Positions 1 to 64,000 of a DNA stretch of 64,000 bases are shown piece after piece (position 1 is the stretch's first letter; the number at the start of each line of letters is the position of its first letter). The stretch lies in NCBI GenBank assembly GCA_021776135.1, contig JAJFGL010000066.1, positions 1 to 64,000 of the forward strand. Direction: 5' to 3'. The notes under the pieces were generated by a model. That model saw only the letters and a list, made by a program, of their open reading frames with translations. It made no database searches and was not told the origin of the DNA. The DNA comes from Kiloniellaceae bacterium. GTDB taxonomy: Bacteria; Pseudomonadota; Alphaproteobacteria; Kiloniellales; J153. The position numbers and the translations under genes were made by a program.

Positions 1-99
1 CAAATTGAATCCGATCTTTGTGATTGTGAACTCATGGATATCCCAGCGCAACTGGATGCAATGGGCTGCTCAGACGTAACCATAATTGGAGGCCTGTGA
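1..99 (+). CDS. 3' end of an unidentified gene (partial)
   Basis: The first reading frame is open from the window edge and stops with TGA at 97-99, giving 32 residues that end in DVTIIGGL. The start lies outside the window. No family is recognisable from so short a tail, and a chance open frame of this length is possible. It is listed because it is on the same strand as, and upstream of, the defence genes. Confidence 0.3.
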   Translation, partial: QIESDLCDCELMDIPAQLDAMGCSDVTIIGGL

Positions 100-402
100 G
101 AGTATCGACGGTCCTGGCCGTAACGGAAAGGGGTCCGCAGGCTCTAAAAGGAAGAAAAAAAGGAAAATTTGGCCACAGGCTAACCGGATTATACCGCGCG
201 AGGGGTCGTCACTGGATGACCGAGACGGCGACAGGCAGCTCCGGCGTCTCGCCGCGACATGACGCGGAGGCGGACGCCTAGAGCCCGATCCGGCCCCACC
301 GGGCGCGCCAGAATCCAGCCTTCCCAAACGTCTTCACCGTTTCGGCATTGGAAAAGTGCGAAAATGGTGTAAGACTGGTGGTTGTTTCAAGGAGTTACTA
401 AG
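100..402. other. Intergenic leader upstream of the defence operon
   Basis: I see no convincing gene in this stretch; short frames on both strands are low-complexity Arg/Ser/Pro translations of GC-rich DNA. It must hold the promoter for the plus-strand run starting at 403. A purine-rich tract (AGGAAGAAAAAAAGGAAAA) sits near 150-168, but no clear -35/-10 pair can be assigned by eye. Confidence 0.4.
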
Positions 403-645
403 GTGCCGCGATCCAAGTCCAAAAAGCACAGTGTACGTCTGTCTGTGACACTCGATGAGAGCGAATATGCGGAACTGACGCGTCTCGGAATCGAGCTGGA
501 CCTGTCGGCGGCGTGGATGATACGGCGCGCCGTATCTGAATTCGTAGTGCGGCATCGCGATGGAATCGCAGCCGATCTTCCGTTGCAGCGGCCCAAATCT
601 GAATCAGGGAGTGACAAGAAGGCGGGAGGATCTCGTGGCCCATGA
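403..645 (+). CDS. Ribbon-helix-helix (CopG/Arc-type) small protein
   Basis: This is an 80-residue basic protein. Its N-terminal part (KKHSVRLSVTLDESEYAELTRLG, then a helix LSAAWMIRRAVSEFV) has the beta-strand, helix, helix pattern of MetJ/Arc/CopG DNA-binding proteins. The GTG at 403 is chosen because AAGGAG lies 8 bases upstream; a TTG at 382 is in frame but has no ribosome site. The stop overlaps the first 11 bases of the helicase gene, so the two are probably translated together. Position and fold suggest an autoregulator of the downstream restriction genes (inference); an accessory DNA-binding subunit is the alternative. Confidence 0.6.
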   Translation: MPRSKSKKHSVRLSVTLDESEYAELTRLGIELDLSAAWMIRRAVSEFVVRHRDGIAADLPLQRPKSESGSDKKAGGSRGP

Positions 646-2809
646 TCAGGCAACAGCGCAGGAAGAGCCCATGACCGCGCCGGAAGAGCGAACTCTTCGA
701 TCGCTGGACGGGATCCGGCCCCTTTACATGCTGCCGGCCGATCCGTTCGCCGAAGAAGTCCTGATTCCGGGATTTCAGCAAGCGGGCAGGGTTGACTGCA
801 TGGTGGGCTTTTTCTCAAGCGAGGTTCTGGCCTCGCTTGCACCCGGTCTGGCAACTTACATTGCCGGTAGGAAGAACAGTTTTCGGCTCATAGTAAGCCC
901 CCTTTTGCGCGTCGAGGATCAAGCGGCCATCGAAGACGGCCTGAAGTCGGTGGCTGATGTTGCCGACAAGATTCTGGAAGAGCTAGTCGTGACCGAAGAC
1001 TTGCTTCAACGGCACACGTTGAAGTGTCTCTCATGGTTGCTGCGAGAGGGCCGCATCGAAATCAAGGTTGCCTTGATGAAAGATGCACTCTTTCATCCGA
1101 AAGTGTGGCTGTTCAAGGATGACGATGGTGTCATCGCTGCGCACGGGTCAAGCAACGTGACCTATGCCGGAATCAGGAAAAACATCGAACAGATTGCGAT
1201 GTCCAGATCATGGCAAGACCCGAACCAGCGGTACATCGCCGACAAGCTTTGTTACCAGTTTGGTCGGCTGTGGGAAAACAAGGAAGATAACTGCTTCGTC
1301 ATTTCGATGCCGGACGCGATCCGGCAACGCATACTCAGAAACTATAGTGCTGATACGCCTCCACGCGAAGACGAGCTGCGCGCTCTCTACGGCCGGGCAA
1401 CAGGGTTCTCGGAAAGACCGGAACCCTATGAAACGACCTCCCTGCCTGACGCGTCTTTCTCGATACCCGGTGAGCTGCGGTATGAAGATGGCCCCTTCGA
1501 GCACCAAGGCAAGGCCGTCGCCGCCTGGTGCGAGGCCGGGTATCGCGGCGTGCTCGAAATGGCGACCGGATCGGGGAAGACGATCACGTCAATGATCAGC
1601 GCATACCGGTTGTTTGAAGGGCACAAGCCGCTTCTGATCGTCGTCGCCGCACCCTATGTCCCGCTGATAGAGCAATGGTGCGAGGAAATAGCGCCGTTCG
1701 GGGTGAAGCCGGTAAATCTGACGACAGCGGGCAGCGCCACGAAACGCGCAAGCGAGCTCCAAAAGCTCAGACGGCGATTGCGTACTGGTCTTTCCGATGT
1801 CGAGGCGGTTGTGGTCAGTCACGACACATTGTGTACGCCGGAATTTCTCGATGCAATTCAGGTGTTCGGCTGCGCACGGCTTCTGATTGCGGACGAAGCA
1901 CACAATCTGGGCCGCCCGTCTTTCATCAACAACCCGCCTGAGTTCTTCGAACACCGCCTCGGACTGTCGGCGACGCCAATACGTCAATATGACGAGGAAG
2001 GAACGGAAGCCCTGTTCGGCTTTTTGGGACCTGTGGTCTTCCGGTTCACACTCGAAGAAGCGATAGGCCGCTGCCTTGTCGAATACGATTACTATGTTCA
2101 TCCCGTCTATCTGACAGAGGGCGAGATGGCTGAGTGGTTCGCTCTGACCGGCAAGATCAAACAGAACGCGTGGCGTGGTGAGGGCGGAAAGCCGGACGAC
2201 TTTTTGGCGAAGCTGTTGCGTGACCGGCGGGCGCTTCTGGAGACAGCGTCGGGCAAGGTCTCGATGCTGAGGACACTCCTTGATGAAGAAGACATCGGCA
2301 GCCTTCGGCACACACTTATCTACACTTCGGACAAGGGGCCGGAGCAGCTAGACGCCGTGAACCGGCTGTTGCGCGACAAGAACATTCTGTTTCACCAGCT
2401 TACAGCCGAAGAGACCACTAGCCGCGACCGGACAAAGCGGATCATCAGGTCTTTCCAGGAGAGCGAGATTCAGGTCCTGACCGCCAAGCGCGTGCTTGAT
2501 GAAGGGGTAAACATTCCGCAGATTTGCAAGGCATTCATCCTGGCGAGTACCACTGTCGAACGGCAGTGGGTACAGCGGCGAGGCCGCCTTCTGCGTACAT
2601 GCAGCGCCATCGGCAAGACGCATAGTGTCATTCACGACCTGCTGGCATTGCCGCCGGGAATGGATGAAGCGATGGACCCCGACGCGCGCGCATTGGTGCG
2701 CTCGGAGCTGCGCCGCGCACAGGAATTTGCAAGGTTGGCAAGAAATGCAGGTAGGCCCGACGGACCTTTGGCGATGATCGACAAGATGGTTGACGCCGCA
2801 TACCTGTAA
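635..2809 (+). CDS. PLD-domain SF2 helicase, phosphorothioate-linked restriction module
   Basis: A protein of about 724 residues. Residues about 30-200 form a phospholipase-D-like nuclease half-domain with FHPKVWLF (H154, K156) followed by HGSSN. The rest is a superfamily 2 helicase: Walker A MATGSGKT near 310, DEAH near 420, LSATP motif III, and the C-terminal motifs LDEGVNIP and QRRGRLLR near 646. The GTG at 635 is preferred over an upstream in-frame start because GGGAGGA precedes it. PLD-helicases of this shape occur in several defence islands. Placed beside a DndD-like ATPase and an SspBCD-like set, it probably acts in a second restriction module comparable to SspFGH (inference from gene content; letter assignment not possible here). 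Confidence 0.75.
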   Translation: MAHDQATAQEEPMTAPEERTLRSLDGIRPLYMLPADPFAEEVLIPGFQQAGRVDCMVGFFSSEVLASLAPGLATYIAGRKNSFRLIVSPLLRVEDQAAIEDGLKSVADVADKILEELVVTEDLLQRHTLKCLSWLLREGRIEIKVALMKDALFHPKVWLFKDDDGVIAAHGSSNVTYAGIRKNIEQIAMSRSWQDPNQRYIADKLCYQFGRLWENKEDNCFVISMPDAIRQRILRNYSADTPPREDELRALYGRATGFSERPEPYETTSLPDASFSIPGELRYEDGPFEHQGKAVAAWCEAGYRGVLEMATGSGKTITSMISAYRLFEGHKPLLIVVAAPYVPLIEQWCEEIAPFGVKPVNLTTAGSATKRASELQKLRRRLRTGLSDVEAVVVSHDTLCTPEFLDAIQVFGCARLLIADEAHNLGRPSFINNPPEFFEHRLGLSATPIRQYDEEGTEALFGFLGPVVFRFTLEEAIGRCLVEYDYYVHPVYLTEGEMAEWFALTGKIKQNAWRGEGGKPDDFLAKLLRDRRALLETASGKVSMLRTLLDEEDIGSLRHTLIYTSDKGPEQLDAVNRLLRDKNILFHQLTAEETTSRDRTKRIIRSFQESEIQVLTAKRVLDEGVNIPQICKAFILASTTVERQWVQRRGRLLRTCSAIGKTHSVIHDLLALPPGMDEAMDPDARALVRSELRRAQEFARLARNAGRPDGPLAMIDKMVDAAYL

Positions 2810-2826
2810 GGATTTGGAGAAGTGAA

Positions 2827-3072
2827 ATGCCGTTGAACGACAAAAAGATAATCTCGATCATCCTTGAGCAATGCGCCGGGATAGAAGAGCGATGCGACGG
2901 CTATAGGGAAGAGGTTGTCGAAGTAATATCCGAGATTCTTGAGTACGAAAGAGGCCATCGCGTCTCGGCGACGAATATCCAAAAAAAGATAAACGACAAA
3001 TGTAATACGGCTGCGAGGTTTTTGGCGGAACAACGTGGCCATGATGTGGACACGGGGGGACAGGAACCATGA
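2827..3072 (+). CDS. Small acidic protein between helicase and SMC ATPase
   Basis: An 81-residue, mostly helical, acidic protein of no recognised family. GGATTTGGAGAAGTGAAATG gives a good ribosome site (GGAG) for the ATG at 2827. Its stop region overlaps the start of the DndD-like gene by 4 bases (ATGA), so it is translationally coupled to it. Small linker subunits between a helicase and an SMC-like ATPase occur in other multi-component defence operons. A role as an adaptor is therefore reasonable but unproven. Confidence 0.6.
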   Translation: MPLNDKKIISIILEQCAGIEERCDGYREEVVEVISEILEYERGHRVSATNIQKKINDKCNTAARFLAEQRGHDVDTGGQEP

Positions 3073-5198
3073 AACTGCTCCGCGCAGAATTTGAAAATTT
3101 TAGACTGCTCCGCGATCTGGAGATTCGGTTTGCCAACGACCCGGAAAAGAAACTCACGGTTATCCGTGCGGCAAACGAATCAGGCAAGACGACAATTCTT
3201 CATGCGTTGCAGTGGGCGCTCTACGGAGAAGCCGCCCTTCCGGGCAAAGGTGAGGGTTTCCGCCTGCATCCCATCGACTGGAGTGCGAGCGACAGCAAGC
3301 GCGTTCCCGTCGTGGCCACGGTCGAGTTTGAGCTGACGACCTACAGGCGCGTTTCCGGCGACTTGCGCGAGACGCGACGGCGATACCGGCTCGTGCGTTC
3401 CGCTTTTGAAGAAGTGGACAGCACGGCGCGGCGGTCAGCCTCGACCGTCAAGCTGTTCGCATTGAATGAGACAGGTGCGACACCTATCGATGCCCCGGAA
3501 GCACTGATCAACGAGGAGCTGCCGCCCGAGTTGCGGGAGGTCTTTTTCACGGACGGCGACCGGGCGCTCAGCTTCATTGAAGCGGATATAGCTCAATCGA
3601 CGAAGCGGGAGCGCGTGCAACGCGCCATCCGATCTCTTCTTGGGCTCGGCGTCATAGACGACGCAATCAAACATGTACGCAAGTCAGCAGCCGAGGTGAA
3701 CAAGAAAGCGAAACAGGTCGGCAGCGGCAGCGAACTCAACGGGATCGCATCGCGCCTCGAAGCGATCGAAAACGATTCGTCCGAGTTGGAATCCGGTCTC
3801 GAAGACGCGAAACAGCAATTCGGGGCGTTCGATGAGAAGGTCGATGAGACCGACCGGAAAATCGCGGCCGCGCTCCAGAAAGGCGACAAGGAAACGCTAC
3901 AAAAAGACCTCGATCATGCGAAACGGGAAATCAAACAGCTTGATGACCAGCTCACATTGGCAAACAAGGAGCATTCCGCACTGTTTCGCGGACGAGCGGT
4001 CGCCACCGATCTGTTGGCCCCTGTACTTAGCCGTGCATACGAAAAACTCGAAGAGTTGCACGATCAAGGCAAGATTCCCAACACGACAATCCCGGTTCTT
4101 CAAGATCGGCTTTCGGCGGAAATCTGTATCTGTGGCGAGACCCTCGCGCCGAGCGATCCGGATGGGCACAAGCGCCGCGAGTATATTCAGAAGCTCATCG
4201 AAGACAGCGAACGAGTGGATGAAATCCAGGAGATCATAACGGGCCTCTATTACGGGGCAAAACCGTTGCAAGGCGGTGGTAGCGCTTGGCTCGAAGATTA
4301 CACAAAAGTCGTCGAGCGCCGGGACGGTATTAAAGACCTGCGTAACGAAGCCGGACGTAAGTTTCGCGCCCTGGAACTGCAACTGGATTCACTTCCGGAC
4401 ACCGATATACAGGGCCTGCGCGAAACGCGGCGTCAATACAAAGACCAGCGTGACCGTCGTTTATCGAAGCGTTCTACAATTGAAACGCAGCTCACCGGTC
4501 TCCGGCGCGAGCGTGACAAACTCGTGGTGGAGAGAGACCGTCTGCTGCGCGAGCAGAAGAAGGGCGCGCGCATTCTGGCCGAACTAGAAGTTACCCAGGA
4601 TGTCACCAGGGTTCTGCAAAGCGCATATGAGCGGATCACCAACGAGGAGCTGCACAAAGTCAGCGATTTGATGAACAGCATCTTCCTCGAAATGATCGGC
4701 GCGGACCCGGAACAGGGCGCGATCATCAGGCGCGCCGAGATCAGTCCGGAGTTCGACATTATCGTCTACGGTCCTAACGACAGGACGCTCAATCCGGATC
4801 GTGATCTGAACGGGGCTTCGCGGCGCGCTTTGACACTGGCCTTCATTCTTGCGCTTACAAAGGTAAGCGAGGTTGAAGCGCCCAACGTGATCGATACGCC
4901 GCTCGGGATGACGAGCGGTTACGTAAAACGCTCGATCCTCAGAACTGCAATCCGTGAAAGTACGCAGCTCATACTGTTCCTGACCCACGATGAAATTGCG
5001 GGCTGCGAAGAAATCATAGACGACGCGGCAGGCGTCGTCTTCACACTTACGAATCCAGCGCACTATCCGAAGATGCTTGTCAACAATCCGGGCGTTCCTG
5101 AACGCAAGGTACTTCGGTGCGAGTGTGATCACCGGAGCGAATGCCAACTGTGCCAGCGCCGCGCTGACGCGGATGTCCAGCTCGAAATGGCGTCATAG
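3069..5198 (+). CDS. DndD-like SMC/RecF-family ATPase
   Basis: This 709-residue protein starts with KLLRAEFENFRLLRDLEIRF and a Walker A (NESGKTT, about 36-42). A long coiled coil is interrupted near 353 by a CIC pair, as in a degenerate hinge. The ATPase closes with an ABC-signature-like LNGASRRALTLAF and a Walker B-like VIDTPLG. The layout matches DndD and related SMC-type ATPases of phosphorothioation systems, but the operon lacks the rest of a DndFGH set. The C-terminus carries four cysteines (C684, C686, C692, C695) that could bind a metal, a feature I do not recall in DndD. It likely couples ATP hydrolysis to DNA surveillance with the helicase (inference). Confidence 0.75.
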   Translation: MKLLRAEFENFRLLRDLEIRFANDPEKKLTVIRAANESGKTTILHALQWALYGEAALPGKGEGFRLHPIDWSASDSKRVPVVATVEFELTTYRRVSGDLRETRRRYRLVRSAFEEVDSTARRSASTVKLFALNETGATPIDAPEALINEELPPELREVFFTDGDRALSFIEADIAQSTKRERVQRAIRSLLGLGVIDDAIKHVRKSAAEVNKKAKQVGSGSELNGIASRLEAIENDSSELESGLEDAKQQFGAFDEKVDETDRKIAAALQKGDKETLQKDLDHAKREIKQLDDQLTLANKEHSALFRGRAVATDLLAPVLSRAYEKLEELHDQGKIPNTTIPVLQDRLSAEICICGETLAPSDPDGHKRREYIQKLIEDSERVDEIQEIITGLYYGAKPLQGGGSAWLEDYTKVVERRDGIKDLRNEAGRKFRALELQLDSLPDTDIQGLRETRRQYKDQRDRRLSKRSTIETQLTGLRRERDKLVVERDRLLREQKKGARILAELEVTQDVTRVLQSAYERITNEELHKVSDLMNSIFLEMIGADPEQGAIIRRAEISPEFDIIVYGPNDRTLNPDRDLNGASRRALTLAFILALTKVSEVEAPNVIDTPLGMTSGYVKRSILRTAIRESTQLILFLTHDEIAGCEEIIDDAAGVVFTLTNPAHYPKMLVNNPGVPERKVLRCECDHRSECQLCQRRADADVQLEMAS

Positions 5199-5207
5199 GA
5201 GGCGGAA

Positions 5208-5669
5208 ATGGCTGACAGATACTTTAACCCCTTTCAGGCAATCGATATCAACGTGCCGGTCGAGTTTCACGAGGCGTTCACGCGATATTCCCAGACTGGT
5301 GGCAATGCGATCATTGACCAAAGCCCGTTTCCGCGCATGGTCGATCTCTGGTTTTTGGCAGTGTGCGTAGCCGCGCGGCTCGATCTTGAGCCAGCCGACA
5401 CCAGCAAGTACGAGACGAAGAAGATTATCGACGGCTCAATCTTCGGCAGCGATCCGTGGCGTGTCCACACGCTGATGCTGATCGCAATCGGCAAGACAGG
5501 CGACGTTCAAATCGTATCGGAGCCGCGAAAAATGATGGCGCTCGCCAGCGGTCTCGCCGTAGCCGGGCTGCCGAAAGTCATCGAAATGTTGAAGGACGGT
5601 GATGCGGAGCCGATCTGGAATCTGTCGGATGCCGTTGACACTCTTTTGCGCAAAGAAAAGGCTGCGTAA
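5208..5669 (+). CDS. 153-residue protein of the restriction run, unknown family
   Basis: The gene begins 9 bases after the DndD-like gene, with AGGAGGCGGAA before ATG. The product is mixed alpha/beta and not recognised. The central RMVDLWFLAVCVAARL segment is helical and loosely recalls the DNA-binding helix of DndE-like proteins, but similarity is too weak to call. Its position between the DndD-like ATPase and the SspE-like nuclease says it belongs to the defence run, perhaps as a DNA- or phosphorothioate-binding subunit. Confidence 0.55.
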   Translation: MADRYFNPFQAIDINVPVEFHEAFTRYSQTGGNAIIDQSPFPRMVDLWFLAVCVAARLDLEPADTSKYETKKIIDGSIFGSDPWRVHTLMLIAIGKTGDVQIVSEPRKMMALASGLAVAGLPKVIEMLKDGDAEPIWNLSDAVDTLLRKEKAA

Positions 5670-5699
5670 GCGCAGAAAACTCAACGGAGGAAGCAGAAC

Positions 5700-8039
5700 A
5701 TGGCCGCTGAAATAGACAAGATATTCACCGCAACTGCTAAGAGTACATGGCATTTTCTCATTGAGAATGGTCAAGGCTGTTATATTCCTGCCTACCAGCG
5801 CCCGTATGCCTGGGACAACGAAAATATCTCTCGCCTCTTTGAGGATGTATTGCACGGAATTCGGCAGATTACGCAGCGCCCCGACACGATCAGCTTTCTC
5901 GGTACGATCATCGCTATTCATGACACAAAGTACCGAACCGTCGATCCCATTTACCATTCCGAAGTCGCACCGCGTGTGATGACAATCATAGACGGTCAAC
6001 AACGCATCTGCACCGCTGTCATGTCGAACATGGCGTTGCACGACTATATCAGACGGACAGTATCCAAGTTCAAAGGGAAAACAGAACCGCATCTGTTTTG
6101 GATCAGCGAGGAATGCACTCAATTGCTTGCCGATCTCAGAAATACTTACATGATTGACCGCGCTTCGGGTGATGGGAACTACAGGTATTACCCACGGGTT
6201 ATTCGTGCCTATTCGGACGCATGGTCTAGAAGGCAGGGGCAGGCACAATACGAAAGTCCGGCGGCAAAGTTGATTTGGGAATACATCGACTTTACTGAAT
6301 CGGGAAAAACCACTCAGTTCAAATTCAATCCCACAGATAATGGAGGCAATCTAATAGATCGCCACAAGATGATTTACGATGCCTTTCGCTTCATTCAAAT
6401 TGAGGTACGACGCATCTGTCAGTCCAATCCAGATCGGTATGACTTTCCGGACCTCATAACAGCTACCCAAGAGCCCGATTTTTCAGAAGGGATATGGGGC
6501 TTTCCGCTACCCGAAGAAGTCAAGAAGTATGTTGCAGAAGAAAGTGGGGATACTCACTATGATCGTTTTTCCCACCTTCTTCGATTGATAATTTTCGCCC
6601 GTTATCTGAATCATCGTGTAGCGATAACAGTAGTAACCGCCGGGAACGAGGATGATGCATTCGACATGTTCGAGGCGCTCAACACGACCGGTGAACCGCT
6701 GACAGCCTTCGAAACATTCAAGCCTAAGGTCATTGATTTAGAAACCCTTCCGAAATATGAGCACTCGCCTAGCTATAAATGGATTACACAAATCGAAGGA
6801 TACTTAGATCGATATCGAAAAGCCGATGACAAGCAGCGGGCGACTTCGGAAATGCTGGTTCCGTTCGCCCTCGCGGAGACCGGCTGGAAGCTGCAAAAGA
6901 AGCTAAACGACCAGAGGCGTTATCTACGTGACGAATTCGATAAATTATCGAAGCTCGGCGATGTGGAGAAGAACCGCGCTTTTGTACGTTCAATTGCTGG
7001 AGTTGCGTCTTTTATGAGGCATGGATGGGATGTCGAACGGGGCGTGAGTCCGAGTTTTACACCGCTCAAGATCGATGATGAAGAAGCGCTAGTGGGATTT
7101 GAGGCTCTGAGAGGACTCAAACACTCGATTACGATTGCTCCGCTCTCACGGTTTCATCAACATGCTTTAGATGCTGAGAAAGATGCGGACCGAAAGCAGC
7201 GGACAGAGGAGTTTATTGCGGCAATCAAGGCCACGGTGACGTTTTCTCTCTTGTGGCGGGGTGCAAAGGGGGGGACTGAAAATATAGACTCGCACTATCG
7301 GGATATAATGCGCGCCGAGGTCAATATCGGAGGCGAAACCATTCCACCATTGGCACGGCGGCCAAATGGGAAAACAGGTGCGCTGTCACTTGCAAACTAT
7401 AAAAAGGCCTTGCGGTTGGTCCTGGAACACAAGGGAGACGTTCGGACCAAAGACGAATGGGTGAAACTCGTATCCCGGTTGGGTGTTTACCAGCACTCTA
7501 GCGTGCTGGCGAGATTCTTGCTCTTTTGCGCATCGGATGATGCTATTCCGGATGCGTCCGAAAAGGGCCTCATCGAGCGAGGCAGGGCGGGTCGTGCTCC
7601 TATGCTAAAGTTGGGTCAATGGAACAATGATGCGTATTTTACGGTCGAGCATATAGCGCCGCAATCTCAGAGCGCTGGTTGGGAACAGGATATCTTTAAT
7701 GAACCCCAGACTGTTCACACGTTGGGCAATCTGATTCTATTGCCGAGCGAGGAAAACAATATCGTTGGTGACAAGAGTTGGAAGCATAAGCGCCTGATGT
7801 ACAGCCTGTTGGCTGCCGATACACAGCCGGAGTTTGACAGTATCCAAGCAAAGCTTGGCGCAGAGGGGTTGACGTTAAGCAAGACGGCGGCTGAAGTGAT
7901 GGGTAACGCTAAGTATCTTGGTATTTGTAAAAGTGTGGCGGTCTTTGATAAACCTTGGTCTCTCGACATCATTCAAAAACGTACACAACGTTTCGCCGAG
8001 CTTGCGTGGGATCGGTTAGCGCCATGGCTGTTTTCGTAA
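5700..8039 (+). CDS. sspE: SspE-like DUF262/DUF1524 (GmrSD-type) nuclease
   Basis: A 779-residue protein with GCYIPAYQRPYAWD near the N-terminus and the DUF262 nucleotide-binding motif DGQQR at about 98-102. The C-terminus has an HNH-type DUF1524 nuclease: VEHIAPQ near 650, then LGNLILLPSEENN and a conserved Lys/His patch. This is the architecture of SspE and GmrSD. SspE senses phosphorothioates through DUF262 and nicks DNA through the HNH domain. GGAGGAAGCAGAAC precedes the ATG. The gene ends 7 bases from the convergent sspD-like gene. Base composition looks more AT-rich than the preceding genes, which hints that it was added separately. Confidence 0.85.
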   Translation: MAAEIDKIFTATAKSTWHFLIENGQGCYIPAYQRPYAWDNENISRLFEDVLHGIRQITQRPDTISFLGTIIAIHDTKYRTVDPIYHSEVAPRVMTIIDGQQRICTAVMSNMALHDYIRRTVSKFKGKTEPHLFWISEECTQLLADLRNTYMIDRASGDGNYRYYPRVIRAYSDAWSRRQGQAQYESPAAKLIWEYIDFTESGKTTQFKFNPTDNGGNLIDRHKMIYDAFRFIQIEVRRICQSNPDRYDFPDLITATQEPDFSEGIWGFPLPEEVKKYVAEESGDTHYDRFSHLLRLIIFARYLNHRVAITVVTAGNEDDAFDMFEALNTTGEPLTAFETFKPKVIDLETLPKYEHSPSYKWITQIEGYLDRYRKADDKQRATSEMLVPFALAETGWKLQKKLNDQRRYLRDEFDKLSKLGDVEKNRAFVRSIAGVASFMRHGWDVERGVSPSFTPLKIDDEEALVGFEALRGLKHSITIAPLSRFHQHALDAEKDADRKQRTEEFIAAIKATVTFSLLWRGAKGGTENIDSHYRDIMRAEVNIGGETIPPLARRPNGKTGALSLANYKKALRLVLEHKGDVRTKDEWVKLVSRLGVYQHSSVLARFLLFCASDDAIPDASEKGLIERGRAGRAPMLKLGQWNNDAYFTVEHIAPQSQSAGWEQDIFNEPQTVHTLGNLILLPSEENNIVGDKSWKHKRLMYSLLAADTQPEFDSIQAKLGAEGLTLSKTAAEVMGNAKYLGICKSVAVFDKPWSLDIIQKRTQRFAELAWDRLAPWLFS

Positions 8040-8046
8040 CACTGGT

Positions 8047-8886
8047 TTACTTGTGGCAGGCAAGGCAGACTTTCGCCTGACCATAGAGATCGTCGATATC
8101 CAGCGGTTCGCTGTCCGGCCTTAGCGGGTTGGGCTGCACCTTCGACCGCATCCGGGCGAGCCGCTGTTCGTGGTCCTGCCTGATCTGCTCAATGCGTTCC
8201 GGCTGCTCCATTTCATCTAATGACTCGCCCTGACTCCAAGTGAACGGAGAGCCGTGCTCAACGGCGTTCTTCTCATAGGCCTTGGCTTCCTCAAAGGCTT
8301 CGGGATGTTCCTCTTTCAGCCGCACCCATTCGATCTTTTGCTGGAAAAAACAGAACGTGCAGCCGCTGCGCGTTCGCCAGGAATAGTATCTGGGTAAGCC
8401 GAGCCCGGCGCCATCGAGTGTCTCCAGGACGCCGGCTTTGTCGATCCCCGCTTCCTTGAACGGCAGTTTTACGATGAGCTTATCGTGTTTTGACGAGTAC
8501 CCTTCCCGGTATTCTTCATCGCTGCGGATCGCGACATAGCTGTAGACCGTCATGCCATCATCGAGCATCGGCCGAAGCCAGCGCTCGAACGGCCGCAATT
8601 TAAGCTGCCGCGTGCACCAGCGAGTTTGCGCCGATGGCAGAAAATCGTTGTACTGCTTGAGCCAGAAATCAAAATCCCGGTCGGGGTTCAGCCGTAATAT
8701 TGGCTGACCGAGAAAGCCTTCCAGACGCCCGAGATACTCGTAGACTTCAGGCAGTTCCTTGCCGGTGTCCGTAAAGAAGTACTCTATGCTCAGCTCGGGG
8801 TAGTGCTGCCGCATGTAAACGGCGAGCGCTGCGCTGTCGCGCCCGCCGGAAAGGCCCAGGACATGTTTCACTGATCCAGTCGTCAA
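8047..8886 (-). CDS. sspD: SspD/DndC-like PAPS-reductase-family protein
   Basis: A 279-residue PP-loop protein with LGLSGGRDSAAL (SGG at 13-15, D17) and the PAPS-reductase signature RWCTRQLKLRPFE. Cysteine pairs CTFC and, at the very C-terminus, CLAC could hold an iron-sulphur cluster as described for DndC. The family activates the DNA backbone with ATP for sulphur insertion in phosphorothioation. It overlaps the upstream ATPase gene by 4 bases (ATGA). Its company (DUF4007 protein, large ATPase, cysteine desulfurase) makes SspD a better label than DndC. Confidence 0.85.
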   Translation of the reverse strand: MTTGSVKHVLGLSGGRDSAALAVYMRQHYPELSIEYFFTDTGKELPEVYEYLGRLEGFLGQPILRLNPDRDFDFWLKQYNDFLPSAQTRWCTRQLKLRPFERWLRPMLDDGMTVYSYVAIRSDEEYREGYSSKHDKLIVKLPFKEAGIDKAGVLETLDGAGLGLPRYYSWRTRSGCTFCFFQQKIEWVRLKEEHPEAFEEAKAYEKNAVEHGSPFTWSQGESLDEMEQPERIEQIRQDHEQRLARMRSKVQPNPLRPDSEPLDIDDLYGQAKVCLACHK

Positions 8887-11800
8887 GATGCGGCTCTTCC
8901 TTTCCCATTCTTTTGTGCAGGCTGCGGTTTTTGCATATAGCGTGTGCTGAGTTCCGCTAATGCAGCCAGAATGATGATGCGTCGGCTGGTGTTCGATTCA
9001 TCGAGCGTGGCAGCGACGCGCTCAATGAGAGCGTTAACAGCGGAGCGGTCTGAATCGGCAATATCAAACTCCTCCAACAGCGGCGCTGGCCGTCCGTCCA
9101 TGCCAATGACGACAGCCATGGCTTGACGTTTATCCGGTCGGCCCTTCACTCGCGCGTATGTCTCCGCCCGGAGAAATTTCTGCGCCATATCGGCAATCTC
9201 GATCGCCGCATGATCGAGATCGGGATCGACCCAGTCACGCGGCGGTTTGTTCGCAGCAAGGCTGGCGACGCCCTCGAAGCTCTCGTCACTGCCATCGAAC
9301 TGCGAAAGCCTGCCAACGAAGGCTTCAAGTCTGAAGTCCCCCGCGAGCTGCCTGATGTTCTCGGCACGGTCGCGCAACTCAGCAAGGGACTGCGGGGAGA
9401 TGTTCGGGACCTGCAACTCCGCAAGCATGATATCGCGCAACCGGTGGAGCATCGACGGATAAGCCTGGCCCAGCTCTTCAAGACCTTCGCGGACACTTTC
9501 TATGACCCTGCGCAAGTCTGCCGCGCTTGCAATGGCAACGTCTTCACCAAGAGTTCCCGGAATGTCGTCAAACAGGAATTGGTTCGGGTCGTGGGCGCGT
9601 TTAAAGAGATCACGGATACGCACGGCATTTGTGGAAAGCCGCATAGTCCGGGTGGTCCACCGCGGCAGTTGATCGTAGATTGCTACAAGGCCGCGCCCGA
9701 CATCGATGGGTTCAAGATGAGCAAGCTCGTTAGCGCTGTCGAGAGCACGAACAACCTCGGCCATGCCTGACAACAGTCGGCGCGCGACATCGCTCAGGTC
9801 CATCCACCGCAATTGAACAGTGGCTGCTTTTTTCGCCAAGCACTCGACATCGACATCGTCAAACCGCGCCCTGAAAATACCTTCCCGGTACACGGCCAGT
9901 TTGTCGCGTTGTGACATTATGAACGCGACGGCCAAAACCGGCATGAGGCCGTCCTTTAGCCCGAATGGCGGCTCGCGCCATAGATCGAACAGTTCGGAGA
10001 CAGCAACTGTTCGATTGGCGTTCTCTTTCACAAATGCGAACGCAGCTTCCCACATAGGAGCGAGGCGGCAAGGATCGGCGCTGCTCTCTGCCGGCGAAAC
10101 AAAACGCCAACCCCGGCCGACTTTTGCATAAAGTCCGGTTGATTCAAGAACGGAAGCAAACAAGCCGCCTTCGGCAGGATAACCTTCGATGCCAATACGC
10201 GGCTCAGCCTCGTTCAATACCATGCGACGTAACAGGCTGTTTTGTGCTGCGATGGCGTTACTTGACGGCTTCTGGCGGTTGAGCAACTCGTTATGTAGGC
10301 GCGGAGATTGCTCGAAGCGGCGATCCGCCAGCTCGGAAGCGATGCTGTTCAGATCGGCCTGCCGAAAACGTTTACGCTGATGGTTCTCGCGGAACCACAC
10401 TGCGCTGTCGAATGCCTTGTGCAATTCCGTTTCAAGCAGAGCCTGCAAGGCTGCAAGGCGCGCGGAGACTTCCCGCCGCGCCACGGAATCGCCTGCGAGT
10501 TCCGGATGGTCGTTGCTCACGCTGTCAAGCGCGAATAGTTCCCGCGCCAGGGGCACGACAGCCCAGGACCTTTTCGAAATGCCGACAACGATGTCCCAAG
10601 CGTCGCTATGGCGTGCCGCCTTGCGGCAAAGGTCCTCGGCCTGTTCTTCGCTTTCCCCTTCGGTCGGTATCGCAAGAAGAAACTGACCGATTGCACTGTT
10701 CTCCGGCTCGAAATGAGCGGTAGCCTCGACAAGGCCGCTGACCGGAACAATGTTTACCTCGAACCATCGTAGCGCCCCCGTTTCATGGTAATGGCGCTTG
10801 GCGAGGATGGGTTGAAGACCGGCAAGGGATTTGAGAGCTTTGAAATCAATCTCGTCGATATCGTCAAGCGCGGCGCGGACGGCCTGATCAATATCAAAAT
10901 CGCTTCCGGCGAATATGGTACGAGCGTCGAGAAACTTTTTGAATATTGTGAATGACCAGTTGTCCAGTTGCGATTGCGCTTTCTCAAGCGCCTTGCTGGA
11001 TGTTTGAGCGAAACAGGTTCGCAGCAAGTCTGAATTCGCAACGAGCCCAGAGCGCTCCTTGAACAGGTCGATTACAGCAATTGTCTTGAGCAATTTGATG
11101 TGAAGCGCGTCACCCCCGATGGATTCACAGCGTTCAAGCGCTTCTGCCGCCAAGGCCCAACGGTGCCCATCAGGCGAAGCCAAGATTGACGGCTCCAGGT
11201 TGGCGCGAAGGTAATCCCAAAGACGATCCGGACCGTACAGGTCACCGTCCTCGGCGTGGTTGAGAAAATCCTGAAAGCCGTGTGGCTCCGATGAATTTAA
11301 AAAGCCGAATATGCTCCGCTGATTTTGACCGAAACGCCGCCGCGATATCGGCCCCAGCAAACAGGCCACAATCGGATGCAACGGCCAGCATGCTTCGAGC
11401 ATGGTGGCTAGCCGCGCGGCATCATCTGCACGTTCCCGGCGCGCGAATGTAGCAATCGCCGAGGATAATTCACCGGGTTTCTTCGGACGGTGGCTGCTCT
11501 CGATCGCACGGGAGATCAAGTCTATCTGTTCTTCACCCGCAGTGTTTACGACGAGGTCAATGAAACGCCCCTGAATCTTTGCCCATTCATCACGCATCTC
11601 GTGCGAGAGGCGATGGGAGTATTCCTCGAATGCCTGGTGCAATACTCCTACGATAAGAAAACGACCGTCGCTCCGTGATGCAGCCTCGGCAAGTTGCTGG
11701 AGGATGTATATATCGGAGCCGTCCTGCGCAGCGGCTTCAAGAAACTTGCCCATCTCGTCGATAAACAGGATAAGCCCACCGTGTGTTTTGGGCTTGCATG

Positions 11801-12275
11801 CCGCTGCGTCGGTCAGTGTGGCGATCAGATTGCTCTCGGTCCAGCCACCGCGAGGCAGGCGCGATACGAGTCCCGATTTTCGAACGGCTTCTCCGATGAC
11901 GTTAACAGGGTTATCCCGTCTCGCGACGACGGGAACGACGCGCCATCCTTCGGTACCCGTCGGTAGCGCATTCCAGATTGTCTTCGTCAGCTTCTGTCCG
12001 AAAATCTTCGTAGTCTGCCTTTGCAATCCTGCGTTGCAATTCAAAAGCGCACTCAACGCAACGATAAGACTCGACTTGCCGCTTCCGTAGGGACCGGTCC
12101 ATGTATACGCGCCATGCCCCGTTTCAGAGACGTGGCATGCCATCGTCGTGAGAACGTCGGCGGAAGATTGCGGACAAACAAACCCTTCGATGGCGTCGGC
12201 ATTGCCGAGATCGACGTCGATGCGGATCGATCTTAGAAAGCGGCGGGCTATACGGACACGTTCGTTCAATGGCAT
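8883..12275 (-). CDS. sspC: SspC-like ATPase of the phosphorothioation module
   Basis: An 1130-residue protein with Walker A GPYGSGKS (61-68) and Walker B LILFIDEMGK (D173, E174). The remainder is long and largely helical with no other motif recognised. It lies between the DUF4007 protein and the PAPS-reductase-like protein, with 1-base (TGATG) and 4-base overlaps to them. That matches the sspBCD order of single-strand phosphorothioation systems, where SspC is the ATPase. Function is assigned mainly from context plus the ATPase motifs. Confidence 0.8.
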   Translation of the reverse strand: MPLNERVRIARRFLRSIRIDVDLGNADAIEGFVCPQSSADVLTTMACHVSETGHGAYTWTGPYGSGKSSLIVALSALLNCNAGLQRQTTKIFGQKLTKTIWNALPTGTEGWRVVPVVARRDNPVNVIGEAVRKSGLVSRLPRGGWTESNLIATLTDAAACKPKTHGGLILFIDEMGKFLEAAAQDGSDIYILQQLAEAASRSDGRFLIVGVLHQAFEEYSHRLSHEMRDEWAKIQGRFIDLVVNTAGEEQIDLISRAIESSHRPKKPGELSSAIATFARRERADDAARLATMLEACWPLHPIVACLLGPISRRRFGQNQRSIFGFLNSSEPHGFQDFLNHAEDGDLYGPDRLWDYLRANLEPSILASPDGHRWALAAEALERCESIGGDALHIKLLKTIAVIDLFKERSGLVANSDLLRTCFAQTSSKALEKAQSQLDNWSFTIFKKFLDARTIFAGSDFDIDQAVRAALDDIDEIDFKALKSLAGLQPILAKRHYHETGALRWFEVNIVPVSGLVEATAHFEPENSAIGQFLLAIPTEGESEEQAEDLCRKAARHSDAWDIVVGISKRSWAVVPLARELFALDSVSNDHPELAGDSVARREVSARLAALQALLETELHKAFDSAVWFRENHQRKRFRQADLNSIASELADRRFEQSPRLHNELLNRQKPSSNAIAAQNSLLRRMVLNEAEPRIGIEGYPAEGGLFASVLESTGLYAKVGRGWRFVSPAESSADPCRLAPMWEAAFAFVKENANRTVAVSELFDLWREPPFGLKDGLMPVLAVAFIMSQRDKLAVYREGIFRARFDDVDVECLAKKAATVQLRWMDLSDVARRLLSGMAEVVRALDSANELAHLEPIDVGRGLVAIYDQLPRWTTRTMRLSTNAVRIRDLFKRAHDPNQFLFDDIPGTLGEDVAIASAADLRRVIESVREGLEELGQAYPSMLHRLRDIMLAELQVPNISPQSLAELRDRAENIRQLAGDFRLEAFVGRLSQFDGSDESFEGVASLAANKPPRDWVDPDLDHAAIEIADMAQKFLRAETYARVKGRPDKRQAMAVVIGMDGRPAPLLEEFDIADSDRSAVNALIERVAATLDESNTSRRIIILAALAELSTRYMQKPQPAQKNGKGRAAS

Positions 12276-13270
12276 CAGGCGGCCTCCTCTTCGGCAAGCT
12301 CGCCGTAATCGATTGGCAGGTAGGAAAGCGCTGAGTCCTCATCGATATCAATATTGCGCACGACCTGTTTCAGACCGGCGGTTTCGGACCACCTCAGCGC
12401 ACCGCCTGTCACGTCGTCGAGCGTGGCGAGGCGGTCGGCCACATCGTTTTCATCGAAGAGGAATACACGCCCCGGGCCGCCGGGTGCGTGGGCAATTGCC
12501 TCGAACGATAGTGTGGCCGCATTGGAATAGTGCAGCCAGAAATTGATCAGCGCATAGAGGAAAACGCCGTCGCCCAACGTCGCCTTCGGGCCGCGCACAA
12601 AACGGAATCCGTCCTTTTTGCCGATAGCCTTGATTAGCCCCAACTCCGTCAGGGGCGACTCAAGCGCATCGTCGTGTCCGATTTTCCCTGACGGCTGTCG
12701 CGCAACATAAGTCCGAATGAAGCATGCAACATCGTTTTTGATCGTCGTATTGGCGACACGCGACCAAGCACGTTCCTTCGCGAGCCGGTCGAGTTTTTTT
12801 ACGAGATTGTCCCTATCAAAGGTAATGGCGGGGTAGTGGCTGAAGGCCCAAAACCAGGTTGTTTTCTCGGCTCGGGCCGCCAACTGCCAATGGATCAGCC
12901 ATAGCGTGGCGGGATGCTCCATGTACGGATCAAGCCCCTTCGGCCCAAACAACATGTGGCCAAGTTTCGTCGCCTGAACCGAATTCATTCCGGTTTCCTC
13001 GATAACTCGGGCGGCCTTCGCCCAATGACGCATGGATGCGACCATGTTCTTCCCGACGCCGAATCGCGCGATGGCGTCGGCACCCCAACAGGCGGCCCGG
13101 TTGTCGCCCTTTCCTTCGGTTTCGGCGACGCGGTCAAATGACTTCATCAGCCATCCGTAGCGTAGCGGAAAGGTTTCGTGCCCCGAAAATTGCGGGTTAT
13201 AGCCGTCCTGATATAATGGTCCGCGCACCATGTCTTCCTCGGTTACTGGATGCTCCCTCCAGCTCGACAT
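12275..13270 (-). CDS. sspB: SspB-like DUF4007 protein (phosphorothioation nickase)
   Basis: A protein of up to 331 residues containing FSGHETFPLRYGWL near the N-terminus, the hallmark of the DUF4007 family to which SspB belongs. SspB is reported to nick one strand so sulphur can be inserted. The start is uncertain: the ATG at 13270 gives the longest form, while the ATG at 13231 sits just before the conserved domain. The longest form would place one arm of a 22-base inverted repeat inside the first codons. It is the first gene of the minus-strand sspBCD run and is divergent from the desulfurase gene. Confidence 0.8.
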   Translation of the reverse strand: MSSWREHPVTEEDMVRGPLYQDGYNPQFSGHETFPLRYGWLMKSFDRVAETEGKGDNRAACWGADAIARFGVGKNMVASMRHWAKAARVIEETGMNSVQATKLGHMLFGPKGLDPYMEHPATLWLIHWQLAARAEKTTWFWAFSHYPAITFDRDNLVKKLDRLAKERAWSRVANTTIKNDVACFIRTYVARQPSGKIGHDDALESPLTELGLIKAIGKKDGFRFVRGPKATLGDGVFLYALINFWLHYSNAATLSFEAIAHAPGGPGRVFLFDENDVADRLATLDDVTGGALRWSETAGLKQVVRNIDIDEDSALSYLPIDYGELAEEEAA

Positions 13271-13323
13271 TAAGCCAATTCACATGTTAAGGTCAAATGG
13301 AAGCTGGAGAGAGCATCCAGTAA
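13243..13323. promoter_or_regulatory. Long inverted repeat between sspB-like and sspA-like genes
   Basis: Arms at 13243-13264 and 13302-13323 match at 21 of 22 positions when one is reverse-complemented; the core is TGGATGCTC(C/T)CTCCAGCT. The 37-base spacer and the arms lie in the divergent control region and overlap the 5' end of the longest sspB frame. It may be an operator coordinating both directions, or an inverted duplication of the gene start: each arm reads Ser-Trp-Arg-Glu-His-Pro-Val on the strand facing away from the centre. Confidence 0.6.
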
Positions 13324-13386
13324 TGGCAACGATCGGGTCCAACCAAGATATTATGAACTTGAAATTATGTAACTTATTGAAAAATA

Positions 13387-14574
13387 ATGAATATTGGAAA
13401 ATCCATCTATCTTGATCATCAGGCAACCACGCCTGTAGATTCGCGTGCCTTAGCCGAAATGGAGCCATACTGGACGGCCTTGCCGGGCAACCCACATTCA
13501 CTAGATCATTACGTTGGTTGGAAAGCGATGCGCGCGGTTGAAGAGGCCGCGAGCAGAATTGCAAGATTGATCGGTGCCGATGCGGATGAAATCATATTTA
13601 CATCTGGAGCGACCGAATCCAATAATCTTGCATTATTAGGGTTGGCGCGCAGAGCAACTAACGGAAAACGACGGCGGGTACTCGTTAGCGCAATTGAACA
13701 TAAGTGTGTCCTTGCAGCGGCCCGAGTTATACGCGATCAACTTGGCTTTATCGTAGAGCATATCCCTGTGGATGGTGACGGACGTATCGCCATGTCGGTG
13801 CTCGAAGAGACACTAGATGATGACGTTCTCGTCATATCAATTATGGCGGTCAACAATGAAATCGGTACAGTTCAAAATCTTAAAGCAATTTCCGAACTTA
13901 CGAGGCGTCACGGCGTTATTTTCCATTGTGATGCTGCACAAGCACCAACAGCGATTGATCTGAGTTCGATTGTCGATTGCGTCGATCTTCTGAGCCTTTC
14001 CTCTCACAAAATGTATGGACCAAAAGGAGTTGGGACCCTCTTCATCAGGCGAGACTTACAAGATCAAGTTGAACCTATCATCTATGGAGGTGGCCAGCAA
14101 AATGGTCTCCGCTCCGGCACCATTCCTGTTCCTTTGGTTGTTGGGATGGGTGTTGCTACGGAGATATTTACCAACATAGGGTCTCAAAAAAAGCGCGTGC
14201 AGCTTCGTGTTCTCCGCGACAAGTTTGTAAAAAATCTAACGAATTTACATTGGAAAGCAGAAGTAAATGGCCCAAAAAGCCAAGACCGTCATCCCGGCAA
14301 CGCAAATATTCGGTTTGAAGGGTTTTCAGCGCATGACATTTTGAGTGCATTGCAACCACGTCTTGCTGCATCAACGGGCTCCGCCTGCACATCAGGTATC
14401 CCGGAACCATCTCATGTTCTCAAAGCCATTGGTCTTAATGGTAATGAGGCTGAAGCCTCCATCCGTTTCAGCCTTGGCTTCGGAACGACAGATGAAGAGA
14501 TTGAGGCGGCCACTCGATTGATAGAGGAGACGTTGGATAGAGTCGCCAACAACAGACTTGCACAAACGACATAG
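13387..14574 (+). CDS. sspA: Cysteine desulfurase (SspA/DndA/IscS-like)
   Basis: A 395-residue class V aminotransferase-fold enzyme that takes sulphur from cysteine using PLP. YLDHQATTPVD opens the protein; TSGATESNN is the PLP pocket; SSHKMYGPKG gives the Schiff-base lysine near 208; and TGSACTSG gives the persulphide cysteine near 334. Length matches IscS/DndA. Located beside the sspBCD-like run, it most likely supplies sulphur for DNA phosphorothioation, although general desulfurases look alike. The coding sequence is visibly more AT-rich than sspBCD, suggesting a different recent origin. No strong ribosome site precedes the ATG. Confidence 0.88.
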   Translation: MNIGKSIYLDHQATTPVDSRALAEMEPYWTALPGNPHSLDHYVGWKAMRAVEEAASRIARLIGADADEIIFTSGATESNNLALLGLARRATNGKRRRVLVSAIEHKCVLAAARVIRDQLGFIVEHIPVDGDGRIAMSVLEETLDDDVLVISIMAVNNEIGTVQNLKAISELTRRHGVIFHCDAAQAPTAIDLSSIVDCVDLLSLSSHKMYGPKGVGTLFIRRDLQDQVEPIIYGGGQQNGLRSGTIPVPLVVGMGVATEIFTNIGSQKKRVQLRVLRDKFVKNLTNLHWKAEVNGPKSQDRHPGNANIRFEGFSAHDILSALQPRLAASTGSACTSGIPEPSHVLKAIGLNGNEAEASIRFSLGFGTTDEEIEAATRLIEETLDRVANNRLAQTT

Positions 14575-14627
14575 GCTTCAGCCTCTTTATCGCGGATTAC
14601 AATTGTTCGTGTCGAGTGGACACACGC

Positions 14628-14930
14628 TTAGTCGTAGAAAAGCTCGAACTTCCCGTTTCTCGGGACGAGATTGCCTTCGATGACGATCTTTTTCCCGCCG
14701 CTTGGAAACGACAGCAGGACGCGGTGATAATCGTTGCCTTCCTGCGAGGTGCGTTTGTAGGCTTTGCCGAGAGGGATATCGTGTGAGTACGCGAGAAGGT
14801 CCGGGTCGTTTTCTCCGGTCTTTTCGGGGTTTACGTGAAGCGATACAGAACCACTAAAATCCAGGGTTCGGATTTGGCCCTTGAAACCACCCTTCGGCGT
14901 TGCTTCGAACTTTCCAATAACAAGCGACAT
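14628..14930 (-). CDS. DUF736 family protein (copy 1)
   Basis: A 100-residue protein, MSLVIGKFEATPKGGFKGQIRTL, with the GxxxxGxIxTL pattern and the C-terminal FELFYD of DUF736. These small proteins are common on alphaproteobacterial conjugative elements; their role is not established, though single-strand DNA or mating functions have been suggested. AAGGAG precedes the start. It is the last gene of the transfer operon, 17 bases after the DUF2274 gene. A divergent second DUF736 protein is at 42899-43234. Confidence 0.75.
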   Translation of the reverse strand: MSLVIGKFEATPKGGFKGQIRTLDFSGSVSLHVNPEKTGENDPDLLAYSHDIPLGKAYKRTSQEGNDYHRVLLSFPSGGKKIVIEGNLVPRNGKFELFYD

Positions 14931-14947
14931 GCTGTTTCTCCTTGCTG

Positions 14948-15211
14948 TTAAGAGTCATCGGCGGGCTGCTGGCGAATGGGTTGACCGGGCGTATTCGGCA
15001 ATTCGCGACGCGCTTTTTTGAAAGCGGTGTCGCTGCCAAGGAACGCTTCGACGATGAAGGGTACGAGGTTTCCCGGGCTTTCCCTGGAGCCGTAGGCGCG
15101 TTCATAGACACGCGCGTAATCGACCAGCGCATCATGAACGTCCGGGGGAAACGTACAGGTCAGTTTGACCGGCGTTGTTTTGGGTAGAGGCCCGAGTTTC
15201 AGTTTCGTCAT
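14948..15211 (-). CDS. DUF2274 family protein
   Basis: An 87-residue protein, MTKLKLGPLPKTTPVKLTCTFPPDVHDALVDYARVYERAYG, typical of the DUF2274 proteins that follow trbI in conjugation operons. The N-terminal strand-helix pattern resembles a ribbon-helix-helix fold. It overlaps the end of trbI by 4 bases (ATGA). Function unknown; context implies regulation or an accessory role in transfer. Confidence 0.7.
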   Translation of the reverse strand: MTKLKLGPLPKTTPVKLTCTFPPDVHDALVDYARVYERAYGSRESPGNLVPFIVEAFLGSDTAFKKARRELPNTPGQPIRQQPADDS

Positions 15212-16476
15212 TGCACGTCTCCCTGCTCCCGGTAGGGCTTCAGCACCAGATCCTTGTGAACGAGAACCCGAAGCGGCCAGCCGGGCCGCACGGTGATTGT
15301 CGGTTGAATGTTCAGGAAGCGGTCCACGATCTCTTCGCCGGTGCGGCTGATCGAATCTTGGGTGCTTCGCTCAAGTGCGCGGGAAAGATCGCTGTCGGCC
15401 TCGTCGAAGGCGAGTTCCGCGCCGACATTGAGAAGCGTGGAAAGCCCGATGCCCTGAATGAGCCGCCAAGTGTGAAAATCCACCTTGTCGGCCAGACCGG
15501 CATAGCCCGCCGCGTCGGCGCCCGGCAGATTGTCGATCACGACCGACGAACCGTTCGGCATGATGATCCGCTGCCAGACGACGAGCGCCCTTTCCTGACC
15601 GAAGGCGACGAGGCTGTCATATTTTCCGATGAGCCGGGAGCCTTGCGGGATCAACAAATAACGTCCCGATACCGTGTCATAGACCGGCTCCGTTACCTGG
15701 GCGATGACCGCGCCGGGCAAGTCGCTATTGATGCCGGTGATCAAACTGGCGGCAATCACCGTTCCCGCCATCACCTGATAGGGCGAGGCCGGGTCTTGCA
15801 GGGCATGGGGGTTATAGATCGAGCCGTCCGGCCCGCTTTCGAGGAAATCGAGTTTTTGACTTTGGCGGTTTTGATCCGCGCCGCCATTGACGGATGCGCC
15901 GCTTTCTACCGCTTGGCCTTGGTCCACGAGGAACGGATTAAGCGCGGTCAACTCGTCCGCGATCGGCGTGCCGGCTGTTGCCGGTGATTGCGCCTGTTCG
16001 TTCGACGTGGAAATCTGGAAAAAGACCCCCGCTTCCATTGCGACCTGGGCGACTTGCGCCCGGCGCAAGCGCTCCGCCCGCTCTGCATCCATTTCCGGGG
16101 TATGTTGGAAGGGCAGCGCGCCGGTTTGCTGCGGCAACGGCTCGGTAATGCCTGCGGCGCGCTCGGTTTCGAGCGCCGACCTGCCAAACTCCCCCGGCAA
16201 TGGAGCGCCAAGCCGGGGCACATCCCCATAGCTCTTGGGCAAGGTCTGAAGGCCCTCGGCGCGTTCCGCGTTGCCGACCTGATACAGTTCCTCACGCGGC
16301 GCGGTTTGGCGCTGCTTGGGATCAAGGGCGTAAAAGGCGGCAATGGCGACGATGGACGCGCCTGCCGCCGCAATAACGATGATCGCCTTGCGATTAAGCC
16401 GTGTCACCGCGCGAGGCGTGGCGCGAAGCGTCAAGCCCTCATCGATCTTCTGCTTGTTGGCCGTATCTTCCGTCAT
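15208..16476 (-). CDS. trbI: TrbI (VirB10-like) conjugation channel protein
   Basis: A 422-residue VirB10/TrbI homologue. A cytoplasmic N-terminus is followed by one membrane helix (AIIVIAAAGASIVAIAAFYAL), a Pro/Gln/Ala-rich linker, and the conserved C-terminal barrel with GTVIAASLITGINSDLPGAVIAQV and LLIPQGSRLIGKYDS. This protein spans the envelope and links energy to the outer-membrane pore of the type IV secretion system. A 4-base overlap with trbG supports one operon. Confidence 0.92.
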   Translation of the reverse strand: MTEDTANKQKIDEGLTLRATPRAVTRLNRKAIIVIAAAGASIVAIAAFYALDPKQRQTAPREELYQVGNAERAEGLQTLPKSYGDVPRLGAPLPGEFGRSALETERAAGITEPLPQQTGALPFQHTPEMDAERAERLRRAQVAQVAMEAGVFFQISTSNEQAQSPATAGTPIADELTALNPFLVDQGQAVESGASVNGGADQNRQSQKLDFLESGPDGSIYNPHALQDPASPYQVMAGTVIAASLITGINSDLPGAVIAQVTEPVYDTVSGRYLLIPQGSRLIGKYDSLVAFGQERALVVWQRIIMPNGSSVVIDNLPGADAAGYAGLADKVDFHTWRLIQGIGLSTLLNVGAELAFDEADSDLSRALERSTQDSISRTGEEIVDRFLNIQPTITVRPGWPLRVLVHKDLVLKPYREQGDVQ

Positions 16477-17459
16477 GACGGATCTCCGTCGGTACGGGTG
16501 ATACGGACGATTTCTTGCGGGTCTTCGCCAAGACGTAACTCGGCGGCGGCGAACAAGCGATCAACGATATAATAGGTGCCGCGCATCCGATAATTAATGA
16601 GTTCGGCGTCGCCTTTCCGTCCGACAACGAACAAGGGCGGCGCTTCGCCTTGGATGATGCCGCGCGGGAACTGGATATAGACCCTTGCGCCGTCGTCAAA
16701 GACATGGAGCGGCCGCCACGGCGCATCGTCGCCGGTGACGGTATAGCGGAAGCGCAATCTTTGAATATCGAGGCCGGTATCTATCGTTCCAGCGTCTTGT
16801 GCTTCGGCGCGGGCATTGGCGCTTTGGAGAGCGACCAGGTCGTCGAACGGATAGTGCCATGACAAGGACGCCATATAGGTCACGGTGTCGCTGGTCATCT
16901 CCACATGATATGTGCGGCGGTCGGTGGTGATGACCAAATTGGAGTGCAGGCCGGGACCGATGGGCTTGACGAAGATATGGACTTGTTCGTCCACGCCATT
17001 GCCACTTGTGGTGTTTCCGACCACCCAGCGCACCGTATCGCCGGCGGAGACGGCGATAAGCTGCTCGCCCGCCTGGAGAGCAATATCCGACACTTTTCCG
17101 GGCGCGGCGTAAAGCTGGTAAAGCGCCCCTTCCGTATAGGGATAGACTTGCACCGCATTCAAATAGTTGCTGTCTGACGGCTCGACCCGCGCCGCGTCAT
17201 TGGCATGGGCGATGCGCTCTTGCGGGTCCGCGTTGTCGTCGATCGTTTGACCAGAAGCGGATGGCCTCGGTTTCAACTGCCCCGGTAGCGGCAGGGGTTC
17301 GGGTATCGTGACGATCTCCACCGGCCTTTTGGCTGTGGGGGCTTCGAATGCGACCAGAAAATCATCATTGTCATAGGCGATTGTCGGCGGCGGCGTTTTG
17401 CTTGTGCACGCGCCGAGCGTGAGCGCCAGGGCCGCGATGGCGGAAATAGCTTTTGTCAT
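16473..17459 (-). CDS. trbG: TrbG (VirB9-like) outer-membrane channel lipoprotein
   Basis: About 328 residues from the ATG at 17459, which begins MTKAISAIAALALTLGACTS, a lipoprotein signal with the lipobox LGAC. The VirB9/TrbG domain follows, with VYPYTEGALYQLYAAPGKVSDIALQAGE and a C-terminal YTVTGDDAPWRPLHVFDDGARVYIQFP. It forms the outer-membrane core with TrbI. A longer in-frame start at 17633 would bury the signal sequence and is rejected. The start overlaps trbF by 4 bases. Confidence 0.92.
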   Translation of the reverse strand: MTKAISAIAALALTLGACTSKTPPPTIAYDNDDFLVAFEAPTAKRPVEIVTIPEPLPLPGQLKPRPSASGQTIDDNADPQERIAHANDAARVEPSDSNYLNAVQVYPYTEGALYQLYAAPGKVSDIALQAGEQLIAVSAGDTVRWVVGNTTSGNGVDEQVHIFVKPIGPGLHSNLVITTDRRTYHVEMTSDTVTYMASLSWHYPFDDLVALQSANARAEAQDAGTIDTGLDIQRLRFRYTVTGDDAPWRPLHVFDDGARVYIQFPRGIIQGEAPPLFVVGRKGDAELINYRMRGTYYIVDRLFAAAELRLGEDPQEIVRITRTDGDPS

Positions 17460-18157
17460 TGATTTTCTCCTGTCTGAACGTCGGCGCTCCAATTGAGGCC
17501 GTGGACGTAGATTCCGAGCGGATTGCGCCGGAGCTGCGTGAGATTTCGGGGATGCTGGATAACGATGGACAGAATGGCGGTGTGCCTGCCGCTGGTTTGC
17601 AAAATCCCGGCGCGAAAATGCTGTTCGATCCATTTTATTTGGAAAGAATCGTCGGACGCGCGGACAACGCTGCTGATTTCCACCGTGACGGAGCGCTCGC
17701 CAAGATCGGCAAACGGATCATTGGTGCGCGCGAACTCCGTCAGGGTCGCGGCAGCGCGGTCGGTCGCATAAGCGTAAGCCGCTTCCCAATTTTCGCGAAG
17801 CACGATGGGGTCGATACTCACCGAGCGCGTATGTTTGATGAACTCCGCGAGCGTGAAGGCAATTTGTGCATCGCTCGGAATATAGGTTTCTTCCGCCGGG
17901 CCGACATTCCTGACGGCTCCGAGTTTTTCCACTTCGACAATATAAGGCGTGATTTTCGACTGCACGCTTTGCCAGGTCAGCATGGCGGCGAAGGCCGCCA
18001 GAAGGGTAAGGCAAAGAAACGCCATTAGACGCCAATTCCTGGCTTGCACGCGGGCCGAGCCGATACGCTCGTCCCATTCGGCTTGCGCTTTTTGATAGGG
18101 CGTCAACGCCTCCGGCGTTTTGCCGTATGTATTTCCGGGTCGTTTGGGGACTGACAT
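17456..18157 (-). CDS. trbF: TrbF (VirB8-like) conjugation protein
   Basis: About 233 residues. One N-terminal membrane helix (WRLMAFLCLTLLAAFAAML) precedes the periplasmic VirB8-like domain with RNWRL and a C-terminal NPLGIYVHGLNWS. The ATG at 18157 is chosen because AAAGGA lies 6 bases upstream; an in-frame start 15 bases earlier has none. TrbF assembles the inner-membrane part of the mating channel. Confidence 0.92.
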   Translation of the reverse strand: MSVPKRPGNTYGKTPEALTPYQKAQAEWDERIGSARVQARNWRLMAFLCLTLLAAFAAMLTWQSVQSKITPYIVEVEKLGAVRNVGPAEETYIPSDAQIAFTLAEFIKHTRSVSIDPIVLRENWEAAYAYATDRAAATLTEFARTNDPFADLGERSVTVEISSVVRASDDSFQIKWIEQHFRAGILQTSGRHTAILSIVIQHPRNLTQLRRNPLGIYVHGLNWSADVQTGENQ

Positions 18158-18241
18158 TCTTATCCTTTCCATCGGCGGATAAAGGTGTCGTCCTGACTGG
18201 CTGGTGAGCGGCGGGGTCCGTTCAGGCCGTTTGATCTTTGT

Positions 18242-19597
18242 TTATCGGTTATCGTCTCCTACAGGTGGACGCGACGGAGCCATCGGCTGGTCGCCAGCGC
18301 CCACCGTTGCGGTCGTTGTGTGAATGCCGGTTGCCAGATGATGTTGCCTTCGCATCCTTTGCGCCCAGGCAGGTGTGCCGCTGGTGCTGGAAGCGCTTCC
18401 ACCCGCCGCCTGTCCTGCACGCAAGGGCGCACCCCCGGTCGCGGTCCACGCACCATGACGGCCACGCTGGAAACTCTCTCTGACACCACCCGAGAGCCGC
18501 GCGCCAAGACTGGCCGCTCCCTGCCGGACGGACCCGACACCCGCCCTTGCGACACCGCCAAGCCCGGCTGCCGCGCCCCGGATACCGCTTTGGCCCGACG
18601 CAGAACGAGCAAGCGAAAAGGCTGTCGATGATCCTCCCGCGACCGACGATCCGGCGCGGGCGGCACTTGCCGCTGCGCCCGCGCCTGCGCGGACGGCGCC
18701 AACGGCAAGACCAGCGCCCGCGGCCCCCGCGAGCGCCACTCCGCCAACGGTGGCGACCGCCGTGCCCGCGCCAAGTTGCGGCGCGCCGGAGACAAGCCCC
18801 GCCGCCACGGCGGGCACACGGATCGACAAGGCGAGCAAGGCGAACGCCGCGATGATGACGACAAGCGTATCCTCGAACTCGATGTCCTCGCCGGGCGGGA
18901 AAGCGCCCGCAAAATCGGCAAAGAATGTCGAACCGATGCCGATAATGACCGCGAGCACCATCAATTTGATACCGCTGGAAAAAGCATGGCCGATGACGCC
19001 TTGCGCGATGAACGCCGACTTGTTCCATAGAGAAAACGGCACCAGCACATAGCCCGCGAGCATGGTCAGCTTGAACTCGATAAGCGTCACAAAGAGCTGT
19101 ATCGCAAGAATAAAAAACGCGACGATGATCAAAATCCATGCGAGGAAAAGACCGATAATATTGATGCCGAGCGCGCCGGTGAGAAGCCCGCCGAGCGAAA
19201 AAGATTCCTTGATCTGCACGAGGATCGGGTGCGCGGCGGTGACGCCTTCGCCGGCGATGTAGCCGGGACGAAGCAGCGCATCCGCGTCGAAGATTGTGCT
19301 GGTGGCCTTCAGGCCAAGCCCGCCGAAGGATTGGAACAAAGCGTCCGAGAGAAAGGCGAAATTGCCGATGATATAGGCAAAAGCGCCGACGAATAAGACC
19401 TTGCGGATGAATTTGGCGATGATGTCGCGTTCATGATCGAGCACCCAAAAGAGCCCGAGCAAAGTAAGGTCGATGACGAAGATGACCGCGACCAGATAAT
19501 TGACATCGCCCTGCAGAAGGCCAAAGCCCCGGTCGATGAAGCGGATAAAAACATCGGTAAAACGGTCGAGGGCGTTGAGGTCGTCGAAATCATTCAT
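18242..19597 (-). CDS. trbL: TrbL (VirB6-like) polytopic membrane protein
   Basis: A 451-residue protein with several hydrophobic helices between about residues 30 and 270 and a long Gly/Ala/Ser-rich C-terminal tail (about 270-450), as usual for TrbL. LMVLAVIIGIGSTFF and the earlier SVTKxGx-like hydrophobic core fit the TrbL/VirB6 family. It is an inner-membrane channel component. The repetitive GC-rich tail causes long false reading frames on both strands. It sits between trbJ and trbF, as expected. Confidence 0.9.
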   Translation of the reverse strand: MNDFDDLNALDRFTDVFIRFIDRGFGLLQGDVNYLVAVIFVIDLTLLGLFWVLDHERDIIAKFIRKVLFVGAFAYIIGNFAFLSDALFQSFGGLGLKATSTIFDADALLRPGYIAGEGVTAAHPILVQIKESFSLGGLLTGALGINIIGLFLAWILIIVAFFILAIQLFVTLIEFKLTMLAGYVLVPFSLWNKSAFIAQGVIGHAFSSGIKLMVLAVIIGIGSTFFADFAGAFPPGEDIEFEDTLVVIIAAFALLALSIRVPAVAAGLVSGAPQLGAGTAVATVGGVALAGAAGAGLAVGAVRAGAGAAASAARAGSSVAGGSSTAFSLARSASGQSGIRGAAAGLGGVARAGVGSVRQGAASLGARLSGGVRESFQRGRHGAWTATGGAPLRAGQAAGGSASSTSGTPAWAQRMRRQHHLATGIHTTTATVGAGDQPMAPSRPPVGDDNR

Positions 19598-19612
19598 CGG
19601 ACGCGCCTTTCA

Positions 19613-20338
19613 TCATTTGATGGGCGTATAAAGCCGGCCGTCGCCGATGAAGCGCTCAAGCCGCGCAATGGCGATTTTCTCCGCTTCCGCCGCGCGGGCC
19701 TGCGCGAGCGTGACGGCGCGGCCCTGGGCCGCCAGCAATTGCAATGTGTCGGTGTTTTGGCGAATGGAAAGCGCTTGGAGCTGATTGCCCGCCTGGGCGG
19801 CTTGCAATGAACCAGCGGCGTTCTGTGACTGATCGATGATTGTGTTCAGCGTATTAACGTCGGCAATCACGTTTTCGCTGATTTGGGCTTGCACATTGAT
19901 CGCGTGCCGGAGCGCGTCGGTGGATGCGGTCCATTGTTGAGATGCGTACCGAGCCATTTGGTTGTTCGACATCTGCGCCTGATACGCGCCGGGAAAAGTT
20001 TGCTGATAGACGGCGCGGGCGCGATCAACGTCGAAAGCGATTTGTCCCGCCTGCTGCATCAGGACGTTCAATTGCGATATTTGCCGATTGAGGTTTGAAA
20101 GCGTGATGTCGTCCAGCCGCTCAAGATTTTTCTCCATGGCTCGGATCATGTTGATGCGCTGCTGGATCGCCTGCGCCTGCTGATTGATCATCTGCAATGT
20201 CCGCGCGGCGGTGAGCAGATTTTGTCCGAAATTTTTCGGGTCAAAGACGATATTGAATCCGAAGATGGCGTTGGCCTGTTGGGTCGGTGCTATGGCGATA
20301 AACACCGCCATGATGAGGGCCGTGAGTTTGCGTTTCAT
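19613..20338 (-). CDS. trbJ: TrbJ (VirB5-like) secreted pilus-associated protein
   Basis: About 241 residues with a signal peptide (MKRKLTALIMAVFIAIAPTQQANA) and a long helical Gln/Asn-rich body (NLLTAARTLQMINQQAQAIQQRINMI). It is the VirB5-like minor pilus component. The ATG at 20338 overlaps the trbE stop by 4 bases; a longer in-frame start upstream lacks the signal at its N-terminus and is rejected. The stop is 15 bases before trbL. Confidence 0.9.
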   Translation of the reverse strand: MKRKLTALIMAVFIAIAPTQQANAIFGFNIVFDPKNFGQNLLTAARTLQMINQQAQAIQQRINMIRAMEKNLERLDDITLSNLNRQISQLNVLMQQAGQIAFDVDRARAVYQQTFPGAYQAQMSNNQMARYASQQWTASTDALRHAINVQAQISENVIADVNTLNTIIDQSQNAAGSLQAAQAGNQLQALSIRQNTDTLQLLAAQGRAVTLAQARAAEAEKIAIARLERFIGDGRLYTPIK

Positions 20339-22746
20339 GGGTTTGCTCCTTTGATAAGATCGGCGGCCCAATCGAGGCCGCGCGCATTGAGATAGGCGGT
20401 AGGGAAATCCGTGGCGGGATGGTCTCTGAGAATGCGGGAAATCAGCGCATGGTCCTCTTTTGAGGATCCCGCGCAAAAGGCGAGCGCCACCGGGCCAAGC
20501 GCCGGATCGAACAGCCGGTTGCCGCGCCGCGACTGGTAATAATAATCGCGCTTGGGCGTCGCCCGCGCGATGATTTCAATTTGCCGGGCGTTTAATCCGA
20601 ACCGCTCATAGATGGATTGGGCTTCCGGCTCGATGGCCCGCTCGTTGGGGAGGAAGATGCGCGACGGGCAGGATTCGATGATCGCGGGCGCTATCGAACT
20701 GGTAACGATATCGGCAAGGCTTTGGGTCGCGAAAACAACGGAAACGTTCCGCTTGCGCAGGACCTTCAACCATTCGCGAATGCGCCCCGCGAAGGTTTCA
20801 TCGTCGAGAAACACCCAAGCCTCGTCCAGAATGAGAAGGCTCGGCCTGCCGTCAAACCGGGCTTCGAGCTTGTGGAAAAGATAGGTCAAAACCGGCAGCA
20901 CGGCGCTTTGCTCGTGCATCAGGTCTTCCATCTCGAAACACTGCACCGTCCCCATTTTGAGCCGGTCTTCATCGGCGTCGAGCAAGCGGCCATAAGGGCC
21001 TTCCAGGGTGAATGGGTGGAGCGCTTGTTTGAGGTCGTTGTCCTGGAGAAGAACCGCGAGGCCGGTCAATGTCCGCTCGGCCTTTGGCGCGGTCGCCAGA
21101 CTGGTCAGCGCCGACCACAGGCTTTCGCGTATATCCGGGGTGATCTGAATGTTTTGATGAGCGACCAGGCTCGCAATCCAATCGGCGGTCCAGGCTCTTT
21201 GGTGGTCGTTGTCGATTTCCGCCAAGGGCTGAAACGCGAGCGCGTTATCCGCACCAAGTTCATAATAATCGCCGCCCATGGCGAGGGTCGCCGCCCGCGC
21301 CGAACCGCCTTTGTCAAAGAGATACACTTGCGCCTCGGGATAACGCCGGAACTGCATGGCGAGAAGGGAAAGGAGGACCGACTTGCCCGCGCCGGTCGGC
21401 CCGACCACAAGCGTATGGCCAACGTCGCCCACATGCGTCACCAGCCGGAACGGCGTTTCTCCGCTGGTCTCCGCCAGCAGGAGCGGCGGGCCGTCTAGAT
21501 GATCATTGCGTTCGGGTCCGGCCCAAACGGCGCTCAAGGGGATCATGTGGGTGAGATTGAGACTGCTCACCAGGGGCTGGCGGATATTGGCGTGGCAATG
21601 TCCAGGCAAAGAGCCGAGCCATGCGTCAATCGCGTTCACCGTTTCATTGATGGTGACGAACCCCGCACCATTGATGACGCGCTCGACGGCGCGGACTTTT
21701 TCGTCCACTTCCGCCAGATCGCGGTCCCAGACGACAATGCCGGCGGTGTGGTAGCCGAAGGACACATAGTCCGCGCCCAACTCCTGCAAGGCTTCATCTG
21801 CATCCGCCGCTTTGTTATCGGCATCGGAATCGACCAGGGCAGAGGCTTCGTTGGTCATCACCTCTTTCAAGACCGCCATGATGGATTTGCGTTTGGAAAA
21901 CCATTGACGGCGGTATTTGGTGAGCCGGCCGGTCGCGACGGCCTTGTCCATCGGAATAAAGCGCGTCGCCCAGCGATACTCGATGCCGAGGTGATTGAGG
22001 CCGTCCAAAAGACCGGGCGTTGTCGTGCCCGGAAACCCAAGCACCGAAAGGACGCGCAAATGATGATCGCCCAGCATCGGCTCCAGTCCGCCGACAAGAG
22101 CGCTGTCGGCAAGGACGCTGTCCAAATACATCGGGACTTCCGGTATCGTGACCGGGTGGCGCTTTGGCGAGATGGTGGCGTGGAGATAAGTCAACGTCCC
22201 GATATCATCCAAAGCCTGCACCTCCGGCATGATGCCGGACAACAGATCAAGCGCCCGGTCGGTCAGCATCGTGAAACGCGCCAGATGGTCCCAATGATTG
22301 AAGGTCCGCTTGCCCTCGGGGGTTTCCAAAATAAGACCTTCGGCGCGGGACGCTCGGTCCTCGGGCGGGAAATAAGCGAAGGTCAGATAATAGTCGGTCT
22401 CGAAATGCCGCCCTTCTTCCTCGAAAGCGCCGCGCCGTTCCTGATCGACAATCCACGACGCCGGGTCGGGAAACCCCGACTGCGGATAGCCCGCCGCCGC
22501 ATGGCGTTCGGCTTCAAAGAACAAGGCCCAGCCGGAACCGAAACGCTTCATCACGTCATTAAAGCGGGCGCAGACGGCAACCAGCCCTTCTTCCGTCGAG
22601 CTTTCCAGATCGGGACCGCGAAACTTCGCCGTGCGCTGGAAACTGCCGTCTTTATTGAGGATGATGCCGGGGGCGACCAGCGCCGCCCAGGGCAGATAGT
22701 CGGCAATGGACTGTGCGCGTTTTTTGTATTCACACAGATTGAACAT
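20335..22746 (-). CDS. trbE: TrbE (VirB4-like) conjugation ATPase
   Basis: An 803-residue VirB4/TrbE ATPase. The N-terminal CagE/TrbE domain begins MFNLCEYKKRAQSIADYLPWA. The ATPase domain has Walker A VVGPTGAGKS near 443-451 and Walker B SLLILDEAW near 640. It powers pilus assembly and transfer at the inner membrane. It starts 3 bases after the trbD stop. Confidence 0.95.
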   Translation of the reverse strand: MFNLCEYKKRAQSIADYLPWAALVAPGIILNKDGSFQRTAKFRGPDLESSTEEGLVAVCARFNDVMKRFGSGWALFFEAERHAAAGYPQSGFPDPASWIVDQERRGAFEEEGRHFETDYYLTFAYFPPEDRASRAEGLILETPEGKRTFNHWDHLARFTMLTDRALDLLSGIMPEVQALDDIGTLTYLHATISPKRHPVTIPEVPMYLDSVLADSALVGGLEPMLGDHHLRVLSVLGFPGTTTPGLLDGLNHLGIEYRWATRFIPMDKAVATGRLTKYRRQWFSKRKSIMAVLKEVMTNEASALVDSDADNKAADADEALQELGADYVSFGYHTAGIVVWDRDLAEVDEKVRAVERVINGAGFVTINETVNAIDAWLGSLPGHCHANIRQPLVSSLNLTHMIPLSAVWAGPERNDHLDGPPLLLAETSGETPFRLVTHVGDVGHTLVVGPTGAGKSVLLSLLAMQFRRYPEAQVYLFDKGGSARAATLAMGGDYYELGADNALAFQPLAEIDNDHQRAWTADWIASLVAHQNIQITPDIRESLWSALTSLATAPKAERTLTGLAVLLQDNDLKQALHPFTLEGPYGRLLDADEDRLKMGTVQCFEMEDLMHEQSAVLPVLTYLFHKLEARFDGRPSLLILDEAWVFLDDETFAGRIREWLKVLRKRNVSVVFATQSLADIVTSSIAPAIIESCPSRIFLPNERAIEPEAQSIYERFGLNARQIEIIARATPKRDYYYQSRRGNRLFDPALGPVALAFCAGSSKEDHALISRILRDHPATDFPTAYLNARGLDWAADLIKGANP

Positions 22747-22749
22747 CGC

Positions 22750-23007
22750 TCACGCCTCCAAAAATGATTTGTGGCGGATGTGGCGGACCATGACGTCCAT
22801 GAATTGCGGGTCGCGCTTCGCCGCATAAACGGCGGCTCCGTGGCCAACGAGCCAAAAGGCGATGCCGACCAGCCATAATTGCAGGCCGAGCCCGAGGGCC
22901 GCCGCCAATGTCGCATTGACGATGACGACATTGCGCGGCGCTCCCCCGAGCATGATCCGCTCCGTCAGGGAGCGATGGAGCGGAATTTTGAAGCCTGCGG
23001 CGCTCAT
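22750..23007 (-). CDS. trbD: TrbD (VirB3-like) membrane protein
   Basis: 85 residues with a basic N-terminus, RSLTERIMLGGAPRNVV, and two closely spaced hydrophobic helices. This is the TrbD/VirB3 pattern. The ATG at 23007 overlaps the trbC stop by 4 bases; the longer frame upstream is arginine-rich noise. It is an inner-membrane partner of TrbE. Confidence 0.9.
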   Translation of the reverse strand: MSAAGFKIPLHRSLTERIMLGGAPRNVVIVNATLAAALGLGLQLWLVGIAFWLVGHGAAVYAAKRDPQFMDVMVRHIRHKSFLEA

Positions 23008-23336
23008 AAGACCGCGCCGCCAACGAAGGTGAAAAAGCCGAGGAAAAAGCTGGCTGCCGCGAACGCGATGCTCAGTCCAAAAACGATCTGAATGAGACGG
23101 CGAAAACCGCCGCCGCCATCGCCAAAGGCCAGGGCCAAGCCGGTCGCGGTGATGGCGATAACGGCGACGATGCGGGCCACCGGGCCGGTGATCGAGTCCA
23201 GAATATCTTCCAGCGGTTCTTCCCACGGCAGACCGGTGCCGGCCGCATGTGCCGCGCCGGACCAAAGGGTGAGAACCGCGAGGGTTGTCAGTATGGGGAG
23301 GTGTTTATGTCTCCCGAGGCTTTTTAAGTTTGGCAT
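23004..23336 (-). CDS. trbC: TrbC (VirB2-like) pilin
   Basis: 110 residues: a signal sequence ending AHAAG, then LPWEEPLEDILDSITGPVARIVAVIAITATGLALAFGDGGG and a second hydrophobic helix. This is the propilin layout of TrbC/VirB2. The start at 23336 lies inside the 3' end of trbB (32-base overlap), which suggests tight coupling. In TrbC proteins the mature pilin may be cyclised by TraF, and a TraF-like protease is encoded at 40340-40876. Confidence 0.9.
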   Translation of the reverse strand: MPNLKSLGRHKHLPILTTLAVLTLWSGAAHAAGTGLPWEEPLEDILDSITGPVARIVAVIAITATGLALAFGDGGGGFRRLIQIVFGLSIAFAAASFFLGFFTFVGGAVL

Positions 23337-24318
23337 AACTGCTCCTTTCAAACTGCGCAGGCAGGCTTTCGGGAACAGCAATCTGGTAGTCGTTGTCGCT
23401 GAGGCCGGTGACCTCGACGATGGTATCGACGCGGCGGGTATTGCTGCGTCCTTTGATAAAAACAATGATGTCGATAGCGTCCGCGATCAGGCGGCGCGGG
23501 ACGGTCACGACGGCTTCCTGGATGAGTTGTTCAAGGCGGTACAAACCGGCGCGGGCGGAATTGGCGTGTAATGTCGTGATACCGCCAGGGTGCCCCGTAT
23601 TCCATGCTTTTAGCATGTCCAAAGCCTCCGCCCCCCGGACCTCACCGATGACGATGCGGTCGGGGCGAAGCCGTAGCGTGGAGCGGACCAAATCCGAGAG
23701 TGTCGCCACCCCCGGCTTGGTCCGCAAGGCCACCATGTCGGGCGCGTTGCACTGCAATTCTCTCGTGTCCTCGATCAGCAGCACCCGCTGGTTTGCCTTG
23801 GCAACCTCGTTCAAAAGCGCGTTGGTGAGCGTCGTCTTGCCGGACGATGTGCCGCCTACCACCAGAATATTGGCGCGGTCTTCCACCGCGCTTTTGAGAA
23901 ACACGGCTTGGTGTGGCGTCATGATCCCTGCCTGAACATAATCGTCGAGCGTATAGACGACGCCTGCCGGTTTGCGGATGGCGAAGGACGGAGCCGCGAC
24001 CACGGGCGGCAACAGTCCTTCGAAGCGTTCGCCGCTCTCCGGCAATTCACCGGAGATAACCGGCGACCTGGCATTGCACTCGACGCGGATGTGGGAAGCG
24101 ACAAGGCGGATAATCCGTTCGGCATGAGCCGGATCGATAGCGCCTTCTTGAATGCGACCGTCTCCGTGCCTGTCCACCCATAGCGAGCCGTCCGGGTTCG
24201 CCATGACTTCAATGACTTTTTCATCCGCCAAAGCCGCACCGATCACCGGCCCCATGGCCGACATCAGCATGGTTCTTTGACGGGTCAATGTGGTTTGTCC
24301 GCGCTCAACCATGACCAT
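23305..24318 (-). CDS. trbB: TrbB (VirB11-like) traffic ATPase
   Basis: A 337-residue VirB11/GspE-family hexameric ATPase. Walker A is ILVVGGTSSGKTTLTNALL near 150-165; the Asp box LLIEDTRELQ and the His box GEVRGAEALDMLKAWNTGHPGGITTLHANSA follow. It energises pilus assembly together with TrbE. The start overlaps the CopG-like gene by 14 bases. Alternative start codons a few residues in (MVERG) cannot be excluded. Confidence 0.95.
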   Translation of the reverse strand: MVMVERGQTTLTRQRTMLMSAMGPVIGAALADEKVIEVMANPDGSLWVDRHGDGRIQEGAIDPAHAERIIRLVASHIRVECNARSPVISGELPESGERFEGLLPPVVAAPSFAIRKPAGVVYTLDDYVQAGIMTPHQAVFLKSAVEDRANILVVGGTSSGKTTLTNALLNEVAKANQRVLLIEDTRELQCNAPDMVALRTKPGVATLSDLVRSTLRLRPDRIVIGEVRGAEALDMLKAWNTGHPGGITTLHANSARAGLYRLEQLIQEAVVTVPRRLIADAIDIIVFIKGRSNTRRVDTIVEVTGLSDNDYQIAVPESLPAQFERSSYAKLKKPRET

Positions 24319-24781
24319 CCCCGCTCAGATCATCGTCCTCCGGCTCGTCCAGATCGACCGTAAAGAAATCGCTTTCAGCCGGTTGGAAACGCTCGACCAC
24401 GCTGGCGATAATGCTCCTGCCGTTTTCCAAACGGCGCACGAGATGGGTCATGAATTGCTCCATCGCCTCATTCGCCTTGGCGCGGGCGGCGGCTTGGTCC
24501 GCCACGGGGATCGGGGGCGCGACCGCAAGCTGGTAGTGAACGAAAAGCGCCAGCGTCTCCGACGTGATCATCAAGTCGCGGCGATGACGATCCAGTTGGC
24601 GTGAGATATCATTTAACCGGCGTGTGACTGCGGCGTCGCGCTTGTCCAGGGTTTGCGGCGAGAAAAAGGCTTCGACCGCAGCTTCGATCACCTGGGATTC
24701 AGACGTCCGGGCGCGCGCGGCGTATTTGGCAAGTTGCTGCTTTGTCGCGGGTTCCAACTGTGAATAAATGCGCTCTTTCAT
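24305..24781 (-). CDS. CopG-family ribbon-helix-helix protein of the transfer operon
   Basis: 158 residues. The first 50 (MKERIYSQLEPATKQQLAKYAARARTSESQVIEAAVEAFF) form a ribbon-helix-helix domain. A helical middle and a very acidic C-terminus (DLDEPEDDDLSGDGHG) follow. A CopG-like gene at this spot, between traG and trbB, is standard in Tn4371-like operons and probably regulates transfer. It lies 15 bases after traG. Confidence 0.8.
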   Translation of the reverse strand: MKERIYSQLEPATKQQLAKYAARARTSESQVIEAAVEAFFSPQTLDKRDAAVTRRLNDISRQLDRHRRDLMITSETLALFVHYQLAVAPPIPVADQAAARAKANEAMEQFMTHLVRRLENGRSIIASVVERFQPAESDFFTVDLDEPEDDDLSGDGHG

Positions 24782-24796
24782 ATCTCATTTCCGCTT

Positions 24797-26839
24797 CTAA
24801 AAATCGGGCAAGCCGTCATCCTCCTTGCCGCCGAAACCCTGGTTGATCCCATGCGCTTTCTGCACATCGCCAAGCTGTTTTGCGCCGTCAAAATTCCGGG
24901 TGGCCGGAGGATTATCGAGGTCGTTATCGACGATCACGAACGGATCGAGCTTCCGCTTGGGCGCGTCTTTCGCCTGCCCGGTTTCCGGCAAGGCGGGGTG
25001 ACGCTTTAGGCCGCCATCGTCATCGGCGTTCGCATCAACGAAGTCGGTCTCGCCGCCTTGTTCAATGTCCAATGATGCGACCACTGTTCGTCCGGTCCAG
25101 TCATCCGTCTGCGGCGGCGGGCGGTCGGCATAATGATCTTCCGCGCATTCGGGCGGATCGAGCCTGAGAGCGGTAAAATTCCGGTCCTCGTAATATCGAA
25201 TCTTCCGCGCCCTGATCGGCATATGGCCCGACACCATGAGGATTTCTTCATCGCTCGGGAGCTGCATCACCTCGCCCGGCGTCAAAAGCTGACGCGGCGT
25301 TTCCTGTCGGGAGACCATCACATGGGAAAGCCAGGGAGCGAGCCGGTGGCCTGCATAATTCTTTTGTGCGCGCAATTCGGTCGTCGAACCAAGGCCATCG
25401 GAAATGCGCTTTGCCGTCCGCTCATCATTGGTGGCGAAGGCCACCCTTACGTGGCAGTTGTCGAGAATGGCGTTATTCGGCCCATATGCCTTTTCAATTT
25501 GATTAAGGCTTTGGGCAATCAGAAAGGCGCGCAATCCATAGCCCGCCATAAAGGCGAGCGCGCTTTCAAAAAAGTCAAGACGGCCAAGCGCCGGAAATTC
25601 ATCCAGCATCAACAAAAGCCTGTGGCGGTCGTCCTTCGCCGCGCCTAACTCAAGCTTTTCCGTCAAGCGGCGCCCGATCTGATTGAGGATCAATCGAATG
25701 AGCGGCTTCGTGCGTGAAATATCCGAAGGCGGCACGACGAGATAGAGCGACACCGGGTTTTCAGCCATCACCAAATCGGTGATCCGCCAGTCGCACCGGC
25801 TGGTGGCGCCGGCGACCGTGGGATCGCGGTATAGCCCCAGGAAACTCATAGCGGTTGAAAGTACGCCTGAGCGCTCATTGTCGGATTTGTTCAAAAGCTC
25901 GCGCGCCGCCTCCGCGACGACCGGGTGAACGATGTGGACGTTTTCATCGCCAAGATGGTTGGTCTCCATCATCGCACGAAGGGTCTTTTGAAAGGAGCAA
26001 TCGGGGTTTGACAGGAATGACGCCACACCCGAAAGCGTCTTGTCTTCTTCCGCGTATAGGACATGCAGGATCACGCCGACGAGCAGCGCATGGCTGGTCT
26101 TCTCCCAATGGTTCCGTTTTTCGAGACTGCCTTCCGGGTCCACGAGAATGTCGGCAATATTCTGCACGTCGCGGACTTCGTTGCGCCCCTGACGCACTTC
26201 CATCAATGGATTGAATTTGGACGATGCCGGATCGGTCGGATTGAACAGGATGGCGTGAGAGAACTTCGACCGCCAGCCCGCCGTCAACTGCCAGTTCTCG
26301 CCCTTGATATCGTGGATCACGGCGGAGCCGGTCCAGGTCAGCAAGGTCGGGATGACGAGGCCAACGCCTTTGCCGCTGCGTGTCGGCGCGAAACACATGA
26401 CGTGTTCTGGTCCATCGTGTCGGAGATAACGCCGCTCTTTGAGACCGAGCATCACGCCGCGATTTTCAAAAAGCCCCGCCTCTTCGATGTCTTTCACACT
26501 TGCCCATCTCGACGAACCATAAGTCGTGATATTCTTGTCCTGCCGGGCACGCAATAGCGAGCCGATGATGGCGACGATCATGCCCAGGACTCCCCCAACG
26601 GCTGCGATCAAACCCGCCGTTGAAAACACACGAGGGGCGTATCCCTCATATGCGATCCACCATTGATAGAGCCGCCAGGGGAGATAGACCCGCGTGCCGC
26701 CTACTGTTTTCCACGCGGGTCCAAGAGCCTCCTGATGGCCGAGCGCGTTGGCGGCGTATTGGGTCGCGCCCCACGTCGCCAAAACAACGATTGCGAAGAC
26801 AATCAAAACTTGACCTATCAGGAATTTCGTCGGTGTCAT
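24797..26839 (-). CDS. traG: TraG (VirD4-like) type IV coupling protein
   Basis: A 680-residue coupling protein. Two N-terminal membrane helices (LIGQVLIVFAIVVLATWG and GLIAAVGGVLGMIVAIIGSLL) precede Walker A APTRSGKGVG (151-160) and Walker B LLLMLDEFPALGRL. It brings the relaxase-DNA complex to the channel. The C-terminal 130 residues are acidic and poorly conserved. It is the first gene of the 12-kb minus-strand transfer operon. An inverted repeat about 85 bases upstream of its start may be the operator. Confidence 0.95.
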   Translation of the reverse strand: MTPTKFLIGQVLIVFAIVVLATWGATQYAANALGHQEALGPAWKTVGGTRVYLPWRLYQWWIAYEGYAPRVFSTAGLIAAVGGVLGMIVAIIGSLLRARQDKNITTYGSSRWASVKDIEEAGLFENRGVMLGLKERRYLRHDGPEHVMCFAPTRSGKGVGLVIPTLLTWTGSAVIHDIKGENWQLTAGWRSKFSHAILFNPTDPASSKFNPLMEVRQGRNEVRDVQNIADILVDPEGSLEKRNHWEKTSHALLVGVILHVLYAEEDKTLSGVASFLSNPDCSFQKTLRAMMETNHLGDENVHIVHPVVAEAARELLNKSDNERSGVLSTAMSFLGLYRDPTVAGATSRCDWRITDLVMAENPVSLYLVVPPSDISRTKPLIRLILNQIGRRLTEKLELGAAKDDRHRLLLMLDEFPALGRLDFFESALAFMAGYGLRAFLIAQSLNQIEKAYGPNNAILDNCHVRVAFATNDERTAKRISDGLGSTTELRAQKNYAGHRLAPWLSHVMVSRQETPRQLLTPGEVMQLPSDEEILMVSGHMPIRARKIRYYEDRNFTALRLDPPECAEDHYADRPPPQTDDWTGRTVVASLDIEQGGETDFVDANADDDGGLKRHPALPETGQAKDAPKRKLDPFVIVDNDLDNPPATRNFDGAKQLGDVQKAHGINQGFGGKEDDGLPDF

Positions 26840-27151
26840 TTGTTTCTCCGGGGGACGAAAAATGCGTCCTCACACCTTTCAGAAAAAGGCACGAGACCTG
26901 ATTAAGTCAAGAAGAAAAATTTCTAATACATAATATAAATCAATTACTTATGTATTTTTAGAAAGGCCGGGAAAAGAAAACGAAGCGCGGTCAATTTTGG
27001 GAAAGAGTTATCCTCGTGAAATTTTTTTTGATATATTCGGGGTTGTAGGCAAAATGGACGGGGTGCCGGCTGCTTCATCTGATCGGAAACGAGCGAATCG
27101 CGATCCGTGGAGCTGTTTGAGGGCGAGGAACACTGATCGCGAGCTTTTGCT
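26840..27151. promoter_or_regulatory. Divergent control region upstream of traG, with inverted repeat
   Basis: An AT-rich island at about 26919-26962 in otherwise GC-rich DNA holds a perfect 9-base inverted repeat, AATACATAA (26925-26933) and TTATGTATT (26948-26956), separated by 14 bases. The right arm, read on the minus strand, is AATACATAAGT. The identical 11-mer occurs at 42699-42709 upstream of the mobilisation gene run. This suggests a common transfer regulator. No other gene is visible here. Confidence 0.5.
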
Positions 27152-27718
27152 ATGACAAAATTCCTTCCATCCGCCATCCTTTCCATATTGATCTTCTTTG
27201 CCGCCGCACCGCCGAGTAGCGCGGCGGATGTCCTTGAGTTCGACGTCACGGGCATCAAGCTTGGGATGAGTCTCTCGGAAGTCGAGGCATCGGCGGCGGC
27301 GCGGCAGGAAAATCGGGAGAGGGTCAACCCGAACGAATATGCGGGCGTCCTCCAAATTATTTTCGTGACGGATGCGGAGGAAATGCTGGTCAAATTCGTG
27401 CCGCTGCCGGACGGCGTGCGGGCGGCCTCCACCGAGTATAAGTTTTTCGGACCCGGCTCGACGGAAGACATGACGGAAAGCGTTCTCGCAAAATACGGCG
27501 AGCCGGATCACATCAACCGATCACTCCACGTTTGGGGCGATGAACTGAACCCTTTCCACCGGCAAGAACCGTCATTGGAATATACCGCCGGAGGAACGGG
27601 TTTTAGGGGCAAGCGGGTCGGTGCCCTTACTCTGCGCGATCCCGAATTGCGGCAAAAATCGCAGGATGAAATCAAAAAAGCAGCGGAAGCGCTGGGTGGT
27701 AAGAAGCCAAGCTTTTAA
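27152..27718 (+). CDS. Secreted protein of unknown function
   Basis: 188 residues with a clear signal peptide (MTKFLPSAILSILIFFAAAPPSSAA). The mature part starts VLEFDVTGIKLGMSLSEVEA, resembling the DVxGIxLGMsxxEV segment of periplasmic proteins with small SmpA/BamE-like repeats; this is a weak resemblance. The gene stands alone between the transfer operon and the cargo region and could be element cargo. No strong ribosome site is seen before the ATG. Confidence 0.65.
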   Translation: MTKFLPSAILSILIFFAAAPPSSAADVLEFDVTGIKLGMSLSEVEASAAARQENRERVNPNEYAGVLQIIFVTDAEEMLVKFVPLPDGVRAASTEYKFFGPGSTEDMTESVLAKYGEPDHINRSLHVWGDELNPFHRQEPSLEYTAGGTGFRGKRVGALTLRDPELRQKSQDEIKKAAEALGGKKPSF

Positions 27719-27954
27719 GGTCCACAACAAGAACCATCAGCCGTAGCTTTTGCAAAGATTACTTGGTTCTGGTTGCGAGTGCGCCGGCAAGCGGTTTCTG
27801 GCCCATCGCTGCCGATCGAACCTCAGCAATCGAATGACCGAAGAATCTTCAAAGGAGACCTTAGTTCAGAAAGTAATCTCAAGCTGAAATTGACCGGACA
27901 GTATTGCCCTGCATAGCAAAAATAACAATTATCATAAGTATTTTGCTAGCCAGT

Positions 27955-28512
27955 TTAGTAAGGTTTTGCGGCCTTTAGTGTCTCACCGCGCAGCGACTTT
28001 GCCAGATAGATATCGTCGTTAAATTCCAGCACCAATTTGAACACCTCGTTGGCGTCGGATTTCTTGAGACCGAATTGCCGCGTCAGCTGGCGAATGAAAT
28101 GCCGCAGCATCTCGGAATCGCCGGATGTCAGCGGTCCCAATTCTTTAACTTTTTCCTGGAAGCGGCGTATCATGTCCGCTGGCAGGTTAGGCCCGTAAAT
28201 GAAGTAACGCAGCCAAGCCAGAAACTGCGGATGGCGCAACGTTTGCGCATAAGAGTTACCATTGCGCCTGTATTGCTCACTCACAGATGGCCCACGACCG
28301 GTTGCATATTCATCCTTCGCGAAAACGTCCTTGCGAATTGTAGGAATGGCATTGCGTTGGAGCAGAATTTCCGTGAGTTGGGCCGCGCGTTCGCAGTTGT
28401 CCCAGGTGGCTTGCCCATTGTCGACGTTGAGCGCTTCTAGCTCAATGTTCGCCAGACGCGCTTGTTCCTCTGGCGTCAGATCGATTTTTAAAATATCTTC
28501 TTCAATCATCAT
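27955..28512 (-). CDS. 185-residue partner of the SMC-S24 ATPase, unknown family
   Basis: An acidic, largely helical protein with no recognised domain. Its start overlaps the stop of the large ATPase gene by 4 bases (ATGA), so the two are translationally coupled and probably made in fixed proportion. It is the last gene of the five-gene run that starts at 37.1 kb. Possible roles are effector, inhibitor or adaptor of the ATPase; nothing in the sequence decides between them. Confidence 0.65.
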   Translation of the reverse strand: MMIEEDILKIDLTPEEQARLANIELEALNVDNGQATWDNCERAAQLTEILLQRNAIPTIRKDVFAKDEYATGRGPSVSEQYRRNGNSYAQTLRHPQFLAWLRYFIYGPNLPADMIRRFQEKVKELGPLTSGDSEMLRHFIRQLTRQFGLKKSDANEVFKLVLEFNDDIYLAKSLRGETLKAAKPY

Positions 28513-31500
28513 TTTTTCCCTGATTGAGGAAGATCAAAGAGGACGCCGACAACTGACTTTAGCGACGTTAATTGCGAGTAGCCCAAACCGTCATCAAGGC
28601 TCAAAATTTCTGACGACGTTGTCACGCTGGAATTGGCGCTTTCCAAAACGACCAGTTTGCCGTGCCGGCGGAGACGTTTGAAATAGACCCCGCCATCCTG
28701 ATCGACGGCAATGACCAGATCTCCGCTGAGCCGCTTGAGCGTTGCTTGATCCAAAGTTTCCTCGAGGGTCATCACGAACTGCCCTTCCAGCGCGACCGGC
28801 TCCATGCTCCGCCCCTTCACCTCAAAAAGCTTCACACCCTTGAGACGCGCTTTAATCAAGGCAAAGTCGTCAACTGCGCAAACCTCATTGTCGTCAACAC
28901 TTGGTGGAGGCGCCGTCTGCGACATGAAAATGGTGCCAACAATTTTGCGCGCTTTCACCTTGTCTTTCAAAGCGATGACGGGTTCCGGTAAGGCATAAGG
29001 ATCAGTCGCTTGTCCGGTGAGCATAATGACATCAGGATGATCTTCCGTCTCGTTTAAACGGCGGGCATATAGTTTGTCTCCAAAAGCGACGACCGTCAGA
29101 TTGCGGGAGCGAGGGGTTCCAAAATCCTGGACAAGAATGATATCGCCGATGCCCGCAACGGGATCGAGCGTGCCGGCGTTTAGCCTGTAGGCGCTATGAT
29201 TGAACAGCGTGATTGATCTGGCTTCTGACCATTCCTCAATTTCAATTTGCCCATCGCCGATACGTCCGTCGGACAGTGCCGCTGCAGCAACACCGGTCGA
29301 GGTAAATGCCAGCGCCTTGATCTTGTCTTTATGCCCCGCCGGGAATTCAGCAACATTGTCTTTCCAGGCGAAGAGGCGCGATACGCCACCATAGGCGTCG
29401 TAATCGGCAGCTGCTCGAAACGCGTTGACAAACGCCTTTTGCAGGCTCTTCTCCCAATATTTTTGAACGTCCTGAGCTTGAGCGTACCCGATCGTACCGT
29501 CATAGGTGTGGTGGCTGGCATTGATGATTTTGATTTCCGGCTTTTCTTTCCCATTCAAAACCTTGATCAGGTTCTGAAAAACGCTGCGATTATATGGCGC
29601 GACATGATCGGCCCGAAGCCTTGACATCAACTCACACAGTTTACCCAGCGTGTCGCCACCGATCTCGTACGATTCAGGCCGCAGCATGATCTTGAGCAGG
29701 TCCTCGCAATAAATTCGGACCTGCTGGACATAACGATAGCCTTCCTCATCATCTTCACCGGCCCTGGCTTTGGCAAATTGGCGTCCCAGAAACGTGCCGT
29801 TGACAATATGGGCGACCTGGGACGTTTTCGTGGGGCCAGCCATCTTCGCTTGCTGCCCGTTGAGTTCGCAGGGCTCACAGATGATGTCATAGAATTGACG
29901 TTCATGAGTAGCGAGAAAAAGCTGCATGCCTTCGGGATTGGACGTATCCAGATTGGCGTTACCAACAATCTTCTCGCACCATTTGCGTTTGTTCTTGGGA
30001 TCGAATGTGGTTTGAGGGTCATCCAACACCATGAGTGGAAATGCGTTGGACCCGGTGTCGGCAATCGTTTGTTCGCGGAGTGCAAAAATGAACGCCCACA
30101 GCAAGGCGCGTAGCCATGACGAATTCGCCACAAGCGCAGCGTCGATTTTCAGACCAGGCGTAAAGCTGCCTTCCACAGAGACAGCCTTTTTCGCCATAGC
30201 TGCATTCTCATAGGAAAAACGGTCCTTAAGTCGGATCTCGTCCAAGATTTTCGACACGCGGCCTGACAAGATCTCAATCGTGCGGTGGGTTTCGCAATCA
30301 ACGAGCAGCTGCAGCTCCTTCAGCGGTTTCACCGCTTCCGCTATTGCCTCTCGGACCTTCTGAACGTCTTGGATGACCTGCCAATCTCCAGCGGCCTTTT
30401 TGGCCTTCGCCATCAGCTTTGCGATCTTGTCGAGTGGATTAGACCCCGCAATCGCATCTTCCAAAGTCTGCAACTTGCCTTCAAGAGAGTCGGTAGGCCA
30501 ATTGCCTTCAGCATCCTCGATGCCGACTAGCTTGTTCCAGGCCGAAGCAAAGTAGCCTTTGTTCGCAGACCACCAATCGGCCAGTGCAGCAACGCGGTCA
30601 ATTTCGATTATGAGCGTCTGCAACGCCTGAACGTCTGCAATGGCACTCCGCTCGAAGTTCAACGATGTGTGCGTAAAGGATGGCAGGCTTGTTTCGCATG
30701 CGGTCGCATAGCTCTCTGTGAACGTCCCAATTCCCGTCAGGTGATCGCTAAAGGGTGAATTATCAGCGAACCGCTCTTTCAACGCCGCCGCGAATGACGA
30801 CGCAGGGTCCATTCCCGCCAGTGGTTTGACCAGTGGCTTCAAATAATCAGGGATATAACTTTGGATTGAGCGGTCAATATCACGGCATGCGTCAGCAATC
30901 GCTCTTTCGGCCTTGTCCGCTTGCCCTTGAAGGGCAGTCAATTCTGCCGCGAGGGCCTTCTGCTCTTCTGTCGTCAGCTTGGTATTGCACACGGGACAAG
31001 ATGCGGCCTCACCAAGCACGCTTTCAGGGACGAAGAACTTTGAGGCGAGCGCCTTCAAGCGCAGCTTCTTGTCGCTCTCTTGCTTGGCGTGCCATTCAAG
31101 GGCTTCGGTGAGCGACGCCCCCGCGTCTGTCAAGGCTTGGTCAATGACAGTTTTCAAGCCTTCGTCTCCGGCCTTCTTCAGCGCTGCGAATGATTTGAAC
31201 AGCAAGATGCCCTTTGTGCCTTCGCTGAGATAAACCCGAGCTGTGTTGACGGAGCTGTTCAGAAGTTCGCGGTTCTGCCCGCTGTTGACATCAAGGCTAG
31301 TCGAAATTTCGGTTTTAAGAATATCGAGCGCCGCGCCAGCCTTAGTCGTCGCGTCCGTCTCAAGTTCAGTGAGATCATCGATCAGGCCTTTACCGCCAAG
31401 TTCATACACTTTGGACAGATCGATTGACGTATCAGCCGCTAGGTCGCGTGCGCGTTCCAGGCTATTAGCGAAGATTTGGGCCTGCGTCTCGATGCCCTGA

Positions 31501-32387
31501 TCCTTGGCATATTTGAGGAACCTTCTGCCAGCGTGGCTCAGGTTCCCAGCGCCGCTAGCGATTGACGCGAGGTGATCAAGACCAGTCAACATTTTTAGCG
31601 CTTGATAGAGGCTTTGGCTTTTGTTCCCAAACCCGATATGGGCAATGCGCGCCGGCATGAGCAAGCCAGACTCGATCAATTCAGGTGAAACCAGGAGGCG
31701 CGGATCAATGTCGACTTCTACAGCAGGGTCACCTTCAACAGGGCTGACAATTTTTCGCTTCGCCGTTGCTATATCATCAGCAGGATCGACAAACGTCAGA
31801 CAAGCCGTCACCATTGCGTCCGCTTTCAATCCAGCCGGTTCGAGGGGATAGGTCACTAACGGCGGCCATGTCCCAATCGCTTTGCCTGACGGATTAGTGA
31901 CAGGTTCGCGGCGCCCATCGTCCCGAACAGGTCCATCTTGTTCGTGGTTACAATATCCGGTCATGGTCCACAGGATGAGGCTGGCGAGCGAAGTCTTGCC
32001 TGACCCGTTATAACCCTCTAAACACCAGTTCTCACCGCCCACGTCCAATTCGAAGGCGGGACCGCCCGGTGCCGTCAGTCCACCAAAGCCTGTCGTCTCA
32101 ATATGTTTCAGCCGCCATGGACCCGTTGACGCATTCGCAGGAGATGTTTGCTCCGCGTTCGCTGGATCGGTTTCATCATCGGCCCAGGCAGCAATGATGT
32201 CGTCGAACAGGCTTTCATTTGTGGACGCGACTAGATCGGGATCGGCCTCGATAAGGAGTCTGGCGAGCCGCCTTGCACCAGCTGTTCCGAGCTGGATTGA
32301 TCCGGCTTTGTAAGCCCCCGATGCTGTCCAGGTCAGCGGTGTTCCAGTGGTGAGCGATGTGATCGCCTCAGATAGTGTGATCGGCAT
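28509..32387 (-). CDS. SMC-like ATPase fused to two tandem LexA/S24-like domains
   Basis: A 1292-residue protein. Walker A LEGYNGSGKTS is at about 123-133; a coiled-coil middle carries a single CPVC zinc-hook half (C464, C467); Walker B LMVLDDPQ is near 786-792. This is the RecF/SMC/AAA_13-type plan. The last 230 residues hold two S24-like folds. The first, near 1072, reads GTLDPVAGIGDIILV, so the catalytic Ser position is Thr. The second, near 1192, reads GRSMEPVALEGQFVM with YFKRL about 43 residues on, a canonical LexA-type Ser (about 1194) and Lys (about 1237) pair. The ATPase may sense abnormal DNA and trigger self-cleavage or proteolysis (inference). Such a fusion is unusual to my knowledge. 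Confidence 0.8.
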   Translation of the reverse strand: MPITLSEAITSLTTGTPLTWTASGAYKAGSIQLGTAGARRLARLLIEADPDLVASTNESLFDDIIAAWADDETDPANAEQTSPANASTGPWRLKHIETTGFGGLTAPGGPAFELDVGGENWCLEGYNGSGKTSLASLILWTMTGYCNHEQDGPVRDDGRREPVTNPSGKAIGTWPPLVTYPLEPAGLKADAMVTACLTFVDPADDIATAKRKIVSPVEGDPAVEVDIDPRLLVSPELIESGLLMPARIAHIGFGNKSQSLYQALKMLTGLDHLASIASGAGNLSHAGRRFLKYAKDQGIETQAQIFANSLERARDLAADTSIDLSKVYELGGKGLIDDLTELETDATTKAGAALDILKTEISTSLDVNSGQNRELLNSSVNTARVYLSEGTKGILLFKSFAALKKAGDEGLKTVIDQALTDAGASLTEALEWHAKQESDKKLRLKALASKFFVPESVLGEAASCPVCNTKLTTEEQKALAAELTALQGQADKAERAIADACRDIDRSIQSYIPDYLKPLVKPLAGMDPASSFAAALKERFADNSPFSDHLTGIGTFTESYATACETSLPSFTHTSLNFERSAIADVQALQTLIIEIDRVAALADWWSANKGYFASAWNKLVGIEDAEGNWPTDSLEGKLQTLEDAIAGSNPLDKIAKLMAKAKKAAGDWQVIQDVQKVREAIAEAVKPLKELQLLVDCETHRTIEILSGRVSKILDEIRLKDRFSYENAAMAKKAVSVEGSFTPGLKIDAALVANSSWLRALLWAFIFALREQTIADTGSNAFPLMVLDDPQTTFDPKNKRKWCEKIVGNANLDTSNPEGMQLFLATHERQFYDIICEPCELNGQQAKMAGPTKTSQVAHIVNGTFLGRQFAKARAGEDDEEGYRYVQQVRIYCEDLLKIMLRPESYEIGGDTLGKLCELMSRLRADHVAPYNRSVFQNLIKVLNGKEKPEIKIINASHHTYDGTIGYAQAQDVQKYWEKSLQKAFVNAFRAAADYDAYGGVSRLFAWKDNVAEFPAGHKDKIKALAFTSTGVAAAALSDGRIGDGQIEIEEWSEARSITLFNHSAYRLNAGTLDPVAGIGDIILVQDFGTPRSRNLTVVAFGDKLYARRLNETEDHPDVIMLTGQATDPYALPEPVIALKDKVKARKIVGTIFMSQTAPPPSVDDNEVCAVDDFALIKARLKGVKLFEVKGRSMEPVALEGQFVMTLEETLDQATLKRLSGDLVIAVDQDGGVYFKRLRRHGKLVVLESANSSVTTSSEILSLDDGLGYSQLTSLKSVVGVLFDLPQSGKK

Positions 32388-32446
32388 CTTTCCCTCTTCT
32401 TGTCCAGCATTAGGCAGTCGCTCGAACTACATTCAACCCGGATTGG

Positions 32447-32911
32447 TCATCGCCAGGTCTTCTTAGTTAGGAGGCGACAGGCTAATTCTTGCTCGTGCCA
32501 CAGCGTGGCGAACGTATCCGAAATAACAAGCCAATGACCGTTTGCGCATTGCGAGCCGTGGTTCGCGCCCATGCACGAACACTGGCATTCGTGTCCTGAC
32601 GCGTTCCAGCAAGCGGGCGCGCATTTTTCCTGCTCCCGATAGAGTTGAATGACGTAGAGCTTTCCGTATCGGGATAGGATTTGCGAGACGAGATCGTTGA
32701 ACCAGGCTTTAGGCGTCTCCCAGCATTTGAACTTTGAATTCCAGATTGGGTGGTTTCGCCGCTCATGTTTCAGCCAGGTGCGATTGTCGCCACCATAGGG
32801 CAAGCTCACCAATAATGGGCGGCCCTTGCCTTTGCGGAAGAGAACGGGAATGGATTTTTGCTTCCAAACTGCGGCAAGCCGTGACCTTTTGTCTTCCGGC
32901 CGAGCAATCAT
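32447..32911 (-). CDS. Small cysteine-rich protein coupled to SbcC
   Basis: 154 residues with an N-terminal basic part (PLPY-like VSLPYGGDNRTWLK, PIWNSKFKCWETPKAWF) and a tight cysteine/histidine cluster, KCAPACWNASGHECQCSCMG followed by ANHGSQC. The spacing C-x3-C-x6-C-x-C-x-C suggests a bound metal, probably zinc. The start overlaps the sbcC-like stop by 4 bases. I do not know the family; the fixed position between SbcC and the SMC-S24 ATPase suggests it is a working part of the system rather than a passenger. Confidence 0.65.
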   Translation of the reverse strand: MIARPEDKRSRLAAVWKQKSIPVLFRKGKGRPLLVSLPYGGDNRTWLKHERRNHPIWNSKFKCWETPKAWFNDLVSQILSRYGKLYVIQLYREQEKCAPACWNASGHECQCSCMGANHGSQCANGHWLVISDTFATLWHEQELACRLLTKKTWR

Positions 32912-35900
32912 GTCTGTAGCCCTCTCTGCTCGATATGGCTGCCCGTAAGTGTTTTCCTGATCCAGAAGCCATTGGGGATCGTTTGCTGCACAAGCGGAAC
33001 GTGGGAGATAAGACCCACCGCGCGGTTCTGGCCTATAAGATCGGTCAGCGTTTGGAGAACCTGGTCGAGCGTGCCAGCGTCATTCTCGGTGTCGAGGCTG
33101 CCAAAACCCTCGTCGATAAAGATCGTATCGAGACGAATATTGCCAGTGACGCTTTCAACGATATCGGAAAGCCCAAGCGCTAGTGCGAGCGCCGCAATGA
33201 AGGTTTCGCCTCCGGAGAGAGTCGATGTGGCGCGCGGTCGGCCCGTGTGAATATCATGGACGCAAATGCCAAGACCCCGCCGTGCGACGCCTTTGCCGCC
33301 CTCCAACTCCCGCTCCAGTATATAGCGACCGTTGGTCATCGGCCCCAGCCGCAAATTTGCGGCAGCCAATACCTGATCGAACATGGCACCGATTGCGAAG
33401 GTTTCCAGATCGAGCCGAGACGGATTGTGGGCATTGAAGGCAGCGGCAAGATCACGAATCGGTGCCGATTCCTTCTCCATCTTTTCAAGACGCGCGAGTT
33501 CATTGGAGATGCTTGTGAGAAGCGCTTCGAGCGCGTTCACGCGGGCGAGTGCTGTAGCCGCTTCGTTGACCGCCGTCTCCTTGGTCTCGTTCGCCGCCGC
33601 GTTTGATTGCCTGAGCGTATCAAGCTCTGGACGTTCCATATCCTTGATCGCGACAGCGGAAGACGTCGCTTTGTTCTTCGCAACTGCCCGCGCTTCCTTG
33701 TGGGCTGTAATCGAAGCCTCATCAGTTTCAATGTCAGCAATACTGGCTTTATGCGCCTGGTAGTCAGCAGGCATCATGCCATGTTCATGAAGGCGGTTCT
33801 CAAACATCGCTTTTATGTCTTGGTGACGCTTTACCGCAGCTTCATGCGCTTTGCATGCGCCCTCGACATCTTTCTTGGCTGCGAGGGCAGCCTCCCGGGT
33901 TTCTTTTTCGATTTCTTCCGCAGTCTTTACAGCTTCCACGCGTTCTTTGATCGCACTGTCAGTTTCGGCTATCGCCGCCTCCAGCGCCTCCAGCGCCTGA
34001 ATATCCACCGGAACAGTTTTGAGGGCGCTTTCCAGTTCCTGCCTTGCAAGAGCCTCTTTCGTGGTGGCGTCCTGTTTCTCGCCGCGCGCTTCAGCGGTCG
34101 CTTGTTGCGCCTCATGGATTTCAGTACTCAGACGTTCCAAACCGTCTTCGAGGGTCTTCAGATTGATGACTGGGCCGAGCTCCTTGATCTGCTGCGCGAG
34201 TTCATTTGCCGTTTCCCTGTAGACGGCTGATAATTGTTCGGGGGATGTGAGATTGTTGAGCCGAGCCCACCGCTCTGTCGTTACGGCTTCAGCCGACGAG
34301 ATGTCGCTTGATGCACAGGTCTCTTCTTGGCGTGTTTTCTCAAGTGCATCTTTTACTTCGCGAAACGCCTGGTCGAGCCCGGCACTCATCGCTGTGCCGG
34401 TGGCCGGAGACGGATGATCCTCGGACCCGCAGACCGGACAGGGGGCACCGTCCTCCAGTTTTTCGGCAAGGTGTAGCGCTTGAGCACCAGAGAGCGCTTT
34501 CTCCGCCTCATCAAACTTTGCCTGCGTTGCAGTGCGCGCTGATGTTACACTCGTCTGTCGAGCGAGAGCTTGAGCAAGAAGCGCCTTTGCGTCGTTCAAG
34601 GCCTTAACGGCCGCCTCATGTTCTTGTGCAGATCCGAGCGCGCGCTCGGCCGCCTCAACTTGCGTCTGAAGGTTCGCACGCTGATCAGTTGCGCTCCTTG
34701 CCGTCTTCAGTGCGCTTGTCGCATCAGATTGTTTTGAAACAAGCGCCCTCTGTTGCTGATCTGCGACATCATAAACGCTGCTTGCCGCCTCAAGCGCTTT
34801 CTTCACCGCCCCTGCCTTTGTGTTTAGAGCCTTCGTAGCTTCAAGTGTTGCTTTGTGCCGGACAAGACCGTCAGCCTTCCGGCGAAGCACCTCTGTTTCT
34901 GCGGATTTTCCTTTTTCATCAGTCAACCTCGCCGCTGCATCAGTGGCCGCTTTTACGGCGCTTTCTTGATCGCCCTGAGCTTCTTTCTGCTGCTTTAGAG
35001 CCGCATTGACTTCACCCTCAGTTCCCGTCACGGTCGCCTCGATATCGAGAAGCGATCGGGCTATTTCAGCGTGTTTGACCTTAATGGTGAGCGCGGCGAT
35101 TTCCTCTGCCTTGACTTCGAGTTCCGCGAGAGCGGCACTGGCCCTCTCGCTCTCGACGAATTTCTCGTCGAGTTGAATAGCCTTGTTCAGCCTTGCCTCG
35201 GTATCGGCGGCTTTGGCTTGCGCTGTCTTCGCTTTCTCCGACAACTCTGTGTGCGTTTCTTTGGCCGCCGCTATGCCTTCTTTGAGCGCATCCGGACTCT
35301 CATAGCCTTCTTGTTCAAGTCTTCGAGCGCAAACGTCACGGTCCCGGCGCACAGTCTCTTCAGCCGCTTTCGCGTCTTCCTTCATCTTTGCGGCAAGCCG
35401 CCTGTAGAGCGAGACATCGAACAGCTCGCGCAGAATCTTCAGGCGTTCATCGGTCTTTGCCGTCAGGAAAGCTTCGAACTTTCCCTGCGGCAGAAGCACA
35501 ATCTGTTTGAATTGCTCCACCCCGTAGCCGAGCCTTTCTGTGACTGCCGCCTTGACGGCACCCACTTTCTTCTCGGCAATCACTTTGCCGCTATTTTCAT
35601 CGCTGATCGTGTCGACATCAATCCCGGTCACATCAAAGAACCAGGCCTCGTGCCCATCTTTCGTTTCGCCTTCGCCCCGTTGCTTCGGGCGTATTTGCTC
35701 CGGTTTCCGGCGAATGAGATAACGTTTGTCACCAATCTCGAAGATGAGCTCAACTTCAGTCAGACGGTCTGCGTCGGAATGATCTGAACGCAGTGTGCTA
35801 GTATCCTGGTCGCTCTTCGCCGCTTCCCCGAACAGCGCAAACGTCATGGCGCTGAAGATCGTTGACTTGCCCGACCCGGTCGATCCGTAAATTCCGAAAA

Positions 35901-35988
35901 GCCCGTTACCCAAGGCCTCCCTGAAATCGACAATTTCGCGATCTGCATAAGGCCCAAAGGCCTGCATGGTCAGTCTGATCGGTCTCAT
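32908..35988 (-). CDS. sbcC: SbcC/Rad50-like ATPase
   Basis: A 1026-residue SbcC homologue close to the usual length. It starts MRPIRLTMQAFGPYADREIVDF with Walker A IYGSTGSGKST (33-43). Two long coiled coils flank a zinc hook CPVCGSEDH near 515. The C-terminus has the ABC signature STLSGGETFIAALALALGLSD and Walker B DTIFIDEGFGSLD. With SbcD it forms a nuclease that opens DNA ends, hairpins and blocked ends. The start overlaps sbcD by 4 bases. A dedicated element-borne copy in a WYL-regulated run points to defence rather than housekeeping repair (inference). Confidence 0.93.
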   Translation of the reverse strand: MRPIRLTMQAFGPYADREIVDFREALGNGLFGIYGSTGSGKSTIFSAMTFALFGEAAKSDQDTSTLRSDHSDADRLTEVELIFEIGDKRYLIRRKPEQIRPKQRGEGETKDGHEAWFFDVTGIDVDTISDENSGKVIAEKKVGAVKAAVTERLGYGVEQFKQIVLLPQGKFEAFLTAKTDERLKILRELFDVSLYRRLAAKMKEDAKAAEETVRRDRDVCARRLEQEGYESPDALKEGIAAAKETHTELSEKAKTAQAKAADTEARLNKAIQLDEKFVESERASAALAELEVKAEEIAALTIKVKHAEIARSLLDIEATVTGTEGEVNAALKQQKEAQGDQESAVKAATDAAARLTDEKGKSAETEVLRRKADGLVRHKATLEATKALNTKAGAVKKALEAASSVYDVADQQQRALVSKQSDATSALKTARSATDQRANLQTQVEAAERALGSAQEHEAAVKALNDAKALLAQALARQTSVTSARTATQAKFDEAEKALSGAQALHLAEKLEDGAPCPVCGSEDHPSPATGTAMSAGLDQAFREVKDALEKTRQEETCASSDISSAEAVTTERWARLNNLTSPEQLSAVYRETANELAQQIKELGPVINLKTLEDGLERLSTEIHEAQQATAEARGEKQDATTKEALARQELESALKTVPVDIQALEALEAAIAETDSAIKERVEAVKTAEEIEKETREAALAAKKDVEGACKAHEAAVKRHQDIKAMFENRLHEHGMMPADYQAHKASIADIETDEASITAHKEARAVAKNKATSSAVAIKDMERPELDTLRQSNAAANETKETAVNEAATALARVNALEALLTSISNELARLEKMEKESAPIRDLAAAFNAHNPSRLDLETFAIGAMFDQVLAAANLRLGPMTNGRYILERELEGGKGVARRGLGICVHDIHTGRPRATSTLSGGETFIAALALALGLSDIVESVTGNIRLDTIFIDEGFGSLDTENDAGTLDQVLQTLTDLIGQNRAVGLISHVPLVQQTIPNGFWIRKTLTGSHIEQRGLQT

Positions 35989-37130
35989 GCGCGCGCTTCC
36001 TGCTTGGCCAGTTCGGACAAGGATGTTTCGATCAGCGCAGCCTCTTCTGCGCTTTGCGATTCGCCCCGTACATGAGCGAGAAATTCGGAAATCACATGGA
36101 CGGGACTACTGAGTGCTGACTGCACCACGGTCGCAGACTTTGTCTCATAGGGTGTCTCGTTCCGCTCATATGTGAGCGGCCCCGCATTGGGATATATCTG
36201 CCTGATCTGCTTCATCGGATCGATCAGCGACCCGGGATCTGTGAGGACAACTTTGACGAATTCGTCCGATGGGGTCTTGGCTGCGATCAAGTCCGCAAGT
36301 CGCCCGCGCAGGGTTCGCACTGCTCGAAGCGGCGTGAAGGGCAGACTTTGCGTTGTCACGGCGCCATCAGCACCAAGATCAACGAGGGTCATCGACTTTG
36401 GTGTCTCTGACTCGTCGAAACCAAAAGCGAGAGGCGACCCTGAGTACCGGATATAGTCTACGCCTGCTGTTTGAGGCCGATGTAAATGACCGAGCGCCAC
36501 ATAATGGGCACCATCGAAAGCGTCGGTGGGCACTGTTTCAATCCCGCCGATCCGTCCCAGCGGTCGCTCGCTTTCACTGGAACTGGCACCAGTGACAAAG
36601 GCGTGCGCCACCACGACCCAGCGGGCACCATCTGGGACATGGACACGCGCCGCTTCTATTTGGGCGCGTATAACATCTTCAGGTGAATTGATCCCGGTAT
36701 CCCCGAAGCACTCGCGCGCGGCAAACTCGTATCCAAAGGGAAGCGCTGAAAAAGCGACTGGTCCTGCGTCATCAGCGAGAATGAGAGGTTTTTCATCAGC
36801 GGATAGGGGGCCGCGAATCAATGCCCGCCTTTGATTGGTCATGACGGACATGGATTCGATCCGATCACCGGAATCATGATTGCCCGCAATCATCACAACC
36901 GCAGCCGCGGTTTCACTAGCGACACGCTTGATAAAGTTGTTGAACTGACGGACAGCGCTGGCCGGCGGCGAGGCGCGATCAAAGATATCCCCCGCTATGA
37001 TCAGGGCGTCGGGCACATGGTCGATAAGCGCCTGGAAAACTTGTTCGAGAATGACGGCGTGGTCTGCCTCCAGAGACTGCCCATGGAATTGGCGGCCGAG
37101 GTGCCAGTCGCTGGTATGCAAAAACTTCAT
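35985..37130 (-). CDS. sbcD: SbcD/Mre11-like nuclease
   Basis: About 381 residues from the ATG at 37130, which begins MKFLHTSDWHLGRQFHG, the conserved start of SbcD. Metallophosphoesterase motifs are complete: SDWHLG, IIAGDIFDRA, VMIAGNHDSGDR and VALGHLHRPQ. It is the Mn-dependent nuclease partner of SbcC. An alternative in-frame ATG at 37142 adds four residues; longer starts run into the operator region. It is the first gene of the divergent five-gene run. Confidence 0.93.
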   Translation of the reverse strand: MKFLHTSDWHLGRQFHGQSLEADHAVILEQVFQALIDHVPDALIIAGDIFDRASPPASAVRQFNNFIKRVASETAAAVVMIAGNHDSGDRIESMSVMTNQRRALIRGPLSADEKPLILADDAGPVAFSALPFGYEFAARECFGDTGINSPEDVIRAQIEAARVHVPDGARWVVVAHAFVTGASSSESERPLGRIGGIETVPTDAFDGAHYVALGHLHRPQTAGVDYIRYSGSPLAFGFDESETPKSMTLVDLGADGAVTTQSLPFTPLRAVRTLRGRLADLIAAKTPSDEFVKVVLTDPGSLIDPMKQIRQIYPNAGPLTYERNETPYETKSATVVQSALSSPVHVISEFLAHVRGESQSAEEAALIETSLSELAKQEARA

Positions 37131-37140
37131 AGATTTATCC

Positions 37141-37170
37141 ATATATTTTCTATACGTATAATTTTTATAT
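37141..37170. promoter_or_regulatory. Palindromic operator candidate between sbcD and the WYL regulator
   Basis: A perfect 10-base palindrome, TATACGTATA, at 37151-37160 sits in a 30-base AT-rich stretch with near-symmetric ATAT ends (37141-37144 and 37167-37170). It lies in the short divergent control region between the regulator and the sbcDC run, where CapW/BrxR-family proteins are known to bind inverted repeats. Confidence 0.5.
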
Positions 37171-37204
37171 GGACGCGAGCCCGCCGTCAAGCTAGATTCT
37201 GACT

Positions 37205-38020
37205 ATGCGTTTTGATGATTTTAAGCATGCCCAGCGTGAACGGTTGATTTTCCTCGACCAGTGCTTCGCCTGGCGCGGAATGGCCAATCGCCGTGACTTG
37301 ATAAACCGGTTCAGTGTCTCAACTGCGCAGGCGGCACTGGATTTCAAACTCTATATCGAGAGGGCGAACGAGACGCCGCCGATCTATGATGCAGTTCGCA
37401 AGACCTATCTCGCCGCGCCCAACCACAAGAGTCTCGCGCCGATCGAACTGGACCAGGGCTGGGAGAGAATTGTTGAAAACGGCGCCGGCGACCGATTTGA
37501 CGCGCTGCCGAAACTCAATCGCCGTTGTGAGCCAAGTATTGTGGCTCGGCTTTATCAAGCCATGGACAATGGCAATGCTATTCACATCAAATATACTTCA
37601 ATGACTACAGGAAGTAATTCCGGGCAATGGATAGCACCGTCCTGCTTTGTCTCGGATGGCGAGCGTATCCACGTACGTGCTTATAGTTTCAAACATGACT
37701 CCTATCGTGACTATGTGCCGGTGCGAATTAGTGAGAAGAGCAGCTTCGAGACGAAAGAGTTGAGGTCATCACTGCCGCGGGATGATGACTGGAACACCAT
37801 TGCTAAAATATATTTGAGGCCGAAATCCTCACTTTCTCCCGAGCAGGCGAAAGCAGTTAGGCGAGAGTTTGGCTTCGTCGACGAGACGCTTTGCATCCAG
37901 ATCCGCAAAGCGCTCGAGTTCTACACCGAACGGCGCTGGGGATTGCGTCAACCAAATGCTAGGCTTGAGCGCGCGAGAACAGAGTACGTGCCCATAACGG
38001 ACGAATGTGAGTCCGACTAA
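37205..38020 (+). CDS. WYL-domain transcriptional regulator (CapW/BrxR-like)
   Basis: 271 residues. The N-terminal winged helix reads FAWRGMANRRDLINRFSVSTAQAALDFKLYIE, very like the start of BrxR/CapW proteins. The WYL domain follows (GNAIHIKYTSM, then GERIHVRAYSFKHDSYRDYVPVRI), and a WCX-like tail completes it. CapW and BrxR repress defence operons and are thought to release them on infection through a nucleic-acid or nucleotide ligand. Divergence from the sbcD run with a palindrome between them suggests it controls that run. The ATG lacks a strong ribosome site. Confidence 0.85.
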   Translation: MRFDDFKHAQRERLIFLDQCFAWRGMANRRDLINRFSVSTAQAALDFKLYIERANETPPIYDAVRKTYLAAPNHKSLAPIELDQGWERIVENGAGDRFDALPKLNRRCEPSIVARLYQAMDNGNAIHIKYTSMTTGSNSGQWIAPSCFVSDGERIHVRAYSFKHDSYRDYVPVRISEKSSFETKELRSSLPRDDDWNTIAKIYLRPKSSLSPEQAKAVRREFGFVDETLCIQIRKALEFYTERRWGLRQPNARLERARTEYVPITDECESD

Positions 38021-38129
38021 ACAGCGCTCTGGGCTTATGGCCGCTTTTGCCGCCATTCCGGTCATACAGTGGAACTGTCTCGAATGACCGCAATCGGCGA
38101 AAAGCAGCCTGACTGAAGCTGGCCCTTTG

Positions 38130-40145
38130 TCAAATCGAAATCCCCGGCACTTTCTGTTTGGTGATATCCCATGATATGCCACTGCCCGAAACCGCGCCGG
38201 ATACGGATTTGTTGAGCGCCTGCTCCAATACCGGACGCCACGGCACGATGGTAAACTCTTTCGACTTTTCAATGAGCGCAAATCTGCCGCTGGCGAGATT
38301 CAATTGGCGCGTATAAACGCCCGAAATTTTTTGACCCTGCACGACGCCCCGAAAGGTTTTCCCGGTCTCGCGTGAAATTTTCCCTGCTTCCGCCGACAGC
38401 TCTTTACGCTCAAGCGTTTTGATGAGGCCCTTTTTCAGCACAAACCGGGAGCCGCGCTCATAAGCTAGGTCTTGTTGAAGGAGATAGGCGCGGCGTCTTT
38501 GTAGCGCGGCCTTCACATCCGCACCGAAACCCGTGTCGCCGATCTCGGACGGATCGCCCTTTACCAGCCGCTTGTCCAGCCAGGTCGCGCCGCCTGCATC
38601 AACCTGCTGATCTATGTTGAGGCGGGTGAGCATGTTGAGCCGGACCGGATTGCGCTTCGCGTTGAGCTGTTCGAATTTAGCCGTGCGCTCGATAAAGTCC
38701 GGGGGGATTTCAAACGAGCCGTCGCTAAGACGATTGACAATGCCCGCCCGGCGTAGAGCTTCCAGACGTCGAACATGTGTGCGGATAAATTCGGGCGACG
38801 CTTTCGGATCGAATGCGCGGTGCGCATCGGCATCATAAAAGCCGTGTTCCTTCTCCGCGATCTGGGCAATTGTTTTGTCGGCAGGGCGTGGGCCTGCGTG
38901 TCGTGGTGCGATCTCGACAATGCCGCCCTTTCGATACTCTTCCGGGTCTGAAATCTCGCCAATATCGACATAATGGGTCCGCCCGTCGATCCCATCGACG
39001 ACGATGTAAAACCCGCCATTCAACTCGTCGGAAAGTCCTTTTGTGACAATGCGGCCGACAACCGGCTTTTGATCCGGGTTTGCCGGGTCGAAAATTTCAA
39101 AATCTCTTGCCGCGTGTTCGAAACTCTCGGACTGCATGGCGTGATGCATGGTCTTGATGATGTCGCCGCGCTCGCCCATGCGTTTCAACGTGTCGGTAAA
39201 ATTCTCCGACAAACGATAGACGCCGGTATCGATTTCCTCGGCCAACCCAAGATCGGAAAGCTTTTGCAGGCGGCCTTGCTTCAAGGATTGCTTGAGCCTG
39301 CCATAGTCGCTCATTGGCACACCCCGCGCTGTGACGACGCCATTGTCCGCTTCATTTGCTAACTCGCGGTCAAGCGACGTGAGCCGGTCCTGGGTGACTT
39401 CCTTGCGCATGGCGGTCGCGATTTTATGATCCTGACGCGGCCCAAGATCGCGGGTCAATATCTCGCTCGCCCGGTGACGCATACCGTGTTTGATATAGTC
39501 CCGTGCGATCACCAAATCCTGCCCCTTATCCGTCACGCCGCGAACGATGATATGGGTGTGGGAATTGTCGGTGTTGAAGTGATCGACCGCCACATAGTCG
39601 AGGCCGGTTCCCAGGTTTTCCTCCATCTGCGCCATAAATTCACGGATGAAGGTTTTCATGTCTTCGATTTGGTGTGCGTCCTCCGGCGACACGATCAGAC
39701 GAAAAGAGTGGCGGTCGCCCTTTGCGCGCTCGACAAACTCGTCACGGTCCACATCGTCGCTCGCGGCGTTATAAAGCTTACCTTTGTCGCCGTCCTTCGC
39801 GACGCCGTCGCGCTCAATATATTTGATATGGGAGGCAAGCTTCTTCGCGCCCTGCCCGGTATGTCTGGCGATCCGCGCCTTGATGATGACGCGGCGATTA
39901 CGGAAGGCTTGCGGGTGTGACCCGGCCACCTTTGCGACACGTCCCGCCCGCGCCCCAAAGCCTGTATAATCGCCTCTGAAATACGCATATTTGACGACGC
40001 CTTTTGGCGTGAGTTTTCGCCCCGCCTGTTTCAAGCGGTTGCGAATTTTTTGCAGATAACGTTTCGCCACTCGATCATCGCGACTGCGCGGGATACCAAG
40101 CCGGGGCCGGAAATGGTCGATTTTACGCGCCATGACGCGGGCCAT
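38130..40145 (-). CDS. rlxS: RlxS-type relaxase (VirD2/DUF3363-like)
   Basis: About 671 residues. The N-terminal relaxase domain includes SFRLIVSPEDA, LDYVAVDHFNTDNSHTHIIVRG (the HxDNxHxH metal site) and RHRASEILTRDLGPR. The DUF3363-like C-terminus carries repeated Arg-rich segments such as RRLEALRRAGIV. It nicks oriT and pilots the strand. The start is ambiguous among 40157 (GTG), 40145 and 40133 (ATG); none has a strong ribosome site. The 182-base gap upstream could hold oriT. Confidence 0.9.
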   Translation of the reverse strand: MARVMARKIDHFRPRLGIPRSRDDRVAKRYLQKIRNRLKQAGRKLTPKGVVKYAYFRGDYTGFGARAGRVAKVAGSHPQAFRNRRVIIKARIARHTGQGAKKLASHIKYIERDGVAKDGDKGKLYNAASDDVDRDEFVERAKGDRHSFRLIVSPEDAHQIEDMKTFIREFMAQMEENLGTGLDYVAVDHFNTDNSHTHIIVRGVTDKGQDLVIARDYIKHGMRHRASEILTRDLGPRQDHKIATAMRKEVTQDRLTSLDRELANEADNGVVTARGVPMSDYGRLKQSLKQGRLQKLSDLGLAEEIDTGVYRLSENFTDTLKRMGERGDIIKTMHHAMQSESFEHAARDFEIFDPANPDQKPVVGRIVTKGLSDELNGGFYIVVDGIDGRTHYVDIGEISDPEEYRKGGIVEIAPRHAGPRPADKTIAQIAEKEHGFYDADAHRAFDPKASPEFIRTHVRRLEALRRAGIVNRLSDGSFEIPPDFIERTAKFEQLNAKRNPVRLNMLTRLNIDQQVDAGGATWLDKRLVKGDPSEIGDTGFGADVKAALQRRRAYLLQQDLAYERGSRFVLKKGLIKTLERKELSAEAGKISRETGKTFRGVVQGQKISGVYTRQLNLASGRFALIEKSKEFTIVPWRPVLEQALNKSVSGAVSGSGISWDITKQKVPGISI

Positions 40146-40157
40146 TGATATAGTCAC

Positions 40158-40339
40158 TAACTATTTGAAAATATTGAATTATCGAAAATCTGCCGCAGAG
40201 TAAGCAGAGGGGAATCAAAGGGTTGGCGAAAAAACTGCGGGAGGGGGTGAGCAGCCGCCGCAAGAAAAGAGATGTGCAGACAATGGGTTGGGGACGGTTT
40301 ACCGCAAACCCTTTTATCTTGCCTTCCCGCTTCATCTTT
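40158..40339. other. Gap upstream of the relaxase, possible oriT region
   Basis: This 182-base stretch between traF and the relaxase gene has no gene. Origins of transfer often lie beside relaxase genes, so it is the first place to look, but I see only short weak repeats (for example GGGTT near 40284 and AACCC near 40308) and cannot point to a nick site. Confidence 0.25.
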
Positions 40340-40876
40340 TTAGTCCCTATCCAGACTATCAAAATTCCAATCATTCACGGGCTGCTTTCGGGTCCATATG
40401 GGCTTGGCAATTCCGATGATCCGGTTGATTTTCATGGGGCCGAAATAGCGTCCGTCGAGGGAATTTCGCGCCGGCATGAGGGCGAGAAATTCGTCGTCGG
40501 CAAGGGTTCTGCAACCCCGCCATGACGGCATATTCCTGCCAAGTCTGTCGGTCTTTAAGGCCGTTGCAAGGAGGTCGCCGTTGATAAAAATATGCCGGTT
40601 TTCGCAGCAAATTGTATCGCCATTCATGGCGACGATTTGTTTGATCAGCGGGGTATCTGGCGACAAATACCCGCGCTCGACGACGAAATTTTTCCAATTC
40701 TCCGGCACCGGAACAATCACCAAATTTCCGATTTCGACAGGCCCGGAGCCCTCAATCCAATAGAGTCCTTTGGGCGCGCTTGGGCTTGGATTGATGGCGA
40801 TCTTGTCGGGCAGAAATGCGGCGCATGAGAGGGCGAATATGGTCAGCGCCGAAAAAATTACCGGTGTTCGGCGCAT
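40340..40876 (-). CDS. traF: TraF-like S26 signal-peptidase-family protease
   Basis: 178 residues with an N-terminal membrane helix (VIFSALTIFALSCAAFL), the serine box INPSPSAPKGLYWIEG and the lysine box LIKQIVAMNGDTI. This is the TraF/TrhF branch of family S26, which processes and cyclises TrbC pilin. The start overlaps the DUF2840 stop by one base, and it lies upstream of the relaxase, as in other Tn4371-like elements. Confidence 0.88.
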   Translation of the reverse strand: MRRTPVIFSALTIFALSCAAFLPDKIAINPSPSAPKGLYWIEGSGPVEIGNLVIVPVPENWKNFVVERGYLSPDTPLIKQIVAMNGDTICCENRHIFINGDLLATALKTDRLGRNMPSWRGCRTLADDEFLALMPARNSLDGRYFGPMKINRIIGIAKPIWTRKQPVNDWNFDSLDRD

Positions 40877-41358
40877 CAGTTCGTCCCTGTTTTTTCGAGC
40901 TTGCGGGCTTTGAGAAAGGCCTGATGTTCCTTGCGCGTATAGGGCCGAACGGGCTTGCCGGCGTGCAGCATATGATGGGCGTGGAGATAATAATCGGCGG
41001 GAACATCAGCCGGATTAATAGACAAATCTTCTATCCGGTCGATGAGCCTGTAGGCTTTTTGAACGCGCTCTTTTCCCGTCACCCGCAGAAGAATTTCCGC
41101 GCCCGGCTCAACGCCTTTGATCTTGTGTGACGGGCCGTCGCGGCGGGCGGCCTTCAGGACCGAGAGCCGCCAGAAGCAGGTGCCGAACGCGTTTGCGTCC
41201 CACTCGACATAGCAAAAAGTCCGGCCTTCCTCGAAATATTCAAACGCCTCGCGGCCCGTCACGTCTTCACGGAAAACCGGTTTTCCGAAACGGATATAGC
41301 GATTGAATGCGTCGCCGCCATAATGAAGCGCTACCCGCGTCAGATAGCGATATGTCAC
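40876..41358 (-). CDS. DUF2840 family protein
   Basis: 160 residues matching the DUF2840 pattern as I know it, with YGGDAFNRYIRFGKPVFREDV, CYVEWDANAFGTCFWRLSVL and PGAEILLRVTGKERVQ. These proteins are encoded with TraF and RlxS on proteobacterial mobile elements; function unknown. The gene overlaps the HTH gene by 4 bases. Confidence 0.75.
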   Translation of the reverse strand: MTYRYLTRVALHYGGDAFNRYIRFGKPVFREDVTGREAFEYFEEGRTFCYVEWDANAFGTCFWRLSVLKAARRDGPSHKIKGVEPGAEILLRVTGKERVQKAYRLIDRIEDLSINPADVPADYYLHAHHMLHAGKPVRPYTRKEHQAFLKARKLEKTGTN

Positions 41359-41597
41359 GGCGCGCCTCCATCGTTTCCGGACGTGCCTTCGCGTTTTTTC
41401 GTGATTTCGGTGCGGCGGCGGGCGAGCGACCAGTCATTCAGATCATCGATGTGATAGACAATTTTACCGTGATCCCGCCATGCCGGGCCTTTGCCCAGAT
41501 GCCGCCATTTGGCGAGGGTTCCGGGTTCGACTTTCAGCCGCGCCGCCGCTTTCTCAACCGTCAGATAAGGGCCGGCTTTTTCGGATTCTTGGGACAT
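41355..41597 (-). CDS. Excisionase-like helix-turn-helix protein
   Basis: About 80 residues from the ATG at 41597. YLTVEKAAARLKVEPGTLAKWRHLGKGPAWRDHGKIVYHIDDLNDW is a MerR/excisionase-type HTH_17 domain. Such proteins sit between DUF2285 and DUF2840 genes on these elements and may act as a transfer regulator or recombination directionality factor. An in-frame ATG 39 bases upstream is possible but less likely. Confidence 0.75.
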   Translation of the reverse strand: MSQESEKAGPYLTVEKAAARLKVEPGTLAKWRHLGKGPAWRDHGKIVYHIDDLNDWSLARRRTEITKKREGTSGNDGGAP

Positions 41598-41733
41598 TTC
41601 TCTCTTTTCCGGACATTCAGACGCAATTCCGCCCATCGGGATCGCTTGTGATCAATCTGGGCGAAAGGGCACGGGCGCGGGACTGTCGTTTTTCATCACC
41701 CTGAAAAACGACAGGGCAAAATTCACGGGGGTT

Positions 41734-42249
41734 TCACCGGGATTTCAGGAGCTCCAGATAGCCGCCATTCATCAATTCGCGCCCGCGTTTGATATGCCGC
41801 CGGACCCTTGACCGCAGGAAATCGCTGCCGCCGGTCCAGTCGTCCTGCACGATCTTCCGACCGAAGATCCGGACCGCGATCTCTCTTTGCCGCTCGCCGC
41901 GCCGCCAGCCGTCGAGCGCGATCAGATGGGCGCGGAGTTTTCGCGCATGCGGGTCGGGGGGAAAGAGTCCGGCGTCGAAAACGCCATGACGAAGAAACAT
42001 TTCGAGGCGGCGCAGCGCCCGGTATTTCGCATCAAGATGTTCAAGCCGGTTCATGACAAAGCCGATCCTTGCCGCGCCTTCGAGCAAGGACCGGCCCGCG
42101 CAATCGAGGTGGATCGTTTTCAGGCCGTCCGAGAGAATCAGCCGTTCGCCGCCGTCGGGCTTGATGAACAACGCCTTTTCGCAAGGCAGTTTCGCAAGCT
42201 CGATGACCTCGCCATGCGCCGCGCCGGCGCGGTAAAGGCGCGCGGTCAT
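41734..42249 (-). CDS. DUF2285 family protein
   Basis: 171 residues with GGERLILSDGLKTIHLDCAG near the middle and the C-terminal RRHIKRGRELMNGGYLELL that marks DUF2285. The preceding segment RGERQREIAVRIFGRKIVQDDWTGGSDFLRSRVRRHI looks like a DNA-binding helix pair. These proteins accompany RlxS modules, often as regulators. It pairs with the DUF6499-like gene just upstream; in some elements the two are fused. Confidence 0.75.
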   Translation of the reverse strand: MTARLYRAGAAHGEVIELAKLPCEKALFIKPDGGERLILSDGLKTIHLDCAGRSLLEGAARIGFVMNRLEHLDAKYRALRRLEMFLRHGVFDAGLFPPDPHARKLRAHLIALDGWRRGERQREIAVRIFGRKIVQDDWTGGSDFLRSRVRRHIKRGRELMNGGYLELLKSR

Positions 42250-42301
42250 GACCGTCGGGAAAACGCGTTTGCGCCAAAAAATTCCTCCGCCGCCCGCCTT
42301 T

Positions 42302-42529
42302 TCAGCGGGCGCGGCGAAAGAAATTCAGTCCCCAACGGCCCGCTTTTTTGGCCGCAATTTTGCTGGAGCTGTAAATCACCACACCCGCCTCACGGACCGG
42401 CCTTGCGACACCGAACCGCTCCGCGTCACGGCGATAGTGCAGGTTGCGGCGGAGAAATTCCCACGCAAATCCCTCAGTGGTCGTCGGCCCCGTCTTGCCG
42501 GCCTGAACGGTATTTGCCTCTTCGCGCAT
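42302..42529 (-). CDS. DUF6499-like small protein
   Basis: 75 residues; the core GFAWEFLRRNLHYRRDAERFG is typical of the short DUF6499 domain found as a separate gene or N-terminal part before DUF2285. Role unknown, probably regulatory. It is the first gene of the minus-strand mobilisation run (42529 to 38130). Confidence 0.7.
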   Translation of the reverse strand: MREEANTVQAGKTGPTTTEGFAWEFLRRNLHYRRDAERFGVARPVREAGVVIYSSSKIAAKKAGRWGLNFFRRAR

Positions 42530-42898
42530 AAATGTCTCACATTCTTATGCGCAGCCTGTGCTGTCTTTTTCTTGCGGTTCTAAAAACCCGGTGGCTCGCT
42601 ATATTTCACGCCACCGAAAAATGGAGCGTAATTGATCTCCGGCCACGCATTCTCAATAACCAACCCACAGCTATAGGATGGCCTATGTGATTTATACTAA
42701 TACATAAGTGGTGGAAATGAGAGTTTTTAACATGACTCTCACGTATTTTTTATTTACAATTTTAAAATAATTTCGCTGCAATTATTTAAACACGTTTCCC
42801 CTATTACGGATTTGTTGAATTCTGTATTTCAACCCAGCCCCGACCGGCATGACGGCGGATGGCCCCCGCCCCACAGGGGGCGGGGGTCTCGCTTTTTG
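42530..42898. promoter_or_regulatory. Control region of the mobilisation run
   Basis: No gene is visible. The stretch 42690-42800 is strongly AT-rich and contains AATACATAAGT at 42699-42709, an 11-mer shared with the traG control region. A GC-rich hairpin at 42863-42886 terminates the neighbouring DUF736 gene. Confidence 0.45.
42863..42886. terminator. GC-rich hairpin after DUF736 (copy 2)
   Basis: CCCCCGCCCC (42863-42872) pairs perfectly with GGGGCGGGGG (42877-42886) around a 4-base loop. On the plus strand a TTTTT run follows a few bases later; on the minus strand the hairpin lies 12 bases after the DUF736 stop. A similar hairpin follows the decayed mirror copy near 43830-43853. Confidence 0.6.
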
Positions 42899-43234
42899 TC
42901 AGTCGCGCGGGTTCCAGAGGATCGCCATCACGCCGTCATCGTCCTGCCCTGCCGCCTTGCCGAGATTGGCGAAGACCCGCGAAGGGCCGAATGCGGGCGC
43001 CGCCAGGGTGAGCGAAACATATTCGTTTCCGCTTGATTTTCCGACTTTCCTCCAGCCGCCGCCGATTTCATTGCGGCCTTCGGTATAAACCCGGTAGTCG
43101 GGCTGCTCGGGCGTCGCCTTGTCGCCGTTGGGGATGATGCTGATGCGGAACTTCTGATCGAGGACCAGGCCGGAAAGCGTGCCTTCAAAGTTACCGTTCT
43201 CCTGCTTCTTCACATATCCAAGTGCGTGTGCCAT
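42899..43234 (-). CDS. DUF736 family protein (copy 2)
   Basis: 111 residues, MAHALGYVKKQENGNFEGTLSGL, then KFRISIIPNGDKATPEQPDYRVYTEGRNEIGGGWRKVG and a C-terminal MAILWNPRD. It is a fuller DUF736 member than copy 1. It forms one arm of a large inverted repeat whose other arm is the decayed copy at 43580-43830. Role unknown; widespread on conjugative elements. Confidence 0.82.
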   Translation of the reverse strand: MAHALGYVKKQENGNFEGTLSGLVLDQKFRISIIPNGDKATPEQPDYRVYTEGRNEIGGGWRKVGKSSGNEYVSLTLAAPAFGPSRVFANLGKAAGQDDDGVMAILWNPRD

Positions 43235-43297
43235 TTTTCCGTCTCCGTTTCATTTCGCGGGGCGACCATCGCCCTGCTGATGCGCGACCGTGATGGC

Positions 43298-43451
43298 GGG
43301 CGGCGGGCGTATGAACCCCTTCTTCCCTGGGGCCGAAACACAGTGGAGGACCGGAGGGGCGGACTTTTTTGAAACGCGGAGCGTCCTGCGCGAGGAAGGC
43401 CGAAGGCCGGGGAAAAAAGTCCGCGCAGCCGGTTTCAGACGCCCGCCGCCC
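43298..43451. repeat. Nested palindrome at the centre of the DUF736 inverted repeat
   Basis: Outer arms GGGCGGCGGGCGT (43298-43310) and ACGCCCGCCGCCC (43439-43451) are perfectly complementary. Inner arms GCGGACTTTTTT (43359-43370) and AAAAAAGTCCGC (43413-43424) are too. The stretch 43235-43579 otherwise holds no credible gene. The symmetry centre (about 43375-43391) is close to that of the flanking DUF736 gene and pseudogene (about 43371). Confidence 0.75.
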
Positions 43452-43579
43452 GTCATAGGTCTTCTGAGCAAAAGCAGGCGAATGGGCGCTCTATTCGCAA
43501 ATGTCCGGGGACAGACCCGGTGCACGGGATTGGATATGTGACAGCGCGGACGGTGGAAGAGAGGTCTCCTTGCTGTCAG

Positions 43580-43830
43580 GCTTGGTGCTCGATCGGAATG
43601 TCCACAACCCTCATTTACCGTGTGGGAGCGCAGACGCCATTGCCCGGAATTTTGGATATTGAAGGCCGCAATGAAATCGGCGGCGGCTGGCTTGACGGGT
43701 CAGGGGCGGAACTGTTTCCTCACCCTCGGCGGCCACAACCCGCTCGGGCGCGACTGCATGATGGCACTCGGGAGGCGGGGGGCGGAATGATGCGTGCACG
43801 GCTTTGGAACCCGCGCGACCGACAAAAAGC
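43580..43830 (+). pseudogene. Decayed inverted copy of DUF736 (copy 2)
   Basis: A 30-base segment at 43661-43690 is identical to the reverse complement of 43052-43081 and encodes EGRNEIGGGW. Upstream, GGCTTGGTGCTCGATC matches the gene's Leu-Val-Leu-Asp segment, and downstream GGAACCCGCGCGACCGAC matches its 3' end (WNPRD). Between these blocks bases are missing and the frame is lost, so no full-length protein can be made. The 3' hairpin is also retained in mutated form. Confidence 0.8.
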
Positions 43831-43871
43831 CCCGCGCCCCTTGTGGGGCGGGGGTCATCCATAATCAGCAA

Positions 43872-43903
43872 AGCGGCCCTCTCAACGAAGTGAGAGGACC
43901 GCT
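43872..43903. terminator. Hairpin between ParB-like gene and DUF736 pseudogene
   Basis: Arms 43872-43884 and 43891-43903 (AGCGGCCCTCTCA / TGAGAGGACCGCT) match at 12 of 13 pairs with a 6-base loop; a T-rich stretch (TGTGTTTT) follows on the plus strand. It lies just past the ParB-like stop and probably ends that transcript. Confidence 0.55.
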
Positions 43904-43917
43904 TGTGTTTTCAGTAT

Positions 43918-45627
43918 TCAGACCGCGACTTGCTTCACCCTGCGGGCATTGTCCGAAAGCGCTCCCGCACCGGCCTTGGTGTAAGCCTTAAACGGAAAAT
44001 CCATATAGCGCGGCAACCAGCCTTCGGCTTTTTTGCGGCCATCGCCTGCGATAAAGTCCCGGATAATCTTCTTCTGCACCTTGCCGGTGGCGCTGATATT
44101 TGCGTCCGCGACCGCTTTGCCGCCGATATGGCGAAGCATGGCGTTGATGGTGGGTTTATCGCGAAGAAGGTCAAAGAAAGCATCGTCCGGCTGCCATGTT
44201 TTCCGCATGTCCACCTTGAGAATGGAGCCGAGTTGTTCGACAATACAGGTGGCGGATTGCAGCGTTTCCGCCATGACGAATGTGAGAACGCGCATAACAT
44301 CGTCATCGGACAGTTTCACCAGCTTTGCGAAAAGCTGACCTGTGCGGTCATCGTCGCCGTTCGACCGCGTGACGGTATGGCTGTGTTCATGCAGTCCGAG
44401 CCGTTTCAGAATGTCAGCTTTTTCCTGATCGAACGCAGTCTGTGCGTTTGAGTTCGCAAGGCTTTCGGCGGTGGCCTCCTTGGCCGCTTTTTGCGGCTCG
44501 GCCCTTGTCTGCCAGAGCGCGGAACCGGCAACGGCATGGGCCGTCATCAAGCGGAGCGCGAGGGCTTGATTGCCGAGCAATGCGGCCCGCACGGCGGCGT
44601 GGCGGTGCAGCGAAACATAGTTTTGCGCCGGGCCGCTTAATTCGGGCCGGACGGCGGCTTTCTCCGTTCCGTCCTTTTTGGCGGATAATCTTGCAAGCCG
44701 GGTCCGGTGCTCTTTCTGCGTGATAAAACCCTCGTGCAGTTTGACCTCGCCATTTTGCCGAACTTCCACATACACCCGTCCGCCGTCTTTTTTTGTCGTC
44801 TTCACATGCTCCCATGAACCAAAATGCTGACCGGGATCGAGAACCATCACGTCATCCCAGCCCGCCTTGATCAGGGCGTCCCGCTTCGCGGCGATTGCCG
44901 CATTTTGCAGGGTCCAGAAGGCTTCCGCGTCGTCAAAATACCCGTCTTCGCCAAAAAGGTCGGTGACGATCCGGCCCTTATAGGCATCAAGCGGGAACAG
45001 GGCGGCGCCGGTCCTGATCTCGCCGCCGAACAGCCAGCTTTTCAGATAACTGCCGCGCGGCGCACGTTGCTCGGGGTCTTTGAACAGTCTGAACCATTCG
45101 CTCTGCTGCTTTTTGCTCGCCAATGTCAGGTGACGGATTGTATGGGCATCAATGTCTTCATCGCGATAGGCTTTCCGGATGGCGGGGATCAGATTGCCGA
45201 GCGCAAGCGCGCGTTTGACCATGATTTCGGTCGCGCCGAAGGTCGCGGCGATTTCGGCCACGCTTTTCCCCTTCCTGACGAGCTGTGCAAAGGTTTCATA
45301 GCGGGTCATCTCGTCCGGGTCGAGGCGGGCGGTATTCTCGATCAGCGAGGCTTCGATGGCGGCGGCGTCATCGTCTTTCGCCATGATCGCGCACGGCACG
45401 GCGTCTATTTCGCCGCCGTCCCCGACGATGGCCTTGAGGGAAAAGTACCGCCTGCGTCCGGCGATGATTTCATAGCCCTTGCCGTTCTCGCGAACGAGCA
45501 GGGGCTGCTGGACGCCGCGCGCCCGGATGCTGGGCAAAATGTCGGATATATCCGGCGCTTTGCCGCCCTGACGCATATTCATCGGGGATATTTTCAACTG
45601 CCTGAGCGGTATATGGGCGAGTTCCAC
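43918..45627 (-). CDS. ParB-like nuclease-domain partition protein
   Basis: About 569 residues. The N-terminal ParB/Spo0J domain includes QQPLLVRENGKGYEIIAGRRRYFSL and IEASLIENTARLDPDEMTRYETFAQL, followed by a helix-turn-helix VAEIAATFGATEIMVKRALAL. The long C-terminal part is characteristic of large ParB proteins of Tn4371-like elements and conjugative plasmids. The GTG at 45627 is chosen because AAGGAG precedes it by 7 bases. No ParA is nearby, so it may regulate or stabilise the element without classic partition. Confidence 0.87.
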   Translation of the reverse strand: MELAHIPLRQLKISPMNMRQGGKAPDISDILPSIRARGVQQPLLVRENGKGYEIIAGRRRYFSLKAIVGDGGEIDAVPCAIMAKDDDAAAIEASLIENTARLDPDEMTRYETFAQLVRKGKSVAEIAATFGATEIMVKRALALGNLIPAIRKAYRDEDIDAHTIRHLTLASKKQQSEWFRLFKDPEQRAPRGSYLKSWLFGGEIRTGAALFPLDAYKGRIVTDLFGEDGYFDDAEAFWTLQNAAIAAKRDALIKAGWDDVMVLDPGQHFGSWEHVKTTKKDGGRVYVEVRQNGEVKLHEGFITQKEHRTRLARLSAKKDGTEKAAVRPELSGPAQNYVSLHRHAAVRAALLGNQALALRLMTAHAVAGSALWQTRAEPQKAAKEATAESLANSNAQTAFDQEKADILKRLGLHEHSHTVTRSNGDDDRTGQLFAKLVKLSDDDVMRVLTFVMAETLQSATCIVEQLGSILKVDMRKTWQPDDAFFDLLRDKPTINAMLRHIGGKAVADANISATGKVQKKIIRDFIAGDGRKKAEGWLPRYMDFPFKAYTKAGAGALSDNARRVKQVAV

Positions 45628-45628
45628 G

Positions 45629-45877
45629 TTAAGTCTCCTTGGTTTGGTTGGCGGGTGTCCGTTGCGCCGCACGGATGAAATCGACCAGATCGAGTTGATC
45701 GCGGGCGGCGCTGTCGAAAAGCCCCACATCGCAGGGCTTCTGTTCGATGTTCGGGTTTCGCTTCGGGCGGATCGGCTGTGCGATCCGCAATTGCAGCCGG
45801 TCGCGCAGGGTTACGGGGCGCACATCCTCGGTCAGAATCTGTTCGCCCATGGCGGTTTTTTCCGTTGCGCGGCTCAT
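45629..45877 (-). CDS. Small protein between ParB-like and DUF2958 genes
   Basis: 82 residues, start coupled to the DUF2958 stop by ATGA, stop 1 base before the ParB-like start. The sequence (ILTEDVRPVTLRDRLQLRIAQPIRPKRNPNIEQKPCDVGLFD) shows no recognised domain. The tight packing supports it being real; function unknown. Confidence 0.55.
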   Translation of the reverse strand: MSRATEKTAMGEQILTEDVRPVTLRDRLQLRIAQPIRPKRNPNIEQKPCDVGLFDSAARDQLDLVDFIRAAQRTPANQTKET

Positions 45878-46272
45878 TCCGGCCGCCGCCGTTTTTCCGC
45901 CTCAAGCCAAGCCTGGGCCTGCAACAGCGCGTCCCTGTCGAAAGTGATTTCGCCGCATGACCGCGCCGCCTGCGCATAAACGGAAATCGGGAAATCGGCG
46001 GTGAAATTCAAATCCCGCTCGATTCCAAGCGCGCCGAGAACCACAACGCTCTCAAGCTCTGTGAGACTGACATAGCCGAGTTCCGGACATTGGAAACCGA
46101 GGTCACAGAGGCCAAAGAGGATATCCGGCTGATTTGCCACCATTTCGGTGATCAACCATGTGGCGGGGCCAATGGGGTTGAAAAATTTGACAACGGGAAA
46201 CGGGTCTTTGCCTTCGCCCAGATGCCAGTTGGCGAGCAGTTTTTCGCGGATATCGTCGGTGATCAGTTTCAT
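45874..46272 (-). CDS. DUF2958 family protein
   Basis: 132 residues with KLLANWHLGEGKDPFPVVKFFNPIGPATWLITEM and GLCDLGFQCPELGYVSLTELESV, the signature of DUF2958. These proteins are carried next to ArdC/ParB-like genes on many mobile elements; role unknown. The ATG at 46272 overlaps the ardC stop by 4 bases. Confidence 0.8.
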   Translation of the reverse strand: MKLITDDIREKLLANWHLGEGKDPFPVVKFFNPIGPATWLITEMVANQPDILFGLCDLGFQCPELGYVSLTELESVVVLGALGIERDLNFTADFPISVYAQAARSCGEITFDRDALLQAQAWLEAEKRRRPE

Positions 46273-47192
46273 GCCGCCGCCCTTTCTTCCTCGTTGCTCC
46301 GGTGGGAGGCGAGAAGGAAATCGGCGGCCTTGCTTGCAAGGCTCGCGGCGCGGAAGATGGCCTTGTTGTCTTCTTTCAGCACTTCCAGCCATGCGCCGAG
46401 ATAATCCGTATGCCGCACGGTCGGGGTGATTGAGAGCGCGGCGCAGACAAAGGCGCTGGTCATTTCCGCGACAAGTTCCTCGCGGGCATATGCCTTTGTG
46501 CCGGTCGATGTTTTCAGGTCACGATCCAGCCGCGTTTCATGCCCGGTCCAGTGGCCAAGCTCGTGAAAGCAGGTGCGGTAATAATTGATTTGCTCATGAA
46601 AAGCGGGTTGCGGCGGCACCTGAATGAAGTCCTGCGCCGGTACGTAAAAGGCGCGATTGCCGCCGATACGAAAATCCGCGCCGGTGTTTTTGATCAGGGC
46701 TTCGGCGCAGGCGTTTTGCTCGCATTCGGGCAGTTTCGGCGCGTCCGCATAAAGATGGTCCGGCAGGCCGTCGCATTGTTCGATATTGAAAACCCGGTAG
46801 CGTTTGAGGAAATGCACCTGTGCCGGTTCGCGGCCTTCCTCGCGGGCGGCCTTGCGTTCCTCTTTGGGGATATAGCTGTCGGCGTAGACAACTGTCGTGG
46901 AGCGCTCCCCCTTGCGGACATTGCCGCCAAGCTTTTGCGCCTGTTTGTAGGTCAGCCATGTCTGCGAGGCGAAACCATGTTCAAACAGCGCGCCCCACAA
47001 CAGCAGGATATTGATACCGGAATAGCATTTTCCGCTGTCCGCATTGGCGGGAAGTCCTGCCGGTACGCTTGGACTGCCCCATGGCTGCACCCACGGGACC
47101 CGGCCCTGTTCCAGTTCGCGAATAATCCGGTTGGTCACTTCCTCATAAACCGTTTGCCGTTCGCCCGGTGTCTGTTTGTCTTGATTGGCCAT
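46269..47192 (-). CDS. ardC: ArdC-like antirestriction protein
   Basis: About 307 residues. The N-terminal ssDNA-binding domain (VTNRIIRELEQGRVPWVQPWG, YSGINILLLW, TYKQAQKLGGNVRKGE) is followed by a zincin-type domain with the metal site TCFHELGHWTGHE and the downstream AREELVAEMTSAF. ArdC protects incoming single-stranded element DNA and can counter host restriction. The ATG at 47192 has GGAGG upstream; longer frames are noise. Confidence 0.9.
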   Translation of the reverse strand: MANQDKQTPGERQTVYEEVTNRIIRELEQGRVPWVQPWGSPSVPAGLPANADSGKCYSGINILLLWGALFEHGFASQTWLTYKQAQKLGGNVRKGERSTTVVYADSYIPKEERKAAREEGREPAQVHFLKRYRVFNIEQCDGLPDHLYADAPKLPECEQNACAEALIKNTGADFRIGGNRAFYVPAQDFIQVPPQPAFHEQINYYRTCFHELGHWTGHETRLDRDLKTSTGTKAYAREELVAEMTSAFVCAALSITPTVRHTDYLGAWLEVLKEDNKAIFRAASLASKAADFLLASHRSNEEERAAA

Positions 47193-47941
47193 CGCCGCAT
47201 CCTCCGTCCGCTTCGCCGTTTTTCCCCCCGAAAGGGGGGCGGTGAAGAGGCCCGGCAGCCCCAAGTGACAGGGCGGGACGCAACTGTTTTGGTAGGGCGA
47301 AAAAAATGACCCGGACGGATCAAAAGCCAAAGCGGTTGCGGCCCGACCGCTTGGGGCTATAAGGGCCGACCGCCCCCCGCCGGAGGGAAAAACAGACAAA
47401 CAAAGTCGCCGCCGCAGGCGGCGGCCTTATGCCGAAGCTTTGCTTCGGTCTTGCGCAAGGGGTGGACGCCCCAAGGGCCGGGACCGCGTGAGCGGGCCTG
47501 GTTCACGACGGCCCGACGCCCTGCCGGCAGGGGGGAGCGCTCGAAAAATTTCGGGGAAATGACCGGTGCGCCAAGGCTTTTTCCGAGACTGGGGGCTTGA
47601 GTATTGCGGTGCGAAATAACAGATTGAAGCCCGCCTTTTCGAGTCCAGGGGGACTTAGGAATGTCAGTAAAAATCGCGTGATTTGGCGTGTAATCGCATT
47701 TCCAATAGTTGCAGAAACTTTTTATCTCGCGTAAATAGGTAGAAATCAGAGTCGTACTCAGACTTGACTACGCTGCCTATGGGCGGGACCGCTGCGGCGG
47801 ATCGGGATGAATGTGCACCGCTGTTACCGGCACATGGTCCGACACTTAAGATATATCAGGGAGGATGCATAAGAGGCGCGTATCGCGCCTCCGCCGCCAT
47901 TCACGGATGGGGAGGTATGTCAAGAGTTCGAGAGTCGGAAA
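47193..47941. other. 749-base gene-free stretch with hairpins
   Basis: No credible gene is seen. Two adjacent perfect hairpins lie at 47408-47425 (GCCGCCGC/GCGGCGGC) and 47432-47448 (CCGAAGC/GCTTCGG), and several GC-rich palindromic fragments follow to 47530. A further perfect hairpin, GAGGCGCG/CGCGCCTC, is at 47873-47891, just upstream of the GntR gene. The stretch marks the change from element genes to the lasso cluster and could contain an element end or a replication/transfer origin. Confidence 0.45.
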
Positions 47942-48631
47942 ATGGATGAAATATATACGCAAATAAAAGCGAAAATTATTAATGAACAGCGGGATGCACA
48001 GCGGCGCATTCGGCCCGAGGAGCTGGCGGACGAATTGCGGGTCAGCACGACGCCAGTGCGGGACGCCCTGAAGCTTCTTGCCCGGGAAAAACTGGTCACG
48101 AATATTCCGAATACGGGTTTTTTTACAAAACCCGTATCCGAAAGAGAAATGCGGGACCTGTTTAATCTACAATGGCTTCTGATCGACGGGTCGTTGCGGG
48201 TAATCGCCCGCAATGACGGTCTGTTGACGTTGAACGCATCGGGAATTCTCAGCCACGGAAGGCGTCAACTGCGAAACTGTCCACCGCAATCGGCAGCGGA
48301 GCTGGCGGACGCGTTTTTCCTTCAGATTGTCCGCCAGTCGGGCAATGCCGATGCGGTGGATGTTATCAGGAACATCAATGAACGGAGCTGTTATTTCAGG
48401 CTGAAGGAGTGCGCGTTTGATGCGGATGCTGTGGACGATCTGGCGTCAATTTGTGAAACATATTATCGGCGGGAAACAGAGGCTTTGCGATCAGAGTATC
48501 GGAACTATCATGACAGACGCCTGAAACGTTTACCGCGCCTGATCAGTAAAATCAGGCATTCCGGGGACGCCGGGCCTTATGCGGATTCTTCTTTATCCGA
48601 AATAGACTGGCCCGGAGGAGGCGTGTCATGA
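47942..48631 (+). CDS. GntR-family transcriptional regulator of the lasso cluster
   Basis: 229 residues. IYTQIKAKIINEQRDAQRRIRPEELADELRVSTTPVRDALKLLAREKLVTNIPNTGFFTKPVSE is a clear GntR winged helix, followed by a helical FadR-like ligand domain. The stop overlaps the ABC transporter start by 4 bases, so it probably controls the export and biosynthesis genes. Most known lasso clusters I recall do not carry a GntR gene here. Confidence 0.85.
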   Translation: MDEIYTQIKAKIINEQRDAQRRIRPEELADELRVSTTPVRDALKLLAREKLVTNIPNTGFFTKPVSEREMRDLFNLQWLLIDGSLRVIARNDGLLTLNASGILSHGRRQLRNCPPQSAAELADAFFLQIVRQSGNADAVDVIRNINERSCYFRLKECAFDADAVDDLASICETYYRRETEALRSEYRNYHDRRLKRLPRLISKIRHSGDAGPYADSSLSEIDWPGGGVS

Positions 48632-50493
48632 CGGATTCCAGCGCGTCATACGGGATCGGTCACGCGGTATGTGCGGCATTGCGAACCGGCCGGACACATG
48701 CCGACACATTTGTCAGGAAACGGCTCTTTCTGGCATTGACGCTGGCGCTGGTGTCGGGCGCGCTGGCGGCGGGCGCGCCGGTCGCGCTTAAATATGCGAT
48801 CGATGCGCTCGGGACCGACGGTTTTCAGGTTTTCAGTCCGGGCGCTTTTACCGACCTTGACGTCTCAGTGGGCGTGAGCGGACTGTTGCTGATTTATCTG
48901 GCGGCGTTCTGGGTGTCCCGGTCGTTTGGGGAACTGCGGTGGTTTTTGTTCGGCGCGGCGGACCGGCGTTTGCATCGTAATCTCAGCCGCCACTTGCTTG
49001 ACCATGTGCTCAAGCTCCCGATGCTGTTTCATGCTGATCGGAAATCGGGCGGGTTGAACCAAACCCTGGCCCAGGGCCTCATGGGCTACAGCGTTCTTGT
49101 CAATCATCTGGTCTTCACCCTGCTGCCGGTGTTTGTGGAAGTCGTCATAATCGTGACCGTTCTCTCGTTCTTTCAGGTCGAATTTATCGCGATCTTTATT
49201 GCGGCGGTTGCCGCCTATGCAGTTGTTTTCACCATGGGCGTTATGCAGATTATCGCGCCCAGCCGTGCGGTCGCGAACAGCCAGGTGGATGCCTATGCAA
49301 GTCTCACGGATATTCTTATCAATGTGGAAACCGTAAAATATTTCACGGCGGAACAACGGGTCGGTGACCGTTATGACGGAACGCTGGCGCGGGCCGAGAG
49401 CGACTGGAAGGAATTTTACCGGCGCAAGTCGCTGAACGGTCTTCTGGTCGCCCTTGTCTTTGTCGCCACATTGGGGGCGGCGCTGTTCATGGGCGCACGC
49501 CATGTCATGGCGGGGTCGATGACGATCGGCGATTTTGTGTTGATCAACGCCTATATGCTCCAGATTGTTCGGCCAATGGAAACACTTGGGGCGGGCATGC
49601 GCGATATTGTGCACGGGGTCGCCTTTATCGAGAAGATGACGGAGCTGCTGGATCAAAAAACCGAAAACACCGGAAGGGCGACCGTGACTTCTGCAAATGA
49701 CTGCGTCCCGACGGACGAAACCGGATCACGGACCGGGTTCGGGGAACTGACATTCGACAAAGTGACGTTTTCCTATGCGCGCGGGAGGCGGGTCCTGAGC
49801 GACATCAGCTTCACCATTTCGCCCGGCAAAACGGTTGCCATTGTCGGTGAAAGCGGCGCGGGAAAATCCTCGCTTATGCGTCTCTTGATGCGGCTGTATG
49901 ATCCGGAAAACGGCGATATCCGTCTGAACGGCAATTTGACGCGGGACATGACGGTTGACGCATTGCGTCGCGCCGTCGCCGTGGTCCCACAGGATACGGC
50001 GTTATTCAATGATACGATTGCCGGGAATATTGCTCTTGGAAATGAAGATAATAATCCGGCGGATATCGAGCGCGTCGCGCGGCTTGCTCATCTTCATGAC
50101 ATGATTATGCATACACCGGATGGTTATCAGACGCTGGTCGGCGAACGCGGGATGAAACTTTCCGGTGGCGAGAAACAGCGGGTGGCGATTGCCCGTGCGC
50201 TTTTGAAAGAAGCGCAGGTCATTGTGCTTGATGAGGCCACATCCGCTCTGGACACCGGAACAGAGCAGGAGATTCTTGACGATCTGTTCGAGGTGTCGAA
50301 AGGCGTCACCACATTGATGATCGCCCACCGCCTTTCCACAGTGAGGCATGCCGATGAAATCCTGGTCCTGCATGAGGGCGGGATCGGGGAGCGCGGCAAT
50401 CATGAATGGTTGATCAGGCAAAAAGGACTTTATGCATCCATGTGGGCCAGACAACAGAATAAAAACGAGAAAAGAGAAAGCGCCGCGTGGTAA
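48628..50493 (+). CDS. ATM1-like ABC exporter (lasso peptide D protein)
   Basis: A 621-residue half-transporter. Six membrane helices lie within residues 25-300, with LTDILINVETVKYF and GDFVLINAYMLQIVRPME, both typical of the ATM1/HMT1 branch. The ATPase has Walker A GESGAGKSS near 410, signature LSGGEKQRVAIARALL and Walker B VIVLDEATSALD. In lasso clusters this gene exports the mature peptide and gives self-immunity. Here it precedes the B and C genes, not the usual last position. Confidence 0.85.
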   Translation: MTDSSASYGIGHAVCAALRTGRTHADTFVRKRLFLALTLALVSGALAAGAPVALKYAIDALGTDGFQVFSPGAFTDLDVSVGVSGLLLIYLAAFWVSRSFGELRWFLFGAADRRLHRNLSRHLLDHVLKLPMLFHADRKSGGLNQTLAQGLMGYSVLVNHLVFTLLPVFVEVVIIVTVLSFFQVEFIAIFIAAVAAYAVVFTMGVMQIIAPSRAVANSQVDAYASLTDILINVETVKYFTAEQRVGDRYDGTLARAESDWKEFYRRKSLNGLLVALVFVATLGAALFMGARHVMAGSMTIGDFVLINAYMLQIVRPMETLGAGMRDIVHGVAFIEKMTELLDQKTENTGRATVTSANDCVPTDETGSRTGFGELTFDKVTFSYARGRRVLSDISFTISPGKTVAIVGESGAGKSSLMRLLMRLYDPENGDIRLNGNLTRDMTVDALRRAVAVVPQDTALFNDTIAGNIALGNEDNNPADIERVARLAHLHDMIMHTPDGYQTLVGERGMKLSGGEKQRVAIARALLKEAQVIVLDEATSALDTGTEQEILDDLFEVSKGVTTLMIAHRLSTVRHADEILVLHEGGIGERGNHEWLIRQKGLYASMWARQQNKNEKRESAAW

Positions 50494-50571
50494 ATAGAAG
50501 GTTTTGAATGACGGGGCAGTCGTAATCGTTCGCTGCGCCCGGCGCTGTGATTCGATCAAAATTACCGATTA

Positions 50572-50591
50572 AATAATCATTTTATAAAATC
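50572..50591. promoter_or_regulatory. 20-base element upstream of the B gene (copy 1)
   Basis: AATAATCATTTTATAAAATC here is identical to 53389-53408 upstream of the precursor gene. It includes a -10-like TATAAA. Two identical copies ahead of two genes of one pathway suggest a shared promoter or operator. Confidence 0.6.
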
Positions 50592-50599
50592 ACAAACGG

Positions 50600-50613
50600 A
50601 ACCCGATCGGGTT
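50600..50613. promoter_or_regulatory. Perfect palindrome upstream of the B gene
   Basis: AACCCGATCGGGTT is a perfect 14-base palindrome 48 bases before the B start and just after the 20-base element. Followed by TATTATT, it could also act as a short terminator for the ABC gene. Operator for the GntR protein is the other reading. Confidence 0.45.
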
Positions 50614-50660
50614 TATTATTGGCTTCAGACTGTGTTCATCACTTGAATGCCTGGAGTGCA

Positions 50661-51395
50661 ATGACAACGAAAGCGACATCACCTGAATATTTTCTGACAC
50701 CGCATACATTCATGTGTGTGACGGCGGGTTCCTTTGTTGTTCTTGACCTGCACAACGATAATTACTCGTATCTTGAGAAAAAATATACGGCGCCGGTCTC
50801 CAAATTGCTGGGATTGCCGGATGCTGCGCCGAGTACCGGCGGAGCGCCGGCGGCCTCGAACCCCGAAATCACAGACCTTGTGCAAAACCTGCTAAAGATG
50901 GATTTGCTGACGACTTATCCGGACAAGGGGAAAAAAGCTGCGTTCCTGTCTCAACCCGAGGCGCCGAGGGAAATGCCGGGCTATCTCCACATGCCAAAAA
51001 TTCGCGCCGGGCATATTTTCCGTTTCTTCAAGGCATTGATCGTCACCAGGTTCATGTTGCGCTTCCGGTCGATGGAACAGATCGTGGCCCGCGTAAAAAT
51101 TCGCAAGGAACGCCATCGTGCGAAACGCGCCGTTGAGACCGACGCGGAGCGGATCAACAGGCTGGTCGAGATATACAAGATCCTCAAACCCCTCTTTGTG
51201 ACCGTGAAGGACAATTGCCTGTTCGACACATTTTTCCTGATCGAATTTTTGGCGCCTTATCGTATTTTTCCGGACGCCATGTTCGGTGTCCGGCTCAATG
51301 AATTTTACGCCCATGCCTGGGTCCAGGACGGCAACATGATTTACGATGATTTCATTGACAGGACCTGTCTGAACCAGCCGATTATGAGGGTATAA
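50661..51395 (+). CDS. Lasso peptide B protein: fused leader-binding (B1) and transglutaminase-like protease (B2)
   Basis: About 244 residues. The first 90 resemble the PqqD-like B1/RRE fold (YFLTPHTFMCVTAGSFVVLDLHNDNYSYL), which binds the precursor leader. The C-terminal half is the B2 protease: VKDNCLFDTFFLIEFL gives the catalytic Cys near 186, FYAHAWVQDG the His near 218, with an Asp shortly after. It removes the leader before cyclisation. The ATG at 50661 has GGAG upstream; an earlier in-frame start lacks support. Its stop overlaps the C gene by one base. Confidence 0.87.
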   Translation: MTTKATSPEYFLTPHTFMCVTAGSFVVLDLHNDNYSYLEKKYTAPVSKLLGLPDAAPSTGGAPAASNPEITDLVQNLLKMDLLTTYPDKGKKAAFLSQPEAPREMPGYLHMPKIRAGHIFRFFKALIVTRFMLRFRSMEQIVARVKIRKERHRAKRAVETDAERINRLVEIYKILKPLFVTVKDNCLFDTFFLIEFLAPYRIFPDAMFGVRLNEFYAHAWVQDGNMIYDDFIDRTCLNQPIMRV

Positions 51396-53260
51396 TGATG
51401 TATCGCTTTATAGCGCTGTTATGGAATGACGCCGACGGCGACGCGGCCATGGCGGCGCGATTCATCGCATCGCAGTTGCCCGAAACCTCGTCTCATCAAT
51501 GGCGGAAATCCTATGCCACCGACGGTCTCACGGTGTTTGACGCCGGTGCGCAGGCCGGGCGGATGCAGACCTGCCGCCTCCAAAATGATAGTGGCGTGGT
51601 GCTTGGCAAGGTGTTTCGAAATGCCCCGAATGGTGAATATGTTTCGCAAACCGATGATCTTGACGATATTCAGTCCCGGAAAATCCTGCGCACCCAAACC
51701 GGTCATTTGGTTACACATTATTGGGGGCGCTATGTCGCCTTTCTGAATGATCGCGCAACCGGCGTGAAATACATCATGCGCGACCCATCGGGCGCATTTC
51801 CCTGCTTTTTCACGCAGCACAAGGGCGTCGAGATTTATTTTTCCGATATGGCCGACGTGGCAAATTTCGATTTCCTTCCGTTCACGGCAAACCATAATTA
51901 TCTCGCCACGAATATTCTGCTGCCGCAATTTCAAAAGGTCCATACAGGGCTGAACGAGGTGAGTGAAGTTCTCCCGGCAGAGTGTGTGGAGATTATGCCA
52001 TCAGGCCGGACAAGCCGCTTTGTGTGGAATCCGACGAAAATTGCCGAAACGGACGTGGTGGAAAACCCGGAAGAAGCGGCAATGCTACTGAGAAAAACGG
52101 TCAAGAATACTGTGGCCGCCTTGGCCGGTTGTTATGACAGTGTTGTCCATAATCTTGGTGGCATCGATTCTTCCATTGTCCTGTCTGCGCTCGCCGCAAC
52201 GCCAAAGCGGCCGGAGATTACCTGCATCAATTTCTATACTGAATCGCCGGCTGGCGAGGAGCGGTTTTATAGTCGGCAGGTGGCCGTCAAATATGGAGTG
52301 CCATTGGTCGAAAAAAAACTGGATTATCGTAAAGCTGATTTATCGCGCGTTTTTCATTCCAACAAACTGGCAAACCCGCTTGGGTTTTTTGATTGCCTCG
52401 GATTGACCAACCACCTGCTGAACCTGGCCAGGGAGAAAAACGCGCAAGCGCTGTTTTACGGCGTCGGCGGCGACAATGTTTTTTACCAGCCGCCATTCAG
52501 TCTTGGCGCACAGGACTATATTCACTATCACGGCTTCGGCAGGCACGCGCCAAGAGTGATGATGGAAGCCGCGCGCTATGGCCGTCAGTCTATCGCAAAG
52601 ACATTTCGCGCCATGGTGCAGGAGCGTTTTTCTCCCGCACCATGTTACCGGGCTGTGCGCGATCTGATGAATGGAGGCGTCAATCATACTCTGATCAATC
52701 CGGCGTTTTTGAGCGGTCACGGCGGACAAAAATCGCTACACCCTTTGCTCATTCCAGACGATGATATGGCAAAGGGTAAATATCTTCACATATTAATGTG
52801 TGCGCTGTTTTCCATTGAACATTATGACCATTGGGACCCGTCCTATTTCGCTGAACGCATTCATGTGTACCTGACGCAGCCGGTCATTGAGGCATGTCTG
52901 CGCATCCCGACCTGGGTATTGACCTATAATGGCGTTGAGCGCGGCCTCGCGCGCAAGGCGTTCGAACACGAATTGCCGCAAGATGTGGTAATGCGATTCA
53001 GCAAAAGTACGCCTGTTGAGTTTTACAATGACATCTACGCGCACAACACCGACTTGCTGCGAGAGATCTTGCTCGATGGGATTCTGGTTCAGGAAAAAAT
53101 ACTGTTGCGCGATGTGCTTGAGAGAACATTGAGTCAAGAAGATGTCTTTTTTGCCGTTTCGCCTTTGGAAATCCTAGGGCATTTCGCCACAGAGGTATGG
53201 TTGCGCGGATGGCGGGATCGTCCCGTGGCGGACGCGACTAGTCTGAAGGTTGCAGTGTGA
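51395..53260 (+). CDS. Lasso peptide C protein (asparagine-synthetase-like macrolactam cyclase)
   Basis: A 621-residue AsnB homologue. The N-terminal glutaminase-like half lacks the Cys2 nucleophile (starts MMYRF), as in lasso cyclases. The synthetase half has the ATP loop NLGGIDSSIVLS near 250-260 and later FYGVGGDNVFYQPPF. It adenylates the ring Asp/Glu side chain and joins it to Gly1. The start is coupled to the B gene by TAATG. The ATP loop has Asn-Leu-Gly-Gly in place of the usual Ser-Gly-Gly, a mild oddity. Confidence 0.87.
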   Translation: MMYRFIALLWNDADGDAAMAARFIASQLPETSSHQWRKSYATDGLTVFDAGAQAGRMQTCRLQNDSGVVLGKVFRNAPNGEYVSQTDDLDDIQSRKILRTQTGHLVTHYWGRYVAFLNDRATGVKYIMRDPSGAFPCFFTQHKGVEIYFSDMADVANFDFLPFTANHNYLATNILLPQFQKVHTGLNEVSEVLPAECVEIMPSGRTSRFVWNPTKIAETDVVENPEEAAMLLRKTVKNTVAALAGCYDSVVHNLGGIDSSIVLSALAATPKRPEITCINFYTESPAGEERFYSRQVAVKYGVPLVEKKLDYRKADLSRVFHSNKLANPLGFFDCLGLTNHLLNLAREKNAQALFYGVGGDNVFYQPPFSLGAQDYIHYHGFGRHAPRVMMEAARYGRQSIAKTFRAMVQERFSPAPCYRAVRDLMNGGVNHTLINPAFLSGHGGQKSLHPLLIPDDDMAKGKYLHILMCALFSIEHYDHWDPSYFAERIHVYLTQPVIEACLRIPTWVLTYNGVERGLARKAFEHELPQDVVMRFSKSTPVEFYNDIYAHNTDLLREILLDGILVQEKILLRDVLERTLSQEDVFFAVSPLEILGHFATEVWLRGWRDRPVADATSLKVAV

Positions 53261-53340
53261 GTGTCCGCTTTCGATTAAATCGTCGGCAATCAAAATAATA
53301 ATACACAAGATAAATTGTGAAAAAAAGATTATTTTAAATA

Positions 53341-53357
53341 GATCAACAGTGTTGATC
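53341..53357. promoter_or_regulatory. 17-base palindrome upstream of the precursor gene
   Basis: GATCAACAGTGTTGATC has perfect 8-base arms around a central G. It sits about 130 bases before the precursor ATG, 31 bases ahead of the repeated 20-base element, and is a plausible operator. Confidence 0.5.
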
Positions 53358-53388
53358 CGCGCATTTCTGTAACTAAATTTTTTGATAT

Positions 53389-53408
53389 AATAATCATTTT
53401 ATAAAATC
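53389..53408. promoter_or_regulatory. 20-base element upstream of the precursor gene (copy 2)
   Basis: Identical to 50572-50591. It lies about 80 bases before the precursor ATG in an AT-rich control region and includes TATAAA, so it may be the promoter core for the precursor transcript. Confidence 0.6.
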
Positions 53409-53486
53409 CCTTATCGCACATAATTCAGATATAATAAAAGATACCGGAATAACCCGGTGCACACTTCAAAAAGAAAGGATGTTGCC

Positions 53487-53573
53487 ATGACTATTCTTGG
53501 AAAAGTATCAAAAAGCACAAAAGGAGCCCCGATTGTCGGTACTCCCGACGGCTTCTTGATGCGTCCACAATAA
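53487..53573 (+). CDS. Lasso peptide precursor (A gene)
   Basis: A 28-residue peptide. AAAGGA lies 7 bases before the ATG. The leader MTILGKVSKSTK ends with the conserved penultimate Thr (T-2) in an LGxxSxxTK context known from astexin/caulonodin leaders. The predicted core is GAPIVGTPDGFLMRPQ: Gly1 and Asp9 would close a 9-residue ring, leaving a 7-residue loop and tail. It lies between the C gene and the isopeptidase gene. The leader is short; an in-frame GTG at 53457 would add ten residues but has a poor ribosome site. Placement after C, rather than before it, is unusual. Confidence 0.85.
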   Translation: MTILGKVSKSTKGAPIVGTPDGFLMRPQ

Positions 53574-53585
53574 GGGTGGCCTGTT

Positions 53586-53613
53586 CATGTGCAGCGGCGT
53601 GCCGCTGCACATG
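53586..53613. terminator. Strong hairpin after the precursor gene
   Basis: CATGTGCAGCGGC and GCCGCTGCACATG pair perfectly around a minimal loop, 12 bases past the precursor stop and between two convergent genes. A short T-rich stretch (ATTCATTTT) follows. It probably terminates transcription from the plus strand and may do so from both. Confidence 0.75.
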
Positions 53614-53663
53614 ATTCATTTTCCGATAGTAGTATATTTCATTACCTTTCCGTGCGCCTCATG

Positions 53664-55832
53664 TTAATTCCGCATGGCACGCCAGCGGGCATATTGTTTG
53701 GCTTTAGCCGGGTCAGGGTCTTCCTCGTCTTTAAGCCAGAACCGGAACCAGTCGAGGTTTCGCATCGCTGATTCCCTACGCAGGCGAGGAATGGTTATTC
53801 CATGCCCGGTTTTTGGATAAGCAATATATTCAGTCGGCATGCCCGCATTTTGCGCTGCTTTTGAATACCCGAGCATGCTGACGGCTGCGGATTGCACCCC
53901 TGCTTCGAACAGCACGGCGGTATTAAGACCCTTAAAATACAACTCTGGGGAGAGTTCTAGGTAACGCGAAGCGTCTTCATAGAGTCCGGGGCCAAAATAG
54001 ATATCGTGCACTTCTCTATTCACTTCCCCAGACATTAAATTATGGATGGTCACAAAATTTCCGACACCTTCTGCGAAAGACGCTGCCCGAAATGAACCGT
54101 TCCGGGTCATGGCTAAAGGGGCAAGCCAGGCCCCGTGACTTTGACCTGATATTGCCAGCCGATCAGGATCAGCGATTCCTTTTTCAACCAGATAATCAAT
54201 GCCCGTCAGAATATCATCGACGGGTTCGCCATCAATTTTTGCAGGATTGGCATATTTTGTGCCGAAAGACATCATTCCGCGATAATTGACAATAAAGACG
54301 GCCATGCCGTTTGTCGCATAGGCCTCAAACGGATAAGGCCAGTAGTTAAAAAAGAACGCAAATTCGTCTGGCATCGTCACCCCCGGGCCGCCATTGATAT
54401 AGGTTATCATCGGCCAGGGCTTATCGAAATGTGTTGCGCCGACTGGTTCCATCAACCAGCCATGAACGTCGGTGCCATCCTTACTTTTCCAAATGACTTC
54501 TTTCGCCACCGGGACGGTTTTTTCCGCAATGGCTTCATTGAAGTGGGTCAGTTGGTAAGACCCGCGTCCTTTACGCCAGATATGAATTTCCGGCGGGTGG
54601 GTCAGGCTTTCATTGACATAGACCGTCGCCTGAAAGTCATCATTAAACTGAAAAAACGATGTACTGCCTTTCACATCCTTGACGATATTGGACTTCGCAA
54701 ACCTCGATACTGTCATCTGATAAAGCGACCGGACAGCGTTGACCATTCCGGCCACATAAATTCGTGATCCATCAAGTGGGATGAATGTATTTTGGCTGGA
54801 TGTTTCTATTGGCTGCCATGTCTGTTCGCTTAGATTTTTGTTTTGATAATCGGATGCATCGACCAATGACCATTCACCATTTCGCGTCCACATATCTTTT
54901 TCGTTAATGCGTTGAACAAAAATCTTGTTTTGGTCCGGCACCCATTTTCCGTCTGTGTAATATGTTCCACTTTGTCCATCTGACGGGGGGAGCGCTGTAC
55001 CAAAAACACGGAATTTCTTGTCCCTGACATCATATATTCCGAGGCTGGTTCGAAGGTCGGATGCGATTTCTGTAGGAACATCATCGGCAATATAGGTAAC
55101 GGATAACTTTTCCGTGTCCGTAGACCAGTGAAAATCTTTTATATCGCCGCGTACTTTCGCCTCAGAAGCAGCCGGTCCTGCTGATACGATCCATAGCGCG
55201 TTTAGCCGTTGAGAAGCCTGGTCAGACCACGAGGTCCAGTTCGGATTGATGAAGTCATAAAGGCTGGCGGTATCGGCATTGATCAAAATACCCCTGTCGC
55301 CATTCTGCATTTGGTCAAATAGCGACGGTCCCATATCCGGTATTTCCTGCGTCAGATAGGCAAGAGATACACCGTCGGACGCAAAGCGAAAGCGTGTAAC
55401 CGGATGCTCACCATCCGTATGTTGTTGCAAGGTTTTGGTAGAAGAATCATAGGAATAAATCTGAGTAACGCCATCACGGGCAGAGAGAAAGGCCAGCTTA
55501 TGCGTACCCGGTATCCAGGCAAATTCGCGACCATCCTGAATTTCGTCTATCAGAAACGGCTCAGCATCCGGCTTTGTCGGGCTGATATATACATGGCGCA
55601 GATTTTTGTTTTCCGTCAGTGATTGCGATTCAACCACATAGGTGATCCATCCGCCATCTGATGACAAAGCGAGCTGCGAAAAGCGTTTTAGCTCAAAATA
55701 GTCGTCAATGGTGAAGTGTGTTGTCTCTGGCTGCTCGTCGGCAAATGCGGCCAATGCAGATAAGGAAAGCAATACCAGAAGGACAAGAAACCGGAATGGC
55801 GTAGTGCATTTTTGAAAAGTCGGCGTGTACAT
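53664..55832 (-). CDS. Lasso peptide isopeptidase (S9 prolyl-oligopeptidase family)
   Basis: A 722-residue protein with a signal peptide (FLVLLVLLSLSALAAFA) and a beta-propeller followed by an alpha/beta hydrolase domain. The nucleophile motif is ISGQSHGAWLAPLA (Ser near 563), and TGHGITIP gives the His near 677; this matches AtxE-type isopeptidases. These open the macrolactam ring of imported lasso peptides in the periplasm. It follows the TonB receptor gene by 12 bases and is convergent with the precursor gene, which supports the role. Confidence 0.87.
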   Translation of the reverse strand: MYTPTFQKCTTPFRFLVLLVLLSLSALAAFADEQPETTHFTIDDYFELKRFSQLALSSDGGWITYVVESQSLTENKNLRHVYISPTKPDAEPFLIDEIQDGREFAWIPGTHKLAFLSARDGVTQIYSYDSSTKTLQQHTDGEHPVTRFRFASDGVSLAYLTQEIPDMGPSLFDQMQNGDRGILINADTASLYDFINPNWTSWSDQASQRLNALWIVSAGPAASEAKVRGDIKDFHWSTDTEKLSVTYIADDVPTEIASDLRTSLGIYDVRDKKFRVFGTALPPSDGQSGTYYTDGKWVPDQNKIFVQRINEKDMWTRNGEWSLVDASDYQNKNLSEQTWQPIETSSQNTFIPLDGSRIYVAGMVNAVRSLYQMTVSRFAKSNIVKDVKGSTSFFQFNDDFQATVYVNESLTHPPEIHIWRKGRGSYQLTHFNEAIAEKTVPVAKEVIWKSKDGTDVHGWLMEPVGATHFDKPWPMITYINGGPGVTMPDEFAFFFNYWPYPFEAYATNGMAVFIVNYRGMMSFGTKYANPAKIDGEPVDDILTGIDYLVEKGIADPDRLAISGQSHGAWLAPLAMTRNGSFRAASFAEGVGNFVTIHNLMSGEVNREVHDIYFGPGLYEDASRYLELSPELYFKGLNTAVLFEAGVQSAAVSMLGYSKAAQNAGMPTEYIAYPKTGHGITIPRLRRESAMRNLDWFRFWLKDEEDPDPAKAKQYARWRAMRN

Positions 55833-55844
55833 TTGTTCGATCCT

Positions 55845-58800
55845 TCAAAATGACTTGGTCAGGTTGAAGGAGAGAAATCGTCCGAGCGGACTGAAATTCT
55901 CAGGATCGAAAGCGATACCGTTGAAATTGTTGACAAAAGGCGGGTTGTCGTCAAACAGATTGCGAGCGTTAAAAGAAAACCTCGTGTCATTCAACCCGAT
56001 GCCCTGCCAACGATTTCCGGTGGCGTAAGCCAATGTCAGATCGATTGTTGTCCAGCTTTTTATTTTGCGTTCCGGGGTGCTGATATTGTCCGCGCTGCTA
56101 CCCGTGAAGTTCAGGAAGGCGGTCGCGGAAAACCCCTTCTGGTTGGTCCAGCTCACACTATTCCGCATGCGAAAGTCGGTCGGATTGCCGACAGTATCGA
56201 GAATTTTTGTAACGGGAGCGGTAGGACCGAAAGCCTCTTTGAAGGCAAGAATATACGTGCCACCGACATCGAAGCTGAAGGTGCCCCAATGCTCTGTCGT
56301 CAGTTCGTAGACGATATTGAAATCCAGACCGTCCGTCTTGGTGATCCCGGCATTGATCGGACGTAAATCAATAATAGCGCCGACGGGCGTTGTACGACAC
56401 GGGCTTCCAAGATCAAAAAAGGTTCCCTCGGCGCAGGCTTCATCAATCTGCGCCTGAGTGGGATTGCGGATGATTGCCGAAGCAAATCGCTCTTCCTGCT
56501 CCAGAATCGACAAACCAGCGCTTAGTGCACTGACAATACGTTTTTCGAATTTAACATTGTAGTAGCCGATATTGAATGTGAGGTCCGGTAGAGATGATGG
56601 TGTGAAATCAAAGCCCAGAGTCCAGCTATCCGCCGTCTCGCTTTCCAAATTCCCGTTATTTCCGTTGAGAATAATGCTGGATGTCAGGCCTGTTGACGAA
56701 GAAGAATCGGGGATTGGAAAAATAAAGGTTTGGCTCTCGGTCGTGTCCAGCTCCACCAGATCAGGCGCTCTGAATGATGTTCCAAAAGTGCCCCGAATGT
56801 TCAGGCCCTTAACAGGACTCCATAAAAGTCCGAACTTTGGGTTTGTGGTGCTACCTACATCGTCAAAATCCTCAAAGCGAACTGATGCGGTAAAGATCAG
56901 CTTTTGCAGTCCTGGTCGGCTGTTTGCCCCGTCAAAAAGCGGCACATAGGCTTCCCCAAATATTGCAAAGGCATCTCGCCCAAAATCTGTTTCCCTTATT
57001 CCAAAAGGGCCATTATCGCTAAAGGAATCGAGAGAGAAGGAATCAAAGTTGGCTCCAACAGCAATTTTTAGGGCACCAGCGGGCAGTTGAAAAAGTGATC
57101 CGTCCGCAGTCATATTACCGGACCAGACTTCCGACTTCCCATTGGCTGGATTTTCGAACACAATGGAGTTTACGGTATCCGGGTTCTGCTTGAATGAGCC
57201 GTCACCAAACGGATTAAATGCGGTCGCAGGGTCCGGGTCAGCCAAGGCAACAGCTAGAGATGCAGGATCAATATTTTCTATAGTGGTTCTTCTGCGTTCA
57301 CTGCTATAAGATCCATAGGCTTGCCCCTGCCAGTCCCCCCACAGCGTGGCTTTACCGCCGAAAACACCATTAAAGGTTCTTGTATCGCCCCCAAACCTAC
57401 GCTCGGCGAAATCTCGTGCTGAATTAAAGCTGACACGAACTTCAGAAGGGCCGCCAAGTGCATCGACAAAATATGGATTGGTGGACGGGACTGTGAGCGT
57501 AATCTCCTGCTGAGGGGGGCGCTGGTCAAAATCCCGGTCACTATAGCGTGCTTCGGCAAAAAGCTCTAAACTCTCTGCTACTTTCTGAAACACAGAAGCG
57601 AAGAAGCTGTGCTGTTCCTGATCCTGTAACAGGTCGCGGCCTTCGTTCCGATTGAATAGATTGATCTGTCCGGGGAGCAATTCATCAGGCGTAAGGTTTG
57701 TGCCGTCCTGTCCGTCGGGAATCGCGAACGCAACCGTCGTAAAGAAAGTCACCGGGTCGAGAATATTACCGGGTACGCTGCCCTGCGCTCCGAAATTATT
57801 CCCGCCAAACGAAGTAAGATCACTATCGCGCGCAAAGGGTTTATTCTCGGAACGCAGTCGCCCTCTGTTATAATATTCGTAGGACAATACCGCATTGCCG
57901 GGGCGATTGTTGATTTCCCAGTTTTTGCCGAATAGCTGACTGGCGCGATATTCCTGGGTGCCGCCTTCCGTGACGGTGCCGAAGCGCAGACTGGTTTCCG
58001 CGCCTTCAAAGTCATCGCGCATAATGATATTGACCACACCGCCAATAGCGTCGGAGCCATAGGTCGCCGAGGCGCCGTCCGCCAATACCTCGACCCGCTC
58101 GACCAGCGACGCTGGAATATTGGAAATGTCAACAAAGTTGCCGTCCAAACCACCCGCCGCCAATCGCCGGCCATTGACGAGGGTGAGTGTGTTGCCTGCT
58201 CCGAGGCCGCGTAAATTAATGGCCGTGCCGCCCGAAAGATTGCCTGAATTATCGGGCGATCTTGAAAACTCGCTAATGCCGCCGGCGAAGTTGTTGGTGA
58301 GACTTTGGATCACCTCCGGCAAACTGCCAAAGCCGCCGCGTTCGATATCCAGTCGATCAATAGTGACCAGGTTCGATCCGACCGATGCTTTGGTGCCCCG
58401 TATCAATGAACCGGTGACGACAATTTCATCGATTTCTTCCAGCGCGGGGTCGGCAGAGGGGATTTCGTCCTGCATGAAGGCGGCGTCCGAGCGGCTGCCG
58501 GCGGTACTTGAGGCGCGCACATTTGTTCTGTATGGGGCCGAGTCCGGTTCCAACAACGCAAGGGATACGCCGTCGCGTCTGTTATCGGGTGATGCTGAGC
58601 CATGATTTGTTCGGCGGTCACGGTTATCCCGAATGACGATAGCGCCGTTATCGATGATTTCATGGGTTAACCCGGTGCCTTCAAGGAGAAGCTCCAGGGC
58701 GCGGATTTTGTCAAATTTACCAGTGAGCGCCGGCGCCTGTACGTCCTTCAAAAGTTTGTAGGGATATGCAAGCTCGACATTTGCCTGCGCGGCGTATAGC

Positions 58801-58988
58801 TCCAGGGCAACGGACGCCGTTTGCGCGGGAATGTCGAATTGGGCGGTTTCGTCTTTTATCGGCGCATTTTGCGCCATGCCGGGGTTGGCCGTAATTGCCA
58901 ATAATGAGACGCCAAGTAACGCCGACTTAATGAATGTTCGCTTTGGACGTACCTCTCCCGTCCGTGGAATCACACCACGTTCCCGCAT
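55845..58988 (-). CDS. TonB-dependent receptor with STN domain (putative lasso peptide receptor)
   Basis: 1047 residues. A signal sequence is followed by a secretin/TonB N-terminal (STN) domain (ALELYAAQANVELAYPYKLL), a plug domain with GSLIRGTKASVGSNLV and INLRGLGAGNTLTLVNGRRL, and a long beta-barrel ending in SFNLTKSF. The STN domain is typical of transducers that signal to a FecR anti-sigma factor, present just upstream. It probably imports the lasso peptide and reports its presence. Confidence 0.88.
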   Translation of the reverse strand: MRERGVIPRTGEVRPKRTFIKSALLGVSLLAITANPGMAQNAPIKDETAQFDIPAQTASVALELYAAQANVELAYPYKLLKDVQAPALTGKFDKIRALELLLEGTGLTHEIIDNGAIVIRDNRDRRTNHGSASPDNRRDGVSLALLEPDSAPYRTNVRASSTAGSRSDAAFMQDEIPSADPALEEIDEIVVTGSLIRGTKASVGSNLVTIDRLDIERGGFGSLPEVIQSLTNNFAGGISEFSRSPDNSGNLSGGTAINLRGLGAGNTLTLVNGRRLAAGGLDGNFVDISNIPASLVERVEVLADGASATYGSDAIGGVVNIIMRDDFEGAETSLRFGTVTEGGTQEYRASQLFGKNWEINNRPGNAVLSYEYYNRGRLRSENKPFARDSDLTSFGGNNFGAQGSVPGNILDPVTFFTTVAFAIPDGQDGTNLTPDELLPGQINLFNRNEGRDLLQDQEQHSFFASVFQKVAESLELFAEARYSDRDFDQRPPQQEITLTVPSTNPYFVDALGGPSEVRVSFNSARDFAERRFGGDTRTFNGVFGGKATLWGDWQGQAYGSYSSERRRTTIENIDPASLAVALADPDPATAFNPFGDGSFKQNPDTVNSIVFENPANGKSEVWSGNMTADGSLFQLPAGALKIAVGANFDSFSLDSFSDNGPFGIRETDFGRDAFAIFGEAYVPLFDGANSRPGLQKLIFTASVRFEDFDDVGSTTNPKFGLLWSPVKGLNIRGTFGTSFRAPDLVELDTTESQTFIFPIPDSSSSTGLTSSIILNGNNGNLESETADSWTLGFDFTPSSLPDLTFNIGYYNVKFEKRIVSALSAGLSILEQEERFASAIIRNPTQAQIDEACAEGTFFDLGSPCRTTPVGAIIDLRPINAGITKTDGLDFNIVYELTTEHWGTFSFDVGGTYILAFKEAFGPTAPVTKILDTVGNPTDFRMRNSVSWTNQKGFSATAFLNFTGSSADNISTPERKIKSWTTIDLTLAYATGNRWQGIGLNDTRFSFNARNLFDDNPPFVNNFNGIAFDPENFSPLGRFLSFNLTKSF

Positions 58989-59031
58989 AACCGGTCTCCC
59001 TCTTTTTGTTGCTTTTGAATTCGACCGGTTA
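58988..59031 (-). promoter_or_regulatory. Hairpin masking the receptor start codon
   Basis: Perfect 9-base arms TAACCGGTC (58988-58996) and GACCGGTTA (59023-59031) flank a 26-base loop. In the minus-strand mRNA one arm runs into the A of the receptor ATG and the GAGGGAG ribosome site lies at the loop edge. Folding would hinder translation initiation. Confidence 0.5.
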
Positions 59032-59116
59032 GCCCAGCCAAAATTCCTTTACAGACCTAATACAGTCGCCCGTCTGAAAATCCGCCACTCGAAAAGGGCA
59101 TTTTTTTTCGGAAAAT

Positions 59117-60178
59117 TCAAAACGGGTTTTTATCCAGACGCAAAATGATGGTGTTTGAGTCCGGCCGGGAAATTATCAGGTCATATGTTTTGGCAAGCAT
59201 CGCCAATGTTTTTCCTATATCATTGATGGGGTATGTGCCGCCGACCTGGATGCCTTTGATCCTGTGATCTGCGATAACAATTTTTTTTGTCGTGTGACGG
59301 CTAATTTCCGCAACGGCATCTTCGAAGGCCTCGCCCTGAAAAATCAGCACGCCACGACGCCATGCCAGCTCTCGATTGATCCTGTTCAGGCCAACATTTT
59401 CGATGTCTGAAATGCGATTGTTCACCAAGGCGGTCTTTTGACCGGATACCACCGATACCGGCCGGCTTTCGACGGCAGTATTATTTTCATGTGGTGAGGG
59501 CATGTCGGGTGTTGGGGGTTTTGCGGCGACTTCAACCATTCCTTCCGTGACAACGACTTCCAGAACGTCATCATGAAGAGCGACATTGAATGCTGTGCCA
59601 ACCGCGCGAACCCGGCCATTATTTGTGGTTACGATAAATGGCCGATCCTTATCCGGGGTGACCATGAAATGCGCTTCACCCCGCAACAAACGGATCGTTC
59701 GCGTATCATCTGAATATTCGCTCTTGATTGCGGTGTCGGTGTTGAGTTCGACCACGGACGAATCTTCGAGCGAAACGGTCATTCTCCGGCCCACACCGGT
59801 TTCATGCGCCTGATATTCTGGCGTATATGCAAATCGCCATGACAGGGTGGAAACCGCAACAAAGAGCGTGACCGACGCTGCAATGGCGGGCCACCGGATG
59901 ATCGGGCTTTTTCTTTTTGGCGAAACCGCCTGATTCACATACTTCCGCCGCGAGCGCCGGTGTCCGGCAGGCGCTCGGGACAGTCGCAACGCATCTGATT
60001 TTCGCCATACATTTTGTAGTTCGTAAAATACGGCGCTCCGGCGTGGGTCGCCGTTCAGCCAATGTTGAAAGACCTGTTTTTCATTGTCGGAAATTTCACC
60101 TGAATCGAGGCGGATCAGCCAATAGCCGGCATCTTCTTCGATGGACCCCCGGCTCAGGAATGAAACGGTATCAGTCAT
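59117..60178 (-). CDS. FecR-like anti-sigma regulator
   Basis: About 353 residues. The cytoplasmic N-terminus (DAGYWLIRLDSGEISDNEKQVFQHWLNGDPRRSAVFYEL) is the DUF4880 sigma-binding part. One membrane helix follows (AIAASVTLFVAVSTL), then the periplasmic FecR domain (VGRRMTVSLEDSSVVELNTDTAI) and a C-terminal STN-like end (VLIFQGEAFEDAVAEISRHTTKKI). The ATG at 60178 overlaps the sigma factor stop by 8 bases. It should pass the receptor's signal to the sigma factor. Confidence 0.9.
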   Translation of the reverse strand: MTDTVSFLSRGSIEEDAGYWLIRLDSGEISDNEKQVFQHWLNGDPRRSAVFYELQNVWRKSDALRLSRAPAGHRRSRRKYVNQAVSPKRKSPIIRWPAIAASVTLFVAVSTLSWRFAYTPEYQAHETGVGRRMTVSLEDSSVVELNTDTAIKSEYSDDTRTIRLLRGEAHFMVTPDKDRPFIVTTNNGRVRAVGTAFNVALHDDVLEVVVTEGMVEVAAKPPTPDMPSPHENNTAVESRPVSVVSGQKTALVNNRISDIENVGLNRINRELAWRRGVLIFQGEAFEDAVAEISRHTTKKIVIADHRIKGIQVGGTYPINDIGKTLAMLAKTYDLIISRPDSNTIILRLDKNPF

Positions 60179-60827
60179 CACCGGCCGCCGATACATAGGA
60201 AAGCTTGCCGCCAAGCTGGTTGAAAACGCGGAGGACGCCCCTTCCAAGATGCTTTTCGACCGTGCTTTCGGCGATCTCCATCTTTGCGGCAACCTCCGCC
60301 TGCGAATATCCATAGACCTTGCGAAGGATGAAGACCTTTTTGCATTTTGGAGGCAAATTGTTCACCGCGTTACACAGCAGTCGAAACTCTTGCCTGGATA
60401 TGGCCTGCGCTTCAGCATCCGGGCTTTCATCGTGCAGACCCAACAAATCGAAATCGTCAACAACGTCTGTGGCAAGTTTCATTTTGCCCTTGCGGGCGTT
60501 AAAAGCCAGGTGCCGCGCCGTAATGTAAAGTAAGCTACGTGGTGAGCGACTTTCATCCACTTCGCTCCTGTGTATCCGTATGAAGGTTTCCTGAACGAGA
60601 TCCTCGGCGTCGGGGAGCGAGCCGACCATTGATTCCAGATAGTTCGTCAAAACTGCGCGATATCGAACGTAGAGCTTTGTCAGAATTCCGGGATGCGTCG
60701 CGCTGTTCGGATCTGCATCGCCCACCAGATTGTCCGTCAAGGCAGGATTGTCCGAACTCTTCATTTGTAAAGGGTGACGGTTTGGCCCGCCGGGGGCTGC
60801 AAAACCATCTCTTCTTGATATGGACAC
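60171..60827 (-). CDS. ECF (FecI-like) RNA polymerase sigma factor
   Basis: Up to 218 residues with region 2 (YRAVLTNYLESMVGSLPDAEDLVQETFIRIHR) and region 4 (LPPKCKKVFILRKVYGYSQAEVAAKMEIAESTVEKHLGRGVL). It drives the FecR/receptor/isopeptidase genes in response to the peptide (inference). The start is uncertain: GTG at 60827 or ATG at 60764; neither has a strong ribosome site. Confidence 0.88.
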   Translation of the reverse strand: MSISRRDGFAAPGGPNRHPLQMKSSDNPALTDNLVGDADPNSATHPGILTKLYVRYRAVLTNYLESMVGSLPDAEDLVQETFIRIHRSEVDESRSPRSLLYITARHLAFNARKGKMKLATDVVDDFDLLGLHDESPDAEAQAISRQEFRLLCNAVNNLPPKCKKVFILRKVYGYSQAEVAAKMEIAESTVEKHLGRGVLRVFNQLGGKLSYVSAAGDD

Positions 60828-60978
60828 GTTTTACCCCCGGGCAATTTTCCTCTCCCCTCGTCGCAATGTTCCGGGGCGACTGCACCCTTGTTTCGGTGTC
60901 TGGATCGCGCCAACCGGAAGTAAAACTACTGAAGTATGCGATAAGACACAAGTTATATTTCCTTTTCGGGGATAAAAG

Positions 60979-60995
60979 CTGCATTTAAAATGCAG
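60979..60995. promoter_or_regulatory. Operator-like palindrome before XRE gene 1
   Basis: CTGCATTTAAAATGCAG has perfect 8-base arms around one base and ends 2 bases before the ATG at 60998, covering the ribosome-binding position. A half-site CTGCATT recurs at 61652-61658 before the second XRE gene. Confidence 0.55.
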
Positions 60996-60997
60996 AA

Positions 60998-61372
60998 ATG
61001 AAATTGAAAAAAGCAGTAGGGCTTCGCATCAGGGATGCCCGTAATCGTGCGGGCCTGACCCAGCAATCGCTTGCCGAAAAGATCGAGCGATCCGTCGAGG
61101 CTATTCGCTCCATGGAACGCGGCGCGACCGCGCCGGGTTTTGAAAGCCTCGAACGCCTGAGCAAGACCTTTGGCGTGCCGGTGCGGAATTTTTTTGATTT
61201 TGGCGGCGAAGACGACACTATCAGCGCCAGGCGTTTACACCTGATGGACACGGTGCTGGATGCGATCCCGAAACTGGACGATGATGGTCTGGAACTGGCG
61301 GCGAAAATGCTTGATACGCTGGTTCAGCAACGCCACGCCGCAGATGGCGAGTCCGGTTCTTCGTCAGCCTAG
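60998..61372 (+). CDS. XRE-family regulator 1
   Basis: 124 residues. The N-terminal HTH reads GLRIRDARNRAGLTQQSLAEKIERSVEAIRSMERGATAPGFESLERLSKTFGVPVRNFFDF; a short helical C-terminus follows (LDDDGLELAAKMLDTL). It is closely related to the protein encoded at 61671-61994 in domain order and motifs, and their control regions are also similar. Target genes are not evident; autoregulation through the palindrome is likely. Confidence 0.82.
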   Translation: MKLKKAVGLRIRDARNRAGLTQQSLAEKIERSVEAIRSMERGATAPGFESLERLSKTFGVPVRNFFDFGGEDDTISARRLHLMDTVLDAIPKLDDDGLELAAKMLDTLVQQRHAADGESGSSSA

Positions 61373-61670
61373 AGCACTTCCCGGCCTTTGATGGATTTTG
61401 TATCTATCCATATTCCCGATCCGTTGGCGGATCATTCCGGTGCTTTTGAAAGACGAAATCCGTATCCGCCGGGCAAACTGCCCGGCGAACATATCCCTTT
61501 TTCTCTTTGATCTGTGTGGAACGTTTTTCCGGTCGCCTTGCGGGGGCGGCTGTTTAATATTGTAAAAACGATATCGATTCAACAAACCGGTAATGAAACT
61601 ACTTATTTATCACATAAAACACGATTTTTACCTACTTTTCAAAAAATCCACCTGCATTCAAACTACTGAA

Positions 61671-61994
61671 ATGGAAATCAAAGAAGCATTGGGAATGCGG
61701 ATACGTCTTATCCGCGAGGGTCGGGGGTTGACCCAGGAGACGCTTGCAGGGCGGGTGGAGCGCGCGCCCGAGTCCGTCAGAAATTGGGAAAGCGGCAATT
61801 GTTTTCCCAATGCGACGTCGTTCGAGGCGCTCAGCGCCGCATTGAAAGTTCCCGTGCGCGACTTTTTTGACTTTCCGCTCGAACGAAAAGAATCGATGAA
61901 GAGGCTGAACAACGCCGCGAAATCGCTGAGTGACAAGAATCTGGAGTTGGCTGCGTTTATGGTCGATTTGATCGCACTGAACAGCAAAAAATGA
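61671..61994 (+). CDS. XRE-family regulator 2 (paralogue of the preceding gene)
   Basis: About 107 residues from the ATG at 61671: EALGMRIRLIREGRGLTQETLAGRVERAPESVRNWESGNCFPNATSFEALSAALKVPVRDFFDF, then LSDKNLELAAFMVDLI. The shared V-P-V-R-(N/D)-FFDF end of the HTH domain and the LELAA helix show common descent with regulator 1. A longer in-frame start at 61593 would translate the control region and is rejected. Confidence 0.8.
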   Translation: MEIKEALGMRIRLIREGRGLTQETLAGRVERAPESVRNWESGNCFPNATSFEALSAALKVPVRDFFDFPLERKESMKRLNNAAKSLSDKNLELAAFMVDLIALNSKK

Positions 61995-62127
61995 CGCCTT
62001 TGGCCAAGTGTTGCGGCGCACTGTTTCCTATACCCTGTCCCATGCAGAATGGCTTCAATCGCATGCCGGAACCCGCCTTGGAAAAGTACCAATATTTGGT
62101 ATAATGGCGCGGTGAAAGGATATTGCG

Positions 62128-62361
62128 ATGAGCAAAAACACCTCGGTTTCCCTTGGCGACCATTTCACGGGCTTTATCAATACCCAGATACAGGACGGAC
62201 GCTATGGCTCGGCAAGCGATGTGGTCCGCGCCGGACTGCGGCTTTTGGAAGAGCGTGAAACCGCGCTGGCGGCACTCCGGGCGGAACTGATCAGGGGCGA
62301 GGAGTCCGGCCCGTGCGAACCGTTCGATTTCGACGCGTTCGTGGCATTGAAAGCCGGATAA
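62128..62361 (+). CDS. parD: ParD-like antitoxin
   Basis: 77 residues, MSKNTSVSLGDHFTGFINTQIQDGRYGSASDVVRAGLRLLEERE, a classic ParD ribbon-helix-helix start with the ParE-binding tail (EPFDFDAFVALKAG). AAAGGATATTGCG precedes the ATG. Its toxin partner downstream is broken, so this may now be an orphan antitoxin. Confidence 0.85.
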   Translation: MSKNTSVSLGDHFTGFINTQIQDGRYGSASDVVRAGLRLLEERETALAALRAELIRGEESGPCEPFDFDAFVALKAG

Positions 62362-62364
62362 GGA

Positions 62365-62463
62365 TTGGCCGTCAATTTTTCGCCGCAGGCCAAAGCCGAC
62401 CTGAACAATACAGTCGAAAACCGGGGCGTCGGGCAAGCCGGACGCTATATCACCGAAATTTAG
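62365..62463 (+). pseudogene. Truncated ParE toxin remnant
   Basis: Starting from a TTG 3 bases after the ParD stop, the frame reads LAVNFSPQAKADLNN and then GQAGRYITEI before a TAG at 62461. This is the first third of a ParE (normally about 95-100 residues), with the usual middle Trp/Tyr segment shortened. The bases after the stop no longer give a ParE-like frame for any useful length. Confidence 0.65.
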
Positions 62464-62561
62464 AGCGCGGCCCGAAGGGCAAGCCCCGGAACAGGTAAGC
62501 CTTGAAATTACCTCACATTGTGCTACATTGCACTAACTTTGTAACACATCGGGTAAGAGCC

Positions 62562-62852
62562 ATGAACCAATCCACATTCACTTTCCGGGTCGAGGAAGAC
62601 CTCAAGGAAAACTTCGCCACCATAGCGAAATCTATGGATCGAACCGGCGCCCAGCTTCTGCGTGACTACATGCGCGACATCGTTCGCAAGCAGACGGAAA
62701 AAGAGGAACACGACATCTGGTTCCGTGAACAAGTGCACGTCGGTCTCGATGCCGCCAATTCAGGCGATCTGATTTCTGCTGAAGACGTAGAAGCGGAAGC
62801 GGCGGCCTGGCGCGAAAAGACACGCGGCAGAATGCGCAGCACCGACTCTTGA
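62562..62852 (+). CDS. RHH-type antitoxin of a RelE/ParE-like pair
   Basis: 96 residues, MNQSTFTFRVEEDLKENFATIAKSMDRTGAQLLRDYMRDIV, a RelB/CopG-like ribbon-helix-helix domain, then an acidic toxin-binding tail. It overlaps the toxin start by 4 bases (TTGA). The longer in-frame start at 62502 lacks support. Confidence 0.82.
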   Translation: MNQSTFTFRVEEDLKENFATIAKSMDRTGAQLLRDYMRDIVRKQTEKEEHDIWFREQVHVGLDAANSGDLISAEDVEAEAAAWREKTRGRMRSTDS

Positions 62853-63142
62853 GACTGGTCTGGACAGGACCGGCGCACCGGGACCGGAAAGAGATTCGCG
62901 CGTATATAGCCGAAGACAACCCGGCGGCGGCACTGGCTCTGGATGAGTTGTTCGAGGAAAAATCGAGCCGCCTGCCCGACCACCCTCATCTCGGCCGCCC
63001 GGGGCGCGTGAAAGGCACCCGCGAACTCGTCGCGCACCAAAACTACATCCTGGTCTACGACAGTACCTCAGACATCCTGCGCATACTTCGTGTGCTGCAT
63101 GCTGCGCGACAATGGCCACCGGCACGACCAGGCAGGAAGTAA
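62849..63142 (+). CDS. RelE/ParE-family toxin
   Basis: 97 residues. LVWTGPAHRDRKEIRAYIAEDNPAAALALDELFE, HPHLGRPGRVKGTRELVAHQNYILVYD and ILRVLHAARQWPP are all conserved blocks of this toxin family. It starts at TTG 62849, within the antitoxin stop. It looks intact, unlike the ParE remnant upstream. Confidence 0.88.
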   Translation: MRLVWTGPAHRDRKEIRAYIAEDNPAAALALDELFEEKSSRLPDHPHLGRPGRVKGTRELVAHQNYILVYDSTSDILRILRVLHAARQWPPARPGRK

Positions 63143-63451
63143 TGGCGGGCAACGATGTTTGGGTTACGGCGCCCGTTTACTGAATACGCTTAATTATTTT
63201 TGGTTTTCCCCGTCGCTATGGCTTTAATGTGTGACCACACTACGTCAGGGGGGGGGAAGGGGGTCAGAAACCCGACGGGGCATGCCAAAGCTTTCCTTCT
63301 GACCATCGCACGGGATCCCCACGCCGTGTGACGTGATAGGGGAAGACGAGCCATGGTCCATGGTCGCGCCTCATATATTTTGTGCATTTAGTAAACTGGC
63401 GTCGTATTACTGCGTTGCGGTTTCGGCCATCCAGCTTCGATCCCTGATGGG
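63143..63451. other. Intergenic stretch between toxin-antitoxin pairs
   Basis: No gene is recognised. The stretch contains a long G-run (GGGGGGGG near 63250) and AT-rich DNA near 63190. It separates two convergent units; no clear terminator is seen. Confidence 0.4.
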
Positions 63452-63718
63452 TTATTGGGTGGCGCCTTGCAATGCCTTTTGCACCGTCTCAGGGGCGTGT
63501 GCGATGACTTTCAGGTAAGCTTTTGCCGCGCCGTCCGGTTCCACCCGGTTTTGTTCCCAATCGCGCAATGTGCCAATCGCAATTTGAAAGGTGGCAGAAA
63601 ATTCTTCCTGTGAGAGCTTGAGCGCCCGGCGGATGATTTTGGCTTGGGGCGTTCTTTTCATCCGCTTGAGGTCAGAATTGGTAAGTGGCGCATCACTCAT
63701 ATCATCGATTTTCGTCAT
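63452..63718 (-). CDS. XRE-type antitoxin paired with BrnT
   Basis: 88 residues from the ATG at 63718. RTPQAKIIRRALKLSQEEFSATFQIAIGTLRDWEQNRVEPDGAAKAYLKVIAHAPETVQKAL is an XRE/HigA-like HTH of the kind often annotated as antitoxin for BrnT or HigB-like toxins. It overlaps the toxin stop by 17 bases. Confidence 0.78.
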   Translation of the reverse strand: MTKIDDMSDAPLTNSDLKRMKRTPQAKIIRRALKLSQEEFSATFQIAIGTLRDWEQNRVEPDGAAKAYLKVIAHAPETVQKALQGATQ

Positions 63719-63986
63719 GATAGAATTTCCGTTCGTTTGGCCGGGCTTTCCGGGCCGAGATAATCCGGTGTTTTTCGTTTCGCTCCGTATAGACAACAAC
63801 CAACACATTGGCGGCGTTCATACCGATCAGAATATAGCGCTCCTCGCCGTAATCCTGTCTGTCATCTAACAGTTCAATGGCGAACGGGTCACGAAACACC
63901 GCCCTGGCATCATCAAAGCCAACGCCGTGTTTGGCCAGGTTTTGTGCAGCTTTCGCTTCATCCCATTCAAAGCCTTCATCTATCAT
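63702..63986 (-). CDS. brnT: BrnT-family toxin
   Basis: 94 residues: FEWDEAKAAQNLAKHGVGFDDARAVFRDP, then YGEERYILIGMNAANVLVVVYTERNEKHRIISARKARPNERKFY, the full BrnT ribonuclease-toxin pattern. Its partner is an XRE-type protein rather than the ribbon-helix-helix BrnA, a known variation. The start ATG is at 63986, so the gene is complete in the window. Confidence 0.9.
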   Translation of the reverse strand: MIDEGFEWDEAKAAQNLAKHGVGFDDARAVFRDPFAIELLDDRQDYGEERYILIGMNAANVLVVVYTERNEKHRIISARKARPNERKFYHDENR

Positions 63987-64000
63987 GATATACGGTCTGC

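Follow-up and report, generated by a model that had tools for sequence, protein, structure and literature searches.

The astexin, sphingopyxin, caulosegnin and benenodin clusters encode a GntR regulator, an RRE-fused B protein, a cyclase C, a convergent isopeptidase, a TonB receptor and FecI/FecR, and the leaders of their precursors end in xLGxxSxxT(K/R) followed by Gly1. In these clusters A normally precedes B. They have no ABC transporter (PMC9266682). According to the same 2022 review, isopeptidase clusters lack ABC transporters with the sole exception of the rubrinodin cluster, which it calls an evolutionary intermediate (PMC9266682). Microcin J25 (McjA/B/C/D) combines a fused B with an ABC transporter but has no isopeptidase, and its leader of 37 residues functions mostly through the last eight: a McjA leader truncated to about that length still yields some product, while residues −12 to −10 have been modelled as a strand laid on the McjB RRE (PMC11420955). 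The B1 proteins TbiB1 and TfuB1 read a YxxPxL motif at positions −17 to −12 (PMC10368454). Lasso leaders are generally 20–40 residues long, according to a 2026 review (PMC13352647).

The window, a 64,000-nucleotide stretch of a Kiloniellaceae contig, contains a cluster in the order GntR-ABC transporter (D)-B-C-A / isopeptidase (E)-TonB receptor-FecR-FecI, with no frameshift in any gene:

47942–48631, forward strand: GntR-family regulator (PF00392, 9.7e-12; conserved in relatives)
48628–50493, forward strand: ABC transporter D (profile match; conserved in relatives)
50661–51395, forward strand: B protein with an N-terminal RRE and a C-terminal cysteine peptidase (NF033537 above cut-off, PF13471)
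51395–53260, forward strand: C, asparagine synthetase-like lasso cyclase (PF00733, 5.2e-15)
53487–53573, forward strand: lasso precursor gene A, leader MTILGKVSKSTK, core GAPIVGTPDGFLMRPQ (open reading frame, relatives, leader pattern and codon signature)
53664–55832, reverse strand: prolyl-oligopeptidase-like lasso isopeptidase E (profile matches, alignment with AtxE2)
55845–58988, reverse strand: TonB-dependent receptor (profile match)
59117–60313, reverse strand: FecR-like anti-sigma factor (profile match)
60171–60827, reverse strand: FecI-like ECF sigma factor (profile match; frame overlaps that of FecR)

This layout shares with the astexin-like clusters the GntR regulator, RRE-fused B, C, convergent isopeptidase, TonB receptor and FecI/FecR, as well as the leader end and Gly1, but differs in that the leader is about half as long, A stands after C rather than before B, and D is present. 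The rubrinodin cluster, likened here by its description, matches the window in ABC transporter, isopeptidase, TonB receptor and FecI/FecR (PMC9266682). With microcin J25 the window shares the fused B and the ABC transporter, and its leader is naturally close to the McjA truncation length. Several features expected of a lasso cluster are present (B peptidase with RRE, asparagine synthetase-like C, a precursor with Thr(−2) and, within core positions 7–9, the acid Asp9), as are genes typical of the isopeptidase type (isopeptidase, TonB receptor, FecI/FecR, GntR). Taken as a whole, the evidence is best explained if the open reading frame is precursor A of an isopeptidase-type lasso cluster giving a 16-residue Gly1-Asp9 lasso peptide, a reading that we consider very probable. 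The original prediction had assigned this lasso identity and placement, both of which stand; it was silent on the unusual cyclase and isopeptidase, on A standing after C rather than before B, and on the pairing of an ABC transporter with an isopeptidase.

Gene A consists of 28 codons and a stop, begins with ATG and translates to MTILGKVSKSTKGAPIVGTPDGFLMRPQ. Its start lies 226 bases beyond the stop of C (53260), and 90 bases separate its end from that of the convergent isopeptidase gene (53664). The ribosome binding site lies upstream:

53475–53479, forward strand: AAGGA; in relatives, the A genes are preceded by a conserved GAAAGGA

The 28-residue frame, its good ribosome site, and Thr(−2), Gly1 and Asp9 are thus as originally described. 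Common gene callers have a default minimum of 90 bases, and A with its stop spans 87, so that it is probably short enough to escape their listings; no NCBIfam or Pfam model matches it. A degenerate leader pattern, LGxxVxxxxTKG, has a single match in the whole genome of 3.96 Mb, namely A, and none in the reversed control; in the genomes of three relatives it matches exactly twice each, always inside the lasso cluster. Across seven leaders, the ratio of synonymous to nonsynonymous codon differences is 78:67 in the predicted frame, against 10:119 and 15:113 when the alternative frames are read. The A frame is thus translated and under selection.

Relatives were found by a cyclase scan of species genomes. 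The closest cyclases, from a Sphingomonadales MAG (L008) and a Marinicaulis MAG (L009), are 64–65% identical to window C, and that of a Kiloniellales MAG (L010) is 32% identical. Both L008 and L009 repeat the window gene order from GntR through the TonB receptor, and each has two small genes between C and E of the form MIDLG(K/R)VSExTK|G..., namely MIDLGRVSEVTK|GPMLPPLDDSQTFRM and MIDLGRVSEATK|GVNLPPLDDGITHRF in L008, and MIDLGKVSEATK|GPLDGPGVDLNALRMQ and MIDLGKVSEETK|GVIDEPSTDFNGLKPE in L009. This conserved gene order and these sister precursors support the proposed Gly1/Asp9 ring and the location of A between C and the isopeptidase gene. Of six further precursors at the nearest loci, five share Asp9 (both from L008, both from L009, and the L038 core). 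As judged by comparison, gene A, its leader length and the cluster are conserved.

Two alternatives concern the identity and start of the gene. The frame might be a chance open reading frame, with the true precursor elsewhere; this is excluded for practical purposes by the unique leader pattern in the genome, its confinement to the cluster in relatives and the codon signature in the predicted frame, together with conservation. Near the window cluster we found neither a second precursor, such as the pairs in L008 and L009, nor any other leader-like frame, which speaks against another small frame as the true precursor. Alternatively, translation might begin at the GTG at 53457, an option that had been flagged for checking: the frame is open, has 38 codons, and would give a 22-residue leader of usual length. 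However, that frame takes in the ribosome site belonging to the ATG, and the GTG overlaps a small ACCGG hairpin. Relatives have no counterpart of this start, and in two of them the leader cannot be extended because a stop codon lies four codons upstream of the ATG. We rejected the GTG start, which is highly improbable, in favor of the ATG at 53487.

With A so placed, its leader is only 12 residues long, below the usual 20–40, a range that describes a usual trait rather than a strict criterion; leaders of classical relatives range from 23 to 28 residues, with 26 in the plasmid cluster of Asticcacaulis excentricus M6. The same leader form in the L008 and L009 sister genes, with synonymous variation, shows that the short leader is real and not a start error. 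Leaders of 12–13 residues occur in 19 of the alphaproteobacterial lasso loci examined (the window, L008, L009 and 16 others; about 26 genes), with the approximate consensus M-[ILVTF]-x-[LI]-G-x-[VAI]-x-x-x-T-x. These sequence comparisons indicate that the 12-residue leader is a trait of a family or lineage: it was rightly called unusually short, but is conserved across the whole precursor group. Positions −17 to −12, read as YxxPxL by TbiB1 and TfuB1, fall almost wholly outside such a leader. The window leader would keep the segment −12 to −10 for the RRE strand, plus Thr(−2), and may therefore be just long enough.

Precursors of this group have 27–30 codons, at or under usual gene-calling limits, and are therefore probably under-counted; the group supplies natural minimal leaders for engineering. 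In a literature search that covered few subscription papers, we found no description of the short-leader group or of the cyclase loop change described below. We provisionally rate as new here the core, the natural minimal leader, the displaced A, the rebuilt cyclase loop, and the combination of exporter and isopeptidase in one cluster. At six loci (L071, L074, L078, L079, L085, L040), short-leader precursors have predicted cores with Ile, Val, Phe or Ala in first position, for example MIDLGKASEVTK|FIVGVPGEADNTLSLS at L079; in all of them Thr(−2) was taken to mark the point of cleavage. Observed first residues of lasso peptides are limited to Gly, Cys, Ser and Ala, plus the Asn of the study that lists them (PMC12670498). 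At L078 (5513–6604), a tandem array of four short-leader precursors lies behind two cyclase genes; the cores resemble one another and are long (26–33 residues).

The enzymes expected to process A show both ordinary and altered features. In B, the lasso B2 model NF033537 matches the C-terminal part above its cut-off, and Cys186 and His218 are conserved. The N-terminal part has the RRE fold of TbiB1 and TfuB1 (5v1u, 6jx3): the predicted B structure (mean pLDDT 61) matches best the TbiB1 RRE with leader (5v1u; probability 1.00, E 0.04), and probabilities against the two RREs are 0.99–1.00 with E-values of only 0.04–0.07. NCBIfam lasso cyclase models match window C far below cut-off, and an AlphaFold model of C built from four sequences had a mean pLDDT of 36 and was discarded. 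The PP-loop of C reads LGGIDSS and is one residue short, whereas cyclases and asparagine synthetases usually have SGGxDSS; an intact SGGxDS loop is a usual cyclase feature and is not known as a formal requirement. The PP-loop Ser is absent in 17 of 39 compared cyclases, window included, and in the same 17, Ser, Leu, Met or Phe replaces the Gly after a conserved Lys (K537-S in the window), while all 22 SGG cyclases, and likewise that of A. excentricus M6, carry Lys-Gly. Lys537 probably corresponds to the catalytic Lys of asparagine synthetase and beta-lactam synthetase. Since the compared cyclases are related, the 17:22 split does not represent 39 independent events: in a tree built without the loop and Lys-Gly columns, the deletion requires one to three changes, all inside one 21-member set. 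The paired loss of Ser and Gly in these sequences suggests adaptation rather than decay, and opens the lasso enzyme that is least understood to direct tests.

In 13 loci A follows C, and 12 of these have the cyclase deletion (exception L048). Two loci with the deletion (L083, L084) nevertheless have A before B and long leaders, and four (L010, L040, L075, L080) combine short leaders with an intact loop. The short leader, the displaced A and the rebuilt loop are therefore associated in this region of the tree, without forming a single indivisible trait. One tentative and rather doubtful proposal is that an alphaproteobacterial branch has evolved 12-residue leaders together with a rebuilt cyclase ATP site that alters core activation and permits cores starting with Ile, Val or Phe.

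Isopeptidase E is altered as well. It matches NF033523 (lasso_peptidase) at 1.7e-39, under the model cut-off, and in alignment with AtxE2 its Ser and His match, while the triad Asp is Val in the window, Ala in L008 and Ser in L009. The Glu of LFEAG, three residues before the triad Asp position in the alignment, is conserved in the nearest relatives; the L039 isopeptidase has LFESG at this site, and more distant isopeptidases keep the Asp. Because isopeptidase triads are given as Ser-His-Glu/Asp (PMC9266682), this Glu may serve as the triad acid of E, a candidate role that rests on alignment. An ABC transporter and an isopeptidase occur together in at least 11 clusters (window, L008, L009, L010, L039, L040, L071, L076, L079, L080, L086), which bear on the open question of what purpose isopeptidase-type lasso peptides serve. 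In one genome, about 8 kb separate two divergent lasso clusters (L038 and L039), only one of which has its own ABC transporter.

These enzyme changes raise two further alternatives. The precursor could be genuine and the remodelled cyclase could make a non-classical product, with another or unthreaded ring or another activation chemistry, as might be expected from 17 cyclases that share the PP-loop deletion and the lost Gly after the conserved Lys and from those of their cores that start with Ile, Val or Phe. Against this, isopeptidase, RRE, peptidase and transporter are all retained, the window Gly1/Asp9 spacing is ordinary, and intact-loop relatives lie in the same tree region; we regard it as improbable. 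The other possibility is a decaying cluster that yields no product, with the C ATP loop and the E triad Asp lost (LGGIDSS for SGGxDSS; EAGVQ where AtxE2 has SADEE). However, separate genomes retain the same changes in genes that are open and conserved, at 42–65% identity, the loop change co-varies with the second active-site change, and the cluster is free of frameshifts, making decay very unlikely.

The preferred reading thus remains a functional cluster with a classical Gly1-Asp9 product. Judging from the families named above, the peptide would be cleaved, cyclized and threaded, then exported, taken up again and linearized, as follows. The first residues of the 12-residue leader (−12 to −10) would dock on the RRE of B as a fourth strand, and the peptidase half of B would cleave after Thr(−2)-Lys(−1). 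C would then adenylate Asp9 and join it to Gly1, forming a 9-residue ring around the tail, with a predicted 16-residue lasso peptide of monoisotopic M 1636.840 and [M+H]+ 1637.847 (computed). Transporter D would export the peptide, the TonB receptor would re-import it, alone or with cargo, with FecI/FecR signaling, and isopeptidase E would linearize it. The short leader would be a lineage trait, cut to about the minimum needed by RRE and peptidase.

A may be transcribed separately from B-C and is probably co-controlled with them through a shared AT-rich element, perhaps by the GntR protein. The putative control elements are:

53389–53407, forward strand: AT-rich element AATAATCATTTTATAAAAT, 98 bases before A
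50572–50590, forward strand: exact second copy of AATAATCATTTTATAAAAT, 89 bases before B
53443–53458, forward strand: small hairpin ACCGG-AATAAC-CCGGT in the 5′ region of A, with similar ones in L008 and L009
53585–53614, forward strand: 13-bp hairpin after A, with equivalents carrying GTGCAGC/GCTGCAC in L008 and GTGCAG/CTGCAC in L009

Even when up to 2 mismatches are allowed, the AT-rich element has no further copy in the genome beyond these two, and the pair has 18 identical positions where shuffled controls reach 14/18. In relatives, a shared element upstream of B and A had no clear support; AT-rich elements in L008 and L009 resemble that of the window weakly at best. The hairpin 3′ of A is strong, with z-scores of −3.7 in the window, −6.0 in L008 and −2.6 in L009, but lacks a T run. 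Several A genes have a small CCGGAAU-like hairpin in their 5′ region; its folding scores alone are not significant. An Rfam scan of 46000–61000 gave zero matches.

Neither the cyclase search nor the leader pattern found relatives on viral contigs, and a plasmid collection held distant cyclases only (25–30% identity to window C), from annotated lasso clusters. Upstream of the cluster, positions 15208–47399 encode a conjugation module with TrbI, TrbL, a TrbE/VirB4-like protein, a TraG coupling protein, DUF3363, ParB and the anti-restriction protein ArdC. The mobile region also contains open reading frames of 1130 and 1292 amino acids (8883–12275 and 28509–32387) with no Pfam matches at 1e-8. From its gene content, the 79 kb contig is probably a conjugative plasmid or integrative element that carries the lasso cluster as cargo, which would explain the patchy spread of such clusters over orders.
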